Shown here: piece by piece, positions 1-64,000 of the stretch
How positions within the stretch are numbered: the stretch's first letter is position 1
Layout of the letters: each line of letters starts with the position of its first letter
NCBI GenBank assembly: GCA_030280995.1
Contig: JASXTE010000005.1
Coordinates: 31,881,501-31,945,500 of the forward strand
Source: Hemileia vastatrix
Taxonomy: Eukaryota; Basidiomycota; Pucciniomycetes; Pucciniales; Zaghouaniaceae
Length of the DNA: 64,000 bases
Reading direction: 5' to 3'
Notes under the pieces: generated by a model
Database searches by the model: none
Told to the model about the DNA's origin: nothing
What the model saw: the letters and a program-made list of their open reading frames with translations, nothing else
Made by a program: the position numbers and the translations under genes

Positions 1-760
1 ATTGTGCTTGGCGTAGAGACCCTGATCTCGAAGGTGATTTAGAACCTGTCAAACATGATGAATATGTTCATACAGTGTCTTCAAGAAAATTTAAATATCT
101 TTTAAGTAGATGACAACAAATTGTTTGACAACATCTTGAAAGATGTCATAAAAAAAGTTTGAAAATTAGATATTGCGTTACATAATCCGAAAGGCATTAT
201 TAAATATTCAAAAATACCAAATCTAGTGCGCATTGCAGTAAGTGGTTCATGACTTTCTGCAATGCAAATAAGATTATAAGTGCCTCTAATATCAATTTTA
301 GAAAAATAATGAGCACCATTAAAAAGGGTATGAAGCAATGACATAGGAGGAACTGGGTATGCATTCTTCTTTGTGACTGTGTTGAGATTTCTATAGTCAA
401 CACACAACCTAAGGCTACCATCTTTTTTCTTTACAAAAAGAACAGGGGAGCCGGTTGGAGATTTACTGGTTCTGATAAAACATTTGGCTACATTCTCTGC
501 AATGTAGTCTGGAAGAACTTGAGATTCGTCCTTTGACAAAGAACAGACAGGACCTGCCAGAGGTACTGGACCTATTAACTCTATTTGATGGTCATAGGGT
601 TGATGAGGTGGTAACTTATCAGCATTGCAGATTGAGAAAAAATTGAGGAAATCATGATAGATTTCTGGTAGAGTTGATTTAATGGTTTCAGCATTGATTT
701 GGTTTTCCTTATCATCTTCGAGAGAATCTGTCAAGGGAAGACCAGAATTGAGAGAGCATA
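1..760 (-). pseudogene. Q reverse transcriptase (partial)
   Basis: This is a Ty3/gypsy reverse transcriptase, the enzyme that copies element RNA into cDNA in the particle. The translated segment 734-102 shows LPPHQPYDHQIEL ahead of the palm, then FVKKKDGSLRLCVDYRNLN, the first catalytic aspartate in KIDIRGTYN, and MPFGLCNA of the fingers. The next block, in a shifted frame near 97-111, should be YLDD but reads YLKD followed by a stop. Past it, EHIHHV and LRDQGLYAKHN match the post-YxDD region of this family. A changed catalytic residue plus a stop and frame shift mean it cannot be active. The rest of pol lies outside the window. Confidence 0.9.
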
Positions 761-776
761 ATTTGACTAATTTGAG

Positions 777-1412
777 TCAATTTAAATCCTCTTTGAGTGA
801 AGTGATTGAGCTAGAACTGTTAGCCAATTTCTCATTTAGAGAAAGATCAGATGCTTGAAAGTCATCTGGCAGATATTTTTTCTCTAGCTGGACATTTTCA
901 GGCGGGTTGTTTAACTCCCTATTGACCTGCATTGAAGAATTAGAAATATACTGAGTGTGTGGGGTGATCAATCCCCGTGACCAATCAATTTCAGGATTCC
1001 AATGCGTTAAAAAGTCATGGCCAAGGATGGTATCATCCATTCTTGGGGCATCCGAGACTTATAATTCCCACTCGAAGGCAGGAAAGTTCAGAAATTTGAA
1101 AACCCATAAAACTTTCTTACTTACCCAATATTTGGGCTCCTCTGATTTGACCAAATATATTGGAGTTCGATCAATATCTGTGAATGTCAGCTTTAAATTC
1201 TTGGCAAAAGATAAGCTGAAAAAAGAAATTGAAGCTCCAGAGTCTATAAGACAACTGAAGGGGGTATCCTCCTTGAAAAGAATGAATCTCAAGCAGTTTA
1301 AGGCAACTCCAGTCCTTAAGACATGGAGGTTCTGTGCACTGGGAGAGAAAAGATAGTTTGCTTTGCACACAAGTAAACTATCTACTAGTTTTTTGACCTT
1401 GAAATAGTACAT
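777..1412 (-). pseudogene. Q aspartic protease
   Basis: This is the retropepsin-like protease that cuts the Gag-Pol polyprotein. The catalytic triad is seen as LIDSGASISFF in the reading 1412-1059. The C-terminal flap and strand, LGHDFLTHWNPEIDW, are in a different frame (1040-777), so there is a frame shift near 1041-1058. The segment sits between the Gag zinc knuckle and RT, the usual place. Identity is clear; this copy is broken. Confidence 0.85.
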
Positions 1413-2073
1413 TCTCTTTCCTTCAACTTCACAGAATTTTCTAGCTTGTGCTTACCACCACAATACATACATAACCCATTATCTGCTTGCCTCTTCCTCT
1501 CAGCTTCTTTAAGTTCCCCTTTTGGATCCAGTACTTTGATGATATTGCCTGGGGTTGACCCTTTTGGTCAAGGTTTGTCCTTTCCCTTATTGGGTTTGGA
1601 TTGAGTTGAGGAAGATTGAGTTGTCCGTGGGTATGAAGAAGGTCCTGATTAAAAATTTAGGCCTTTAGATATTTTGGTGTATTAATGATGATGTAGTCAT
1701 CCTTGGTAAACGCCGTTGAGTTGGAGGGTTCAATCCATTAAATCCGTTAAAGTAGTCATCTTCTGAACATGAAGATTTAATTAATCCACAATCCTCAAAG
1801 GAAGTCTCTTTTTGAAATGATACTTAAGGGCAGCATCATTCCAACCTACTCAAGTTTGAAGTGCTCTGAAGTACAAGATATATTCAGAGGCTTTACCATT
1901 ATCACTCATGCGAAGGAAACCATGTTCAATTTCTGTGTTGTCAGTTTAATTAGGGTCACCAAACAACGTAAAGAGTTGGTCTTTGAACTTTTCCCAGTTA
2001 TTAATAAGTAAGTGGGTTTCTGTTGAAGAGAGCATGAGAAGATAAGGTTTGGACCATCTTGCTTCTTTTCCGG
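1413..2073 (-). pseudogene. Q Gag, C-terminal half with zinc knuckle
   Basis: Reading the minus strand from 2069 down gives the retrotransposon Gag capsid signature: a WEKFKDQLFTLFGDPN stretch near 1950-2015, then RMSDNGKASEYI and a W-D-AL-like segment (WNDAALKYHF) near 1810-1900. A nucleocapsid knuckle follows around 1445-1480, reading LCMYCGGKHKL, with the last Cys displaced by a frame shift. Several stops interrupt it. The N-terminal half is at 48083-48581, beyond the inserted element O. Confidence 0.85.
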
Positions 2074-3466
2074 TGTGGCATTCCAAATCTGGGTAGGCTA
2101 ATTAGGTGAAAATTTGATTGGACCTTGGTTGGAAGAAAATAATGGTGTTAATGGTTGTTAATTTGGTTGAAGGGAGTTAACTGGATTTTTTTTGAGTGGA
2201 TTTATGGTGATTTGTGGAGGATTTATGGTGTTTTGGAATGGATATATGTTGGTATTCCTATTATTATTTGATGGTTTCATGGATTGGGTATTGGATTTAC
2301 TGGATTTTTTAGGGCTCTCTTGGTATTTTTGGTAGATGCAGTGTGCTCATGGAGTAGCCATTTTTTTTCCGGTGCACTCTGGTGCGCTCCAGTTCGCTCC
2401 AGTGATTTTCTGGTGCAAAAGCAAGGTGTACTGCAAAAATTCTGTCATTGTGGAAAAGTTTGGTTATGAAGAAAAGATTAACTCACTCTGGCCAAATTAG
2501 CTCATTATGACAAAATTAGCTCATTATGGCAAAAAGAGCTCATTGTGGCAAAATTTGCTCACAATGGGAAAGTCTGATCACCAGTGCAAAGCTTGGTCAC
2601 TCTAGAAAAGTCTGATCACCAGTGCAAAGTTTGGTCACTGCAGAAAATTCTGGGCACTGTGGTAAAGTTTTGTCACTGTAGAAAAGTCTGATCACCAGTG
2701 CAAAGTTTGGTCACTGCAGAAGAGTTTGGCTATTGTGGCAAAATTTGGTTAGAATTTATCATGCTTGTTAGATCAATAGTTTATTGTAGATCCTATGCAT
2801 GTAGGGTATTGTTGGAAAGGTCTGGAGGAGGAGAATCAGAAAGAAGGAGGGAATCTTAGTCTTCTACAAGTTTTTTGTCTTTTAGTTTCGATAACAAGGG
2901 TCTTTTTTGATAATTAACAATACTTAACATATAACAACAATTATAATAAAAAAATATCAACATATAGGGTAACATTGGATAGCTCTCATCCTTGGTGACT
3001 CAAATTTATTTCTTTTCTTATAAAATTTATAAAATAAAAATATAATAAAGAACACTCTTTAATTTTGGTGTGAAACTGTGTAAATCTGGAACAGACCTTT
3101 AATAAGGCACTTTGAACAGATCATCCCAAGGGTAGTTTATGGGGCACTTTATGGTACTTTTCAGTCTCTGGGTAAAGTGTTGCGGCTGGTTCTAAGTATT
3201 TTCTGTGACTTGTATCAGTGTAATCTGGTATAAGGTATTTGTTTTGGGGGTGTAATCATTTATTGCATTAATTTTTTTTATATTATAGGTTTCCAACACT
3301 TTCAAAATCTTTCTCTCAGATTTTCAACTTATCCAACTCTTCAAGAAGATCTTCAAGCTTAGGTAATTGAATCTTACATTTACTTAGAGGGACAGGGATT
3401 TCTTTTTGTTTTTCAACTCCCTTGGATTCTGCCTGCAGCAAGGTGACTGTAGGAGTCTACTCTACA
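2074..3466 (+). repeat. O 5' LTR
   Basis: The 1393-bp repeat begins TGTGGCATTCC and ends GTCTACTCTACA. It matches the 3' LTR at 46677-48078 closely along its length. Both copies contain a tandem block of about 30-bp units with the phrase CAGTGCAAAGTTTGGTCACTG (about 2560-2740 and 47170-47330), with different unit numbers. No reliable ORF is present. Confidence 0.93.
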
Positions 3467-3470
3467 TTTT

Positions 3471-3487
3471 TGGGGCCCAACGTGGGG
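3471..3487 (+). promoter_or_regulatory. O primer-binding site (tRNA-Lys type)
   Basis: TGGGGCCCAACGTGGGG follows the LTR after four T residues. It differs at one base from TGGCGCCCAACGTGGGG, the site known in retroviruses to pair with the 3' end of tRNA-Lys(CUU). N1 and N2 have near-identical sites in the same place, so the whole clade probably uses this primer. Confidence 0.7.
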
Positions 3488-3705
3488 TTTGAATTATCTA
3501 GCTTCTGAAGAAACTTACTTGTTGGACTTCTGGATTTTGGTTTTCTGGTTGTTGGATTTTGATTGGTTGGTTATTTTGTAATTCTGGTAACTGGCTGAAC
3601 CAGTAAAGGATCTGTGGCAGTAGGGATCTAGGTATAGGGCTGAACCCTTGCTAGATCTGTTGTTTTATCCTAGTAAAGGGCTGAACCCTTGTAGGATATT
3701 GTCGG
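3488..3705 (+). other. O 5' leader with repeated CTGAA hairpins (first part)
   Basis: This untranslated leader holds three small hairpins with the same loop CTGAA and different stems: CTGG/CCAG at 3591-3603, AGGG/CCCT at 3636-3648 and AAGGG/CCCTT at 3676-3690. A fourth copy lies just beyond the N1 insertion at 14948-14962. N1 entered at 3702-3705 (TCGG). No coding sequence is seen. Confidence 0.7.
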
Positions 3706-4835
3706 TATGGTAAGGTAAACTCTTACAGTTGCCTTGCTGTAAGCAGAATCCGGAGGAGATATGTGGATTTAGCTGAAAACCCCGTCCTTCCAACAAAAAT
3801 AACAAAATGGGTATTATAAATCACTAAGCTAACCAGTCTACTTGGATCTGATTGATAAAAATAATGAAACTCTAAAATATTTAACGCTTATTGAGATTTA
3901 AATAAAAGTGGCTGTTGAGAAAAGAAATACTGATAACAACAATTAAGGTGTACCAGTGAAAGATCTGTAAAGATTGACTTTTATTTTTTTATTATAATTT
4001 GAATTTTTATGAGACAGCAATAATCAAGTCCCAGCGATGAAGACCTTTCTAAAGATACACTGTATGAAGTGTGATTTAAATTTTTCAGTAGTATTTCTAA
4101 AATGTTATATATAAAATTAAAGTTATAAGGGTATTAAAAATTTATTTAATTTGTTGAGTAATAAAAAATAAGACCGTGGTGGTTAATGATTAAGCTGTAT
4201 GATGTATCCCCCCCCCTCAATTTCGAGTTTGAGAGGCGCTTAAGTATTCCTAGTCACATGCCTAAGTTTTCCCCTCCAGAGCTCTCCCAGAGTCAATCCG
4301 GAGCCCGTACGGAGTCTGTACGAAGTCGAAATGGAGTCTGTACCGAGTCCGTACAGAGTCCGTCCAAACTTCCGGACTCTATTAGAACCTTAAAAACTAT
4401 AATAAAAAATCCTGAAAAATTATACATGATAGAACTACTTCCCTTTTCTATTCCAAACTAATTTTCGTAGTCTGCGCAGCTCTAATAACCCCGTGAAAAT
4501 TCATCAAAGTTAAGTAATTTCTGAAAACTTAAATATTTCTATAAAATTTTAAAATTCAATTAAAAATATAAGAAAAATAGTAAAAATTCTGGGAAAATTT
4601 CCCAAGGTTCTTGAGTGACTTGACTTGATACTTATAAATTTTTCAGACTGTAAAAATAAGTTTTCTCCTTAAAATAAATTGTTTTGTTTAGGCATTCGCT
4701 TGTGACCAATTTCTTCATATTTAAAACTCAAATAAATTTAATAAAACCCTTTTATAAAATAATAACGCCAATCCTGCACGCCGTAATAACTCCATTTACG
4801 TACTTAGGTGCCATACTAAACCTTAGGCTACCACA
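3706..4835 (-). repeat. N1 3' LTR
   Basis: The LTR is 1130 bp. In the element's sense it starts TGTGGTAGCC and ends TACCTTACCATA, so the ends are the imperfect inverted pair TGTGGTA/TATGGTA and the terminal bases are TG...TA rather than TG...CA. It contains short direct repeats built on GTACGGAGTC (about 4300-4375) whose number differs among the four N LTRs. Copies are at 13816-14933, 23882-24999 and 34720-35811. Confidence 0.93.
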
Positions 4836-4846
4836 TCCTCCCTCCA
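4836..4846 (-). other. N1 polypurine tract
   Basis: The sense-strand purine run TTGGAGGGAGGA directly precedes the 3' LTR start TGTGG. The same tract sits at 25000-25010 (N2), 46665-46676 (O) and, as GTAGAGGGAGGA, 44670-44681 (M). It is the expected plus-strand priming site and fixes the LTR boundary. Confidence 0.85.
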
Positions 4847-4958
4847 ATTGAGAATGTCCCCATTCTTAAAACTTTGCATAAGTGGTCGAACACAATATTC
4901 ATCTTTAACCTTCAACCACCATCTTCTTTAATCAACTATAAAATTCATCTTCATCAAT

Positions 4959-5651
4959 ATGTCTTCCAAAGAACTTGTTGCTTCATGTGAACTCTGCGCT
5001 CGATACCAGGTACCTTGTTTAATGTCCAACCCTAATCTTCCTGGCAGGACAGCTTGCGACTTATGCCGTGTGAAAAAAGTCAAATGTAACCGGCCAATAG
5101 TTCCTTCTAAAACAAACGTATATTTAGGACCAGTAGCTCTCCCTGAACCCTCAACTTCTAAAAAGCGATCAAAAATTCCTGTCTTCTTAAAACAAATAAG
5201 ATCAAAAAAAGCTTCAAAAGTTCAATCTTCATCAGCGGATCCCGGCCTAAATTTACCTTCACAAGATCCTAATCCTATAACGCCAGTGCCCCCAACCAAC
5301 TTTGCTGAGACTATGTTTCCTGGCTCTAAATGTAAGACCCTATTATCTTACTAAAAAAAAACTTTTGATCAAAATTGACTAAACCTATGACTTAATAACA
5401 TATTTGAACTTCTAGCTGTCGAAATAACCAACACTGATGATGTTGGTAGAGTGAAGACGGACTATATCAATCATTATCCAAATTTTCATCACTATCTTTT
5501 TCTTGACTTTACTAATGAGTTGAAACGAAAAATGCTGGCCTATTTTCAAGAAACTCAAGCTAATAACCATGAAGACCTCATGAAAAGAAGAATTTTAATG
5601 CAAAGCTTTGATAATGATGTTGAGCAATTTCAAAGAAATTATCTTTTCTAA
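4959..5651 (+). CDS. Antisense Zn2Cys6-like protein in N1 (two exons)
   Basis: The gene lies opposite to N1, with its ATG 123 bp from the 3' LTR. Exon 1 is 4959-5331 and exon 2 is 5416-5651. The 84-bp intron (5332-5415) begins GTAAGA, has a GACTAAAC branch-like site and ends TAG. The frame is open throughout, giving 202 aa. The N-terminus has six cysteines spaced C-X2-C-X6-C-X12-C-X2-C-X6-C (CELCARYQVPC, then CDLCRVKKVKC), the fungal Zn2Cys6 spacing; the second half is basic as in DNA-binding clusters. A Ser/Pro/Lys-rich linker follows, then a predicted helical C-terminus. A DNA-binding nuclear role is inferred from the finger only. N2 lacks this gene exactly. It is the best-preserved member of the antisense set. 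Confidence 0.75.
5332..5415 (+). other. Intron of the first N1 antisense gene
   Basis: The intron runs from GTAAGACC to CTTCTAG. It contains in-frame stops, while both flanking exons are open and join in frame (phase 1). This makes splicing on the plus strand, antisense to the element, the simplest reading. Confidence 0.7.
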
Positions 5652-6793
5652 CAGTATATCTTGATAAAATTTTGTTTTTGCTTGGTCTTCTTTAACTTTC
5701 AACATAAATGTTGTTTTCTTTCTTCTCTGGCTTAACATAAAATAATAAATAATAAATCTTGTGATGATTCCACTACTGAGAGCAAGGTTTGAATCTCTTC
5801 AGACTCCCATATACCATTCTTCCTTCTTGTCACAGCATTGAGAGAGTGGATCTTCCTATGAGCCAAATACTCCTGATTCCAACCTCATAGGGCCCCCCAC
5901 TGAGCCGAATTCTATGATTCCAATCTCGCCATAAGGTCCTCCAAGCTTCACACCAAAAATGGCCTAACACTGAGGCACTAAAAAATCATTCCCTAAAATC
6001 CAACTACCATCCTAACTTCTGATTCCTTCATCACAATTTTCAAACTTTGCTATACAGCAAACCCATAAGATACTTTTGCCAGGCTTCCAATAATAATTTT
6101 AACTTTAGACCATGTTAAAGCGCCACAAATTTCACCTAATTAACCATAATGCTTTCCTTAGCATCATCACCACCTAAAATTTTAACATCCTAAAGCTTAT
6201 CAGCACCCAATTCCAGAAATAATTGAATAACCAGTTTAGAGTCTTAGTGGACAGTGATAAATTAAAAGATTGAATTGAGTTATCCAAACAAGATTGACAT
6301 TCCAGTTTAAAGTCTTGGTGGACCAAACATATAATTGATTGCCAGTTTATGGTCTTGATGGACCAAAGATTGTTTAGGTGCATAAATAACTTGATAAATT
6401 CCTAAGTAAGGCCTAGGCTTGACCAAAGATTGAATAAATTTGATAATCTAGTTTAATGTCATAGTGGACCAAACATTTGATTGACAAGTAATCCAGTATA
6501 AGGTCATAGTGGTCCAATGAATGTTGAATTATCCTGAAGATATTAATTTTCCAGTTTAAAGTCATAGTGGACTAAACAATGAATGAAGTACCAGTTTAAA
6601 GTCATGGTGGACCAAACATTTGATCGATAAGAAATCCAGTTTAAGGTCATGGTGGACCCAACAGCTTGATAACAGCCCAGTTTAAGGTCTTGGTGGACCT
6701 AACAACTTCTCTATCCTTGAACCCAGATTTTGCCACCAGCTTTCTTCATCCTAGTTTCAAGTTTTCTTCTTCAAAAAAATATCTCCTAACAAG
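5652..6793 (-). other. N1 3' non-coding region with hairpin array
   Basis: No gene is seen. In the sense of N1 the stretch holds nine copies of the short hairpin motif (6231-6699), then a conserved GGAGGACC...GGCTCAGTGG module (about 5820-5940) also found in tandem in O (46228-46540). The same region, nearly identical, is at 25060-26140 in N2. Confidence 0.7.
6231..6699 (-). repeat. Hairpin-motif array of N1 (9 copies)
   Basis: Copies on the minus strand lie at 6231-6252, 6302-6322, 6342-6364, 6448-6470, 6492-6514, 6551-6572, 6591-6613, 6636-6658 and 6677-6699. Each reads stem, 6-nt loop, complementary stem, then TTAAACTGG or a close variant. Stems include AGTC/GACT and GGTC/GACC with loops such as CACCAA, CACTAT and CATCAA. 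Spacing is irregular (about 40-130 bp), unlike a tandem repeat, and spacers are not conserved. A few copies (6448, 6492) have weakened stems. Confidence 0.85.
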
Positions 6794-7806
6794 ATGAAAC
6801 CTTCTGACTTCATTGCTTCAGCTGATCAATCTTGCAGATACTGTGCTTTCACCCATAGGGAATGTATCTTCACTTTCAACTGGCAAAAGCACACTTATAA
6901 CAGGGCCTGTTTATCCTGTTATGAGAAGAAAAGAAAATGTTCAGGTTTGAACTCTGGTTCTTTCCCCATTACTGCTACTAGCTTCGCCGCCTTCTGCAAA
7001 CCTCTTCCTTCTTCTTCACCTTCTACTCCACCCCCTATTCCATCAACCTCTAAAGATCCCATCCCTTTTTCTCCATCAGCCTATTTAAATCTTTCTCCAT
7101 CACCTAATCCTCTGGGTCCTTATCTCCAATCTAGACTTGCTGGTACTCCCCCAAGAACTCTTGCTTCTCCCAGGGCCATGCTTCAACCTTCTAACAATTC
7201 TTCTCCTACTTCCAACATCTTGAAGCACAAAAGGTCCTATAATAGCCAGCAATCTTCATCTTCTCTTGTTTCATCCAAAAGGCCCAGAACATCTACTTCA
7301 AACACCAAATCCAACACCAGTCCTCCTCATCTATCAAAAATAAAAAATCCTTTTTTAAACATAAAAAATACCACTCAATTACCAAGTAATCCGTTTATCT
7401 ATGATCATGATAGTGTTGACACAGGTTAGTTGTCTCTTTTTATTTTCTTAATCTTCAGGTTTTAATTTGCTGAAATTTTAATTTGATAAGCGTCCACCGG
7501 TTCTCCAATTTCATATTCAGCTTATGAACTACAGAACCTAATCCAAGCTTCCCTAGAGTTCCAATTCACCTAGTGTCTGAAAAGCTTTTTGCTAATTTTA
7601 ATAACCTTATCGCTTATTTCCAACAATACCCGCCCTCTGATAGATCAGAATCTTGAATGAGAGAGCAACTGTTAAGAGACCTTTTCAAAATAGCAAACTG
7701 GCTTCAACACTATCGTGACCGTGAAATAAGATTTGAATCCCAGGAAATCGATCAAGGTCCTTCTAAATTTTCTAATTTCGATTCTTCAAAAGATAACAAC
7801 CCTTGA
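6794..7806 (+). pseudogene. Second antisense Zn2Cys6-like gene in N1, decayed 3' exon
   Basis: Exon 1 (6794-7424) is open for 210 codons and starts with a six-cysteine finger, CRYCAFTHREC then CLSCYEKKRKC, spaced C-X2-C-X6-C-X14-C-X2-C-X6-C. A long Ser/Pro-rich, then Lys/Asn/Ser-rich linker follows. An intron probably begins GTTAGT at 7425 and ends TTCAG at 7520. The second exon (7521-7806) shows a frame shift near 7560 and one TGA near 7654, after which a charged helical stretch (REQLLRDLFKIANWLQHYRD) runs to a stop at 7804. The same layout is seen in M and P. The DNA-binding role is inference. N2 has no counterpart. Confidence 0.6.
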
Positions 7807-8922
7807 TGGTGTTCTTCCTGTTATGTAGCTTTCTTGAATAATGTTTGAAAAATAAAAATATCAACATCTAAAGTACCTAAAACTAAAATACCTTTTATTT
7901 TATTATTTTTATTTTATTTTATTTATTTATTTTTTATTTATTTTTATTTATTTTTATTTTTTTATTTTTATTTTTTTTATATTTTATTTTATATTTTTTT
8001 ATTTTTTTTTATTTTTAGTTATTTTATTATTTTTTATTATTATAAAAAAAGATATTTTTGAAATAAAAATTAAAATTTAATTTTTAAAGAAAGATAAACG
8101 AATGTTAAAAGAAAGATAATAAAAGTAATAAAAAAATTTTTTTAAATAAAATTTTAAAAGATGCCCCCCGGCCATTTGATGAGCCATACCCTCGACATCA
8201 TACCCACATCCAAGTGCAACTTGATGTGGTTACACAATTTTGATAAATTGAAAAGAAAAGAAAATAAAAGAAAGTTTTTAGAAGATACTTTTATAATGAT
8301 GATCACTGGGTGGGCTCCCTCCAATTTATAAAAATGATTAGAGACCACCAGTGAGCATCACCTTTACAATAATTCATAATTTATATTAAAGAAAAGAAAT
8401 CACAATCTAAAATAAAAAAAAATCAAAAACAAAATAAAATAAAAATAATCTTGAATCCGGCATTGAGAGCGGTGTCTCTTGATTCGTTCCAGTTTATAGT
8501 CTTAGTGGACTTCCTATAATTAAAAGACAAAGCCAGGATTCAACTAGAAACAGGGAAAATTTTGGAAACGAACATTATGGGGTAATTGTATATAGAGCAG
8601 CCAGCCCATCAATTACCCCCACACTTTCCAATATTAAATTAAGAAGGTTCCCCTGTGAACACTTCTTCCAATAAATTTTAAAAATTTTTCCAACACTATC
8701 TTCACCCATATTTTAAGAATTTTAAATTTTGAAAATTTTAAAGAAGGTTTTCTTGCATTTCGTTATGTTTCATCACATTTTCGTCGCCCATATGCAGTGT
8801 AACGACAGTAAAGTATTTTTGATAAAAAGAAGATAGTTTATCCTCGTTGCGGAGGTCATAAGGTTTTTATAAACATCATAGTTTATCCTCATTGCGGAGG
8901 GATTCATAAAATTTCGTTGATA
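7807..8922 (-). other. N1 3' non-coding region, structured part
   Basis: No gene is seen. It holds an AT-only tract (7865-8045) made of TTTTATTTTT-like units, then conserved modules on the minus strand: a GGATGTGGGTATGATGT module (8160-8232), a CTCCAAT/ATTGGAG hairpin (8303-8347), one hairpin motif (8489-8510), a 10-bp hairpin GGGGTAATTG/CAATTACCCC (8579-8619) and two further hairpin motifs at 8835-8855 and 8879-8900. The same modules come in the same order in O and N2. Confidence 0.75.
8579..8619 (-). other. 10-bp perfect hairpin in the N1 3' region
   Basis: GGGGTAATTG pairs perfectly with CAATTACCCC around a 21-nt loop containing GCAGCCAGCCCATC on the plus strand. Equivalent hairpins are at 27435-27475 (N2), 21781-21820 and 46075-46115 (O), and weaker at 60234-60274 (P). 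Conservation in elements that have diverged elsewhere suggests a function for the structure in element RNA. Confidence 0.75.
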
Positions 8923-10299
8923 TCATAGTTTATCCTCATTGCGGAGGTAGACTTTGGCACTCCTGGTGCCTCTAGGATAGAACCGTTTCACTTGATCGGC
9001 CGCTACCCTCTTCTTCAAAACTACTCCATCCAACTCTTCTAGCACAAATGAACCGCCAGAAACTTGCTCCTTAACTTTATACGGTCCATTCCACCTATCT
9101 GCAAACATTTTTCCCCACTGACTTTCCAAACTCCTATTATACACCAAGACCATATCACCTGGGTTAAAAGGTTTCCTTAATCGATGTGCCAACCGCTCAT
9201 CCCAATATCTAACTGATTGGTTTCTGATCTTCATCATCTGAGAATATGCCTTTTCTAAATATTCTTCTTTCTTTTCTAGCTGCATCATTCTTGCACACAA
9301 TAATTCTTCAGTAGTTTTGACTGTGTCCCAGTCAGCTCCAAGATATGATTCAGCTTCTAAATCAACCGGTAAAACTTCTTTCTGTCCAAAAACAAGTTCA
9401 TAAGGTGTAAATCTGGTTGTCCTTTTGGCAGTGATTCGATCAGCAAATAAAACTAAAGGTAAATAGTGCCTCCACATTTCCGCACTTGTCCCACACAATT
9501 TAACTAAAGCATCCTTAATAACTTGATGCCCTCTTTCAACCATGCCTTCAGCTTCAGGATAATATGGGGTAGCTACCCTAACCTTTGATCCAACTTTCAA
9601 TACGGCCTCTTTAAACTCTGTCCCAAATACAGGACCTCCATCTACCATCACCAACTTCATCACCCCATACCTATATACCCAATTATTCAACAAAAATTCT
9701 GCCACATTTTTGGCAGTTAAATTAATAAGAGGCACTGCCTCTACCCAACCAGATAAATCATCTCTGGCCACAATTAAATATTTATACCGTCCCTCTTTTA
9801 TATGAATGGCATCTAAACTAACTCTCCCAAAGAGCGTATATTCACCGGTCGCACGTCCAGGTTCTTTTGGCCTTAAATAACTTCCTCTTTGACATTCTTC
9901 GCTTGACTGAACCCACTGTTTAACAGCCATCTTCATGCCAGGCCACCAAAATCTATCAGAAATTCTTCTAAACGTTTCTCCAATGCCTCTATGCCCGAGA
10001 TCTTCATGCAGTGATTTCAAAACTAATTCTTGCCCCTTCTGTTGAGTTATAACTACTTGAGGATTTGGATACCTTCTCCTCATTAAACATCGACCAGATA
10101 GGTAAAACGTAGATGACTTCCTCTTGATAGCCACCCATTCATCGTCTTCAAACTCTTCTGGCCTCTCTAAAGTCAACAAATATTTGACTAACAAAAAATA
10201 AAATCCAGTCTGACCCCAGACTTCATCTTGAAAATCGATTAATATAACATCAATAGGGACTTCTCTATCACCAATATCACCTGCACATGAATGAGCCAA
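8923..10299 (-). pseudogene. N1 integrase region of Pol
   Basis: The 458-codon open frame carries the retroviral-type integrase, which inserts cDNA into the genome. The N-terminal zinc site is H98-X4-H103 and C136, but its partner is Ser133 where N2 and M have Cys (QSCEEC), so the HHCC site is damaged. The catalytic core shows D153 (SLDAIHI), D210 (MVDGG) and E245 (PEAEGMVER) at the usual roughly 35-residue spacing. The C-terminal domain follows (DRWNGPYKVKEQ, VAADQVKRFYPRG). No chromodomain is seen. The last codons, LRNEDKL, are themselves a copy of the hairpin motif (8927-8947). The frame upstream is broken, so it is part of a dead pol. Confidence 0.9.
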
Positions 10300-11055
10300 T
10301 AATCGTTGACCCCTAAATAAATCTTTAATTGAGCTATGTAAACGTTTTTCATCTGAACCTTTGGATCCTTCATAAAACGTATTTGAAAATTCCTATTTCT
10401 CTTTATCCACCTTTTTATTTAAATTCTTTAATTCTCCAACATATACACCATTCCTTAATTTACTACTATCCCACACTACCAATCCATCTTCCTATACATA
10501 CACCACATCTTCTTCTACCTCCTTTCTACCGAATTTATCTACACCTTTTCCAACACCTTTATTAACATAAAAACTATTTTCCAGTTTATCCTCTTGGTGG
10601 AGGTCATCATTACCATAATCTAAACACAATAGTCCTGCCAGTTTAACCTCATGCGGGAGGTCTGTAAAAGAAGGAGATACTTGCAGTTTAACCTCTTGCT
10701 GGAGGACTGGAATAACATTTTCACATAAGTTATTTTTTTGTGTTTTACTTATACCAAGATTTTTAATTGGGTTTTGATAAGATTTTCGCAGTTTAACCTC
10801 TTGCTGGAGGTCCAAAAACATACCCTTCCAATTTTTATCCAACCTAATTTGACCCATTTTGCCTTTTTCACCATTTTTAAATTTAATAGAAAAACAGGGT
10901 AAATCCAATAAACATATAGAAAAGTTCAAAGCGTATTTGCACTCCAAAGTAATTGAGAATCCACTTGAATTATCTCCAAGTGAGCTGACCTATTGCAATC
11001 CAGGATCTCATCCTGAGGAGAGATTACAACATTTGAGTGATCAGCCCCTGCTACC
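10300..11055 (-). pseudogene. N1 Pol N-terminal region fused past an RT deletion
   Basis: The reading 10947-10492 joins the Pol N-terminal segment (SICLLDLPCFSIKFKNGEKG) directly to sequence that in N2 lies after RNase H (LHQEDKL, KGVGKGVDKFGRKE). RT and RNase H, about 2 kb in N2 (29573-31549), are absent. Both sides of the joint are copies of the hairpin motif: LQQEVKL at 10683-10705 and LPHEVKL at 10638-10660. A TAG at 10489 and a frame shift near 10380 separate it from the integrase. Frame relative to Gag is -1. Confidence 0.8.
10581..10810 (-). repeat. Coding hairpin motifs in N1 pol (4 copies)
   Basis: Copies are at 10581-10603 (loop CACCAA, peptide LHQEDKL), 10638-10660 (CCGCAT, LPHEVKL), 10683-10705 and 10788-10810 (CAGCAA, LQQEVKL). 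All have the CCTC/GAGG stem and all are in the same reading frame, so they appear in Pol as repeated L-x-x-E-[V/D]-K-L. They are spaced 22-95 bp apart within low-complexity, lysine-rich sequence. Confidence 0.85.
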
Positions 11056-13639
11056 CCAAAAAATGAGGGCTTTCATCCCTTTCCAACAAACATAATTCAC
11101 CAGAAGCCGTCCGTTTAATATGGCGCTTCTTGGTGCAAAAACAACACTGGCACAGAATAGAAATCCCTGGCCGTGTTTCCCACCCTTCATCTCCAGGAGG
11201 CGCTAACCGCATATGTAACCTCCGCATATCTTCACCAGTGATTTCCAAACTAATTCCCATGCCAGCTTGATACCCTATCCTGGCCTCAAAATCCATCAAA
11301 AAAGGACCACCAAGAACAGTTTTGACTGCTCCTTTGGCCACATAAAAGTGAACCTTACCAACAGATCCACCAATGCCTAACCTGACATGCTCAGCTGTAC
11401 CCATCAGCTCTGTTTCATGCCCTCCAATGCCTCTGAGGTTTCCCCCAGTTCCACTATTAATTGGCAAGCTTATACTCGTCGCTTGCTCCAATGAAATTAA
11501 ATTAATTTGAGACCCTTAATTGACCAAGGCCTTTACTTCTTTACCGTTAAGAGTTACCACCAGGTAACCCAGGGGAGCGGAAAAATGTGTATCTACATCT
11601 TCCCCAAACTTTTCAGCATTTTCACAAATATATTCCACCTCTCCAGTGGAAACCCGACGCCTCGTCAAATGCTTCTTTTGCTTTTCAGAAAGCGCCGGAC
11701 TAATCGTAAATAACTCCCCCAAAGATAAGGGAATCTGCAGTTGATTCACCCTATTCAAAACTGCGTCCATCGCATTAGCTTGACCAGAAACTACTGGCCG
11801 CTCATACTGGACCTTTGATTTAACAACCTTGGCCCTGGGTACCTCTTGAGGTCCAACCGAGCCATCTTCACTTTCTATAACCCTAACTCCGTCACCAGCT
11901 TCTTGCACTAATCTTGATCCATCGCTAGTCCTTCTTTCACCCTCCATTGGGATGGGACTGCTAAAACTTGGTCTGGGTAGAGACACCAACGGTACGTGCT
12001 CCTCAGAATCGGAATCATCCTCTGGCATAGGCTCACCATTTAAATCAAACTTGCCATAACTAGGGGGCCTCATATCAGCAATCCCCTTCTGCATTTCATA
12101 TAATTCGTCCTTAGAGTAAGGGTTCAATTTGTTGGCGGCAGTTTGAGCACTAGAATTTTTGTCCTTTGAGTAAGGGTTCACTTTGTTATTGGCCTTGCCA
12201 GGATTAGCCCTCAATTGTCTCTGAATGCTACTCTTCGCCTTAGTAGCAGCTGCTCTTCTAGAAGCATTAACATTGTATTTGCCAGCCATACAGCTACCCT
12301 CCACCTGGGCAACCGTTGCCAGCTCTAAGCCACCAAAAGAAGTAGAAAATGTGGCTTTACTGACCTCTTTCTCCTTGCCCTTGTCAGCTTTACCACCATT
12401 ACCATTACCATTTTTGCCACCCTTGGCATTAACATCTTCATCCGTCACCTCTTCAAATCTGTCTCTCCTTTCAGCCGTTAAACTTCTTCTGACCAAATCA
12501 GAAGGAGACTGTCCATCACTGGGTTTGATGAACAAACCATCAGGAAATTTATAAACTTTACCATCAAATAAAACTTGCCCAGCATCCATATCCTTATTAA
12601 GAGCAAAACAAACTGTTCCTCTGTGCCCTCTCCTATTACAATAGGAGCACACCTTTGGCTCATCATAGCCACCTCTATATCCATTACCACCATTCCCACC
12701 ATTTCTCCCATTTCCTGGGAAGCGGTTACCATTATTATTGCAATTATAATTTCGACGTTCATAACCTCTAGACTGATAAGAAGTCGACGTCGACGAAGAA
12801 GCGATTGGGGCCTTATTTACCTTCTGGGTTTCTTGAACAAATATTTTTAATTGTTTCGTTAAATCGGCCAAGTGATCGACCTTCTTATTATCTACATTGC
12901 CCTCAACTTTAGCAGCAGGTAATCCTATTTGAGCCTTCTTGGCCTCCTGGGCATTGACCATAATATTGTTGTTTTCGGCCAAAACTTCGCTAACCTTGCT
13001 TACATATTGAGTGCATGACTCTTGATATTTGTCCAACGCCAATAACTTTAGATGGGCTTGAATTTTGTCCTTGATAACCTCCAGAGCCGGCAGTTTCTGC
13101 TCACCATTAGGCAGTTCCTTCATCAAATCTTTTCTTGAAAGATCCTTCAAGACGTCCATACAAATATCCCTGCTGCATGCTGTCCAAAACAAATCTTTTG
13201 CTTGATTCTCATGCACTAACTCATCCACAAATATGAGATATTCCACCACTTCATCAAACTGAACACAGAGATTTTTGAATTCAGCCATAGAAGAAACTCT
13301 GCCTTTTGCTTGCCAGTCTCCAACAATTTTATTGAGGTCCATCATAGTAAACCTAACACCCCATCTATCAACCGTAGCTTTAGAAAGCTTAACCCAATCC
13401 TTGTCCTTGAATGCCTGCATAGCAATAACCTCTTTTTCCACCTCCCTATCACCAATAAAAAACCTCACTTGCTTCACCATATCCACATGAGAAGCACCAT
13501 CAACAGCAGCAGCAGCTTCATACCTGCTAATGAACCATTTAACCTCCTCCCCATCAAATCTTGGGCCATCCCAAGAAAAAATTCTAACTGAGTGAGTAAG
13601 AGGGTTAGAAGATCCAGAAGCAACAGCAGAAGAAGACAT
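11051..13639 (-). pseudogene. N1 Gag-protease
   Basis: It opens with MSSSAVASGSSNPL, and the 707-codon frame from 13639 ends at 11516. Gag capsid sequence (FSWDGPRFDGEEVKWFI) is followed by a glycine/asparagine-rich stretch and the nucleocapsid knuckle CSYCNRRGHRGTVC (C-X2-C-X4-H-X4-C). The protease active site is destroyed: where N2 has VDSGSQ, N1 reads VN, a stop, then GSQ. The remaining protease and the Gag tail with CQCCFC continue in the same frame to 11051. The end TTT TTG GGG TAG matches N2. It would give a Gag-like protein without protease. Confidence 0.92.
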
Positions 13640-13796
13640 CCCAACAAGTAATGAAAAGCATTAACAATCGATAAAATAACAAGCCTCTTGCAGGCCAATA
13701 ACAAAAATCCAATTAGAGTTCCAGAAAATAAGCCTCTTGCAGGCTAAGAACGTTCTTGATCCAAGTAAGTCTTTAAAGAAAGCTAGAGAAATCAAA
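13640..13796 (-). other. N1 5' leader
   Basis: The short untranslated leader between primer site and gag carries two copies of the hairpin GCCT-GCAAG-AGGC (complements of 13683-13695 and 13732-13744). N2 has both copies at the matching places (about 34586-34648). Confidence 0.65.
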
Positions 13797-13813
13797 CCCC
13801 ACGTTAGGCGCCA
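13797..13813 (-). promoter_or_regulatory. N1 primer-binding site
   Basis: On the minus strand TGGCGCCTAACGTGGGG lies 2 nt after the LTR end. It differs at one base from the tRNA-Lys(CUU) primer site TGGCGCCCAACGTGGGG known from retroviruses. The N2 site (34701-34717) differs at another single base. Confidence 0.75.
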
Positions 13814-13815
13814 AC

Positions 13816-14933
13816 TATGGTAAGGTAAACTCTTACAGTCGCCTTGCTGTAAGCAGAATCCGGAGGAGATATGTGGATTTAGCTGAAAACCCCGTCCTTC
13901 CAACAAAAATAACAAAATGGGTATTCTAAATCACTAAGCTAACCAGTCTACTTGGATCTGATTGATAAAAATAATGAAACTCTAAAATATTTTACGCTTA
14001 TTGAGATTTAAATAAAAGTGGCTGTTGAGAAAAGAAATACTGATAACAAAAATTAAGGTGTACCAGTGAAAGATCTGTAAAGATTGACTTTTATATTTTT
14101 ATTATAATTTGAGTTTTTATGAGACAGAAATAATCAAGTCCCAGCGATGAAGACCTTTCTAAAGATACCATGTATGAAGTGTGATTTAAATTGTTCAGTA
14201 GTATTTCTAAAATGTTATATATAAAATTAAAGTTATAAGGGTATTAAAAATTTATTTAATTTGTTGAGTAATAAAAAATAAGACCGTGGTGGTTAATGAT
14301 TAAGCTGTATGATGTATCCCCCCCCTCAATTTCGAGTTTGAGAGGCGCTTAAGTATTCCTAGTCACGTGCCTAAGTTTTCCCCTCCAGAGCTCTCCCAGA
14401 GTCAATCCGGAGCCCGTACGGAGTCCGTACGGAGTCGAAGCGGAGTCCATACAGAGTCCATCCAGACTTCTGGACTCAATTAGAACCTTAAAAACTATAA
14501 TAAAAAATCTAAAAAAATTACACATAATAGAGCTACTTCCCGTTTCTATTCCAATCTAATTTTCGTAGTCTGCGCAGCTCTAATTACCCTGTGAAAATTC
14601 ATCAAAGTTAAGTAATTTCTGAAAACGTAAATATTTCTATAAAATTTTAAAATTCATTTAAAAATATAAGAAAAATAGTAAAAATTCTGGGAAAATTTCC
14701 CAAGGTTCTTGAGTGACTCGACTTGATACTTATAAACTTTTCAGACTGTAAAAATAAGTTTTCTCCGTAAAATAAATTGTTTTGTGTAGGCATTTGCTCG
14801 TGACCAATTTCTTCATATTTAAAACTCAAATAAATTTAATAAAACCCTTTTATAAAATAATAACTCCAATCTTGCACACTGTAATAACTCCATTTACGTA
14901 CTTAGGTGCCATACTAAACTTTAGGCTACCACA
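13816..14933 (-). repeat. N1 5' LTR
   Basis: This 1118-bp copy matches the 3' LTR at 3706-4835 almost throughout, differing by scattered substitutions and by the number of GTACGGAGTC-type repeats (about 14415-14470). It is followed on the plus strand by TCGG (14934-14937), the target duplication, and then by the rest of the O leader. Confidence 0.93.
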
Positions 14934-14994
14934 TCGGTTGTCTGGTAAAGGGCTGAACCCTTGCGGATTTCATTGGTTTCTGGTGATGTTTGGG

Positions 14995-17465
14995 ATGTCT
15001 TCTCCATCTGGTGCTGGTGTTATTGCTGCTGCTGCTGATGGTGTCAGGCCTTCAGTAAGGATTCAAACTTGGGATGGGCCCAAGTTTGTTGGTGATGATG
15101 TAAAGTGATTTTTAGACAGATATAAGGCTTCTGCTGGAATTGATGGGGCTTTTTATTTAGATATTGTGAAGCAGGTAATCTTTTTCATTGGTGATAGGGA
15201 AGTTGAGAAGGAGATTACTGGTATGGAGGGTTATAAGACTAGGGATTGGAAAAGGCTTAGTAGGGAAATGGTGGACAGATGGGGAGTCAGATATTTAATG
15301 GTGGATTTAAATAAGGTTGTTAGAGAATGGCAAGAGCAGGGTGGAATAACTTCTTTGGTGAGTTATAGGAAATTTGTTGGTAGTTTTGAAACTGTGGTGA
15401 ATTATCTGGTGGAGGTAGAGGAATTGGCTCATGAAAATGCAGTCAAAGAATTATTTTGGTCTGCTTTTGGGAGGGATGTTAGGATGGATGTGTTAAAGGA
15501 GTTGTCAAGGAAGGGTTTGATGAAAACCTTACCTAATGGGGAGCAGAAGTTGCCTGCTATTAAGGTGGTTAAAGAATTGGTGGAGTCTCACCTCAGGCTT
15601 TTGGCTGTGGACAGTTATCAAGAAACCTGTACACAGTATGTCAGAAAAATTAATGAAGTTCTGGCTGATAATAACGATATTATGAAGAAGAATCAGGAGG
15701 CAAGAAAAGCTCAGTTGGGGAAACTGGTTCCTAAGGTGGATACGAATGTGGATAAGGAGATGGTGGATCAATTGGCTGACTTAACAAAGCAATTGAAAAT
15801 TTTTGTTCAAGAAACTCAGAAGGCCAGCAGGGTTTCAGCTTCTTATTCATTATCTGATTCAAGTAAAGTTTATGATAGGAGGAATGGTGGTACTGTTCAA
15901 GTTTGGATTTGTTCCTACCGTAACAGGAAGGGACATAAGTCTAATGATTGTTTGACTTTGAATAGGGATCAGGCTGCTGGTAGAGTAAAGTTTGATGGAA
16001 AGGTATTTAGGTTTCCTGATGGATCTTTTATCAAGCCCAGTGAAGGTCAGGCTCCTTTGGATTTGGTAAGGAGGAATAGTATGGGTGAAAGGAGAGCTAG
16101 GTTTGAGGAATTTCCTACTGAGGCTTCTTCTGGTACTGGAAATAATTCTGGAGATAAGGGGAAGGAGAAAGAGGTTAGTAAGGCTACTTTATCTACTTCA
16201 TATGGTAATTTGGAGTTAGGAAAGGTTTTTAAGGCGGATGGTGAGTGTATGGCTGGTGTATATGATGTGGAGGCTGCTAGGAGGGAAGCTGTTTCTAAAG
16301 CTAGAAGCAGTATTTCTAATCAGTTAAGGTCAAGAGGTGGAAAGGCGGATTTGAAGAATGCTGAATATCCCAAGAAGATTTATACGCCTGAAGAGATTTG
16401 TCAGATGCAGAAGGGGATAGCTGATATGGGTCCCCCTAGTTTTGGTGCTTTTGATCTTTATGGTGATCCTATGCCTTTGGATGATGGTTCAGATACAGAG
16501 GAGGATGTGCCTTTGGCATCTTTGCCTAGGCCAAGCTCTAGTGGGCCAATGGAGGGAGTTAGAACTACTGTTGATTGTTCTGGTTTGGTCTCTGTGGATG
16601 GAAAGGCTCATGGAGATAATTCTGATGTGGAGATGTGTGATGTTGTTGGTAATGCAGGACCTCAAGAGTCTTCTAGGGAAAAGGTTGCTAGGAGTAAGGC
16701 TCATTATGAGAGGTCAGTGGTTTTTGGTCAAGAGAATGCAATGGATGTTGTTTTGGGAAGGGTGAATCAGCTTCAGATTCCATTATCTTTGGGTGAATTT
16801 TTCACTATTAGTCCAGCCCTTGCTGAAAAGCAGAAGAAGCTTTGACTAGGAGAAGAGTGGCTACTGGTGAGGTGGAGTATATGTGTGAAAATGTGGAGAA
16901 GTTTGGTAATGAGGTGGAGACTAATTTTTCTGCTCCTTTGGGATATTTTGTGGTTTCTTTAAATGGCAAAGATGTGAAGGCATTGGTTGATTCAGGCTCA
17001 CAAATAAATTTAATTTCATTGGATCAAGCAACTAGTCTGAATTTGCCAATTAAAGCTGGTGTTGGAGGAAATCTCAGAGGGATTGGTGGGCATGCTACTG
17101 AGTTTTTTGATACAGCTGAGCATGTAAAGTTAGGTGTAGGTGGAGCTATTGGAAAAGTTCATTTTTATGTGGCTAGAGGAGCTGTGAAGACAGTTTTAGG
17201 AGGGCCATTTTTGATGGATTTTGAGGCCAAGATTGGTTATCAGTCTGGTGTTGGGATTAGTTTGGTGATTACTGGGTAGGATATGAGGCGGTTACATATG
17301 AGGTTGGCACCCCCAGGTGATGAAGGTTGGGAAACTAGGCCTGGTGTTTCTGCATCTTGTCAGTGTTGCACTTGCATTAGGAAGAGAAAAGATTTGAAGT
17401 CTTCTTCTGGTGTATTTGAGGATAGTGGTGATCATTTTGTTGGTGACCCTTCTTTTTTAGGGTAG
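14995..17465 (+). pseudogene. O Gag-protease
   Basis: The start MSSPSGAG follows the leader directly. Homology to N1 and N2 Gag runs end to end (VRIQTWDGPKFVGDDVK, FFIGDREVEKE). Three lesions are seen: a TGA at 15106-15108 where N1 and N2 have Trp, a one-base loss near 16842 that splits the frame just before TRRRVATGEVEY, and a TAG at 17277-17279. The zinc knuckle is also damaged (ICSYRNRKGHKSNDC, second Cys replaced by Arg). The protease active site VDSGSQ is intact. The tail CQCCTC and the ending FLG-stop are conserved, although the slip site is TTTTTTAGGG rather than TTTTTTGGGG. Confidence 0.92.
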
Positions 17466-20400
17466 AAAGGGCTGATCAGTCTAGTGCTGTAATCTCTCCT
17501 CAAGAAGAAATCCCGGATTGCAGTAGGTCAGCTCAAGTGGAGATATATCAAGTGGAATCTCATTTTTTTGTAGATAATATTACTTTATTATGTCAATTTT
17601 TGTCAAATTATTTGTCTGGTTTCAGTTTTTCTTCAAGTTTTTCTCACAAGTTTATTTCAAGTTCTGAAGATGTTTTAGGGAAAATTTTGTTGGAGCGGAA
17701 AATTTTTGGAGTGGGGGAAAATGGGTCTAAAAGTAAGTCCTCCCAATTGTGCACTGCTAGGGTTTCTTCTACACCTTTCAAAAATATTACCATGGCCACA
17801 CATGTGAGCATTGGGGACACCCCTGGTTGTTTTTTCTAGGAATAGCAAGAAACAATTTGACGAAAATCAAGAAAAAAATCTCATGATAAATGAAAATCAA
17901 CAAAAAAATTATTTATGTAAAGATATTGTCAATAGGGCTGAGCCTACTTGGCATGCTGGTAACCTCCTGAATTAGGATAGACTGCCAACTTTTCATACTT
18001 TTTAATATTCTTTTCTTATTTCTAAAAATAAAAATCAAATTAAAAATTGTCTGCATAATAAAAAACTAGATAACAATATTTTTAAAAATTCCAATAATTC
18101 TGTTTCTAAAAAATTTAATAATTATTTTTCAAAAAATAAAAATAAAAATAAAACTGTTAAAATTTCTTTATCTGATTCTAATAATTCTTTTTGTAAAAAG
18201 TCTGTTACTCTTAATTCTGATGAAGATGAAGATTCTGTTGATGAAAGGAGATCAATTCCTCAAGTACATGTGGAATTAGAAGCAGCAAAATATAAGAAGG
18301 TTGCTGTGAAAGTTAAACCAATCAATGAAGCGCTGACAACTGGATTGAATCCGCAGTTGAAGATACCACTTTTGTCAAGAGATCCATATGAAACTCCTTT
18401 AAGAAAGAATCGGCCTGAATTTTCAGAAACGTCAAGAACTAATTTTGATAGGATTGGTATTGTAAGTTTTGGGCCAGAGGGTTGGTTATCTGGTGAGGAG
18501 ATGAACTTGTTGTTGGATGTGATGGTGTTTAGGGAGAAGGCTATTGCATTTGTGGAAGAAGAGAGGGGTGTTTTAAAGCATTCTTATGGTGAACCTTACA
18601 AGATTCCAGTTGTTTGTCATGAACCTTGGCAACTCAAGCCAATTCTGATTCCTGCTTCTTTTAAAGATGATTATATTGATGTTTTTAGGGAAAGGATTAG
18701 GACTGGATTTATGAACAATCATCATCAAGTTATTCAAGTCCAGTTTTTTGTATCAAGAAGCCTAATGGAAAGCTTAGAGTGGTTCATGATCTTATGGAAT
18801 TGAATAGGGTGACTATAAAAGATGCTGGTATTCCTCCAAGTGCCGAGGAATTTGTTGATGCTTTTTCTGGAAGGGTATGTTATGGTTTGGGTGATATTAT
18901 GAAGGGCTATGATGAAAGAGAATTACATCCAGATTTAAGACCTCTGACAACTTTTGAAACACCTCTTGGACGGTTACAGCTGACTAGATTACCTTAAGGT
19001 GCTACTAATTCTGTTGCTGATTATCAAGCACAAATGGCTTGGATTCTTCAAGATAAAATTCCACAGTATGCTGGTATATTTATTGATGATGGTGGAATTA
19101 AAGGTCCTTCAACTGATTATGATAATGAAGTGTTGGAGGAGAATCCAGGTATTAGGAGGTTTATTTGGGAGTATGCAGTGACTTTGGAAAGGATGTTGTT
19201 TAGGGTTGAAGAAGCTGGTTTAACTATTTCGGGTTCTAAATTTTCTTGTTGTGTTCCAGCTTAAGAGATTCTTGGTCATGTGGTGTGAAGGGAAGGCCGA
19301 ATTATGTCAAAGAAGAAAGTCAACAAAATTCAATCTTGGCCGAGACCTAGAAACACTACTGAAGTTAGAGTATTTTGGGAGTATTTGATTATGTTAGTAT
19401 GTTTATTAGAAATTTCTCATTATTGGCTGCTCCATTGAGAAGATTAACTATGAAAAATGCTGATTGGGATTGGGATGAAGCTTGTGAAGAAGCTTTTTTT
19501 AAGTTGAAGAAGGTGGTTGGTGAAGATATTATTCTTCAAAAGTTGGATTATGGTGAAGGAGCTGGTAGGATTTATTTAGCTGTTGATTCTAGTCAGCTGG
19601 AGGCTGGTGCAGTGCATTCTCAGATGGATAAGGATGGTTATATTAGACCAGTTAGGTATGAATCTGTAGTTTTTACTGAGGTGGAATCAAGATATTCACA
19701 ACCAAAGTTGCAATTCTGTGGTGTGGCAAAAACTTTAAAGAAACTTCAAAATATATTATGGGTTCAACATTTTGAACTTCAAGTGGATGCTAAGTCTTTA
19801 ATTCAGATGATTAATTCATCTAGTATACCTAATACTCCAATGACAAGGTGTATAGCTTTTATTCAACATTTTTCATTCGATTTAGTGCACAGGCCTGGAA
19901 CATCTTTCACTATTCCTGATGGATTGTCAAGAAGACAACCTACAGTAGATGATTCCGATTCAGAAGAGTTTGATGAAGATATACCTATAATCAAGGCCAG
20001 TACCAAGGGTGCTGAGGACTTTCCATACCTCCCCCATGAGTTTAACTGGCTGGTTCTATTTTTGTTGAATTTGATGAAGTTGATGATCTAGTTGATCATG
20101 AGGTTTTTGTAGATGAGGATGGTGTGGTTGTTTAGGATAATTGGAAGTTGGTTAATGGTGTTTATGTTTGGGATCTGCAGGAGGATAGTGGTAGCATAGA
20201 AAAATGTTTGAATGAGGTGGATTATGTGAATTTAAGCAAACATCCAAATGCTCAGAGAATGATTGCTCATTCACAAGTGGGAGATATTGGGGACAAGGAG
20301 GTTCCTTTGGATGTTGTATTATTGGATTTTTCTGATGAAATTTGGAGCCAGACTGGGTTTTATTTTTTAATGGTGAAATATTTGTTGTCTCTGGGAAAAC

Positions 20401-21606
20401 CAAAAGAATTCGATGAAGCCAAATGGGTGGCTATCAAAAAGAAGTTACCTGGTTTTTTTTTTGTCTGGTAGAAGGTTGATGAAAAGAAGACATCTGAATC
20501 CTCAAGTTGTTGTATCTCAAAGAAAAGGTCAAGGATTGGTGATGAAATCTCTTCATGATGATTTAGGGCATAGGGGCTTTGGAGAAACTTATCAGCAGAT
20601 TGCTGATAGATTTTGGTGGCCTGGAATGAAGATGGATGTTAGATCTTAGGTTAAGTCATGTGAAGAATGTCAGAGAAGAAGTTATTTAAGGCCAAAAGAA
20701 CCTGGAAATTCTACTGAGGAAAATACTATCTTTGGACGGGTTAGTTTGGATGTTTTTAAGGTAAATATAAGTACTTGATTGTGGCAAGGGATGATATGTT
20801 TGTTTGGGTTGAGGCTTTCCCTCTTATTAGTTTATCTGCTAAAAATGTAGCAAAATTTTTGATGAAGGAATGGGTGTGTAGGTATGGTGTTATGAAGTTG
20901 GTAACTGTTGATGGCGGCTCCGAGTTTGGTGCAGACTTCAAGGAAGCTGTTTCAAAAATTGGCTCAAAGATTAGGGTGGCGACCCCATATTATCCTGAAG
21001 CAGAAGGAATGGTTGAAAGGGGGCATCAATTTATTAAGGATGCTTTGGTTAAAATGTGTGGAAAAGTGCTGAAAAGTGGAGGCATTATTTACCCCTTGTT
21101 TTATTTGCTGACAGGATTACCACCAAGAGGACAACTGGTTATTCTCCTTATGAATTAGTTTTTGGTCAGAAAGCTGTTTTACTGGTTGATCTTGAAGCTG
21201 AATCTTATCTTGGTGTTGATTGGGATGTAGTCAAAACTACTGAAGATTTGCTCTGTGCTAGAATGCAACAGTTAGAAAAGAAGGAGGAATATTTGGAGAA
21301 GGCATATGATAGGATGATCAAGATCAGGGATCAGTCTGTCAGGTATTGGGATCAAAGGTTGGCTCATAGACTCAGAAAGCCTTTGAAGCCTGGTGATATG
21401 GTGTTGGTGTATAAAAGGAGTTTGAAAAGTAAGTGGGGGAAAATTTTTGCTGATAGATGGAATGGACAATATAGGATTAGAGAACAGGTTTCTGGCGGTT
21501 CATATGTTTTGGAAGAACTATTTGGTTTTGTCTTAAAGAAGAGGGTAGCTGCTGATCAAGTGAAGAAGTTTTACCTTAGGGGCACAAAGAGTGCTGAAGT
21601 TTGACT
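17462..21606 (+). pseudogene. O Pol (RT, RNase H, integrase)
   Basis: Pol lies in the -1 frame after Gag, opening with a conserved VISPQEEIPDCSRSA stretch. Order: N-terminal region to about 18700; RT with YGLGDIMKGYDERELH (first catalytic Asp) and the active-site box GIFIDDGG near 19072-19095; RNase H (IYLAVDSSQ, PKLQFCGVAK, DGLSRR) to about 19960; HHCC integrase zinc domain (HDDLGHRG, CEECQRR) near 20550-20690; core with VTVDGGSEF and PEAEGMVERGH; C-terminal domain (DRWNGQYRIREQ) ending about 21600. Stops and frame shifts occur near 18740, 18995, 19262, 19287, 19370, 20060, 20134, 20647, 20760 and 21070, so this copy is dead. The RT box is F-I-D-D, not Y-L-D-D as in Q. Confidence 0.9.
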
Positions 21607-22410
21607 CCAAAATGAGGATAAACTACAACATGCATCTTTTAGGAAATCTCACAGTCTTTTGAAAAATCAATCATTACTTCAATTTTAAAATTTTATTATG
21701 TGGTGAAAATATGAGGGGAAAACAAATTTTTTTAGGAGTGTTCACAGGGGAACCTTCTAGATTTTATATTGGCAAGTTTTGGGGTATTGATGAGTTGGTA
21801 GCTCTATTCACAATTACCCCATAATTTTCGTTTCCAACCCTTCTCTGTTTCTAGTTGAATCCTGGCTTTTGTTTTTGTTATATAGGTAATCCTCTATGAC
21901 TATAAACTGGAACCTAACGTTGACACAGCACAATCTTTTGGAAGTCTGGATTCAAGAATTTTGTTTTGTTTCATTTTTTTGTTGTATTGGGGTGGATGAT
22001 CGCTTGTGGTCTCCAATAATTTATACAAATTGGAGGGAGCCCACCCAGTGATCATCAGTTTGTTTCCTTGATTTTCATTAAATTATCATTTTTCAAATCT
22101 TCAAATTTTTAAAATTTAATTTAAAAAAAAATTATTTTCAAAATTTAATTTAAAAAAAAAAAAAAATTCAAAAATTTCATTTTATGTTATATTTTTAATT
22201 TTTCTTTCCTGTGTATCCACAATCAAGGTGCACTTGGATGTGGGTATGATGTCAGGGGTTCGTCTCATCCAAATGGCTGGGGGACATCTTTTTTTTTTTA
22301 TCATTTTCTTTTATTATATATTTATTTTATTTATTCTGCTAGTCCATCAAGACTTAAAACTGAAATTCTTTTCAAGATCATTTATGATTGGTCCTAAACT
22401 TCAAGACCGT
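21607..22410 (+). other. O 3' non-coding region, first part
   Basis: No gene is seen. In order: the terminal hairpin motif spanning the pol end (21604-21624), GGGGTATTG/CAATTACCCC (21781-21820), a hairpin motif (21889-21910), a TGATC...CTCCAAT/ATTGGAG...GATCA hairpin (about 22000-22058), the GGATGTGGGTATGATGT module (22226-22290), and a hairpin motif with stem AGTC/GACT (22340-22362). M inserted at 22407-22410 (CCGT). The order matches N1, N2 and P. Confidence 0.75.
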
Positions 22411-23673
22411 TGTGGTGCGCGCCTCTCAGGAAGCGTGAATTTAGACCAATCAGCGCGCGTAGTCCAGGAAGAATAAAGGGGAGTCAGCGCAGCAGGAAGT
22501 GTAAAAATATAATATGTATTTGTGTGTTTCAAGGAACAAAGGAAATGGAAGCACGGAAAAGGATTAAGAGTCTCTGCGCTCGGATATTGCAGCAAGATGT
22601 GCCGCACAATAGGGAATTGTGTATTATTAACTTAGGACTATTACGCACTAAACAAATATGTATTTGGGATTTAAAAAAAAGTATGTGTTACAAATTTATG
22701 AAAAAGTCATGGATCAAGGACTACTCAAGTGCATAGTATGCTGTACTGCGGCCAGTTGGGAAACTTACTGAGACAAGTAATGAAGAAGGCTAACTAGTTA
22801 AGCGAGCTGTCAGAACTATGAACTTAGTATTGAAGCAAAGAGAGTGGGGACTCAATCATAAAACTACCCAAGAGTTAAGGCAACTAGACGCAGCATTAGG
22901 ATAAGTCAAACCTGGAACTAGCGCTGAAACAAAACAAAGGTATAGTTAAAAGCGCATATGTGGAGTATCAGTGAAACAAGTTAATACTAGTGTTAGTAAT
23001 TATAGGGTATGATTTAGGCGCTGTAGTTGTTACAAGCAGTGTATGTATCTTACTAATAGATTGGTTATTGTTTTACTAATACGGCGCTAGAGCTAGCGCT
23101 GAAGATCCCCTAGGGAACTGTGTCTTGAGTACCTTAAAAATATAAAAAGGACGACTATTCGATATAGTCTGGGAGATTGATATACATAGAAGATAGATAT
23201 ATATACACATATATAGTCTTTTAAGAGAGAGATTGATATATACAAAAAAGTAGAGTAGTAAGTTAGAGATTTTTCCGAATCCTTTAATTTGTGCGTCTGT
23301 GTGTGTATTTCAAAAAGCATAGTGAAAGAAGCGCAACATAGAGAGGTTATATAGATTCAGTAGGATTGAGAGTCATTTTATTACTATAATAAGGCATATT
23401 CAAAGAGAGCGCTTCAAGAGGGAGTAGCTGTGGATATTAGCGCTTGTTATGAATAGAAAAATCCAGATAGTAATACTTGTTCTTTTTTTTCTGATCTCTA
23501 AAAAAAAACCTCATCTCTCGACTCATAACTTTTTCTGATCAAAATATTAGTGTTACACATTATTGCACTGTCTTTAAAAATAAGAGTGGCAGGCGCTTCT
23601 TTTTAGAAATTGAAAAGGAGAACCAACCCATGTCACATTGTGTCTACTGCTTAGAACTTTAGAAAAGTCTACA
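22411..23673 (+). repeat. M 5' LTR
   Basis: The LTR is 1263 bp, beginning TGTGGTGCGCGCC and ending AAAGTCTACA. It closely matches the 3' copy at 44682-45954. A TATATATACACATATATAG stretch near 23200-23220 is a plausible promoter region. A primer-site candidate follows (TTTGTGTCCCAACAGTG, 23675-23691), which I cannot assign to a tRNA. Confidence 0.92.
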
Positions 23674-23881
23674 ATTTGTGTCCCAACAGTGTCAATAATT
23701 GTAACTATTATTTTTTTTTGATTAGATTCTTTGTTTTTTTTAGGGTTTTGTCAAGAGGACGTAATCAAGCCAGCACTTCAGCGGAAGAGTCGTAGGGTCT
23801 ACAACAAGTGGATCAATAGCTGTTATCAGAAGATAGCGTAGGGCTGTATCATGAAAACAGTCAGGTTTAATTACCAAGCGT
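23674..23881 (+). other. M 5' leader
   Basis: The untranslated leader between the LTR and gag is interrupted by N2 at GCGT (23878-23881) and resumes at 35812. No coding sequence and no clear repeat is seen in it. Confidence 0.6.
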
Positions 23882-24999
23882 TATGGTAAGGTAAACTCTT
23901 ACAGTTGCCTTGCTGTAAGCAGAATCCGGAGGAGATGTGTGGATTTAGCTGAAAACCCCGTCTTTCCAATAAAAATAACAAAATGGGAATTCTAAATCAC
24001 TAAGCTAACCAATCTACTTGGATCTGATTGATAAAAATAATGAAACTCTAAAATATTTAACGCTTATTGAGATTTAAATAAAAGTGGCTGTTGAGAAAGA
24101 AATACTGATAACAACAATTAAGGTGTACCAGTGAAAGATCTGAAAAGATTGACTTTTATGTTTTTATTATAATTTGAGTTTTTTATGAGAAAGCAATAAT
24201 CAAGTCCCAGCGATGAAGACCTTTCTAAAGATACCCTGTATGAAGTGTGATTTAAATTGTTGAGTAGTATTTCTAAAATGTTATATATAAAATATAAAGT
24301 TATAAGGGTATTACAAATTTATTTAATTTGTTGAGTAATAAAAAATGAGACCGTGGTGGTTAAAGATTAAGCTTTATGATGTATCCCCCCTCTCAATTTC
24401 GAGTTTGAGAGGCGCTTAAGTATTCCTAGTCATGTGCCTAAGTTTTCCCCTCCAGAGCTCTCCCAGAGTCAATCCGGAGCCTGTACGGAGTCCGTACGCA
24501 GTCAAAGTGGAGTCTGTACAGAGTCCGTCCGGACTTCCGGACTTAATTAGAACCTTAAAACTATAATAAAAAATCTAGAAAAATTACACATACTAGAGCT
24601 ACTTCCCCTTTCTATTCCAATCTAAATTTCGTAGTCTGCGCAGCTCTAATTACCCTGTGAAAATTCATCAAAGTTAAGTAATTTCTGAAAACGTAAATAT
24701 TTCTATAAAATTTTAAAATTCATTTAAAAATATAAGAAAAATAGTAAAAATTCTGGGAAAATTTCCCAAGGTTCTTGAGTGACTCGACTTGATACTTATA
24801 AACATTTCAGACTGTAAAAATAAGTTTTCTCCGTAAAATAAATTGTTTTGTGTAGGCATTTGCTCGTGACCAATTTCTTCATATTTAAAACTCAAATAAA
24901 TTTAATAAAACCCTTTTATAAAATAATAACTCCAATCTTGCACACCGTAATAACTCCATTTACGTACTTAGGTGCCATACTAAACTTTAGGCTACCACA
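23882..24999 (-). repeat. N2 3' LTR
   Basis: This 1118-bp LTR has the same TG...TA ends as N1. It contains about three GTACGGAGTC-like units (24484-24540), whereas its partner at 34720-35811 has one. Confidence 0.93.
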
Positions 25000-25664
25000 T
25001 CCTCCCTCCAATCGAGAATGTCCCCATTCTTAAAACTTTGCATAAGTGGTTGAGCAATTCCAAAAGAATTATCTTTTCCAATAAAGTAATTTGATAAATT
25101 TGTTTTAGCTGGTCTTCTTTTAAATCTTTATAATAAAAACGTTCTTTCTTCTTCTCTGGCTTGATATAACATAAAATAAAATAATATAAATCTTGTGATA
25201 ATTCCACTACTGAGAGCAAGGTTTGAATCCCTTCAGACTCCCATATACCAGTCTTCCTTCTTGTCACAGCATTGAGAGAGTGGATCTTCCTATGAGCCGA
25301 ATACTACTGATTCCAACCTCATAGGGCCCCCCACTGAGCCGAATTCTATAATTCCAATCTCGCCATAAGGTCTTCCAAGCTTCACACCAAAAATGGCCTA
25401 ACACTGAGGCACTAAAAAAATCATTCCCTAAAATCCAACTACCATCCTAACTTCTGATTCCTTCATCACAATTTTCAAACTTTGCTATACAGCAAACCCA
25501 TAAGATACTTTTGCCAGGCTTCCAATAATAATTTTAACTTTAGACCATGTTAAACGCCACAAATTTCACCTAATTAACAATTATGCTTTCCTTATAATCA
25601 TCACCACCTAAAATTTTAACCTCCTAAAGCTTATCAGCACCCAGTTCCAGAAATAATTGAATAA
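25000..25664 (-). other. N2 3' region where the antisense gene is missing
   Basis: Sequence next to the LTR matches N1 up to CATAAGTGGT (about 25050), then resumes with sequence that in N1 follows the end of the first antisense gene (GAGCAATT..., N1 5620). About 730 bp, gene and intron included, are absent. The GGAGGACC...GGCTCAGTGG module is present at about 25265-25385. No ORF is supported. Confidence 0.75.
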
Positions 25665-26404
25665 CTAGTTTAGAGTCTTAGTGGACAGTGATAAATTAAA
25701 AGATTGAATTGAGTTATCCAAACAAGATTGACATTCCAGTTTAAAGTCTTGGTGGACCAGACATATAATCAATTGCCAGTTTATGGTCTTGGTGGACCAA
25801 AGATCGTTTAGGTGCATAAATAACTTGATAAATTCCTAAATAAGGCCTAGGCTTGACCAAAGATTGAATAAATTTGATAATCCAGTTTAATTTCATAGTG
25901 GACCAAACATTTGATCGACAAGTAATCCAGTATAAGGCCATAGTGGTCCAATGAATGTTGAATTATCCTGCAGATATTAATTTTCCAGTTTAAAGTCATA
26001 GTGGACTAAACAATGAATGAAGTACCAGTTTAAAGTCATGGTGGACCAAAAATTTGATCGATAAGAAATCCAGTTTAAGGTCATGGTGGATCCAACAGCT
26101 TGATAACAGCCCACTTTAAGGTCTTGGTGGACCTAACATTTGATAACACTCCAGTTTAAGGTCTTGGTGGACCTAACATTTGATTTATATAAAAAGAAAT
26201 CCGTCTCCGAAAATATCCATAAAATATTGATTATCCTTGAAATTCAGTTTAAAGTCTTGAAGGACTAACAGCTCCAATATAAAATCTTTAATGACAGTCT
26301 TGAAAATTAGCCAGTTAAAAGTCTTGGAGGACTAACAGCTCCATAATTCGTATAAAAACCTTAAGGTAAGTCTTGAAAAGTAGCCAGTTTAAAGTATTGG
26401 AGGA
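25665..26404 (-). repeat. Hairpin-motif array of N2 (about 13 copies)
   Basis: Minus-strand copies start at 25665, 25736, 25776, 25882, 25927, 25985, 26024, 26070, 26110, 26151, 26244, 26311 and 26383, each 22-23 nt. Most stems pair: AGTC/GACT with loops CACTAA, CACCAA and CTCCAA, and GGTC/GACC with CACCAA or CACCAT. The last three copies carry loops CTTCAA, CTCCAA or CTCCAA-like forms. This is the densest array in the window and extends beyond the N1 array by about four copies, where N1 instead holds its second antisense gene. Confidence 0.87.
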
Positions 26405-27692
26405 CTAACAGATGTCTTGAAGTAAAATCACATAGGTTTTAAGCTCCCCTAGACCCTGTTTCCTGTCTAAACTAAATGAATAAAACTAAAAAGAATGAAG
26501 ACTGAAAAATAAAACTAAGAAATATAATAATTTTGGTTTAATTAATTATTTTTTTTTATTTATTATTTTTATATTTCTATATAATTATTCTATTTATTTT
26601 ATTTTTATTTTATTTTTTTATTTTATTTTTATTTTATTTTTATTTTATTTTTATTTTATTTTTATTTTATTTTTATTTTATTTTTATTTTATTTTTATTT
26701 TATTTTTATTTTATTTTTATTTTATTTTTATTTTATTTTTATTTTATTTTTATTTTATTTTTATTTTATTTTTATTTTATTTTTATTTTATTTTTATTTT
26801 ATTTTTATTTTATTTTTATTTTATTTTTATTTTATTTTTTATTTTTGTTTAATTTTAATTTTAATTTTGTTTTTAATTTAAAATAAAAGATTTTAGAAAA
26901 GATAGTTTTTGAAATAAAAGTTAAATTTTAATTTTTAAAGAAAGATAAATGAATGTGAAAAGAAAGATAAAAAAAGTAATAATAATAAAAAATTTCAAAA
27001 TAAAATTTTTAAAAGATGCCCCCTGGCCATTTGATGAGCCGTACCCTCAACATCATACCCACATCCAAGTGCAACTTGATGTGGTTACACAATTTTGAGA
27101 AATTGAAAAGAAAAGAAAATAAATGAAAGTTTTTAGAAGATAATTTTTATAATGATGATCACTGGGTGGGCTCCCTCCAATTTATAAAAATGATTAGAGA
27201 CCACCAGTAAGCATCACCTTTACAATAATTCATAATTTATATTAAAGAAGAGAAATCACAATCTAAAATAAAAAAAAATAAAAAACAAAATAAAATAAAA
27301 ATAATCTTGAATCCGGCATTGAGAGCGGTGTCTCTTGATTCGTTCCAGTTTATAGTCTTAGTGGACTTCCTATAATTAAAAGACAAAGCCAGGATTCAAC
27401 TAGAAACAGGGAAAATTTTGGAAACGAACATTATGGGGTAATTGTATATAGAGCAGCCAGCCCATCAATTACCCCCACACTTTCCAATATTAAATTAAGA
27501 AGGTTCCCCTGTGAACACTTCTTCCAATAAATTTTAAAAATTTTTCCAACACTATCTTCACCCATATTTTAAGAATTTTAAATTTTGAAAATTTTAAAGA
27601 AGGTTTTGTTGCATTTCGTTATGTTTCATCACAGTTTCGTCGCCCATATGCAGTGTAACGACAGTAAAGTATTTTTGATAAAAAAAGACGAT
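26405..27692 (-). other. N2 3' non-coding region with minisatellite
   Basis: No gene is seen. A minisatellite occupies 26560-26860. Conserved modules follow towards pol, on the minus strand: GGATGTGGGTATGATGT module (27014-27085), CTCCAAT/ATTGGAG hairpin (27157-27205), one hairpin motif (27345-27366) and the 10-bp GGGGTAATTG hairpin (27435-27475). N1 has the same set at 8160-8619. Confidence 0.75.
26560..26860. repeat. TTTTATTTTTA minisatellite
   Basis: About 25 nearly perfect units of the 11-mer TTTTATTTTTA. N1 has a shorter, degenerate AT tract at the matching place (7865-8045), so the array expanded or was kept uniform in N2. Confidence 0.9.
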
Positions 27693-27858
27693 AGTTTATC
27701 CTCGTTGCGGAGGTCGTCATAAATTTTTTTTTTTAAAATGTCATATTTTATCCTCATTGCGGAGGTCATCATAAAATTTAAGAAATTTCATAGTTTATCC
27801 TCATTGCGGAGGAATCCATAAAATTTTGTTAATATCATAGTTTATCCTCATTGCGGAA
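27693..27858 (-). repeat. Hairpin motifs at the N2 pol terminus (4 copies)
   Basis: Copies at 27693-27713, 27744-27765, 27792-27812 and 27839-27858, all with the CCTC/GAGG-type stem and loop CGCAAT or CGCAAC. The copy nearest pol encodes the end of the integrase frame (…RNEDKL); the other three lie past the stop at about 50-bp intervals. N1 has three at the same place. Confidence 0.85.
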
Positions 27859-29491
27859 GAATACTTTGGCACTCCTGGTACCTCTAGGATAGAACCGTTT
27901 CACTTGATCGGCTGCTACCCTCTTCTTCAATACTACTCCATCCAACTCTTCTAGCACATATGAACCGCCGGAAACTTGCTCCTTGATTTTATACGGTCCA
28001 TTCCACCTATCTGCAAACATCTTTCCCCACTGACTTTCCAGACTTCTATTATACACCAGGACCATATCACCTGGGTTCAAAGGTTTCCTTAATCGATGTG
28101 CCCACCGCTCATCTCAATATCTGACTGATTGATTTCAGATCTTCATCATCCGCGAATATGCCTTTTCTAAATATTCTTCTTTCTTTTCTAGCTGCATCAT
28201 TCTTGCACACAATAATTCTTCAGTAGTTTTGACCGTGTCCCAGTCAACTCCAAGATATGATTCAGCTTCTAAATCAACCGGTAAAACTGCTTTCTGTCCA
28301 AAAACAAGTTCATAAGGTGAAAATCCGGTCGTCCTTTTGGCAGTGATTCGATCAGCAAATAAAACTAAAGGTAAATAGTGCCTCCATTTTTCGGTACTTT
28401 TCCCACACATTTTAACTAAAGCATCCTTGATAACTTGATGCCCTCTTTCAACCATGCCTTCAGCTTCAGGATAATATGCGGTTGCTACCCTAACCTTTGA
28501 TCCAACTTTCAATACGGCCTCTTTAAACTCTGTCCCAAATACAGGACCTCCATCTACTGTTACCAACTTCATCACCCCATACCTATATACCCAATTATTC
28601 AACAAAAATTCTGCCACATTTTTGGCAGTTAAATTAATAAGAGGCGCTGCCTCTACCCAACCAGATAAATCATCTCTGGCCACAATTAAATATTTATACC
28701 ATCCCTCTTTTATATGAACGGCATCTAAACTAACTCTCCCAAAGAGCGTATATTCACCGGTCGCACTTCCAGGTTCTTTTGGCCTTAAATAACTTCGTCT
28801 TTGACATTCTTCGCATGACTGAACCCACTGTTTAACAGCCATCTTCATGCCAGGCCACCAAAATCGATCAGAAATTCTTCTAAATGTTTCTCCAACGCCT
28901 CTATGCCCGAGATCTTCATGCAGTGATTTCAAAACTAATTCTTGCCCCTTCTCTTGAGTTATAACTACTTGAGGATTTGGATACCTTCTCCTCATTAAAA
29001 GTCGACCAAATAAATAAAACATAGATGACTTCCTCTTGATAGCCACCCATTCATCGTCTTCACAATCTTCTGGCCTCTCTAAAGTCAACAAATATTTGAC
29101 TAACAAAAAATAAAAACCAGTCTGACCCCAGACTTCATCTTGAAAATCGATTAATATAACATCAATAGGGACATCTCTATCACCAATATCACCTGCACAT
29201 GAATGAGCCAATAATTGTTGACCCCTAAATAAATCTTTAATCGAGCTATGTTGACGTTTTTATTCTGAACCTTTGGATCCTTCGTAAACCGTATTTGAAT
29301 ATACCTCTTTCTCTTTATCCACCTTTTTATTTAAATTCTCTAATTCTCCAACATATACACCATTCCTTAAATTACTACTATCCCACACTACTAATATATC
29401 TTCCTCTACATACACCACATCTTCTTCTACCTCCTTTCTACCGAATTTATCTACACCTTTTCCAACACCTTTATTAACATGAAAACTATTT

Positions 29492-29572
29492 TCCAGTTTA
29501 TCCTCTTGGTGGAGGTCATCATCATCATAATCTAAACACAATAGTCATGCCAGTTTAACCTCATGGGGGAGG
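29492..29572 (-). repeat. Coding hairpin motifs after N2 RNase H
   Basis: Two copies: 29492-29514 (loop CACCAA, peptide LHQEDKL) and 29550-29572 (loop CCCCAT, peptide LPHEVKL). They lie between RNase H and the segment leading to integrase. Together with the copies at 31550-31571 and 31655-31677 (LQQEVKL, LQQEGKL), they bracket RT and RNase H. Confidence 0.83.
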
Positions 29573-31549
29573 TATGGAAAGTCTTCAGCTCCTTTAGTGC
29601 TGGCTTTGATAATAGGTATATCTTCATCGAACTCTTCTGAGTCTGAATCTTCTTCAGTGGGTGGTCTCCTTGATAAACCATCTGTAATAGTAAAAGTTTT
29701 GCCAGGCTTATGAAATAAATCAAATGAGAAATGTTGAATAAAAGCTGCCCATCTTGTCATGGGTGCATTCGGTAAACTTGGGGAATTAATCATCTGGATT
29801 AACGATTTCGCATCCACTTGCAACTCAAAATGTTGCACCCACAAAATATGCTGAAGTTTCTTCAGTATTTTCGCCACACCACATAATTCCAATTTTGGTT
29901 GAGAATATCTTGATTCGACCTCAGTAAATACTACAGATTCATACCTAACTGGCCTGATGTAACCAGCTTTATCCATCTGAGACAAAACCGCCCCAGCTGC
30001 AACCTGACTTGAATCAACTTCTAAATAAATTCTACCAGCATCTTTTCCATAATCCAATTTGTGCAGGACTAAATCCTTCCCTACAACCTCCTTCAACTTC
30101 ACAAACGCCTTCTCACACTCTTCATCCCACTCCCAGTCTGCATCCTTTCTTGTTAACCGTCTCAATGGAGCTGCCAATGAAGAAAAGTCCTTGATAAACA
30201 TTCTAACATATACGCAAACGCCTAAAAACCCTCTAACTTTGGTCGTATTCTTGGGTCTTGGCCAGGACTGAATTTTGTTAACTTTCTTCTTGGACATAAT
30301 CCTACCCTCTCTACATACCACATGGCCTAATATTTCTAAGGCTGGCACACAACATGAAAATTTTGAACCTGGAATAGTTAAACCAGCCTCTTCAATTCGA
30401 AACAAGATTCTTTATAATGTAATTGCAAACTCCCAAATGAATTTGCGTATCCCGGGATTCTCTTCCACATCTGTTTATCATAGTCGGTTGTTGGTCCCTT
30501 AATTTCTCCATCATCTATAAAGATTCCAGCATATTGTGAAATTTCATCTTGAAGGATCCAAGCCATCTGAGCTTGATAAACTGCAACCGAATTTGTTGCT
30601 CCTTGAGGTAATCTTTTTAACTGTAAACGTCCTAGTGGTGTATCGAATGTAGTGAGAGGCCTTGAGTCCGGATGTAACTATCTCTCATCATATCCACCCA
30701 TAATATCTCCCAAACCATAACACACTCTCCCTGCAAATGCTTCAACAAACTCCTCAGCACTAGGTGGTATCCCAGCATCCTTTATTGTAACCCTATTTAA
30801 TTCCCTTAGATCATGAACAACTTTAAGCTTTCCTTTCGGTTTCTGGATACAAAATACCGGACTAGAATAACTTGACGTTGATTGCTCATACAGTCCAGTG
30901 CGTATCCGTTCTCTGACAACTTCAATATAGGCTTCTTTTAATGCAGCCGGAATAGGAACTGGTTTCTGCTGCCACGGTTCATGACATACCACAGGAATCT
31001 TGTAAGGCTCCCCATAGGAATGCTTCAACACACCCCTCCCCTCTTCTACAAAAGCAATGGCCTTCTCTCGCTTGACCATCACATCCAACAACAACTTCTT
31101 CTCTTCTCCAGACAACCAACCATCAGGTCCAAAATTTACAACACCCAGTCTCTCAAAAGTGATTCTTGATGTCTCAGAAAATTCAGGCGGATTCTTTACC
31201 AAGGGACTTTCATAAGGATCTCTTGATAACCTTGGTCTTCTCAAGGGTGGATTTAATTCAGCAGGTAGCGGTTCATTAATAGGTCAAACTTTATTTGCTA
31301 CTTTCTTATATTTGGTTGCATCCACATCTAAATAAACTTGAGGTAAAACATTTACTTTTGATTTGTCATTAAAAATTTCTTCAAATAAATCTTCTTCATC
31401 GTCAGAATCGGAATAAGAAAAATTAGAAAAATATTTTATTTCATTTTTAAATTTTACCCTTTTCTCCTTTCCCTTGTCTAATTTATAAACAGATTTTCCA
31501 ACACCTTTGCTTCCCTTATCCAACAGTAAATCACCCGTAAAGAAAGTTG

Positions 31550-31677
31550 GCAGTTTAACCTCTTGCTGGAGAACCGGAATTGAATTTTCACAAAAATTAT
31601 TTTTTTGTGTTTTAATTATACCAAGATTTTTTATTTGATTTTGATGTGATATTTGCAGTTTACCCTCTTGCTGGAGG
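31550..31677 (-). repeat. Coding hairpin motifs before N2 RT
   Basis: Two copies, 31550-31571 and 31655-31677, with loop CAGCAA and stems CTC/GAG(G). Both read as LQQE[V/G]KL in Pol. They are the left-hand partners of the pair at 29492-29572 and match N1 copies 10683-10705 and 10788-10810. Confidence 0.83.
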
Positions 31678-31933
31678 TCATAAAACATACCCTTCCAATT
31701 TTTATCCAACCTAATTTGGCCCATTTTGCCTTTTTCACCATTTTTAAATTTAATAGAAAAACAGGGTAAATCCAATAAACATATAGAAAAGTCCAAAACT
31801 TATTTTCTCTCCAAAGTAATATTAACAGAAAATAATTGAGAATCCACTTGAATTATCTCCAGGTGAGCTGACCTATTGCAATCCGGGATCTCATCCTGAG
31901 GAGAGATTACAAAATTAGAGTGATCAGCCCCTG

Positions 31934-31946
31934 CTACCCCAAAAAA
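31934..31946 (-). promoter_or_regulatory. Putative -1 frameshift site at the N2 gag-pol junction
   Basis: In sense, gag ends CAT TTT TTG GGG TAG. T-TTG-GGG fits the X-XXY-YYZ slip pattern, and Pol continues in the -1 frame (GTA GCA GGG GCT). N1 has the identical run; O has TTTTTTAGGG. Known -1 sites more often have A or U in the second codon, so this is plausible, not proven. Confidence 0.6.
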
Positions 31947-34543
31947 TGAGGGCCTTCATCCCTTCCCAACAAACATAATTCACCAGAAGCCGTCCGTTTT
32001 ATATGCCGCTTCTTGGTGCAAACACAACACTGGCACAGAGTAGTAATCCCTGGGCATGTTTCCCAACCTTCATCTCCAGGAGGCGCTAACCGCATATGTA
32101 ACCTCCGCATATCTTCACCAGTGATCTCTAAACTAATCCCCATGCCAGCTTGATACCCTATCCTGGCCTCAAAATCCATCAAAAAAGGACCACCAAGAAC
32201 AGTTTTGACTGATCCTCTGGCCACATAAAAGTGAACCTTACCAACAGATCCACCAATGCCTAACCTGACATGCTCAGCTGTACCCATCAGCTCCGTTGCA
32301 TGCCCTCCAATGCCTCTGAGGTTTCCCCCAGTTCCACTTTTGATTGGCAAGCCTATACTCGTTGCTTGCTCCAATGAAATTAAATTAATTTGAGACCCTG
32401 AATCAACCAAGGCCTTTACTTCTTTACCATTAAGAGTTACCACCAGGTAACCCAGGGGAGCAGAAAAATGTGTATCTACATCTTCCCCAAACTTTTCAGC
32501 ATTTTCACAAATATATTCCACCTCTCCAGTGGAAACCCGACGCCTCGTCAAATGCTTCTTTTGCTTTTCAGCAAGCGCCGGACTAATCGTAAATAACTCC
32601 CCCAAAGATAAGGGAATCTGCAGTTGATTCACCCTATTCAAAACTGTGTCCATCGCATTAGCTTGACCAGAAACTACTGGCCGCTCATACTGGACCTTTG
32701 ATTTAACAACCTTGGCCCTGGGTACCTCTTGAGGTCCAACCGAGCCATCTTCACCCCCCATAATAACATCTTCACTTACTATAACCCTAACTCCGTCACC
32801 AGCTTCTTGCAATAATCCTGATCCATCGCTAGTCCTTCTTACTCCCTCCATTGGGATGGGACCGCTAAAACTTGGTCTGGGTAGAGAGGCCAACGGTACG
32901 TCCTCCTCAGAATCCGAATCATCCTCTGGCATTGGCTCACCATTTAAATCAAACTTGCCATAACTAGGGGGCCCCATATCAGCAATCCCCTTCTGCATTT
33001 TATATAATTCGTCCTTAGAGTAAGGGTTCGATTTGTTGGTGGCTGTTTGAACACTAGAATTCTTGTCCTTAGAGTAAGGGTTCACTTTGTTATTGGCCTT
33101 GCCAAGATTAGCCCTCAATTGGCTCTGAATGCTACTTTTCGCCTTAGTAGCAGCTGCTCTTCTAGCAGCATTAACATCGTATTCGCCAGCCATACAGCTA
33201 CCCTCCACCTGGGCAACCGACGCCAGCTCTAAACCACCAAAAGAAGTAGAAAATGTGGCTTTACTGACCTCTTTCTCTTTGCCTTTTTCAGCTTTTCCAC
33301 CATTACCATTACCATTTTTGCCACCCTTGGCATTAACATCTTCATCCTTTACCTCTTCGAATCTGGCTCTCCTTTCAGCCGTTAAACTTCTTCTGACCAA
33401 ATGAGAAGGAGACTGTCCATCACTGGGCTTGATGAACGGACCATCAGGAAATTTATAAACTTTACCATCAAATAAAACCTGCCCAGAATCCATATCCTTA
33501 TCAAGAGCAAAACATACTGTTGCTCTGTGCCCCCTCCTATTACAATTGGAGCACACCTTTGGCTCGTCATAGCCACCTCTATAACTACTACCACCATTCC
33601 CACCATTTCTCCCATTGCCTGGGAAGCGGTTACCATTATTATTGCCATTATAATTTTGACGTTCATAACCTCTAGACTGATAAGAAGTCGACGTCGAAGA
33701 AGAAGTGATTGGGGCCTTGTTGGCCTTCTGAGTCTCTTGAACAAATATTTTTAATTGTTTTTTTAAATCGGCCAAGTGATCGACCATCTTATTATCTACA
33801 TTGCCCTCAACTTTAGCAGCAGGTAATCCCATTTGAGCCTTCTTGGCCTCTTGAGCTTTGACCATAATATTGTTATTTTTGGCTAAAACTAAGCTGACCT
33901 TGCTAACATATTGAGTGCATGACTCTTGATATTTGTCCAACGCCAATAACTTTAGATGGGCTTGAATGTTGTCCTTGATAAACTCCAGAGCCGGCAGTTT
34001 CTGCTCACCATTAGGCAGTTCCTTCATTAAATCTTTTCTTGAAAGATCCTTCAAGACGTCCATACGAATATCCCTGCTGCATGCTGTCCAAAACAAATCT
34101 TTTTCTTGGTTCTCATGCACTAACTCGTCCACCAGTATGAGATATTCCACCACTTCATCAAACTGAACACAGAGCTTTTTGAAGTCAGCCATAGAAGAAA
34201 CACCACCTTTTGCTTGCCAGTCTCCAACAATTTTATTGAGGTCCATCATAGTAAACCTAACACCCCATCTATCAACCATAGCTTTAGAAAGCTTAACCCA
34301 ATCCTTATCCTTGAATGCCTGCATAGCAATAACCTCTTTTTCCACCTCCCTATCAGCAATAAAAAATCTAACTTGCTTCACCATGTCCACATGGGAAGCA
34401 CCATCAACAGCAGCAGCAGCTTCATACCTGCTAATGAACCATTTAACCTCCTCCCCATCAAACTTTGGGCCATCCCAAGAAAAAATTCTAACTGAGAGAG
34501 TAAGAGGGTTAGAAGATCCAGAAGCAACAGCAGAAGAAGACAT
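31934..34543 (-). CDS. N2 Gag-protease polyprotein (869 aa, intact)
   Basis: This is the structural polyprotein of the retrotransposon particle, fused to its maturation protease. It begins MSSSAVASGSSNPL. Residues 1-270 are the capsid-like region, followed by a Ser/Gly/Asn-rich stretch and the nucleocapsid zinc knuckle C331-X2-C334-X4-H339-X4-C344. A long acidic and basic linker with a repeated NPYSKD motif follows. The aspartic protease active site VDSGSQINLIS is near residue 717, with its flap and GGPFLMDF afterwards. The tail has a cysteine cluster CQCCVC and a basic patch. The frame ends at TTT TTG GGG TAG, where Pol would be reached by a -1 slip. It is the only unbroken element ORF over 300 codons carrying both domains, despite a damaged pol next to it. 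Confidence 0.95.
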   Translation of the reverse strand: MSSSAVASGSSNPLTLSVRIFSWDGPKFDGEEVKWFISRYEAAAAVDGASHVDMVKQVRFFIADREVEKEVIAMQAFKDKDWVKLSKAMVDRWGVRFTMMDLNKIVGDWQAKGGVSSMADFKKLCVQFDEVVEYLILVDELVHENQEKDLFWTACSRDIRMDVLKDLSRKDLMKELPNGEQKLPALEFIKDNIQAHLKLLALDKYQESCTQYVSKVSLVLAKNNNIMVKAQEAKKAQMGLPAAKVEGNVDNKMVDHLADLKKQLKIFVQETQKANKAPITSSSTSTSYQSRGYERQNYNGNNNGNRFPGNGRNGGNGGSSYRGGYDEPKVCSNCNRRGHRATVCFALDKDMDSGQVLFDGKVYKFPDGPFIKPSDGQSPSHLVRRSLTAERRARFEEVKDEDVNAKGGKNGNGNGGKAEKGKEKEVSKATFSTSFGGLELASVAQVEGSCMAGEYDVNAARRAAATKAKSSIQSQLRANLGKANNKVNPYSKDKNSSVQTATNKSNPYSKDELYKMQKGIADMGPPSYGKFDLNGEPMPEDDSDSEEDVPLASLPRPSFSGPIPMEGVRRTSDGSGLLQEAGDGVRVIVSEDVIMGGEDGSVGPQEVPRAKVVKSKVQYERPVVSGQANAMDTVLNRVNQLQIPLSLGELFTISPALAEKQKKHLTRRRVSTGEVEYICENAEKFGEDVDTHFSAPLGYLVVTLNGKEVKALVDSGSQINLISLEQATSIGLPIKSGTGGNLRGIGGHATELMGTAEHVRLGIGGSVGKVHFYVARGSVKTVLGGPFLMDFEARIGYQAGMGISLEITGEDMRRLHMRLAPPGDEGWETCPGITTLCQCCVCTKKRHIKRTASGELCLLGRDEGPHFLG

Positions 34544-34700
34544 CCCAATAAGTAATGAAAAGCGTTAACAAGCAATACAATAACAAGCCTCTTGCAGGCC
34601 AATAACAAAAATCCAATTAGAGTTCCAGAAAATAAGCCTCTTGCAGGCTAATAACGTTCTTGATCCAAGTAAGTCTTTAAAGAAAGCTAGAGAAATCGAA

Positions 34701-34717
34701 CCCCATGTTGGGCGCCA
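34701..34717 (-). promoter_or_regulatory. N2 primer-binding site
   Basis: TGGCGCCCAACATGGGG on the minus strand, two bases after the LTR end, matches the tRNA-Lys(CUU) primer site at 16 of 17 positions. Confidence 0.78.
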
Positions 34718-34719
34718 AC

Positions 34720-35811
34720 TATGGTAAGGTAAACTCTTACAGTCGCCTTGCTGTAAGCAGAATCCGGAGGAGATGTGTGGATTTAGCTGAAATCCCCGTC
34801 CTTCCAATAAAAATAACAAAATGGGAATTCTAAATCACTAAGCTAACCAATCCACTTGGATCTGATTGATAAAAATAATGAAACTCTAAAATATTTAACG
34901 CTTATTGAGATTTAAATAAAAGTGGCTGTTGAGAAAGAAATACTGATAACAACAATTAAGGTGTACCAGTGAAAGATCTGAAAAGATTGACTTTTTTGTT
35001 TTTATTATAATTTGATTTTTTTATGAGACATCAATAATCAAGTCCCAGCGATGAAGACCTTTCTAAAGATACCCTGTATGAAGTGTGATTTAAATTGTTG
35101 AGTAGTATTTCTAAAATGTTATATATAAAATATAAAGTTATAAGGGTATTACAAATTTATTTAATTTGTTGAGTAATAAAAAATGAGACCGTGGTGGTTA
35201 AAGATTAAGCTGTATGATGTATCCCCCCTCTCAATTTCGAGTTTGAGAGGCGCTTAAGTATTCCTAGTCACGTGCCTAAGTTTTCCCCTCCAGAGCTCTC
35301 CCAGAGTCAATCCGGAGCCCGTACGGAGTCCGTCCGGACTTCCGGACTCAATTAGAACCTTAAAACTATAATAAAAAATTTAGAAAAATTACAAGTAATA
35401 GAGCTACTTCCCCTTTACATTCCAAACTATTTTTCGTAGTCTGAGCAGCTCTAATCACCTTGTGAAAATTCATCAAAGTAAAGTAATTTCTAAAAATGTA
35501 AGTATTTCTATAAAACTTTAAAATTCATTTAAAAAAATATAAGAAAAATAGTAAAAATTCTGGGAAAACTTCCCAAGGTTCTTGAGTGATTCGACTTGAT
35601 ACTTATAAATTCTTCAGACCATAAAAATAAGTTTTCTCCATAAAATAAATTGTTTTTGCGTAGGCATTTGCTCTTGACCAATTTCTTCATATTTAAAACT
35701 CAAATAAATTAAATAAAACCCTTTTATAAAAAAAATAATAAAGCCAATCTTGCACGCCGTAATAACTCCATTTATGTACTTAGGTGCCATACTAAACTTT
35801 AGGCTACCACA
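34720..35811 (-). repeat. N2 5' LTR
   Basis: The LTR is 1092 bp, shorter than the 3' copy mainly because it has lost GTACGGAGTC-type units (35319-35345). GCGT (35812-35815) follows, then the rest of the M leader and M gag. Confidence 0.92.
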
Positions 35812-35860
35812 GCGTCTGTTTATTTTTTTGGGATCTTTGTTTTGATTTGGTATTTCGGGA

Positions 35861-37650
35861 ATGGATACTACTGTGACTACATCTAGGGGATGTCAGGAGA
35901 GGGTTAAATCGCCCAATTCTTCGGCGTCTTTGCCAAAAATGGTAAGGACGATTATTAGGTGTAAAGATGAAACCTTGCACTTTGTGGGCATTAATACCAA
36001 AAAGTTTTTACTCAGGTTTTAACAAGCAGCGGAAGTTCATGGAGCAACTGAATATGATATGGTACGTCAAGTACTATTCTTTGTATCTAATGAGTGAAAA
36101 GACAATATAGAGGATCTAAAAGGGCATGAGGAGCAAAATTGGTCAGCGCTAAAAAAAAAATGCTCAAGAGATGGCCAAAAGTTACTGAGGAAACTAGGTA
36201 TACGATGAAGGACCTGGATATTTTGGTAAATAGGGTCAAAGCTAGAGGGGGGGTTTGAGACCAAAGGAATTTAAAAGTTTTAGGGAAGACTTCGATCAGA
36301 TAGTAGAATACTTAGTTAGTAACCAAGATTTTAGTGATGTTAATGCGTTGTTACCTTGGTTTTGTGAAGCGTTAGCGCCATTAGTTGAAGACTGGGCAAA
36401 AAGGCACTTGGATAACAAAGGAAAGCTGGTTAAAAAGAGGGACAAAAATTAAAAGTATCCCGGATTAGAAGAATTAGAAATGGAAGTGGAAGCTGAAATT
36501 AAGTTGTGTCAGTTTGAGCGATGTGCAGCAAGGGTGGCTCTGGATAATGAGGGGATGGAGGAAGATGTGTCAGGCGTACGATCACCTTCTCAGATCTCAT
36601 CTCCTAGAGTTAAAATTTTCTCTAAGGATCCAGATTCAGTCATGGAAAGAATCAATGAGCTGGAGAAGAAGATAGTTGAAGCGGCAAAGGCAAAAGAATC
36701 ATTTAGGCCCAAGAGTTCTCCTCAACCTTTGTGTTTTTCCGCTATGGTGTACTATTATTGTAATAAAGAGGGGCATACAAGGATGAGGTGTAATGCGCTT
36801 CAAAAGGATAAAGAGGAAAAGGTAGTTTACAAGGATGGGACTATGCTTATGTTGGAAGATGGTACTAAGTTGGTTAAAGAGAAAGATTGAGGGATGCCAG
36901 CCATGGTCATCGACCACATTAAAAAAAAGTCTATGGAAAGCAGGTCAAGCAAGGGCAAAGAGCCGGAAAATAAGGAGAAAGGCAAGGATGCAAAGTTAAT
37001 TAATTTTGAAGTTACTTGCGCGTTGTTATATTTTAAAGTAAAAGAATGAGAGGTTGCAGCGCCACTTACTGCAGCACGATTGGAGATGTTCGCGACAAAG
37101 CATAAGAAAATGGCCCCACCTACAATTACTAGGCCAAGAAGGACTGGAGCTAGGTATGCAAATCCAGAGGATATGGAGGAAGTAGGGTAAACCACTAGAG
37201 AAAATACACCTGCACCTATTGAGGATGTCCAAATGGAGGGTATGGACTCAGGATATTATGGCGTAGATCAGACGGCATACTAGAGGAGCCAGAGGTAGTA
37301 CAGCAGAGAGTGGTAACTGCTGAAGGAATGCCAGGAGCAAAGCATAATACTCCAAAGAACCCACCTGGAAGAGCAAAAGCTGGTACCAAGGCAACTCAGC
37401 CTAAATGGAGAATTCAGAGCCCAGTTCATTCTGATTTTCCTAAAGCTGCCGAAGATCTAGTTGTGCAATGTTTGAAGACTACAGTCTCTGTTCCATTAGG
37501 AATGCTCACAGAAGTAGCACTGGATGTAGCAAATGGAATCGTGCATAAGTGCAGAAAGCAAAGGATTGCTAGTTGTGCTGAGTTTGATATGGCAGAACAG
37601 TCATTTCAGCCAGTCATTGGATTACCTAGGGCACCATATTATGCAGAACC
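35861..37650 (+). pseudogene. M Gag
   Basis: The reading starts MDTTVTTSRGCQERVK and shows the clade's Gag capsid pattern (EVHGATEYDMVRQVLFF, compare DGASHVDMVKQVRFF in N2). Stops occur near 36022 and 36097, with frame shifts near 36160 and 36250. Segments 36255-36452 (FREDFDQIVEYLV) and 36480-36890 carry on. The knuckle is at about 36750-36800: YYYCNKEGHTRMRC, where the first Cys is now Tyr. The region 36900-37650 is lysine- and proline-rich linker with more stops. It is clearly Gag and clearly dead. Confidence 0.85.
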
Positions 37651-38152
37651 CTAAGGGTATTTAACTATCACGGTAAATGGTAAGAAAATTATAGCATTAG
37701 TAGATACAGGTTCACAAATCAATGTGGTATCAGTGGATGAAGCAGTGGAATTAGGTCTTCCTGTAAAAGACGGCAAAGGCACTGTCGCAGGAATTAAGGG
37801 AGGTAGGTTACCTGTTATAGGTGTAGCAGAGTATGTACGCACTAGAGTTGCGGGAGCAACAAGAGATATACATTTTTATGTTCCAATGGGTGTAGTTAAA
37901 CCAGTTTTAGGCACACCATTTTTAATGAATTATTCTGTGAATATATATTATTGTTTAAAAAAGACTATAGGAATAATGATTATGGGTGATGATGGTGTTC
38001 CAGTAACAGCAGTCTTAGTAGCGCCCAAGGATGGTGGCTGGGAAAATAAGTATTCTGTAGCTGCGCAGTTAGAGAAAGAAAGAGAGTATTATGAGGAAGT
38101 CTCAGATGAGGAGATAAGGCAACAGCCAGGAAGGCACCAACATTTTCATTAG
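37651..38152 (+). pseudogene. M protease and Gag tail
   Basis: The aspartic protease active site reads IALVDTGSQINVVS, with the Asp codon at 37703-37705, and GTPFLMNY follows at about 37912. The open frame begins before 37724 and ends at 38152. The N2-type CQCCVC tail is not recognisable. Upstream a TAA at 37652-37654 separates it from Gag. The sequence after the stop continues in the -1 frame (ILGVTISQDERNPDS), as at the N and O junctions. Confidence 0.85.
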
Positions 38153-41100
38153 GGACTGGCATTTTAGGTGTTACTATCTCCCAGGATGAGAGGAACCCAG
38201 ATAGTAACCAGTCAGTCCAACAAGGAGGGATACATAAAGCGGTACTTCATAGGTGTCTTGGCAATACTACTGTAGAATGTATTATACCTAGGCTTTTTGA
38301 TTTCTTTAATTTTGGATATTTTTATACTTATATTTAAAAGAAAAGACATAAACAGGATTCAGGTTCAACCCGTAGTTATATTAGAAAGGGTTTGATTTTA
38401 ATTAATGAAAGAAGCAGTAAGGACTGTTTTGCATCCAAGTATAAACCAGTAGCTGTTAAGGTTAAACCAGTGAAAATAGCGATGCCTGATTTGAATCCTC
38501 CTTTGCAGAGGACGGAGCTATCTAGAGATCCTTATGATACTCCTTTAACGAATTTCTGCCAGATTTTGCGTCTACTAGTAAGATTACAATGGAAAGGCTT
38601 CAGATGGTAGATTTTGGACCAGAGGGCTGGTTATCGCCAGAAGAAAAGAAGTTATTGTTACATGTTATGGTTCTTAGGGAAAAGGCTATTGCGTTTTCAG
38701 AAGAGGAAAGAGGTTTGTTAAAACACTCTTATGGTAAACCTTATATTGTTCCAGTTATACCTCATGCGCCGTGGCAAAAGATGGCTTTTCCAATACCAGC
38801 GGCTATAAGAGAAGAGTATACGGAATTAATTATGGGAAGGTTAAAGTCCGGCTTGTATGAACAGTCTATGTCTAGTTATTCAAGTCCAGTGTTTTGTGTG
38901 GTCAAACATAATGGTAAATTGAGGGTTGTTCATGATCTTAGGGAGATGAACAAGGTTACAGTAAAGGATGCAGGGATGCCACCAACACCAGAAGAATTTG
39001 TGGATTCTTTTGTGGGACGTGCATGTTACCAATTAGGTGATATTATGGGAGGATAAAATGAGTGTGAGTTGGACGAATCTTCCAGACCCATGATGACATT
39101 TGAAACCCCACTGGGGCACTTTAGGTTTACAAGGCTACCGCGAGGCGCAACAAATTCTGTGGAGGTATATCAAGCACAAATGATGTGGATATTGCAGGAT
39201 GAAATTACAGAACATGTGGGAATTTTCATTGATGATGGAGGTATAAAAGGACCAGCCAGTGATTATGAAGGGGAAGTGTTAAAAGAAAATCCGTATATTA
39301 GAAAGTTTATTTGGTAATATGTGATTACCATGGAAAGAGTGCTATTTAGGATAGAGGAGGCAGGATTAACAATTTCTGGGTCTAAATTTGCCTGTTGTGT
39401 TCCAGCGCTAGATATAGTGGGACATGTGGTATGCAAGGAAGGGAGAATAATTGCTGAAAAACAGAGGAATAAGGTACTTACATGGCCAAGACCAAGAAAT
39501 ATTAAGGAAGTTAGAGGGTTTTTAGGAATTTTTACATATGTAAGGATGTTTATTCAAGATTTTGCTTTGTTGTCTTCACCTTTACAGCGCTTAACAAGGA
39601 AGGATGCTGTATGGGATTGGACGGAGGAATGTGAGGAGTCATTCAAGTTATTAAAGAGGGTTGTAGGGAAAGATATTCTTTTGAAGAAATTGGAGTATGG
39701 ACCAGGCGCTGGAAAAATTACTCTAGCCGTGGATTCAAGTGTGTCCGCAGTGGGCACAGTTTTGATGCAGGAGGAAAGGAAGGTAATGATAGACCTGTCC
39801 TTTAAGAGTCCAAGACTTTTACCAAAGCGGAGTCTAGGTACTCCCAGTCTAAGCTGGAGTTATGTGGAGTAGGGAAGATTCTTAAAAAGCTACAATGGAT
39901 GCTTTGGAGGCAGCATTTCGAGCTGCAGGTTGATGCACTATCGTTGGTGCAAATTATTAGTAGCCCGAGTTTACCAGATGCGCCCATGACGAGGTGGCTA
40001 GCGCAGATTAATTTATTTTCTTTTTATTAAGTCAATAAGCTGTGGAAATCTTTCACTATTCCAGATGCACTGTCAAGAAGTCCGTTGTGTGATAAAGACT
40101 AGGAAGTGGAAGAATTTGAAGAAGACAAGAGATGGGTAAATGGGATAGATTATTGTTATACAAAATTTGATAGTAACGTCCGCGATGACAATAAACTAGT
40201 AACGTGGAATGTCCAAAAGACATAAAACTAAATGCTGACAATGCAAAGAATGTTTGTAGCAAGGTTGAACTGCAACTGGATTTAGTGAACACTGAAGCTA
40301 ATATAGCAACAAGGAGTGCGCAAGGCGAGGTGGTGGAGGAGTCAGATGATCAAGATGCTTCAAAGGGAAGTCAGGACAGTAGTACTCAACTCAAAGAGGA
40401 GGAGATTTCAGTAGACAACGCATCTACAGATGAGGGAGTAGAGTTGTTAAAGTTATATTTGGAAGGTAATAGTCAAACAGATTTTTGTGATAAAAAGGCT
40501 TGGCGCAATATTAAGAAGCACACTAAAGGCTATTTTATTAAAAATGGGAAGTTATGGAAGAATCAAGCTTTGTATCCTCAGTTAGTTGTTAAAACAAGGG
40601 AAGGGAAGGAGAAGATACTCAGGGATTTACACGAGAATTTAGGACATCGAGGTCAAGATGAGACTCATCACAGAGTTAGGGAAAGATTCTGGTGGCCCAA
40701 CATGAAAAATGAAGTAAGAGATTGGGTTAAATCTTGTACTGAATGCCAGCGCAGAAGTTACATAAAACCAAAAGAAAAAGGAAGAGCGACGGGCAAGGAT
40801 ACTGTTTTTGGTAGGGTCAGGTTAGATGAAGTCCATATAAAAGAAGGACGCTTTAAATACTTGGTAGTAGCCAGGGATGATCTATCAGGATGGGTTGAAG
40901 CAGCGCCATTGATAAAACTCAAGGCAACTAATGTGGCTGAGTTTTTGAAGAAAGAATGGATTTATAGGTATGGGGTAATGAAGATGGTAACTGTAGATGG
41001 TGGCGCTGAATTTGCGGGAGAATTCCAAGAAGTAGTAAAAGGTATTGGCACAAAGTTACAAGTTGCAACACCATATTATCCTGAAGCAGAGGGAATGTTA

Positions 41101-41705
41101 GAAAGAGGGCATCAAGTTATAAAGGATGCACTAGTCAAATTTTGTGGAAATAATGGAGCAAAGTGGAAGAGCTACTTGCCGTTAGTTTTGTTTGCGGACA
41201 GGATTTCAGTTAAAAGAACAATAGGGTTTTCGCCGTTTGAAATGATGTTTGGTCAAAGGGCGGTATTAACTATTGATTTGGAGGCTGGATCTTTCCTAGG
41301 ATGTGATCGGGATCAAGTGCGCTCAACCAAAGATTTAATTCTAGTAAGGGTAGCGCAGCTTGAAGGAAAAGACGAGTTTGTGGAGAAAGCGTATGAAAGA
41401 ATGATGCAGATCTGGGACAAGTCAGTTAAATATTGTGATTAGCGCTTAGCGCATAGGTTAAGAAAGCCATTGTACCCAGGAGATTTGGTTTTGGTTTATA
41501 ATAGAAGTTTAGAAAGCCAATGATGGAAGATGTTTTCGGATAGATGGAATGGTCCATACAGGATAAGAAAGCAGATAACTGGAGGAATTAGATGGTACTG
41601 AGTGGAAGCAGAAGGTGGCCGCAGACCAGATCAATAGATTCTACCCAAGAGGTGTTCCAGTGATACAAGATAACCTCCGGAATGAGGAAAAACTACCAGA
41701 ATAAT
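38153..41705 (+). pseudogene. M Pol (RT, RNase H, integrase)
   Basis: RT is spread over 38589-39056 (SSYSSPVFCVVKHNGKLRVVHDL, YQLGDIMGG), 39069-39317 (box GIFIDDGG) and 39321-39872 (ISGSKFACCVPALDIVGHVV, RNase H start). Frame shifts or stops lie at about 38590, 39054, 39315, 39800, 39870 and 40028. The 412-codon frame 40204-41442 holds an intact integrase N-terminus and core: HENLGHRG and CTECQRR (HHCC), LDEVHIKEG, VTVDGGAEF and PEAEGMLERGH. It ends at a TAG in the linker. The C-terminal domain (DRWNGPYRIRKQ) has lost a short piece near 41580. The last residues are LRNEEKL, a copy of the hairpin motif. Confidence 0.9.
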
Positions 41706-41727
41706 ACCTCCGGGAAGAAGTTAAACT
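41673..41727 (+). repeat. Hairpin motifs at the M pol terminus
   Basis: The first copy (41673-41693) has stem CCTC/GAGG, loop CGGAAT and encodes LRNEEKL at the end of Pol. The second (41706-41727) reads CCTCCGGGAAGAAGTTAAAC, with a weakened stem, just past the stop. M has no long array like N1 or N2. Confidence 0.7.
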
Positions 41728-42310
41728 AACAAGTTATGTTAAGTTTTGTTTTTCTAAGAGGACTCACAGGAGGCTTTTTGACACAGTTGTGATGGATAGA
41801 GGGCGCTAACTGGAAGTTAGGCGGACTATGGCTGATCAAGAAACTGGCACAAGCGCTTAGATGAGGGTGCGGAGGAAAATGAAATCTTATACTTTCATAG
41901 TTCAAGGGGACATGACAAAATAGGTAATTGGATTAAAGGAGATGTGTATCATGTAAGCCCAAAAGACGCTGGGGATTTAGCTAATGGTTTAACTAACCAG
42001 GAGTGGAATAGTGATTTATAGATGAGGCGCTCTATAGTTCAATTCTTATTCTACATGGTATATTGCTGTATTGCAGTAAAGGTGGTGAAGTTCTACGATA
42101 TAATGGTTTATTTATGATTTTTTTTGGGTTTACAGCCTTTTAAAGAATGTAGAGCAAGAAAAGTTAGGCGCTCTAAAAGTATAGAAGACAGGTGTAAAAA
42201 AATAGCGCCATGTCTAAAAAGATTATGTGAAGTCATAGCATGAAAAATATACGAAGACTATGTACAGGGAGAATGGACAGAGGAGGCTCATAAGGAAAAG
42301 CACTAGTGGG
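41728..42310 (+). other. M 3' non-coding region
   Basis: No gene is supported. It contains GGACTCACAGGAGG, which recalls the GTTCACAGGGGAACC sequence after pol in O and N, and scattered GCGC-rich words typical of M. The 10-bp GGGG hairpin is not found here. Confidence 0.5.
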
Positions 42311-43110
42311 CTATTCAGTATCAGAGTGAAAGCTAATAGGATATCCTTTCCAGTCTTCAGGCATGAAGAAGTGACAGGGATTGGCGGGGAATCCAAGAAT
42401 AGTTGGTGAGCTGATTTTGTTCATTATTTGACCTATCATTTCTATATGAGTATAGCAATCTTCAAGTTCAGCGTCAGAAAAAGCTGGTGCGTTATTGTAG
42501 GATAGGGACATAGCGTCATATATAAGACGAAGTCTGGAAAACATTCGCATGGAATGGACAAAGGGTAAAGGAATAGGAACCCATCCCAAGGAGATGGATT
42601 CATTGAATCCTGACAGGAAGTTAGTAAGCAAGAGGAGCATAAGTATAGTAAAGGATACTTACTTGCTAATAAGTTTTGTGGGTGCGCTGACGGCAAAGTA
42701 ACGGTAACCGTGTCAGGAGCAGCTGCAGTGGAGCCTGAGCGCATGGAAGCACTGGAACTCGGAGTGGAAGAAGGTGTAGCCCTAGGCTGTATGGATATTT
42801 CGCACCTGGTAAAACTAGGAAGGGATGGCAACTCATAAGGAACATTATTATTATTAGTGGAAATAGTGGGACTGGTGGTGGTAATTATGGGAGCACTACT
42901 AGTAGAGCTAGGTGGAAAGCAAGTATAACAAGTAGGCTGAGGAGTATTCTGGTTAAGGGAGGTATTGCAAGTTTTGTGGTACCTAAAGCAATTTTCGCAG
43001 GCAGGTCTAAAAGAGGCATACCCACAAGGTCTAGAAAATGTACAATGAAAGTTACAGCGTTTGCAAAATGAGCAAGCTTGATCTCTGGGAACTGTGCAAT
43101 ATTGAGTCAT
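42311..43110 (-). CDS. Antisense Zn2Cys6-like protein in M (two exons)
   Basis: The gene is opposite to M. Exon 1 is 43110-42663 and exon 2 is 42609-42311. The 53-bp intron starts GTAAGTAT, contains the perfect branch sequence TACTAAC and ends GTCAG. The joined frame is open for 248 aa. The N-terminus has six cysteines at C-X2-C-X6-C-X14-C-X2-C-X6-C (CSFCKRCNFHC, then CENCFRYHKTC), plus two extra Cys. A Ser/Thr/Pro-rich linker follows, then a C-terminal part (MRMFSRLRLIYDAMSLSYNN) likely helical. It is the same family as 4959-5651 and 6794-7806. Function is unknown; the finger suggests nucleic-acid binding. An intact frame and splice sites inside an element whose pol is ruined are notable. 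Confidence 0.75.
42610..42662 (-). other. Intron of the M antisense gene
   Basis: Donor GTAAGTAT, branch TTACTAAC and acceptor CTGTCAG are all near-consensus for fungi. Splicing occurs only on the minus strand, so it must be read from antisense RNA. Confidence 0.75.
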
Positions 43111-43616
43111 GATGTTAGGATAGAGGAAATTCAGGTTATTAGAAGGGCTATTTATAGGTTAACAATAGTATTATAAAGAAGTCATCAGTTGCGCCACGTC
43201 TGACTTGAGCGCTGGATGGTTTCTAAGAAGATAGTGAAAAGCATTTGTCATAATGAAGGATCCAAGGAAAGATGAATTGTTACCATCAAGGGAAAGACAT
43301 GTACTGCAAAGATCTAAAGATTGTAAGAAGCGCACCCATATACGACACAGAGGAAATATTTGTTGTTTTAGGAAGTAGCAACAATCTCAAGAGGAGGATA
43401 TTCTTTGAAGGAAACTCATCTCGCAGTTTTAGAATTCTCACAGGAAAATTAAGGGAAAATAAATAATATTTCATTTTTCTTAGCTACATACAGTTAACAA
43501 GAATTATATACAAGAAAGTTTTTTTAGTATTCTGCTTCATCAAAGATTGGGACACAGAAAGCCCAGTTGTTAACAGCCTCTTGCATGTTTTGTTGCAAGG
43601 CAGTTATCAGCTGTTT
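43111..43616. other. Spacer between the two M antisense genes
   Basis: This is presumably the promoter of the 43110 gene and the 3' end of the 44549 gene. ORFs here are short and share no similarity with other parts of the window. The stretch GACTTGAGCGCTGGATGG near 43200 is GC-richer than its surroundings. Nothing else is recognised. Confidence 0.4.
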
Positions 43617-44549
43617 TCATTTATCATACTCAGCCCAAGTATAAAGCGGAACCGCCTCGAGGAATTCTTTGACAGCAGCTATCATATTGTTCATACGAGG
43701 CATGGTTGCATCATATAGAGCGCAGGCGATTTGCTCTGCAAATTCCCAGTTTTGAGCCATGGCAGGCTCTTCATCATCGATGACCGGGAAGTTTTTGATA
43801 GGCCATTCGTCCAGGATGATGGTATCGAAGACCGGCTGCATCGTAGTCCAGTCAGGAGAAGGTATTCGAGGAGCACACTCCGGAATAGGTTTGGTATCCC
43901 AGACGGGATCTTCTTCCAAGGCAGGAAGGAATAAGGGAGCGATAGGAGGCGGAGGCATTTCAGCGTAAGGAGTGCCTGGCGCATTCTAAAACAGAGGGAA
44001 AAAGAAGATGTTAGAATTAAAAAAAAAAAAGAGACTTACTGTACTTTCCCCTGAGAAGAGAGATATGGGGGTCAAAGAGGCGCTACTATGCGTAGGAGCA
44101 CAGTAACCAACCTTAGCTCCTTTGTTGCGAGGCGGGGTAATGACATTGGATGCTGGGCACTTGATGGTCATTTGACTCATCATATTCGAGGTTGAAGAGT
44201 CAGGGTCTAGACGAGAAATGGTGGGCGGCCCATCGTAGCTACACTTCTTCTTGTGTTGATTGCAGTAATCGCATGACTGGAAGAAGGAAAAGTGAAAGGT
44301 TAGTAACAAATAGGAAGGAAAATGAAGAAAACTTACAGTGAAGAAATTATGGTTTCAACGGCTGGATTTTGAGAAGTGGTAGGGAGTTATGCCATTCCAA
44401 ATACAGCGGGTGCATCTTGTCCTGCCCATCAAAGTTGTCACGAGGGTTGTCAGAGGAGCGGCAGGAGGTTGAGTACGCACGAACAGATGAATGGCGTCCA
44501 CGACATCGGAGGTATTTTCAGTATTGGGTTTGGCTCTTCTAGTATTCAT
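43617..44549 (-). pseudogene. Second antisense Cys-rich gene in M (three exons, one stop)
   Basis: Exon 1 is 44549-44337, exon 2 is 44276-44040 and exon 3 is 43985-43617. Both introns (44336-44277 with TTACTAAC; 44039-43986 with TTCTAAC) have GTAAGT donors and AG acceptors, and all joints are phase 0. The product would be 272 aa but for one TGA in exon 1 (near 44353), eight codons before the donor. Cysteines CTRC in exon 1 and CDYCNQHKKKC in exon 2 match the first and last parts of the six-cysteine finger; the third Cys is missing. The C-terminal exon is acidic and proline-rich, then helical. The ATG lies 132 bp from the 3' LTR, as in N1 (123 bp). Confidence 0.65.
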
Positions 44550-44669
44550 TGAGAAAGTTAAAATAATAATAAGAAGAAAAGGAAAGATGATGAAGGAAGA
44601 AGATAGAAGATGGAAGAAGGAAAACGCTGCAAGACGCAGGTATTTATGTGCTCCTGGGGACAGTTGCGA

Positions 44670-44681
44670 GTAGAGGGAGGA
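44670..44681 (+). other. M polypurine tract
   Basis: GTAGAGGGAGGA abuts the 3' LTR start TGTGGTACGCG. It is near-identical to the tract in O and N. Confidence 0.85.
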
Positions 44682-45954
44682 TGTGGTACGCGCCTCGCAG
44701 GAAGCGTGAATTTAGACCAATCAGCGCGCGTAGTCCAGGAAGAATAAGGGGGAGTTAGCGCAGCAGGAAGTGTAAAAATATAATATGTATTTGTGTGTTT
44801 CAAGGAACAAAGGAAATTGAAGCACGGAAAAGGATTAAGGGTCTGTGCGCTCAGATATTGCAGCAAGATGTGCCGCACAATAGGGAATTGTGCATTATCA
44901 ACTTAGGACTATTACGCGCTAAAAAAATATGGATTTGGGCTTTCCAAAAAAAGTATGTGTTACGCATTAATGAAAAAGTCATGGATTAAGGACGACTCAA
45001 GTGCATAGTATGCTGTACCGCGGCCAGTTGGGAAACTTACTGAGACAAGTAATAAAGAAGGCAAACTATTTAAGCAAGCTGTCAGAGCTATGAACTTAGT
45101 ATTAAAGCAAAGAGAGTGGGGACTCAATCATAAAACTACCCAAGAGTTAAGGCAACTAGACGCAGCATTAGGATAATTCAAACCTGGAACTAGTGCTGAA
45201 ACAAAACAAAGGTATAATTAAAAGCGCATATGTGGAGTATCAGTGAAACAATTTAATACTAGTGTTAGTAATTATAGGGTATAATTTAGGTGCTGTAGCT
45301 GTTACAAGCAGTGTATGTAGCTTACTAATATATAAGTTATTGTTTTACTAATACGGGGCTAGAGCTAGCGCTGAAGATCCACTAGGGAACTGTGTCTTGA
45401 GTACCGTAAAAATATAAAAAGGATGACTATTCAATATAGCCTGGGAGAGTAATATACATAGAAGATAGATATATATACACATATATAGTCTTTTAAGAGA
45501 GAGATTGATATATACAAAAAAATAGAGTAGTAAATTAGAGATTTGTCTGAATCCTTTAAATTGTGCGTCTGTGTGTGTATTTCAAAAAGCATAGTGAAAG
45601 AAGTGCAATATAGAGAGGTTATATAGATTCAGTAGGATTGATTATTACTAGAGTCATTTTATTACTATAAAAAGGCATATTCAAAGAGAGCGCTTCAAGA
45701 GGGAGTAGCTGTGGATATTAGCGCTTGTTAAGAATAGAAAAATCCAGATAGTAATACTTGTTCTTTTTTTTCTGATCTCTAAAAAAAACCCCCATCTCTC
45801 AACTCATAACTTTTTCTGATCAAAATATTAGTGTTACACATTATTGCGCTGTCTTTAAAAATAAGAGTGGCAGGCGCTTCTCTTTAGAAATTGAAAAGGA
45901 GAACCAACCCATCTCGAATTGTGTCTATTGCTTAGTACTTTAGAACAGTATACA
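44682..45954 (+). repeat. M 3' LTR
   Basis: This 1273-bp partner of 22411-23673 ends AGTATACA and is followed by the CCGT duplication (45955-45958) and the resumed 3' region of O. It differs from the 5' copy by scattered substitutions and small indels. Confidence 0.92.
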
Positions 45955-45958
45955 CCGT

Positions 45959-46664
45959 GGAAAACTGAAGATGTCAATAAAACTAAGAATTATAATGGTC
46001 AAGATTTGAGGAGTATTTCTTTTAGTTAGAAGTGTTCATTGGGGAACCTTCTAGATTTTATATTGGCAAGTTTAGGGGTAATTGCTGAGTTGGAAACTCT
46101 ATACACAATTACCCCACAAAGTTCGTTTATATGCTTTATTTTTATAGATTGATCTCTAGCATTGGTTTTGTGATGCAGGTGGAAGTCCTCTAAGACTATA
46201 AACTGGTGAATTTTGCACTTGATGACTCGAGAAAATTCTTGTGGAGGTGATTTTGGAAATTGGAGGACCTCATGGCGATGTCCAGATCATTGCAGCTCTG
46301 GCTCAGTGGAGATGAAAGCCCACTCTCTAAATTTTCTTTTCTGTAGTTGGTGATTTTGGAAATTGGAGGACCTCATGAAGATGTCCACATCATTGCAGTT
46401 CTGGCTCAGTGGAGATGAAAGCCCACTCTCTTAATTTTCTTCTTTTTTTTGTTGGAGGTGAATGGTAGAGGAGTTTGGAGGACCTCATGGCAGTGTCTAG
46501 ATTATTGCAGTTCTAGCTCAGTAGGGTTTAAAGCCTACTTTTTCATACTCAACTGATTGAAGCATCAAAAATCAAGTGGAGCCAACTTTAGAAGCAAAAT
46601 TTTTATTGAAATGATGGTGGAAAAGTTTTTTATGTGATTCAGAATGGAATGGGGACATTCCATA
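45959..46664 (+). other. O 3' non-coding region, second part
   Basis: After M, O continues with a second GGGGTAATTG/CAATTACCCC hairpin (46075-46115), a hairpin motif with stem AGTC/GACT (46184-46206), then three tandem copies of a module of about 100 bp. The polypurine tract TTGGAGGGAGGA is at 46665-46676. No gene is seen. Confidence 0.78.
46228..46540 (+). repeat. Three tandem copies of a GGAGGACCTCATGG module
   Basis: Copies begin near 46250, 46362 and 46478. Each holds TTGGAGGACCTCATGG, a GTCCAGATCATTGCAG-like segment and GGCTCAGTGGAGATGAAAGC. Single copies in antisense sit in N1 (about 5820-5940) and N2 (about 25265-25385). Confidence 0.8.
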
Positions 46665-46676
46665 TTGGAGGGAGGA

Positions 46677-48078
46677 TGTGGCATTCCAAATCTTGGTAGG
46701 CTACTTAGGTGAAAATTTGATTGGACCTTGGCTGGAAGAAAATAATGGTGTTAGTGGGTGTTAATTTGGTTGAAGGGAGTTAACTGGATTTTTTTTGGGT
46801 GGATTTATTGTGATTTTTGGAGGATTTATGGTGATATTTTGGAGGATTTATGGTGTTTTGGAATGGATATATGTTGGTATTCCTGTTGTTATTTGATTGT
46901 TTCATGGATTGAGTATTGGTTTTACTGGATTTTTTAGGGCTCTCTTGGTATTTTTGGTGGATGCAGTGTGCTCATGGAGTAGCCATTTTTTTTCCAGTGC
47001 GCTCTGGTGTGCTCCGGTTTTCTCCGGTGATTTTCCGGTGCAAAAGCGAAGTGTACTGGAAAAATTCAGTCATTGTGGAAAATTTTGGTTATGGTGAAAA
47101 GATTAACTCACTCTGGCCAAATTAGCTCATTATGGCAAAAAGAGCTCATTGTGGCAAAATTTGCTCACAATGGGAAAGTCTGATCACCAGTGCAAAGTTT
47201 GGTCACTGTAGAAAAGTCTGATCACCAGTGCAAAGTTTGGTCACTGCAGAAAAGTCTAGGCACTGTGGTAAAGTTTGGTCACTGTAGAAAAGTCTGATCA
47301 CCAGTGCAAAGTTTGGCCACTGCAGAAAAGTTTGGCTAATGTGGCAAAATTTGGTTAGAATTTATCATGATTGTTAGATCAATAGTTTATTGTAGATCCT
47401 ATGAATGTAGGGTATTGTTGGAAAGGTCTGGAGGGAGAGAATCAGAAAGAAGGAGGTGATCTTAGTCTTCTACATGTTTTTTGTCTTTTAGTTTCGATAA
47501 CATGGATCTTTTTTGATAATTAACAATATTTAACATATAACAACAATTATAATAAAAAAATATCAACATATAGGGTACCATTGGATAGCTCTCATCCTTG
47601 GTGACTCAAATTTATTTCTTTTCTTATAAAATTTATAAAATAAAAATATAATAAAGAACACTCTTTAATTTTGGTGGGAAACTGGGTAAATCTGGGGAAG
47701 ACCTTTAATAAGGCACCTTTGAACAGATCATCCCAAGGGTAGTTTCTGGGGCACTTTACGGTACTTTTCAGTCTCTGGGGCAAGTGTTGCGGTTTGTTCT
47801 AAGTATTTGCTGTGACTTTTATCAAAGTAATCTGGTATAAGGTATTTGTTTTGGGGTTGTAATCATTTATTGCACTTATTTTTTTTTTCTATATTATATG
47901 TTTCCAACACTTTCAAAATCTTTCTCTCAGATTTTCAACTTATCCAACTCTTCAAGAAGATCTTCAAGCTTAGGTAATTGAATCTTACATTTACTTAGAG
48001 GGACAGGGATTTCTTTTTGTTTTTCCAATTCCCTTGAATTCTGCCTGCAGAAAGGTGACTGTAGGAGTCTACTCTACT
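46677..48078 (+). repeat. O 3' LTR
   Basis: The 1402-bp match to 2074-3466 begins TGTGGCATTCC and ends GTCTACTCTACT (the 5' copy ends in A). CCAG at 48079-48082 is the target duplication. Confidence 0.93.
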
Positions 48079-48082
48079 CCAG

Positions 48083-48581
48083 CTAGGAATGAAGAAGCAT
48101 AAACAACCTTTGATTGTTCTTTATTGAAGTTTTGAGGGTTGTTATTGAACAGCAGCTTTCAGGTTTGTAAGAAGGGGTGCAATCTGTTTGGATGTTCTCC
48201 ATCAAATTTATCAGGAGATTTCATGGAAGGAGTTTTAAATTTAGATCCCTCCAAAGATATTGAATTGGAAAGAGTTTTCATGAAAAGTCTCATGAAGTCT
48301 CCCAGCGAATTAGATGGTCCAGCTTCCGAAAGTTGACCAGAAGGGTTAGTAGCATGGGCAGATGGTGCCTCATGCATCATATCCTCTCCTTCTTCTTCCT
48401 CACTTGAATCATCAAAATCCTGGGGAATGTCTTCTACATATTGGACTGAATGACCCTGTTCCCTAAGTTCAAGAGGTTCCAAGGAGTGAGTGCGGTAAAC
48501 AAGCCATATATCTGTTGGCCTGTCTCTGGAGCGAGCCCTAGTAGTAGCGCCCATAAGAGGAGTGCGTTGAACAGGTTCCAT
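48083..48581 (-). pseudogene. Q Gag, N-terminal half
   Basis: The open frame 48581-48159 reads MEPVQRTPLMGATTRARSRD, an acidic SSEEEEGED stretch, then KFDGEHPNRLHPFLQTC, the start of the Ty3/gypsy capsid fold. A frame shift near 48159 moves the remaining capsid (LFNNN, VVYASSFLAG-like) to another frame until the O insertion at 48079. The rest is at 1413-2073. Identity is well supported by the order of motifs across the joint. Confidence 0.87.
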
Positions 48582-48656
48582 TTAAAGAATTTAAAATACC
48601 TGAAAAAAGGACGTATTAGTACCAAAGAATGAGAACTACAGAGAATTAAATTATAC
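48582..48656 (-). other. Q 5' leader
   Basis: A short untranslated stretch between the 5' LTR and gag. I could not match its first bases to a tRNA primer site. Confidence 0.5.
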
Positions 48657-49466
48657 TGTCACCAGAAGATCTACGCACAAGGTCAAGGGTGTTCCTGAAA
48701 GTGAGATGAGAAGAGTAGTTTAGAAACTTCTTTGAAGAACAGAGGAAATTTTTGAGGAAGTGATTAGAAGATGACTTGAAGGAAGAGCTATTGCTTTGAG
48801 ATATGTTCAAGAAGAATTCTAATATATTTTAAAGATAATATTAATATTCTTAAGATCTCACAAAGGGTTGGAAACTCAATAATAAAAGAATGAGGATTGA
48901 GAAATGATTACTGAGAAAATAAGGAAAGATACAATAATAATGATTTAACCTGAAGCTTTACCACTATTAACTATATATACATTTTATAATTTAATTCTAA
49001 AGAATGTCAAACCAAAATCCAACCCCTTATATATCCTTTACTCCTCCTTGCATTGACATCATACCCATCCGTCATTCTGCACACCACAGACCACCAAAAT
49101 TACACCCGTTACACCTGGACCCTCCTCACTAACATCAGTTAACCTTTAATCCTCCACTAACCATTCCAACCATTCTCACTACCCCCTTTTAATAACCCAC
49201 AGATATTTTAATAAACCTTTTTAGAGGACTATTACATTGACTATTGCGCTGTGTGTCGCTTATTGAGGAAAAGACTAAGACACACTATTGAGAAATTGAC
49301 TAATTTAGATTTAGAGTTTAGACTAGTGCGGTTGAATAGTGAGTACACAAAGGAAAGTCGCAGTTGCTATGTAGAATTGCTTTCTGCACTTTGAGTATGG
49401 ATTTAGACCTCTGTATTCTTGATTTAATGAGCTGCTTTTGCCTCGAGTGTCACGTGGCGCGTGACA
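48657..49466 (-). repeat. Q 5' LTR (putative)
   Basis: The 810-bp stretch has inverted ends TGTCAC...GTGACA. Its outer end contains the palindrome TGTCACGTGGCGCGTGACA (49448-49466). It lies directly upstream of the Q gag on the minus strand. The other LTR is outside the window, so repeat identity cannot be shown here. Confidence 0.65.
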
Positions 49467-52400
49467 AAATCAGTACTCAGTAAATTTTTCATCTGAAAAA
49501 CTGATATTCAAGCTAGATGTAAAACTTTGAAGATAATAAAAACACAGTGATATAAATTTATTTAAACTTTAATTTTAGTGCTTGATTTTTCTTCAATGCT
49601 GTATTGTGGGATAATTTTAGTGTCAACTTGGGAATAAGCACAATATATTTTGCAAAGTGTTATCATGTTAGAAATGTGCTTCAGATAAAAACTTTGATTT
49701 TATTATTTTTTAATAACTGAACTAAATAAGTAGAAGTGGTACTTATTCATCATTCTATCAGTTTCAAATTTTAAAACCATTATATCATATTTATTTTGTA
49801 AAAAAGACACAATAGGTACTTTAGATTATGCCCATGTAGAAAAGAAGCTGTAAAAGAAATCATATTTATATTAAAAATAATATTATTCCATATTTAAAAT
49901 TAATAGGAAAAATAAATTATGTGAAATTTTTCAGGGAAATTTTTTGAGTATTAAGCATAAAATTTTTTATTGGAGTGATTCACAACTGAACACTTACACA
50001 CAATTCTAAAATTAAATATATGGGTTCAAGATCTATCAATTATTTATTGGATCTATGATATTGATGCTGATTGGTAGATCTTATATAATGTTTCTATTCA
50101 ATTTCTAAGTGTATGAAAAACAATCCCTTTGATATTTTATTTAAACAGAAGAATTTATAAATCTTTTTGAAATTCGCCTTATCACAAAGTAATACTGGAA
50201 TGAGTATTTGTTATAAAAATTATTTTAAGTAGATTTATTAAAAATCTTCATTTTATATTTAAAACAGAAAATAAATATTAAAATTTGACTCTTTATAGAA
50301 ATATATATTGATTTAAAAGATACTTACTTATTTTTTTACAAAGCAGTCAATTTTATTCTGTGAAACTTCCTTTCAACTTACAAATATAAGTCTAAAAAAT
50401 TTATATGATTCTCTGAAGACTCTATATGTTTTTTACCTGAAGCAAAAAAGAATTTATTTTGAAGTACCTCAAATCTAAGCAAAAGAGCTGATACCTTCTT
50501 TATATAATGTAGTTGTATAAGATTCATTTTAAGTCATTTTCTGAATCAGCCATATAGAAAAACTCATATCATAATGATATATGATCAACTTAAAACCATA
50601 ATTAATATAATAATTTATAAAAATAATTCTTAATTCTTTCTTATTATCACAACTTCAAAGTATTTAATAAAAATATTTTGATATTAAAATAAAATTATTT
50701 TTAAACTTAAAAATACTTAATGAAAATTCTAAAAAAGTATAAATTTTTTCATGGCTTAACATAACTTGAGCCACACTTAGAAACAGGATTTCATTGAGAT
50801 TTCAACCTAAGCATTAGATATGTTTTGATAAAAAAAATTTAAATTAAAACTCTATTGGCCTCATGCAACAAAATACCCTGAAAAATCTAAGGGCTTAGAA
50901 GCATATTGACCTAAAAAAGTAATTGAAATAATTGAATATTAAATATATTCATATATAAAATTATGTTATACTTAAAAATTAATAAAGACTTTTTCCTATC
51001 TAAACACCAACCACCAACAAACATATTACCAAATCCATCCCCATTTTTATAAGCTTTATTTTGCAAAACTTAATTTTCACAATACAAAAAGTCTTTGATG
51101 CACTGAATTGTTGCTTCAAGAATGCTTTATCAAAAGATATTTTCAATGGAAAATTTTTCACTATCACACTTGGAATTGAGGAGCTGATATAATGGAAAGT
51201 ATAACAGCTAGAATTTGAGACCAAATACCATTCTGGATTAACTAAATTATTTACAAAACTCCTAGAAAAATATTTTGGCATCTTTTTGTCTGTCTTAATA
51301 TTGTTATTTTTAACCATAAGTAATGCATTCTTGATGTTTTTTTCATGCTTGTTGTTTTATTTTTTTCCTCAGTTGTAATTTTTCTTTTTCAAAAGCTTTG
51401 TGAAGCCTGCATCTTGTAGTGTGGTGGATAAGAAATTTATTTAATTCAAAAATAAATAAATAAAAAGTGCAAAAGAATGCAACTGTTAAAAATAAGGCCA
51501 TTAAAAAAATCATTATATTCTTAATATTAAATAAAAAATCATATCCAACATGCACATAGCAAACATGAGTATTAGCTGCATTTAAAATATTAATCAAGTA
51601 TTTGGAATCAAAGCTTCATTTTATTGCTTACAAGTATAGTATTCTTATTTATGCATTTTGGACTGGAGATTCAACTATACCCTAAACAAAAACAATTAAA
51701 TGTGAAGTTTAAATCCAATCTGCAATTATTATGATAAATACAGTAATAATACATAAGTGTGTTTTGATGCTTTATTTAATTTTTCTCCATATATCAATAA
51801 TATATCAAACCTCCAGATATTGATAATTTATAATGTAGAAAGGTATAGTTTATTTAAAAAATTATTAACTTTACCTCTACCACTAATAGAATTAATGGAT
51901 TCTAATACAATAAATTATTTATATGTAGAAAAAATTGATCCCATACACATGTGGATACCATGCTATTTTATTATATTTCTTTATTTAATATATAATTATT
52001 GAGAATAATAAAAAGCTTTATAATGAATTAGTGAAAAAATGATATTCTTACTTAAAATTTAAAAAAAATCCTTTGGTTGGAGTTGATTGATTGATAAATG
52101 GGCAAATAATCTGTTAATTTTAAATTTTAAGAATAGATTCTTGAAGAAAAATATGTTTCATTTTTATTGGATGAAAAAAGTAAAAATAGAAAGAGGAACG
52201 AATATAAAATTTGGAGGCTAACCAAAAATTAGCATTTCAATTTTACTATGACAAGTTAGAGATCAAAATGCCAATATTTAAAAAAAATAATAATCAGTTC
52301 TGTTTTTTAATGTTTTAAAGAGATTAAAAAGGACAGTAAAATACTAACAATCAAAGTTAGTAATCTGTAAACAAGTCACTTTAGTGGAAAAAGAAATTAT

Positions 52401-53560
52401 TCAGAAAAATGTATTTCTTAAAAGTTAAACTTATATTTAAAGTGATATTAATATTTTTACTTAAGAAAAAAGTATAAGGGACAAACCAAATTAAAAAACT
52501 CTTAAGAGAAACAGATGATAAGCTAATTATAATAACCTTTCTCTTGTAAGTGGAAGGAGAGAAGTGGAAAATTTGCTACTTGGATGAAAATTCACTTACA
52601 GGTATGAATATAGAAACATGAAAGTTACTGGAGCCTGTTGCATGGAAGTCAGTGAATTGCATAAGGCATATATGCGACAGGTTTTTACACAGAAACATAT
52701 TGTATAAATGATGACAAAAAATTTTCACATGCTTTTAATTAAAACTTACATATTGTTTTTACAGCTTATTTTTATAGGGATTCACAAAGTATAATTTGAG
52801 GAACTAAAGACTCAGATAGTTGCACACGGATGCAATTAATATTTATTTTTACTTATTTTTCAAATTCAATCCACTTATCCATATCATTTGTTCACATAGG
52901 GTGGAAAACCTCACAATCAGATTTTATAGACCCATTTTTTATCCTTATTATATTTGTTGCCACTAAGTTGAAATTTGGTTTCAAAAGACACTCCGCAATG
53001 TAGTGGGTGGAATTTCTAGAAAGTCCTCAACTGAACTTAGATGGAACTCAGATGGAACTCAGACTGAACTCATACTGAAACCATACTTAACTCTACTTGA
53101 AAACCAATCTAAAACTGTTCTTCTGAGTGGTGCTCATCCCCGATTGTATGGTTCCTTTATCAATAGCTCAATTTGTGTTCAATCTCTGGTGAGTTTAGGT
53201 TCAAGGTTACGGACTCTCTAGAAAGTCCGCCCCCATATTTCGTGGTGTGAGTTAACAATTAAGTGTATTTTTCTGCAAAACAATGTGCACACAAAATCAG
53301 TATCATGATATTTCAAACATGTTAAAACTGGATATATATGTTTTGGAATTGAAAAAAATTCAATACCACATTTTCTGGATTTGAGTTTATATTATGCACG
53401 TATACATTTCACAATTTCAAAAAAATAATGCCAAATTACATGTAAAAGAGTAGGGAAAATTTCAATATATATACTCTCATATTATTTCTTATTAACTAAA
53501 ACCAGCCCAGACAACCTAGCTAGTGGTTTATTTTTTATAGTAGCCAATGCTGCTTAAAGC
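49467..53560. other. AT-rich gene-free region
   Basis: ORFs are all under about 110 codons, biased to Lys, Asn, Ile and Phe as expected of random AT-rich DNA, and none shows a domain. One stretch, 53003-53260, is less AT-rich and has short repeats of GAACTCAGAT and a palindromic TCTAGAAAGTCC at both ends; it may be an old element remnant. Nothing else is recognised. Confidence 0.6.
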
Positions 53561-53572
53561 AACATTGGATGC

Positions 53573-54450
53573 TTGAATCTCACCTTAAAACCTCCCAGCC
53601 AGTTTTATCTGGCTGGAAGATGAGAAACAAATATATTTCAACCAAAATTGCTTGTAGAAATTTTGGTTTCTTTAAAAAAAGACTTACATCCAGTTTAAAC
53701 CTAGCTGAAAGTTATAAGTATAGAAATTGCAAGCAAAGTTGCCGCATACAACTTCTCTTTCTTTTAAACACAACATTGTGCAGGAAGCTTAGAACTTCCT
53801 GCAGGATGTATTTTTAAATTGACCAGAGCCACTTTTAGTGGCTTTGGTTAATTTTTTTATTAAAAACTGCCAGAATAAAGCTAACAGCAAAATATATTAT
53901 TTTTCAAACCCAAGACACTTCCTGTGGCATGGGTTATTTATTTATGTAATTTTAAACTACTACCAGCCAGGCTCCCCCTGTCTGGTATTTTATGCTTTAA
54001 ATCGCCAATTTTTCCTTAAGAAATTTTCTGATTAAACCTGACCTACAACCTCCCATCCAGTTTTATCATTCTGGGAAATGAAAAAATGAGCTTTCAAAAA
54101 AAGTGGCTACAAGAAACTTTGGTTACTTTATTTAATGAGTTGCAGCCAGTTTATAACTGGATACAAGTCAATAATATAAAAAAATCAAGTTTAGTTTCTG
54201 CATGAAACTTTGCTTGCTTTTAAACACAACATCTTGCACACAGTTTCAAAATTCCATCAAAATGTATTATTAAATTGATCAAAGCCACTTTTAGTGGCTT
54301 TGGTAATTTTTTTTTATTTAACTCTGCCAGCTTAAAGCTGGATGTGAAAAATTATTTTTTTATTCAAACATGAACCACTTCCTGTGGCTCATGTTATTTT
54401 TTTATGCATTGTCAAATTACTACCAGACAGGCTCCCTCTTTCAGGTAGTG
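53573..54450. repeat. Two tandem copies of a hairpin-rich unit of about 457 bp
   Basis: Copy 1 is about 53573-54003 and copy 2 about 54035-54450, diverged but collinear. Hairpins in copy 1: CCAGCCAG/CTGGCTGG (53595-53616), GCAGGAAG/CTTCCTGC (53780-53802), AGCCACT/AGTGGCT (53827-53843). Copy 2 has CAAAGCCACT/AGTGGCTTTG (54280-54302). Both contain ACTTCCTGTGGC near the end. No ORF of note. This could be an old non-coding element or structured RNA. Confidence 0.75.
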
Positions 54451-56715
54451 TTATCTGAAATTTGAAGTCTTGAAAAAAATATTAGAGGAAATATAAAATG
54501 CATATTCTTTGATATATTTAGAATTATGAGTTGTAGAGGATTGATGAAGGGATTAATGGCTGAAAAATAAAATGGACCTTTGCTGATAAGGAGAGTTCTA
54601 GAACAATAGATATTTTCTATTAAAATGAGATGGGATGGAGTACATTAAAGGGTCTCATACTTTCTAAAATATGGCACATAAACATGCCACAAATAAGTAC
54701 CAAACAAGCCATCAGAAAATGAAATACACCTGCCCTGGACAGGTGTATTTTGATGATGTGTTTGACCTCAAACACACCTTCTTTTGGGTGAAAAAAGCCA
54801 TCAAATCACTTCTCTCCTTCATCTTGATTAGTCAGAACTGGGTACAAACACACCATCTCCTTGGATATTTTTCACCTAATTCTTAAGTGCTTATTATTTG
54901 ACATGTTAAAAACATGACTTTCTACCACTTAAGCAGCCCCTTCATCATACACTCACCATTAGTCTTCATAACCATTCACTAACATTCCTCTTTCATTCCA
55001 TTGTCAACTAGAAATCTCTTCTACAACACTAGCACTGGATCTATTTGTTAACTCTGATACCAACTCCAATTCTGAACTTGACTTAGCTTACATTTGTGCA
55101 ATGCTGGAGAATCACTACTTATTTTCCATAACAATTTCCATACAACACCAACCACAATTTAGCCTTGAGGGTCTTTAAAATATTCCTGAAATTAACTTTA
55201 AACAGATATTTTGAACAACCTTGCCTGTATTTCTCAGTTTACTTTAATTTATAAAAAATTGCTTAATTTTTAGAAATGATTCTTGTTGTCCACAAAGAAA
55301 TCCTGTTCTTAAAATCTGTGTTACACTTTTTTATTTTAGTTTAAATTGAAATGGTGGCATATTAACCCATCTTGAAAACATCTTCCAGATCAGAGATGGA
55401 AATAAATATTTTGATAGTAAAAAAATGCTTTGAATCTCTCTTTTATACATCACATGCTTCTACTCTTTCTATTATTTAGGATTTCAGTTGATTAAATGTT
55501 TTGTATTTAAATTGTAAGTAATTTTAATCTCTATAAATACATAACTAAAATTCATTCTGGATATCTATTAATAATTTGATTAAATGTGGTTTTTCAAAAG
55601 CTTAATCAACCAACCCATATGCACAAGATACATAACTTCACAAATTTTATTTTTAAATTTGGCAATACCCTCCCCTACATTTTACTATATTAGGGGGTGG
55701 GAATTTCCATTTTTTTAATTTCAAAAAATATTATAATAACTGAAAAAAATGGCAATACCTCCCCCTGCATTTTACTGTGGAAGGGGATGAGGATTGAAAT
55801 TTTTTTCATGTCAAAAAAATGTCTGTAACAGTGTTTTTAGCATTAGACCTGGTGTTGAAAGCAAGTTTATCACTTAAATCGCTGTTTAGAGAACTCATTA
55901 TGACATTAAATAACTATTCTTTGCGTCTGAAAAAGATAATACCTGTATGGTAATTAGTAGACATAAATTATAAGCAATATAATTACTCATAAAAGCACTG
56001 GAGCTTACCCTGAATTTATATCTTTATTTATTAAAATAAAATATAAGAAAAATTCAAAAAAATCTGTTAAAAAAGAAATAATAGGTTTAACTAGACCTTA
56101 ATAGGGGTGAATATTTAGCTTACCAAGCTTTAACCAACTATCAATTTAATATGGTGTTGAAATGGTGACCAAATACCTAGTGAAATTGGGTTTACATTGG
56201 GTACAGTTATTACTGTAAATACCTAATTTTTATTATAGAAAATTATTACAGTTATAATAAGGGCTCTTTTCCACAATCACTGAGATATTATGACCCAATA
56301 TTGTGCTGAAGACTCAAATATTTGGTTTGTATGAGATACACTACAGTAAAAACTATGTCCTAAGGCTTATCCTAAATAATAAGTAATAATTAAATAAAGA
56401 CCCTGAATTGTCAGTATAATCCAGTATCTAAGTATGGTTTAATAGTAAATATTAATTGTCCTACTACTTTTTTTAAATTATTTAGTGATTAAAACTCAAG
56501 GAAAAACTATTAAAATAGTTATCTTCACTATAAACTCACAATACTTGGATTTCTATGCATGCTAGTGGTGGAAAAAAGATAAATAAAATATGGTTATAGC
56601 TTATATAAAGATAATATCAAATTTTAAATGTTTTATAATATATTTATATAAGAAAATAATTGCTTAATAGTATTTATTTTAAGTATATTAAGTAAGTGAT
56701 GTCCAATAACCTGTC
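54451..56715. other. AT-rich gene-free region with two adjacent hairpins
   Basis: No gene is supported. At 54722-54750 AAATACACCTG pairs perfectly with CAGGTGTATTT (11 bp, 7-nt loop), and directly after it GTGTTTG pairs with CAAACAC (54758-54775). A segment GGCAATACC...TCCCC occurs twice about 95 bp apart (55660 and 55751). Confidence 0.55.
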
Positions 56716-57580
56716 AAATCCTCCCTTACTTATACCAAAGTCCACTGGAGTGCACAGACTTTCAATCCAGATGATGTCAGTCATATCCCCAGCAATTTAA
56801 GCACTGTTATGGCCCATCACCTCCTGAAAGAGTCCGCTTTAAGAAGTTTCAACACCCAGACCTCCAGTAAGGACCCTCCTTCACAATTAATGATACCACA
56901 GACCCATACCATAAATAGAATAAACAGATAAAAGTGGATACCATAAAGAAACAAGTAAAATAACACATCCAAAGAGTATATAATGAAACCCAAAACATAT
57001 AAAGAAGCCAAATTAACTTTCCAAGCCCCCAATAACATCACCAAGCATCAAGATCAAACCAGTAATGAAATCCCAACCCATCAATCCATGAAAATTCATC
57101 TAAGGAAGCAGATTAAGTTGTCCAAACTGTATATATGCGCCTGAAAAAGGTGTATATGATTTTGTAGGAGTTGTGAGTCCACTTAATTCGTCCATAGGAC
57201 CTAAAATAAGCAGAAAAATAAAGGCTATAGGCTATTAAGAGGTTAAAACCCACTTATAGAGCTAAATATTCATAATATAACTACATATTTCACTGAATAT
57301 GAAGTATATGTGTACATATAAGCTTATGTAAGTCTATAATTATTTAATATCACTTAAGATAAGTATATTATGATTCCATTAACACCTAAATAAGTTCTAT
57401 TATGCTATGGATAAGCTATTTAAAATACTATAAGTTATATAATAGTGTAATAATTATATATATATGTATTATAACCATACACAGAAGTATTATAAAATAA
57501 ATTTAAACTTATAAGATTAATATAAGTAAGGTTATCTTATTTTAAACATAAGAATTTCTCACAATTGGGGATAACTAGGA
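56716..57580. other. Possible 3' boundary of element P
   Basis: TGTCAAATCCTCCCTTACTT at 56712 resembles the LTR end plus complement of the polypurine tract of N1 (CCACATCCTCCCTCC). If so, the 3' LTR of P lies below 56716, but I found no second copy in the window. The stretch to 57580 has degenerate hairpin-motif-like words (AGTCCACT, 56745) and no gene. Confidence 0.3.
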
Positions 57581-57587
57581 TGATATG

Positions 57588-58924
57588 TGCAGACGTTGAA
57601 CTTTCACTCTTCCAACCCCTAAGGCCAAACTCTACATCAGGGCCTGTGATTCTTGCAACTCCAGAAATAAAAATTGTGAAAGAGAACCCAATTATCCTAT
57701 AACACCACCTTCACCTTAACATGTATACATCCTCAGATCCTTTACTTAATCCCCAGAACTTGGTTCTGCTTCATCCTCTTTATTTTCACCTCTGTCCAGA
57801 AGATCCCAGTGATCAAATCCCAGAACACTCTCAAAAAGGCCTGATTTATCCTCTCAATAAAAAGCCTTCATCTCTGTGAAATCAGCTAAAACAGCTTCAA
57901 AATAAGCTCTCAGGCCGCTAGACTACATCCAGTTTGTCTGCCCACATCACTTGGAAACAAAAATCAGGCTCAAAACCTTCAAATTCTGCCATAAAACAGC
58001 AAAAATCTGCCTGCAAACACCAATAACTCCACACAACAATCTCCTAGTGCTACCAGAGTAATGCGCTCAAAATTTCCTACATCAAAAAATTCCAAAGATT
58101 ACAAAAATTCTAGAAGACCTTCCAGAGGATCCCAAGAAGACACCATAGCACTAAACTCTACTCCAAGACAAAATTCTTCCACTCAAAAAAGAAGAAGAAA
58201 CTACACCTCTCCTCTTCCAGTCACTTATTCATCTAATATTTCAATTTTTTTAAGAACTTCATCCAGAGGAGACCAATCAGGTCCCAGGTCACCTTCACCT
58301 TCTCCATCCTACAACAACCCTGGTACTCCACCACCAGCACCCAATCAAACTGAACCAAGCAAAAATATCAACAATAACAACAAAAGCCCAACTGCTCCAA
58401 CTAAGTCACAGGAAGGTCCTCATCCTAGTTTGTATTCTCAACAACATTTAGAAGATGAGAAAATAAATCAATATCTCCACCTTGTTGATCCTCCTACTAC
58501 CTCCATTTAAAACCCTTCAGAAGTCCAAATTCCAGCCACTTAAAAATTTGATGAGCTTCCAATCTGTAAGTGCCAAATTAATTAATCCAATTTCTTCAAC
58601 AGAAAAAAATTTCTGATCCAATTCTTTTTTTAAGTTGGCACCTCTCCTCCTGAAACTACTTTTGTGATTGGCCAGCCTCTTGAAACCACATTAACACTGG
58701 ATTATGCAGATATGAATCAAAACCCAAGTATTATGTGTTCCAACATGCTTAAGGCCTTTGATCTTCATGGGCAACTGAATGAATTTGAGAATAACCTGAG
58801 AAAAAAACTTCTTGAAAACCACTGGAAGATGTCCAGGATAATTAAGCACACCTTCCATCACTCCATCACAGCTCTTTCTGCTTCCACCCAAAATTTACCT
58901 TCAAATACAGTTCCTGACCATTAA
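57588..58924 (+). pseudogene. Antisense Zn2Cys6-like gene remnant in P
   Basis: At about 57636-57680 the plus strand reads KLYIRACDSCNSRNKNCERE, the last half of the six-cysteine finger and closely like NRACLSCYEKKRKC of the N1 gene. The first half is eroded (MCRR, then a stop). A Ser/Pro/Asn-rich linker is open at 58061-58510. A possible intron donor GTAAGT at 58566 and acceptor CAACAG near 58603 are followed by 58664-58924, with a helical NNLRKKLLENHWKMSRII stretch comparable to the last exon of the N1 gene. It lies opposite and downstream of the P pol, the same place as in N1 and M. Confidence 0.55.
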
Positions 58925-60371
58925 AAACCCTACAATCACTCCAGAAAGCTACACCACAAGAAAAACAGTGCTTCCTTTAATCCCAACAAGAGACAAAAAC
59001 ACCAACAAAATCCAGACCAACCCTCAGAAGCTTCTTCTTCCAGACATTAGTTAAGGAAAGAAAAAGAAAATTTATAAAAATTAATAAATAGAGAAAACAA
59101 TAAGAAGTAGCAAATATATAAATAATTATTTATTTATTATTATTTTTTTAGTTATTTATTATTATTGATTTTCTCATTCTTATAATTTTTTTACACAGAT
59201 TACTACTTAAAACTACTAACATACTAAAAAAATTGAAAAGAATTAAACAAAATTGCCTCAAAAAAATAAAATGAAATATAATAATAAAAAGATAAAATAA
59301 ATAATAATTACAAATGGTATCCCCCAGCCAATTGATGAGCAGATCCCCTGATACCTTACCCACATCTAAGTGCACCTTGATGTGGATACACTTTTTAAAT
59401 AATATTTACATGATTTGAGATAAAAATAAATTAAGAATAATAATATAAACATAAAATGAAATGATTATAAATTAAATTAAATAATAAAAATGAAATAAAG
59501 ATAAAAAGAAAATAGCATTTCCTTGCCAATTGATAAGCCTTTCCCCACCAATGCTTTCCAACATCCAGGTGACCCTGATGTGGTGACAACATATAATTTT
59601 GATTTTTTTTTGTAATTTTTCACCTCTTTATATCCTAATAACCCCCATAAATAATTAAAAGAAAAAAAGAGAAAAAAGAAAATAATCTAAAACTTCTATC
59701 TAACAAAACCATAGCCACAGAATTCAAATAAAGAAAGAAAAATTACAGCTCCAAAAAAGGTCCAGTCCAATGAAATTATCACTAGGTGAGCTACATCCAA
59801 TAATTAGAAATTATGGGAGACCACCCGTGATCCACCAACAATCAAAATAGACCAAATTTAAGGAAGCCAATCCCAAGCCAGTCTAAAGTAATACTGGACT
59901 TGAAACATGAATAACAAAACCCAGAACTAGGATTCAACTAGGAAAACAAAATACTTAAAACAGACATTATGGGGTAACTCTTCCACAGAGCAGCCAGCTC
60001 ATCAGTATCTCCCACACTTGCCAAAATAACATCTATAAGCCCCTCCTGGGTACTTTTTAATAAAAAAAACGCAACATCCAACACAATAAACCAAAACTGA
60101 TAAGCGTGAAGAGTCTGGCACTTGAAGACCAAATGAATTTCCATTTTAAAGTTATAGAGGTCTAAAACCTGTGAAGAGAAACCAATACTAGGGTTCAACC
60201 AAATTAAGAGAAGGGGTTTGAAACGGACAATCTGGGGTGACTTTTGATAGAGCAGCCATCCCATCAGTTACCCCTACACTTTCCAAGATCCAATCTCGAA
60301 GCTCTACCAATGGGTACCTTTTAAAAAAAATTTCCAAAAAAATAGATGCATGGCATCATTAAAATTCAAAA
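58925..60371 (-). other. P 3' non-coding region
   Basis: No gene is seen. Minus-strand modules in sense order: GGGGTGACT/AGTTACCCC hairpin (60234-60274), hairpin motif (60141-60163), a second, degenerate GGGG module (59969-60020), hairpin motif (59878-59900), CTCCAAT-type hairpin (59781-59830), and two copies of the GGATGTGGGTA module (59518-59590 and 59318-59395). The order equals that of O and N, with some duplicated parts. An AT-rich tract is at 59090-59320. Confidence 0.7.
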
Positions 60372-63300
60372 TTAAAGAATGGTCCATAGTTTATCCTCAT
60401 GGCAGAGTCAATCTTCTTCACTTCTAGTGCCTCTTGGGTAAAATCTCTTCACTTGGTCAGCAGCCACTCTCTTCTATAAGACTGAACCATCTAACTCCTC
60501 CAAAACATTAGAACCTCCAGAAACCTGAGATATGACTCTGAAAGGCTTATTCCATCTGTCAACAAACATTTTTCCTCACTGACTCTCAAAACTTCTATTA
60601 TACACAATAACCAAACAGCCAGGTTTCAATGGATTCTTGAGTCTTTGAGCCAACTTCTGGTCCCAGTATCTGACTGATTGACTTCTTATCTTCATCTTTC
60701 TAGATTATCCTTTCTCTTGAAATTTCTCTCTACAATCCAACTGCTGCATCCTGGAACAGAGAAAATCCTCTTTTGAGCACACATCTTCCCAATAGATTCC
60801 AAGATAAGAGACAGCTTCCAAATCCACTGGAAGAACAGGTTTATGTGAAAACATTAACTCATAAGGTGAATATTCAGTTGTCCATTTCACAATGACCCTA
60901 TCATCAAATAACACCAAGGGTAAATAATGCCTCCACTTTTCTGCACTATCTTCACACATGTTCCCCAAAGCATTCTTGATAATTTGATGTCCTTTTCTCA
61001 AACTTGCCTTCAGCTTCAGGATAATAGGGTGTGTTCACTTTAACTTTAAAACCATTACTTGTCACAGATTCTTTTAATTCAACTCCAAACTCTTGCCCAC
61101 CATCAACAGTTACCAACTTCATAAACCTATATCTAAACACCCATTTCTTCTTCAGAAATTCTACCACATTTTTGGCAGTCAAATTAACCAGAGGCACTGC
61201 CTTAACCTAACCACACAAATCATCCCTGGAAACGATCAAGTATTTATACCTTCCCTCTTTGATATGGACAGCATCAACACTAACTCTTCAAAAAAAAGTT
61301 GATAATCCAGTAGCATAAACAACTTATTTAGGTTTCAAGTGACTACTTCTTTGACATTCTTTACAAGATTAAATGCAACACTGAAGAGCCAACTTCATAC
61401 CTGGCCGCCAAAATCTGTCTTCTACTCTCCTAAAAGTCTCCCTAAAGCCTCTATGACCAAGGTCTTCATGCAAAGACTTTATTACAACTTTCTGACCCTT
61501 CTTCTGAGTCACCACTACTTGAGGATTTGGATGTCTCCTCCTCATCAACATCCTTCCTGACACATAGAAGCTTAGGACTTTTTTATTTGATTCACACCAA
61601 GGAATAATCATCCCCAGGCCTGATCTTCAAAATCCAACAAAACAACATCCAAGGGTAAAAACCTGTCATTAAAATCACCAGTGTGCACATAAGCTTATTG
61701 ACCAGCCCAAAAAGGACATCAATCCCTAAATTTTGGTACATTCATTTCTATCCACTGTAAATTAAGAGAATCTACTTCACTAACATAAACATAATTCTCT
61801 AAATTTGAGCCATCCCAAACAAAAACTCCATCTTAATCTATAAAAACATCCTGATCACCACAGGTAAGATCAAAATCAGCCATTTTAACCTCTTGAAGGA
61901 GGAGAGAAAAATCTTCAGCACCCTTTGTACTGGCTCTAACCACTGGTAAATCTTCATCAAACTCTTCAGAATCATAATATTCATCTGTAGGTGGCCTCCT
62001 TGATAATACATTAGGCATCATAGAAATTTTTCCAGGTTTTTTTACCAGGTCAAAATAAAAATGTTGAATAGATGCCACCCACCTAGTCATCAGAGTATTT
62101 AAAAGACTAGGTGTGTTGATCATTTGAACCAGAGATTTTGCATCCGCCTGAAGCTCAAAATTCTGCCCCCAATAAAAAGTCTGCAGATTCTTAAACTTTT
62201 TTGCTACACCATGCAATTCCAACTTAGGTTGAGAATATTTAGATTCAACTAATTAAATACCACGGACTCATACCTTACTGGCCTGACCCTCCCAGTTTTT
62301 TCTTCCTGAGACAAAAAAGTACCAGAAGCAATGTAACTTGATTTCACTGCAAGATAAATTTTTCCAGCTTCCATTCCATAATCCAACTTTTGAAGAATAA
62401 TATCTTCACATACCACCTTCAATTTCTGAAAAGCCTCTTCACACTCTTCAGTCCATTCTCACTCCGCATCTTTCCTGGTCAACCTTCTCAAGGGTGAGGC
62501 AAACAAAGAAAAATCTTTAATAACAATTCTGATATACATACAAACCCCCAAAAATCCCCTGACTTCAGTAGTATTTTTAGACCTTGGCCATGACCAAATT
62601 TTATTAAATTTTTTCTTTGCCATAATCCTTCCCTCTTTACATACCACATGACCCAGAATTTCCATAGCAGGAACAAAACAGCAAAACTTTGACCCAGAAA
62701 TGGTCAAACCAGCCCCTTTAGTACTAAACAATACTCTCTCTAGATTAATTGCATATTACCAAGCAAATCTCCTAATAACTGGGCTCTCTTGTAGCACCTC
62801 ATTCCCATAATCAGTGGATGGTCCTTTGACTCCACCATAATCAATAAAAAAACCAGCATGAGTAGGAACCTCATCTTGTAAAATTCAAGCCATTTGTGCT
62901 TGATATACTGCTACTGAATTAGTTCCTCCTTAAGGCTGTCTAGTTAGATGAAATCTTCCCAGATGAGTCTTAAACAATGTAAGTGGCCATGAATCTGTGT
63001 GAAGTTTCCTTTAATCATAACCACCCTTAATATCAACCAAACTATAACACACCCTTCCAGAAAAAGCTTCCACAAAGTCCTCTGCACTTGGTGGCATCAC
63101 AGTATCCTTGATAATGACTCTATTCAAGGCTCTAAGATGATGCACCACCCTCAGCTTCCCATTCTGCTTCTTTACAAGGAAAACTGGACTTGAGTAACAA
63201 GATGTTGATTTTTCTTATAAACCAGTCCTGACTCTTTCCCTAAAAATCTCCACTAAATAATCCCTAATAGCATCTCGATTTGCAATAGGTTTTATTTTTC

Positions 63301-63960
63301 ATGGTTTGTGACAAACCACAGGAATCAAGTAAGGCTCCTGAGAAGAGTGTTTCAACACATTTCTTTCCTCCTAAACAAATGCCACCAATTTCTCCCTCAG
63401 CACAATAAAATTGAACAACAACTTCTTTTCCTCATCAGAAAACCTTCTATCAGGACCAAAATTAACAACTTTCAATCTTTCCACAGAAACCCTAGTAGTT
63501 TCCACAAAATTAAGAGGATTCTTCACCAGAGGTGTACAGTATGGATCTCTTGACAAAGGAGGTATCCTCAAAGGAGGATTCAACCAAATAGGCATAGGTT
63601 TTTTGATAGGCCTAATATTCTGCGCTACCTTCTTATACTTTGAAGTTCCACCTTCCAATTGAGAGATCTTCAGTACATCTTCACCACCAGACCTGGAAAA
63701 AAAACCAAGGTTTTCCCCATTGCTCACATTTCTGGCCAAGGTAATATTTTTGAAAGGTGTAGAAGAAACCCTAGTGTGCAAAATTGGGAGGACTTACTTT
63801 TATTCCTTAATCCCACCACTCCAAAAATTTTCCCCAATTCCACATCTTCATCATCACCCCCATCTTCTAAATATTCAAATCTTAATTCATCTGCTAAATC
63901 ACATCTTCTAAAATTGTGCAGTTTATCCTCATGCTGGAGGACCAAAAATTGATCTTGCTG
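60372..63960 (-). pseudogene. P Pol (RT, RNase H, integrase)
   Basis: Segments in order: Pol N-terminal region 63781-63371 (LSRDPYCTPLVKNPLNF, FGPDRRFSDEEKKLLF); RT 63370-62740 with many breaks; RT connection 62731-62459 (ISGSKFCCFVPAMEILGHVVCKEG); RNase H 62222-61833 (ELQADAKSLVQMINTPSLLN); integrase zinc domain 61611-61369 (HEDLGHRG); core 61197-60952 (VTVDGGQEF, PEAEGKFEK, where the catalytic Glu region is altered); 61001-60705; and C-terminal domain to 60372, ending LCHEDKL plus a few codons. Hairpin motifs lie at 60388-60409, 61880-61902, 63918-63940 and, cut by the window end, 63985-64000. A dead copy. Confidence 0.88.
61880..61902 (-). repeat. Hairpin motif in P after RNase H
   Basis: Stem CCTC/GAGG, loop CTTCAA, then TTAAAATGG. 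It lies after RNase H (near DEDLPVVRASTKGAEDF), precisely where N2 has its LPHEVKL copy and O its copy at 20027-20049, so the place is conserved between element families. Confidence 0.8.
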
Positions 63961-64000
63961 ATTTTATTTCTTTAAAATATTTTACATCTTAACCTCATGC

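What the first reader, a model, noticed from the sequence alone, without database searches (positions are those of the whole stretch)
25665..26404. A dispersed short hairpin with compensating stem changes, about fifty copies
The motif is N4 stem, 6-nt loop of form C-N-N-N-A-W, N4 complementary stem, then TTAAACTGG (or ATAAACT). Stem pairs change together: CCTC/GAGG, AGTC/GACT, GGTC/GACC. The loop keeps its first C and its A-W end. Copies occur in N1 (17), N2 (about 21), O (at least 6, e.g. 21889, 22340, 46184), M (2) and P (6), in non-coding and coding positions, and always in the sense of the carrying element. Co-varying stems argue for selection on RNA (or single-strand cDNA) structure, such as a binding site for Gag or for the antisense-encoded finger protein. 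I know of no described element of this form.
Basis: partly seen in the sequence, partly recalled or inferred. Interest (0 to 1): 0.88.

Follow-up and report, generated by a model that had tools for sequence, protein, structure and literature searches.

The report
Tiny RNA knot repeated through retrotransposons
A fungal genome, probably a rust's, holds a 23-letter RNA motif that seems to fold into a miniature knot and is stamped many thousands of times, in one direction wherever examined, into one clan of retrotransposons; it may be how those elements label their own RNA.

Summary
A 23-nt motif, NN-TC-C-NNN-AW-GA-NN-W-TAAAC-TNN, occurs 47 times in the window (16 N1, 21 N2, 7 O, 3 P, none in M), 47 of 47 in the sense of its element. 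Reversed controls are near zero. Four pattern searches of its core together count 92,765 copies genome-wide. The genome is most likely a rust fungus.

Loop positions 3-5 also pair with the last three tail bases, and this covaries, also within stem classes. The best model is a minimal H-type pseudoknot. Pol-end copies break the loop-tail pairing and one array family breaks one pair of it; no tree-based null was run.

Copies lie in the PR-RT and RH-IN linkers, at the Pol end and in the 3' region, often as an array beside an antisense cysteine-cluster ORF; none in the three Gag ORFs and four LTRs tested. Peptide selection alone is disfavoured.

Function is inferred: most likely a multivalent sense-RNA recognition element, perhaps for Gag and packaging. 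Rivals: a host-read RNA element, or DNA operators for the antisense protein.

The parts
25665..26406 (-). N2 3'-region array, 12 copies: 25665-25687, 25736-25758, 25776-25798, 25882-25904, 25985-26007, 26025-26047, 26070-26092, 26111-26133, 26151-26173, 26244-26266, 26311-26333, 26384-26406
   Evidence: loop-tail pairing 3 of 3 in 12 of 12, stem at least 3 of 4 in 11 of 12
6231..6699 (-). N1 3'-region array, 8 copies: 6231-6253, 6302-6324, 6342-6364, 6448-6470, 6551-6573, 6591-6613, 6636-6658, 6677-6699, plus a weak one at 6493-6515
   Evidence: lies just 5' of the antisense ORF at 6755
8489..8511 (-). N1 single 3'-region copy (AGTC/GACT)
27345..27367 (-). N2 single 3'-region copy (AGTC/GACT)
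8833..8947 (-). N1 Pol-end copies 8833-8855, 8878-8900, 8925-8947; the last abuts the Pol stop codon
   Evidence: stem pairs, loop-tail does not (1 of 3)
27691..27859 (-). N2 Pol-end copies 27691-27713, 27743-27765, 27790-27812, 27837-27859
   Evidence: loop-tail pairing 1 of 3
10581..10660 (-). N1 RH-IN linker copies 10581-10603 and 10638-10660; the second holds the RT-RH deletion junction
10683..10810 (-). N1 PR-RT linker copies 10683-10705, 10788-10810
29493..29572 (-). N2 RH-IN linker copies 29493-29515, 29550-29572
31550..31677 (-). N2 PR-RT linker copies 31550-31572, 31655-31677
21604..21626 (+). O1 Pol-end copy, just after the stop codon
21888..22363 (+). O1 3'-region copies 21888-21910 and 22341-22363
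40177..40199 (+). O2 RH-IN linker copy (stem 3 of 4)
41674..41729 (+). O2 Pol-end copies 41674-41696, 41707-41729
46184..46206 (+). O2 3'-region copy
60386..60408 (-). P Pol-end copy, just after the stop codon
61880..61902 (-). P RH-IN linker copy
63918..63940 (-). P PR-RT linker copy
6755..7429 (+). antisense ORF of N1, CX2CX6CX14CX2CX6C cysteine pattern
42442..43158 (-). antisense ORF of O2, same cysteine pattern
31934..34564 (-). N2 gag-protease ORF with one CCHC knuckle; no motif copies inside

Best explanation
The motif is a minimal H-type pseudoknot in the sense RNA of one clade of Ty3/gypsy elements of (most likely) a rust fungus. Stem 1 is 4 bp (NNTC/GANN). Loop 1 is 2 nt (C, N). Stem 2 is 3 bp between loop bases 3-5 (N N A) and the last tail bases (T N N). 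One base (W) joins the stems and a 6-nt A-rich loop (WTAAAC) crosses stem 1. Partners vary while the C, the A-W and the TAAAC stay, as expected where a protein reads a few fixed bases on a knot whose frame only has to pair. The copies sit at protein-tolerant linkers of Pol and in the 3' region; elements seen carry from 3-4 (O) to 16-26 (N1, N2, L016). The likeliest use is multivalent self-recognition: the element's Gag (one CCHC knuckle) binds them and so selects and condenses its genomic RNA. Shown by sequence: motif, orientation, stem 1 covariation, loop-tail covariation, placement. Inferred: that the knot forms, that a protein binds it, and that the protein is Gag.
For: Loop-tail pairing: at 36 flank-defined sites loop base 3 pairs with the last tail base in 30, against 20.4 when shuffled within stem class (0 of 20000 shuffles as high). 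Slid pairs were not significant (on the earlier 35-site set). Types C-G 17, G-C 7, U-A 4, A-U 1, other 6 among 35 site sequences. Stem 2: 85.7% of cells paired against 69.7% shuffled and 6-29% slid; whole structure 89.0% against 70.6% and 20-37%. Three of the seven pairs are fixed by the scan itself, so shuffling is the fairer control. Genome lists (first 100 hits, one contig): last tail base G goes with loop C in 100 of 100; tail C with loop G in 41 of 43; tail A with loop T in 30 of 57. Second tail base G: loop base 4 is C 71,465, T (G-U) 18,697, purine 2,603 copies genome-wide. Neighbouring repeats of one array show C-G replaced by U-A (26311 and 26384 versus 26244). Constraint: motif positions not used in the scan are 0.90-0.92 identical where flanks are 0.72-0.82. 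Not peptide selection alone: in O1, P, L013 and L023 a stop codon precedes the Pol-end motif, which is kept; CTC is 23 of 418 Leu codons (some of the 23 are motif codons) but used in 16 of 18 listed window copies read in that frame. One strand in each of 24 loci with copies (19 distinct places) and 47 of 47 sense in the window. [quoted passage not shown] Ty3 Gag's zinc finger is critical for packaging (PMC4974528, passages).
Against: Pol-end copies (loop NAA, tail TAN) do not form stem 2, and one array family pairs loop C with tail A (27 of 57 tail-A rows). Two of five measures do not exceed shuffles: pairs with a change on both sides (3 against 3.9) and further pair types (8 against 10.2). 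G-U does not exceed A-C everywhere: at loop 3/tail 3 A-C leads 15 to 1 at 116 fine sites; stem 1 there is 4 to 3 and 1 to 2. Stem 1 alone is weak (median -1.8 kcal/mol at 36 sites), and in five native contexts folded without pseudoknots the antisense strand was the more stable in four, with stem 1 in the sense fold in three of five. Copies are related, the site clusters are loose (single linkage), and no tree-based null was run. Flank-identity pairs are not independent and no unrelated-pair baseline was run. No binding or expression data. No copies in the 5' half, where retroviral packaging signals usually lie (recalled). O1's Gag ORF shows no CCHC knuckle.
Confidence: 0.42

Rival explanations
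1. The same sense-RNA pseudoknot, but read by a host factor or acting in cis: nuclear export, stability, localisation, or 3'-end translation enhancement like the pseudoknot arrays of some plant-virus 3' ends (that comparison is recalled).
For: The structure evidence applies equally. Arrays lie in the 3' region.
Against: Copies inside Pol linkers are less expected for a 3'-UTR device. No host protein was tested.
Confidence: 0.23
2. The copies are double-stranded DNA operators: inverted half-sites with a 6-bp spacer for a dimer of the antisense-encoded cysteine-cluster protein, giving autoregulation. Stem 'covariation' would then be symmetric drift of a homodimer's half-sites.
For: The antisense ORFs of N1 and O2 have a CX2CX6CX14CX2CX6C pattern. 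Where both were detected, arrays lie at the 5' side of an antisense ORF: N1, L012, L014, L016, L024, L032, L037. A 6-bp spacer between inverted half-sites is known for some Zn2Cys6 proteins (recalled). Stem 1 shows no clear G-U preference at site level.
Against: Loop-tail covariation and the one-sided C, A-W and TAAAC are not expected of a symmetric operator. Sense-strand G-U at loop 4/tail 2 is 22 against 1 A-C at fine sites. Other copies lie kilobases away inside Pol. No conserved CGG/CCG triplet in the 23 nt. Pfam Zn_clus E 0.049 for N1's ORF, below its cut-off, none for O2's. Arrays in N2 and L034 had no detected antisense ORF nearby.
Confidence: 0.2
3. A repeat with no present structural function, spread by internal duplication and template switching and kept by common descent, with a peptide role ([LV]xx[DE]xKL) in Pol linkers.
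For: The listed Pol copies read in one frame. Tandem expansion by multiples of 3 in L016. N1's RT-RH deletion junction lies inside a copy.
Against: Motif positions outlast flanks. Array copies are spaced 40, 41 or 45 nt and some contain in-frame stops. The motif is kept after a stop codon in four elements. Paired changes in both helices.
Confidence: 0.1
4. Reverse-transcription pause or strand-transfer sites that let Pol modules recombine.
For: N1 lacks about 1.96 kb of RT-RH relative to N2 with the junction inside a copy; L023 also lacks RT-RH between copies.
Against: Two cases only; any repeated sequence invites such deletions.
Confidence: 0.05

Closest known systems
Compact H-type pseudoknots of poleroviruses (frameshift stimulators)
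   Same: Very small H-type knot with short loop 1, 3-bp stem 2, single junction base and A-rich last loop (dimensions recalled; compactness from PMC5009743, passages seen).
   Different: Here several to two dozen copies per element, in linkers and untranslated sequence, no consistent slippery site, and stem partners free to vary.
Dispersed RNA packaging signals of ssRNA viruses and hepatitis B virus
   Same: Many degenerate stem-loops in one genome that share a few fixed recognition bases (PMC6281560, passages seen).
   Different: Described there as stem-loops in viruses; here a likely pseudoknot in a Ty3/gypsy element, and no coat-protein binding is shown.
Ty1 and Ty3 genomic RNA pseudoknots
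   Same: Pseudoknots in an LTR-retrotransposon RNA (PMC11381356, passages seen).
   Different: Ty1 has a long-range pseudoknot at the 5' end; for Ty3 two candidates were predicted; neither is a repeated module in the passages seen.
Hypervariable tandem repeats in the 3' UTR of plant Tat/Ogre elements, with antisense ORFs in Retand-like elements (recalled, nothing read)
   Same: 3'-region arrays and an antisense ORF in a Ty3/gypsy element.
   Different: Those repeats are not described, to my recollection, as a covarying structured motif that also sits in Pol linkers.

Membership tests
H-type RNA pseudoknot | two crossing helices with covariation in both | tested here: met
   by shuffling and sliding only; exceptions at Pol-end copies and one array family; one stem 2 pair and two stem 1 pairs are fixed by the scan
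H-type RNA pseudoknot | the fold forms in RNA | not testable with these tools
   no pseudoknot energy model or probing data; stem 1 alone median -1.8 kcal/mol
Frameshift-stimulating pseudoknot | slippery heptamer XXXYYYZ just upstream at a frame junction | tested here: inconclusive
   19 of 74 GAGG-class copies (8.2 by shuffling) and 16 of 164 other copies (19.0) have one within 20 nt; relatedness not corrected; frame junctions not examined
Dispersed packaging signals | many copies per genome sharing fixed recognition bases | tested here: met
Dispersed packaging signals | bound by Gag or coat protein and needed for assembly | not testable with these tools
   no binding data
Zn2Cys6 operator | conserved CGG/CCG triplets at the half-sites (recalled) | tested here: not met
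   in the 23 nt the outer bases are mostly GG, AG or CC and the inner ones TC/GA; flanks not tested
Zn2Cys6 operator | a zinc-cluster protein encoded alongside | tested here: inconclusive
   cysteine spacing present but Pfam Zn_clus only E 0.049 in N1 and none in O2; no homologue of N1's ORF at E 0.001
Known Rfam family | match at the gathering score | tested here: not met
   0 matches in the window; two sub-threshold matches (E 0.7, 5.4) in the array region

The most novel reading that the evidence does not exclude
A whole clade of Ty3/gypsy elements marks its genomic RNA with a repeated miniature pseudoknot that punctuates the Pol domain boundaries and fills the 3' region: a multivalent self-recognition code of a kind described for RNA viruses but not, in the listings I searched, for Metaviridae, stamped more than 92,000 times into one fungal genome.
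Probability: 0.4. Interest if true: 0.87.

Novelty: new variant of a known kind. Interest (0 to 1): 0.74.

Why it matters
What lets a Ty3-type element select its own RNA is an open question; for yeast Ty3 the cis sequences are not precisely defined (PMC11381356, passages). A discrete, repeated, covarying motif turns this into a simple test. It would also carry the idea of dispersed packaging signals from viruses to retrotransposons, and thousands of natural variants form a ready mutational series for a tiny pseudoknot.

Tried and rejected
Peptide motif: Pol copies read [LV]xx[DE]xKL in one frame, but the motif is kept after a stop codon in four elements and codon choice is atypical. Known RNA family: none in the window at gathering score, nothing convincing in the array. 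tRNA: none in the window. Simple satellite: copies are dispersed over several sites per element. Relatives elsewhere: protein scans of viral contigs and bacterial/archaeal genome contigs found none; one motif pattern matched once in the 257 billion bases of bacterial and archaeal contigs, about one expected by my estimate, and not at all in viral contigs. Of the 55 protein hits only P0019, filed under a Xanthomonas and probably contamination, ends in the motif peptide; many hits are fragments. Ty3-like sequences of other clades in L017, L018, L021, L022 carry no copies. The genome-wide distribution of loop base 4 when the second tail base is not G was not obtained, nor a genome-wide count of stem 1 pair types (unanswered, not repeated).

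Full report
WHAT IS THERE. The window lies in an unnamed eukaryotic genome of 747.6 Mb. For the integrase ORF at 40195-41442 the named eukaryotic relatives are Puccinia striiformis and Austropuccinia psidii; two named bacterial records (Xanthomonas, Streptomyces) look like contamination. So the host is most likely a rust fungus. The window holds LTR elements: N1 and N2 on the minus strand, O1 and O2 on the plus strand, P on the minus strand, with protease, RNase H and integrase recognised by Pfam in pieces.

THE MOTIF. Using only 14 positions outside the variable pairs, the window has 47 copies with at most one mismatch, 47 of 47 in the sense of their element. Reversed-sequence controls are near empty at 0 and 1 mismatch. 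The core TCC-NNN-AW-GANN-W-TAAAC-TG has 71,465 (loop base 4 = C), 18,697 (T) and 2,603 (purine) copies genome-wide, with one match in all reversed controls together. The tool calls such counts lower bounds.

STEM 1. 322 copies in the window and 38 loci (some overlapping; 238 distinct with flanks) fall into 36 sites by flank similarity (single linkage, majority sequence taken). Pair 1-14 is standard in 28 and pair 2-13 in 32, against 14.5 and 16.3 by shuffling. Pair types are A-U, C-G, G-C and once U-A. The inner pairs (U-A, C-G) are fixed, but they are scan positions. Part of the signal is a split into two classes with few exceptions: CCTC/GAGG in and at the end of Pol, AGTC/GACT and GGTC/GACC in the 3' region. 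Within classes pair 1-14 stays significant (0.00235), pair 2-13 is borderline (0.058).

Loop bases 3, 4, 5 pair with the last three tail bases. Base 5 (A) and its partner (T) are scan positions and say nothing. Base 4 is a pyrimidine in 27 of 27 sites when its partner is G and in 2 of 9 otherwise (Fisher 4e-6). Base 3 pairs with the last base in 30 of 36 sites (20.4 expected within stem class, 0 of 20000 shuffles), as C-G, G-C, U-A and one A-U. Slid registers fall to 6-29% paired for this helix against 85.7%, and shuffles average 69.7%. Genome lists agree: 100 of 100 tail-G rows have loop C, 41 of 43 tail-C rows loop G, 30 of 57 tail-A rows loop T; these are the first 100 rows of one contig and include related copies. 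In N2's array the copy at 26244 has loop T with tail A, while 26311 and 26384 have loop C with tail G.

EXCEPTIONS. Pol-end copies pair only 1 of 3 in stem 2 in N1 and N2. In an array family of L012 and L014 loop C faces tail A. G-U exceeds A-C at loop 4/tail 2 (22 to 1 at 116 fine sites) but not at loop 3/tail 3 (1 to 15) and not clearly in stem 1 (4 to 3; 1 to 2), although at copy level pair 1-14 is 22 to 3. Two of five measures do not exceed shuffles. Stem 1 by itself is weak, and in four of five contexts the antisense strand folds more stably without pseudoknots. A tree-based null was not available.

PLACEMENT. One search shows copies in the PR-RT linker (for example L016, L034, L035, L037; none in L014), at the RH end or RH-IN linker (L014, L016, L023, L034, L037; none in L035), at the Pol end (L013, L014, L016, L023, L025, L035, L037; none in L034), and in the 3' region, where an array lies at the 5' side of an antisense ORF in each of seven places where both were detected (N1, the other six). 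The window's three Gag ORFs and four LTRs hold none. Ty3-like sequences of other clades in four sample loci hold none. The listed Pol copies share one frame, but in O1, P, L013 and L023 a stop codon comes before the Pol-end motif, which is nevertheless kept. Motif positions not used for finding it are better kept than flanks (0.91 against 0.72, 0.90 against 0.77, 0.92 against 0.82), with no difference among near-identical copies (0.97 against 0.97).

READING. Nucleotide-level constraint with changing partners in two crossing helices, in one strand, is best explained by an RNA pseudoknot. Its multiplicity, fixed bases and tolerance sites suggest multivalent recognition of the genomic RNA, most simply by Gag, whose single CCHC knuckle is present in N1 and N2. 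This resembles the dispersed packaging signals of viruses (PMC6281560, passages), and packaging of yeast Ty3 needs both UTRs and POL (PMC11381356, passages). The function is inference. The strongest rivals are a host-read RNA element and DNA operators of the antisense cysteine-cluster protein, which would explain the array's position but not the loop-tail pairing.

Noticed in passing
6755-7429 (+), 42442-43158 (-): ORFs antisense to N1 and O2 encode CX2CX6CX14CX2CX6C proteins; matches to the window's antisense ORFs occur in L012, L014, L016, L024, L032, L037, opposite to Pol in the four where Pol was seen. No homologue of the first at E 0.001 in the protein database.
   Followed up: partly
57995-58510 (+): A different, cysteine-free antisense ORF in P, with relatives in L012 and L014.
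   Followed up: no
10638-10660, compared with 29550-31572: N1 lacks about 1.96 kb (RT-RH) relative to N2 and the junction lies inside a motif copy; L023 also lacks RT-RH.
   Followed up: partly
L016 1045-1795: Eleven motif copies (one with two mismatches) in the PR-RT linker spaced 45 and 105 nt, multiples of three.
   Followed up: partly
26546-26880: An 11-bp T/A-rich tandem repeat follows N2's array; N2 shows no match to N1's antisense ORF.
   Followed up: no
2477-2749 and 47102-47355: Tandem repeats of 19, 38 and 76 bp in two related flanking stretches.
   Followed up: no
protein hits P0019 and P0034: Integrases filed under Xanthomonas and Streptomyces look like contamination by rust elements; P0019 ends in the motif peptide.
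   Followed up: partly
L012 5608-5981, L014 9459-9788: Array copies with loop CCCCAA and tail TGA, several followed by GG, could pair further with a bulged A; not tested.
   Followed up: no
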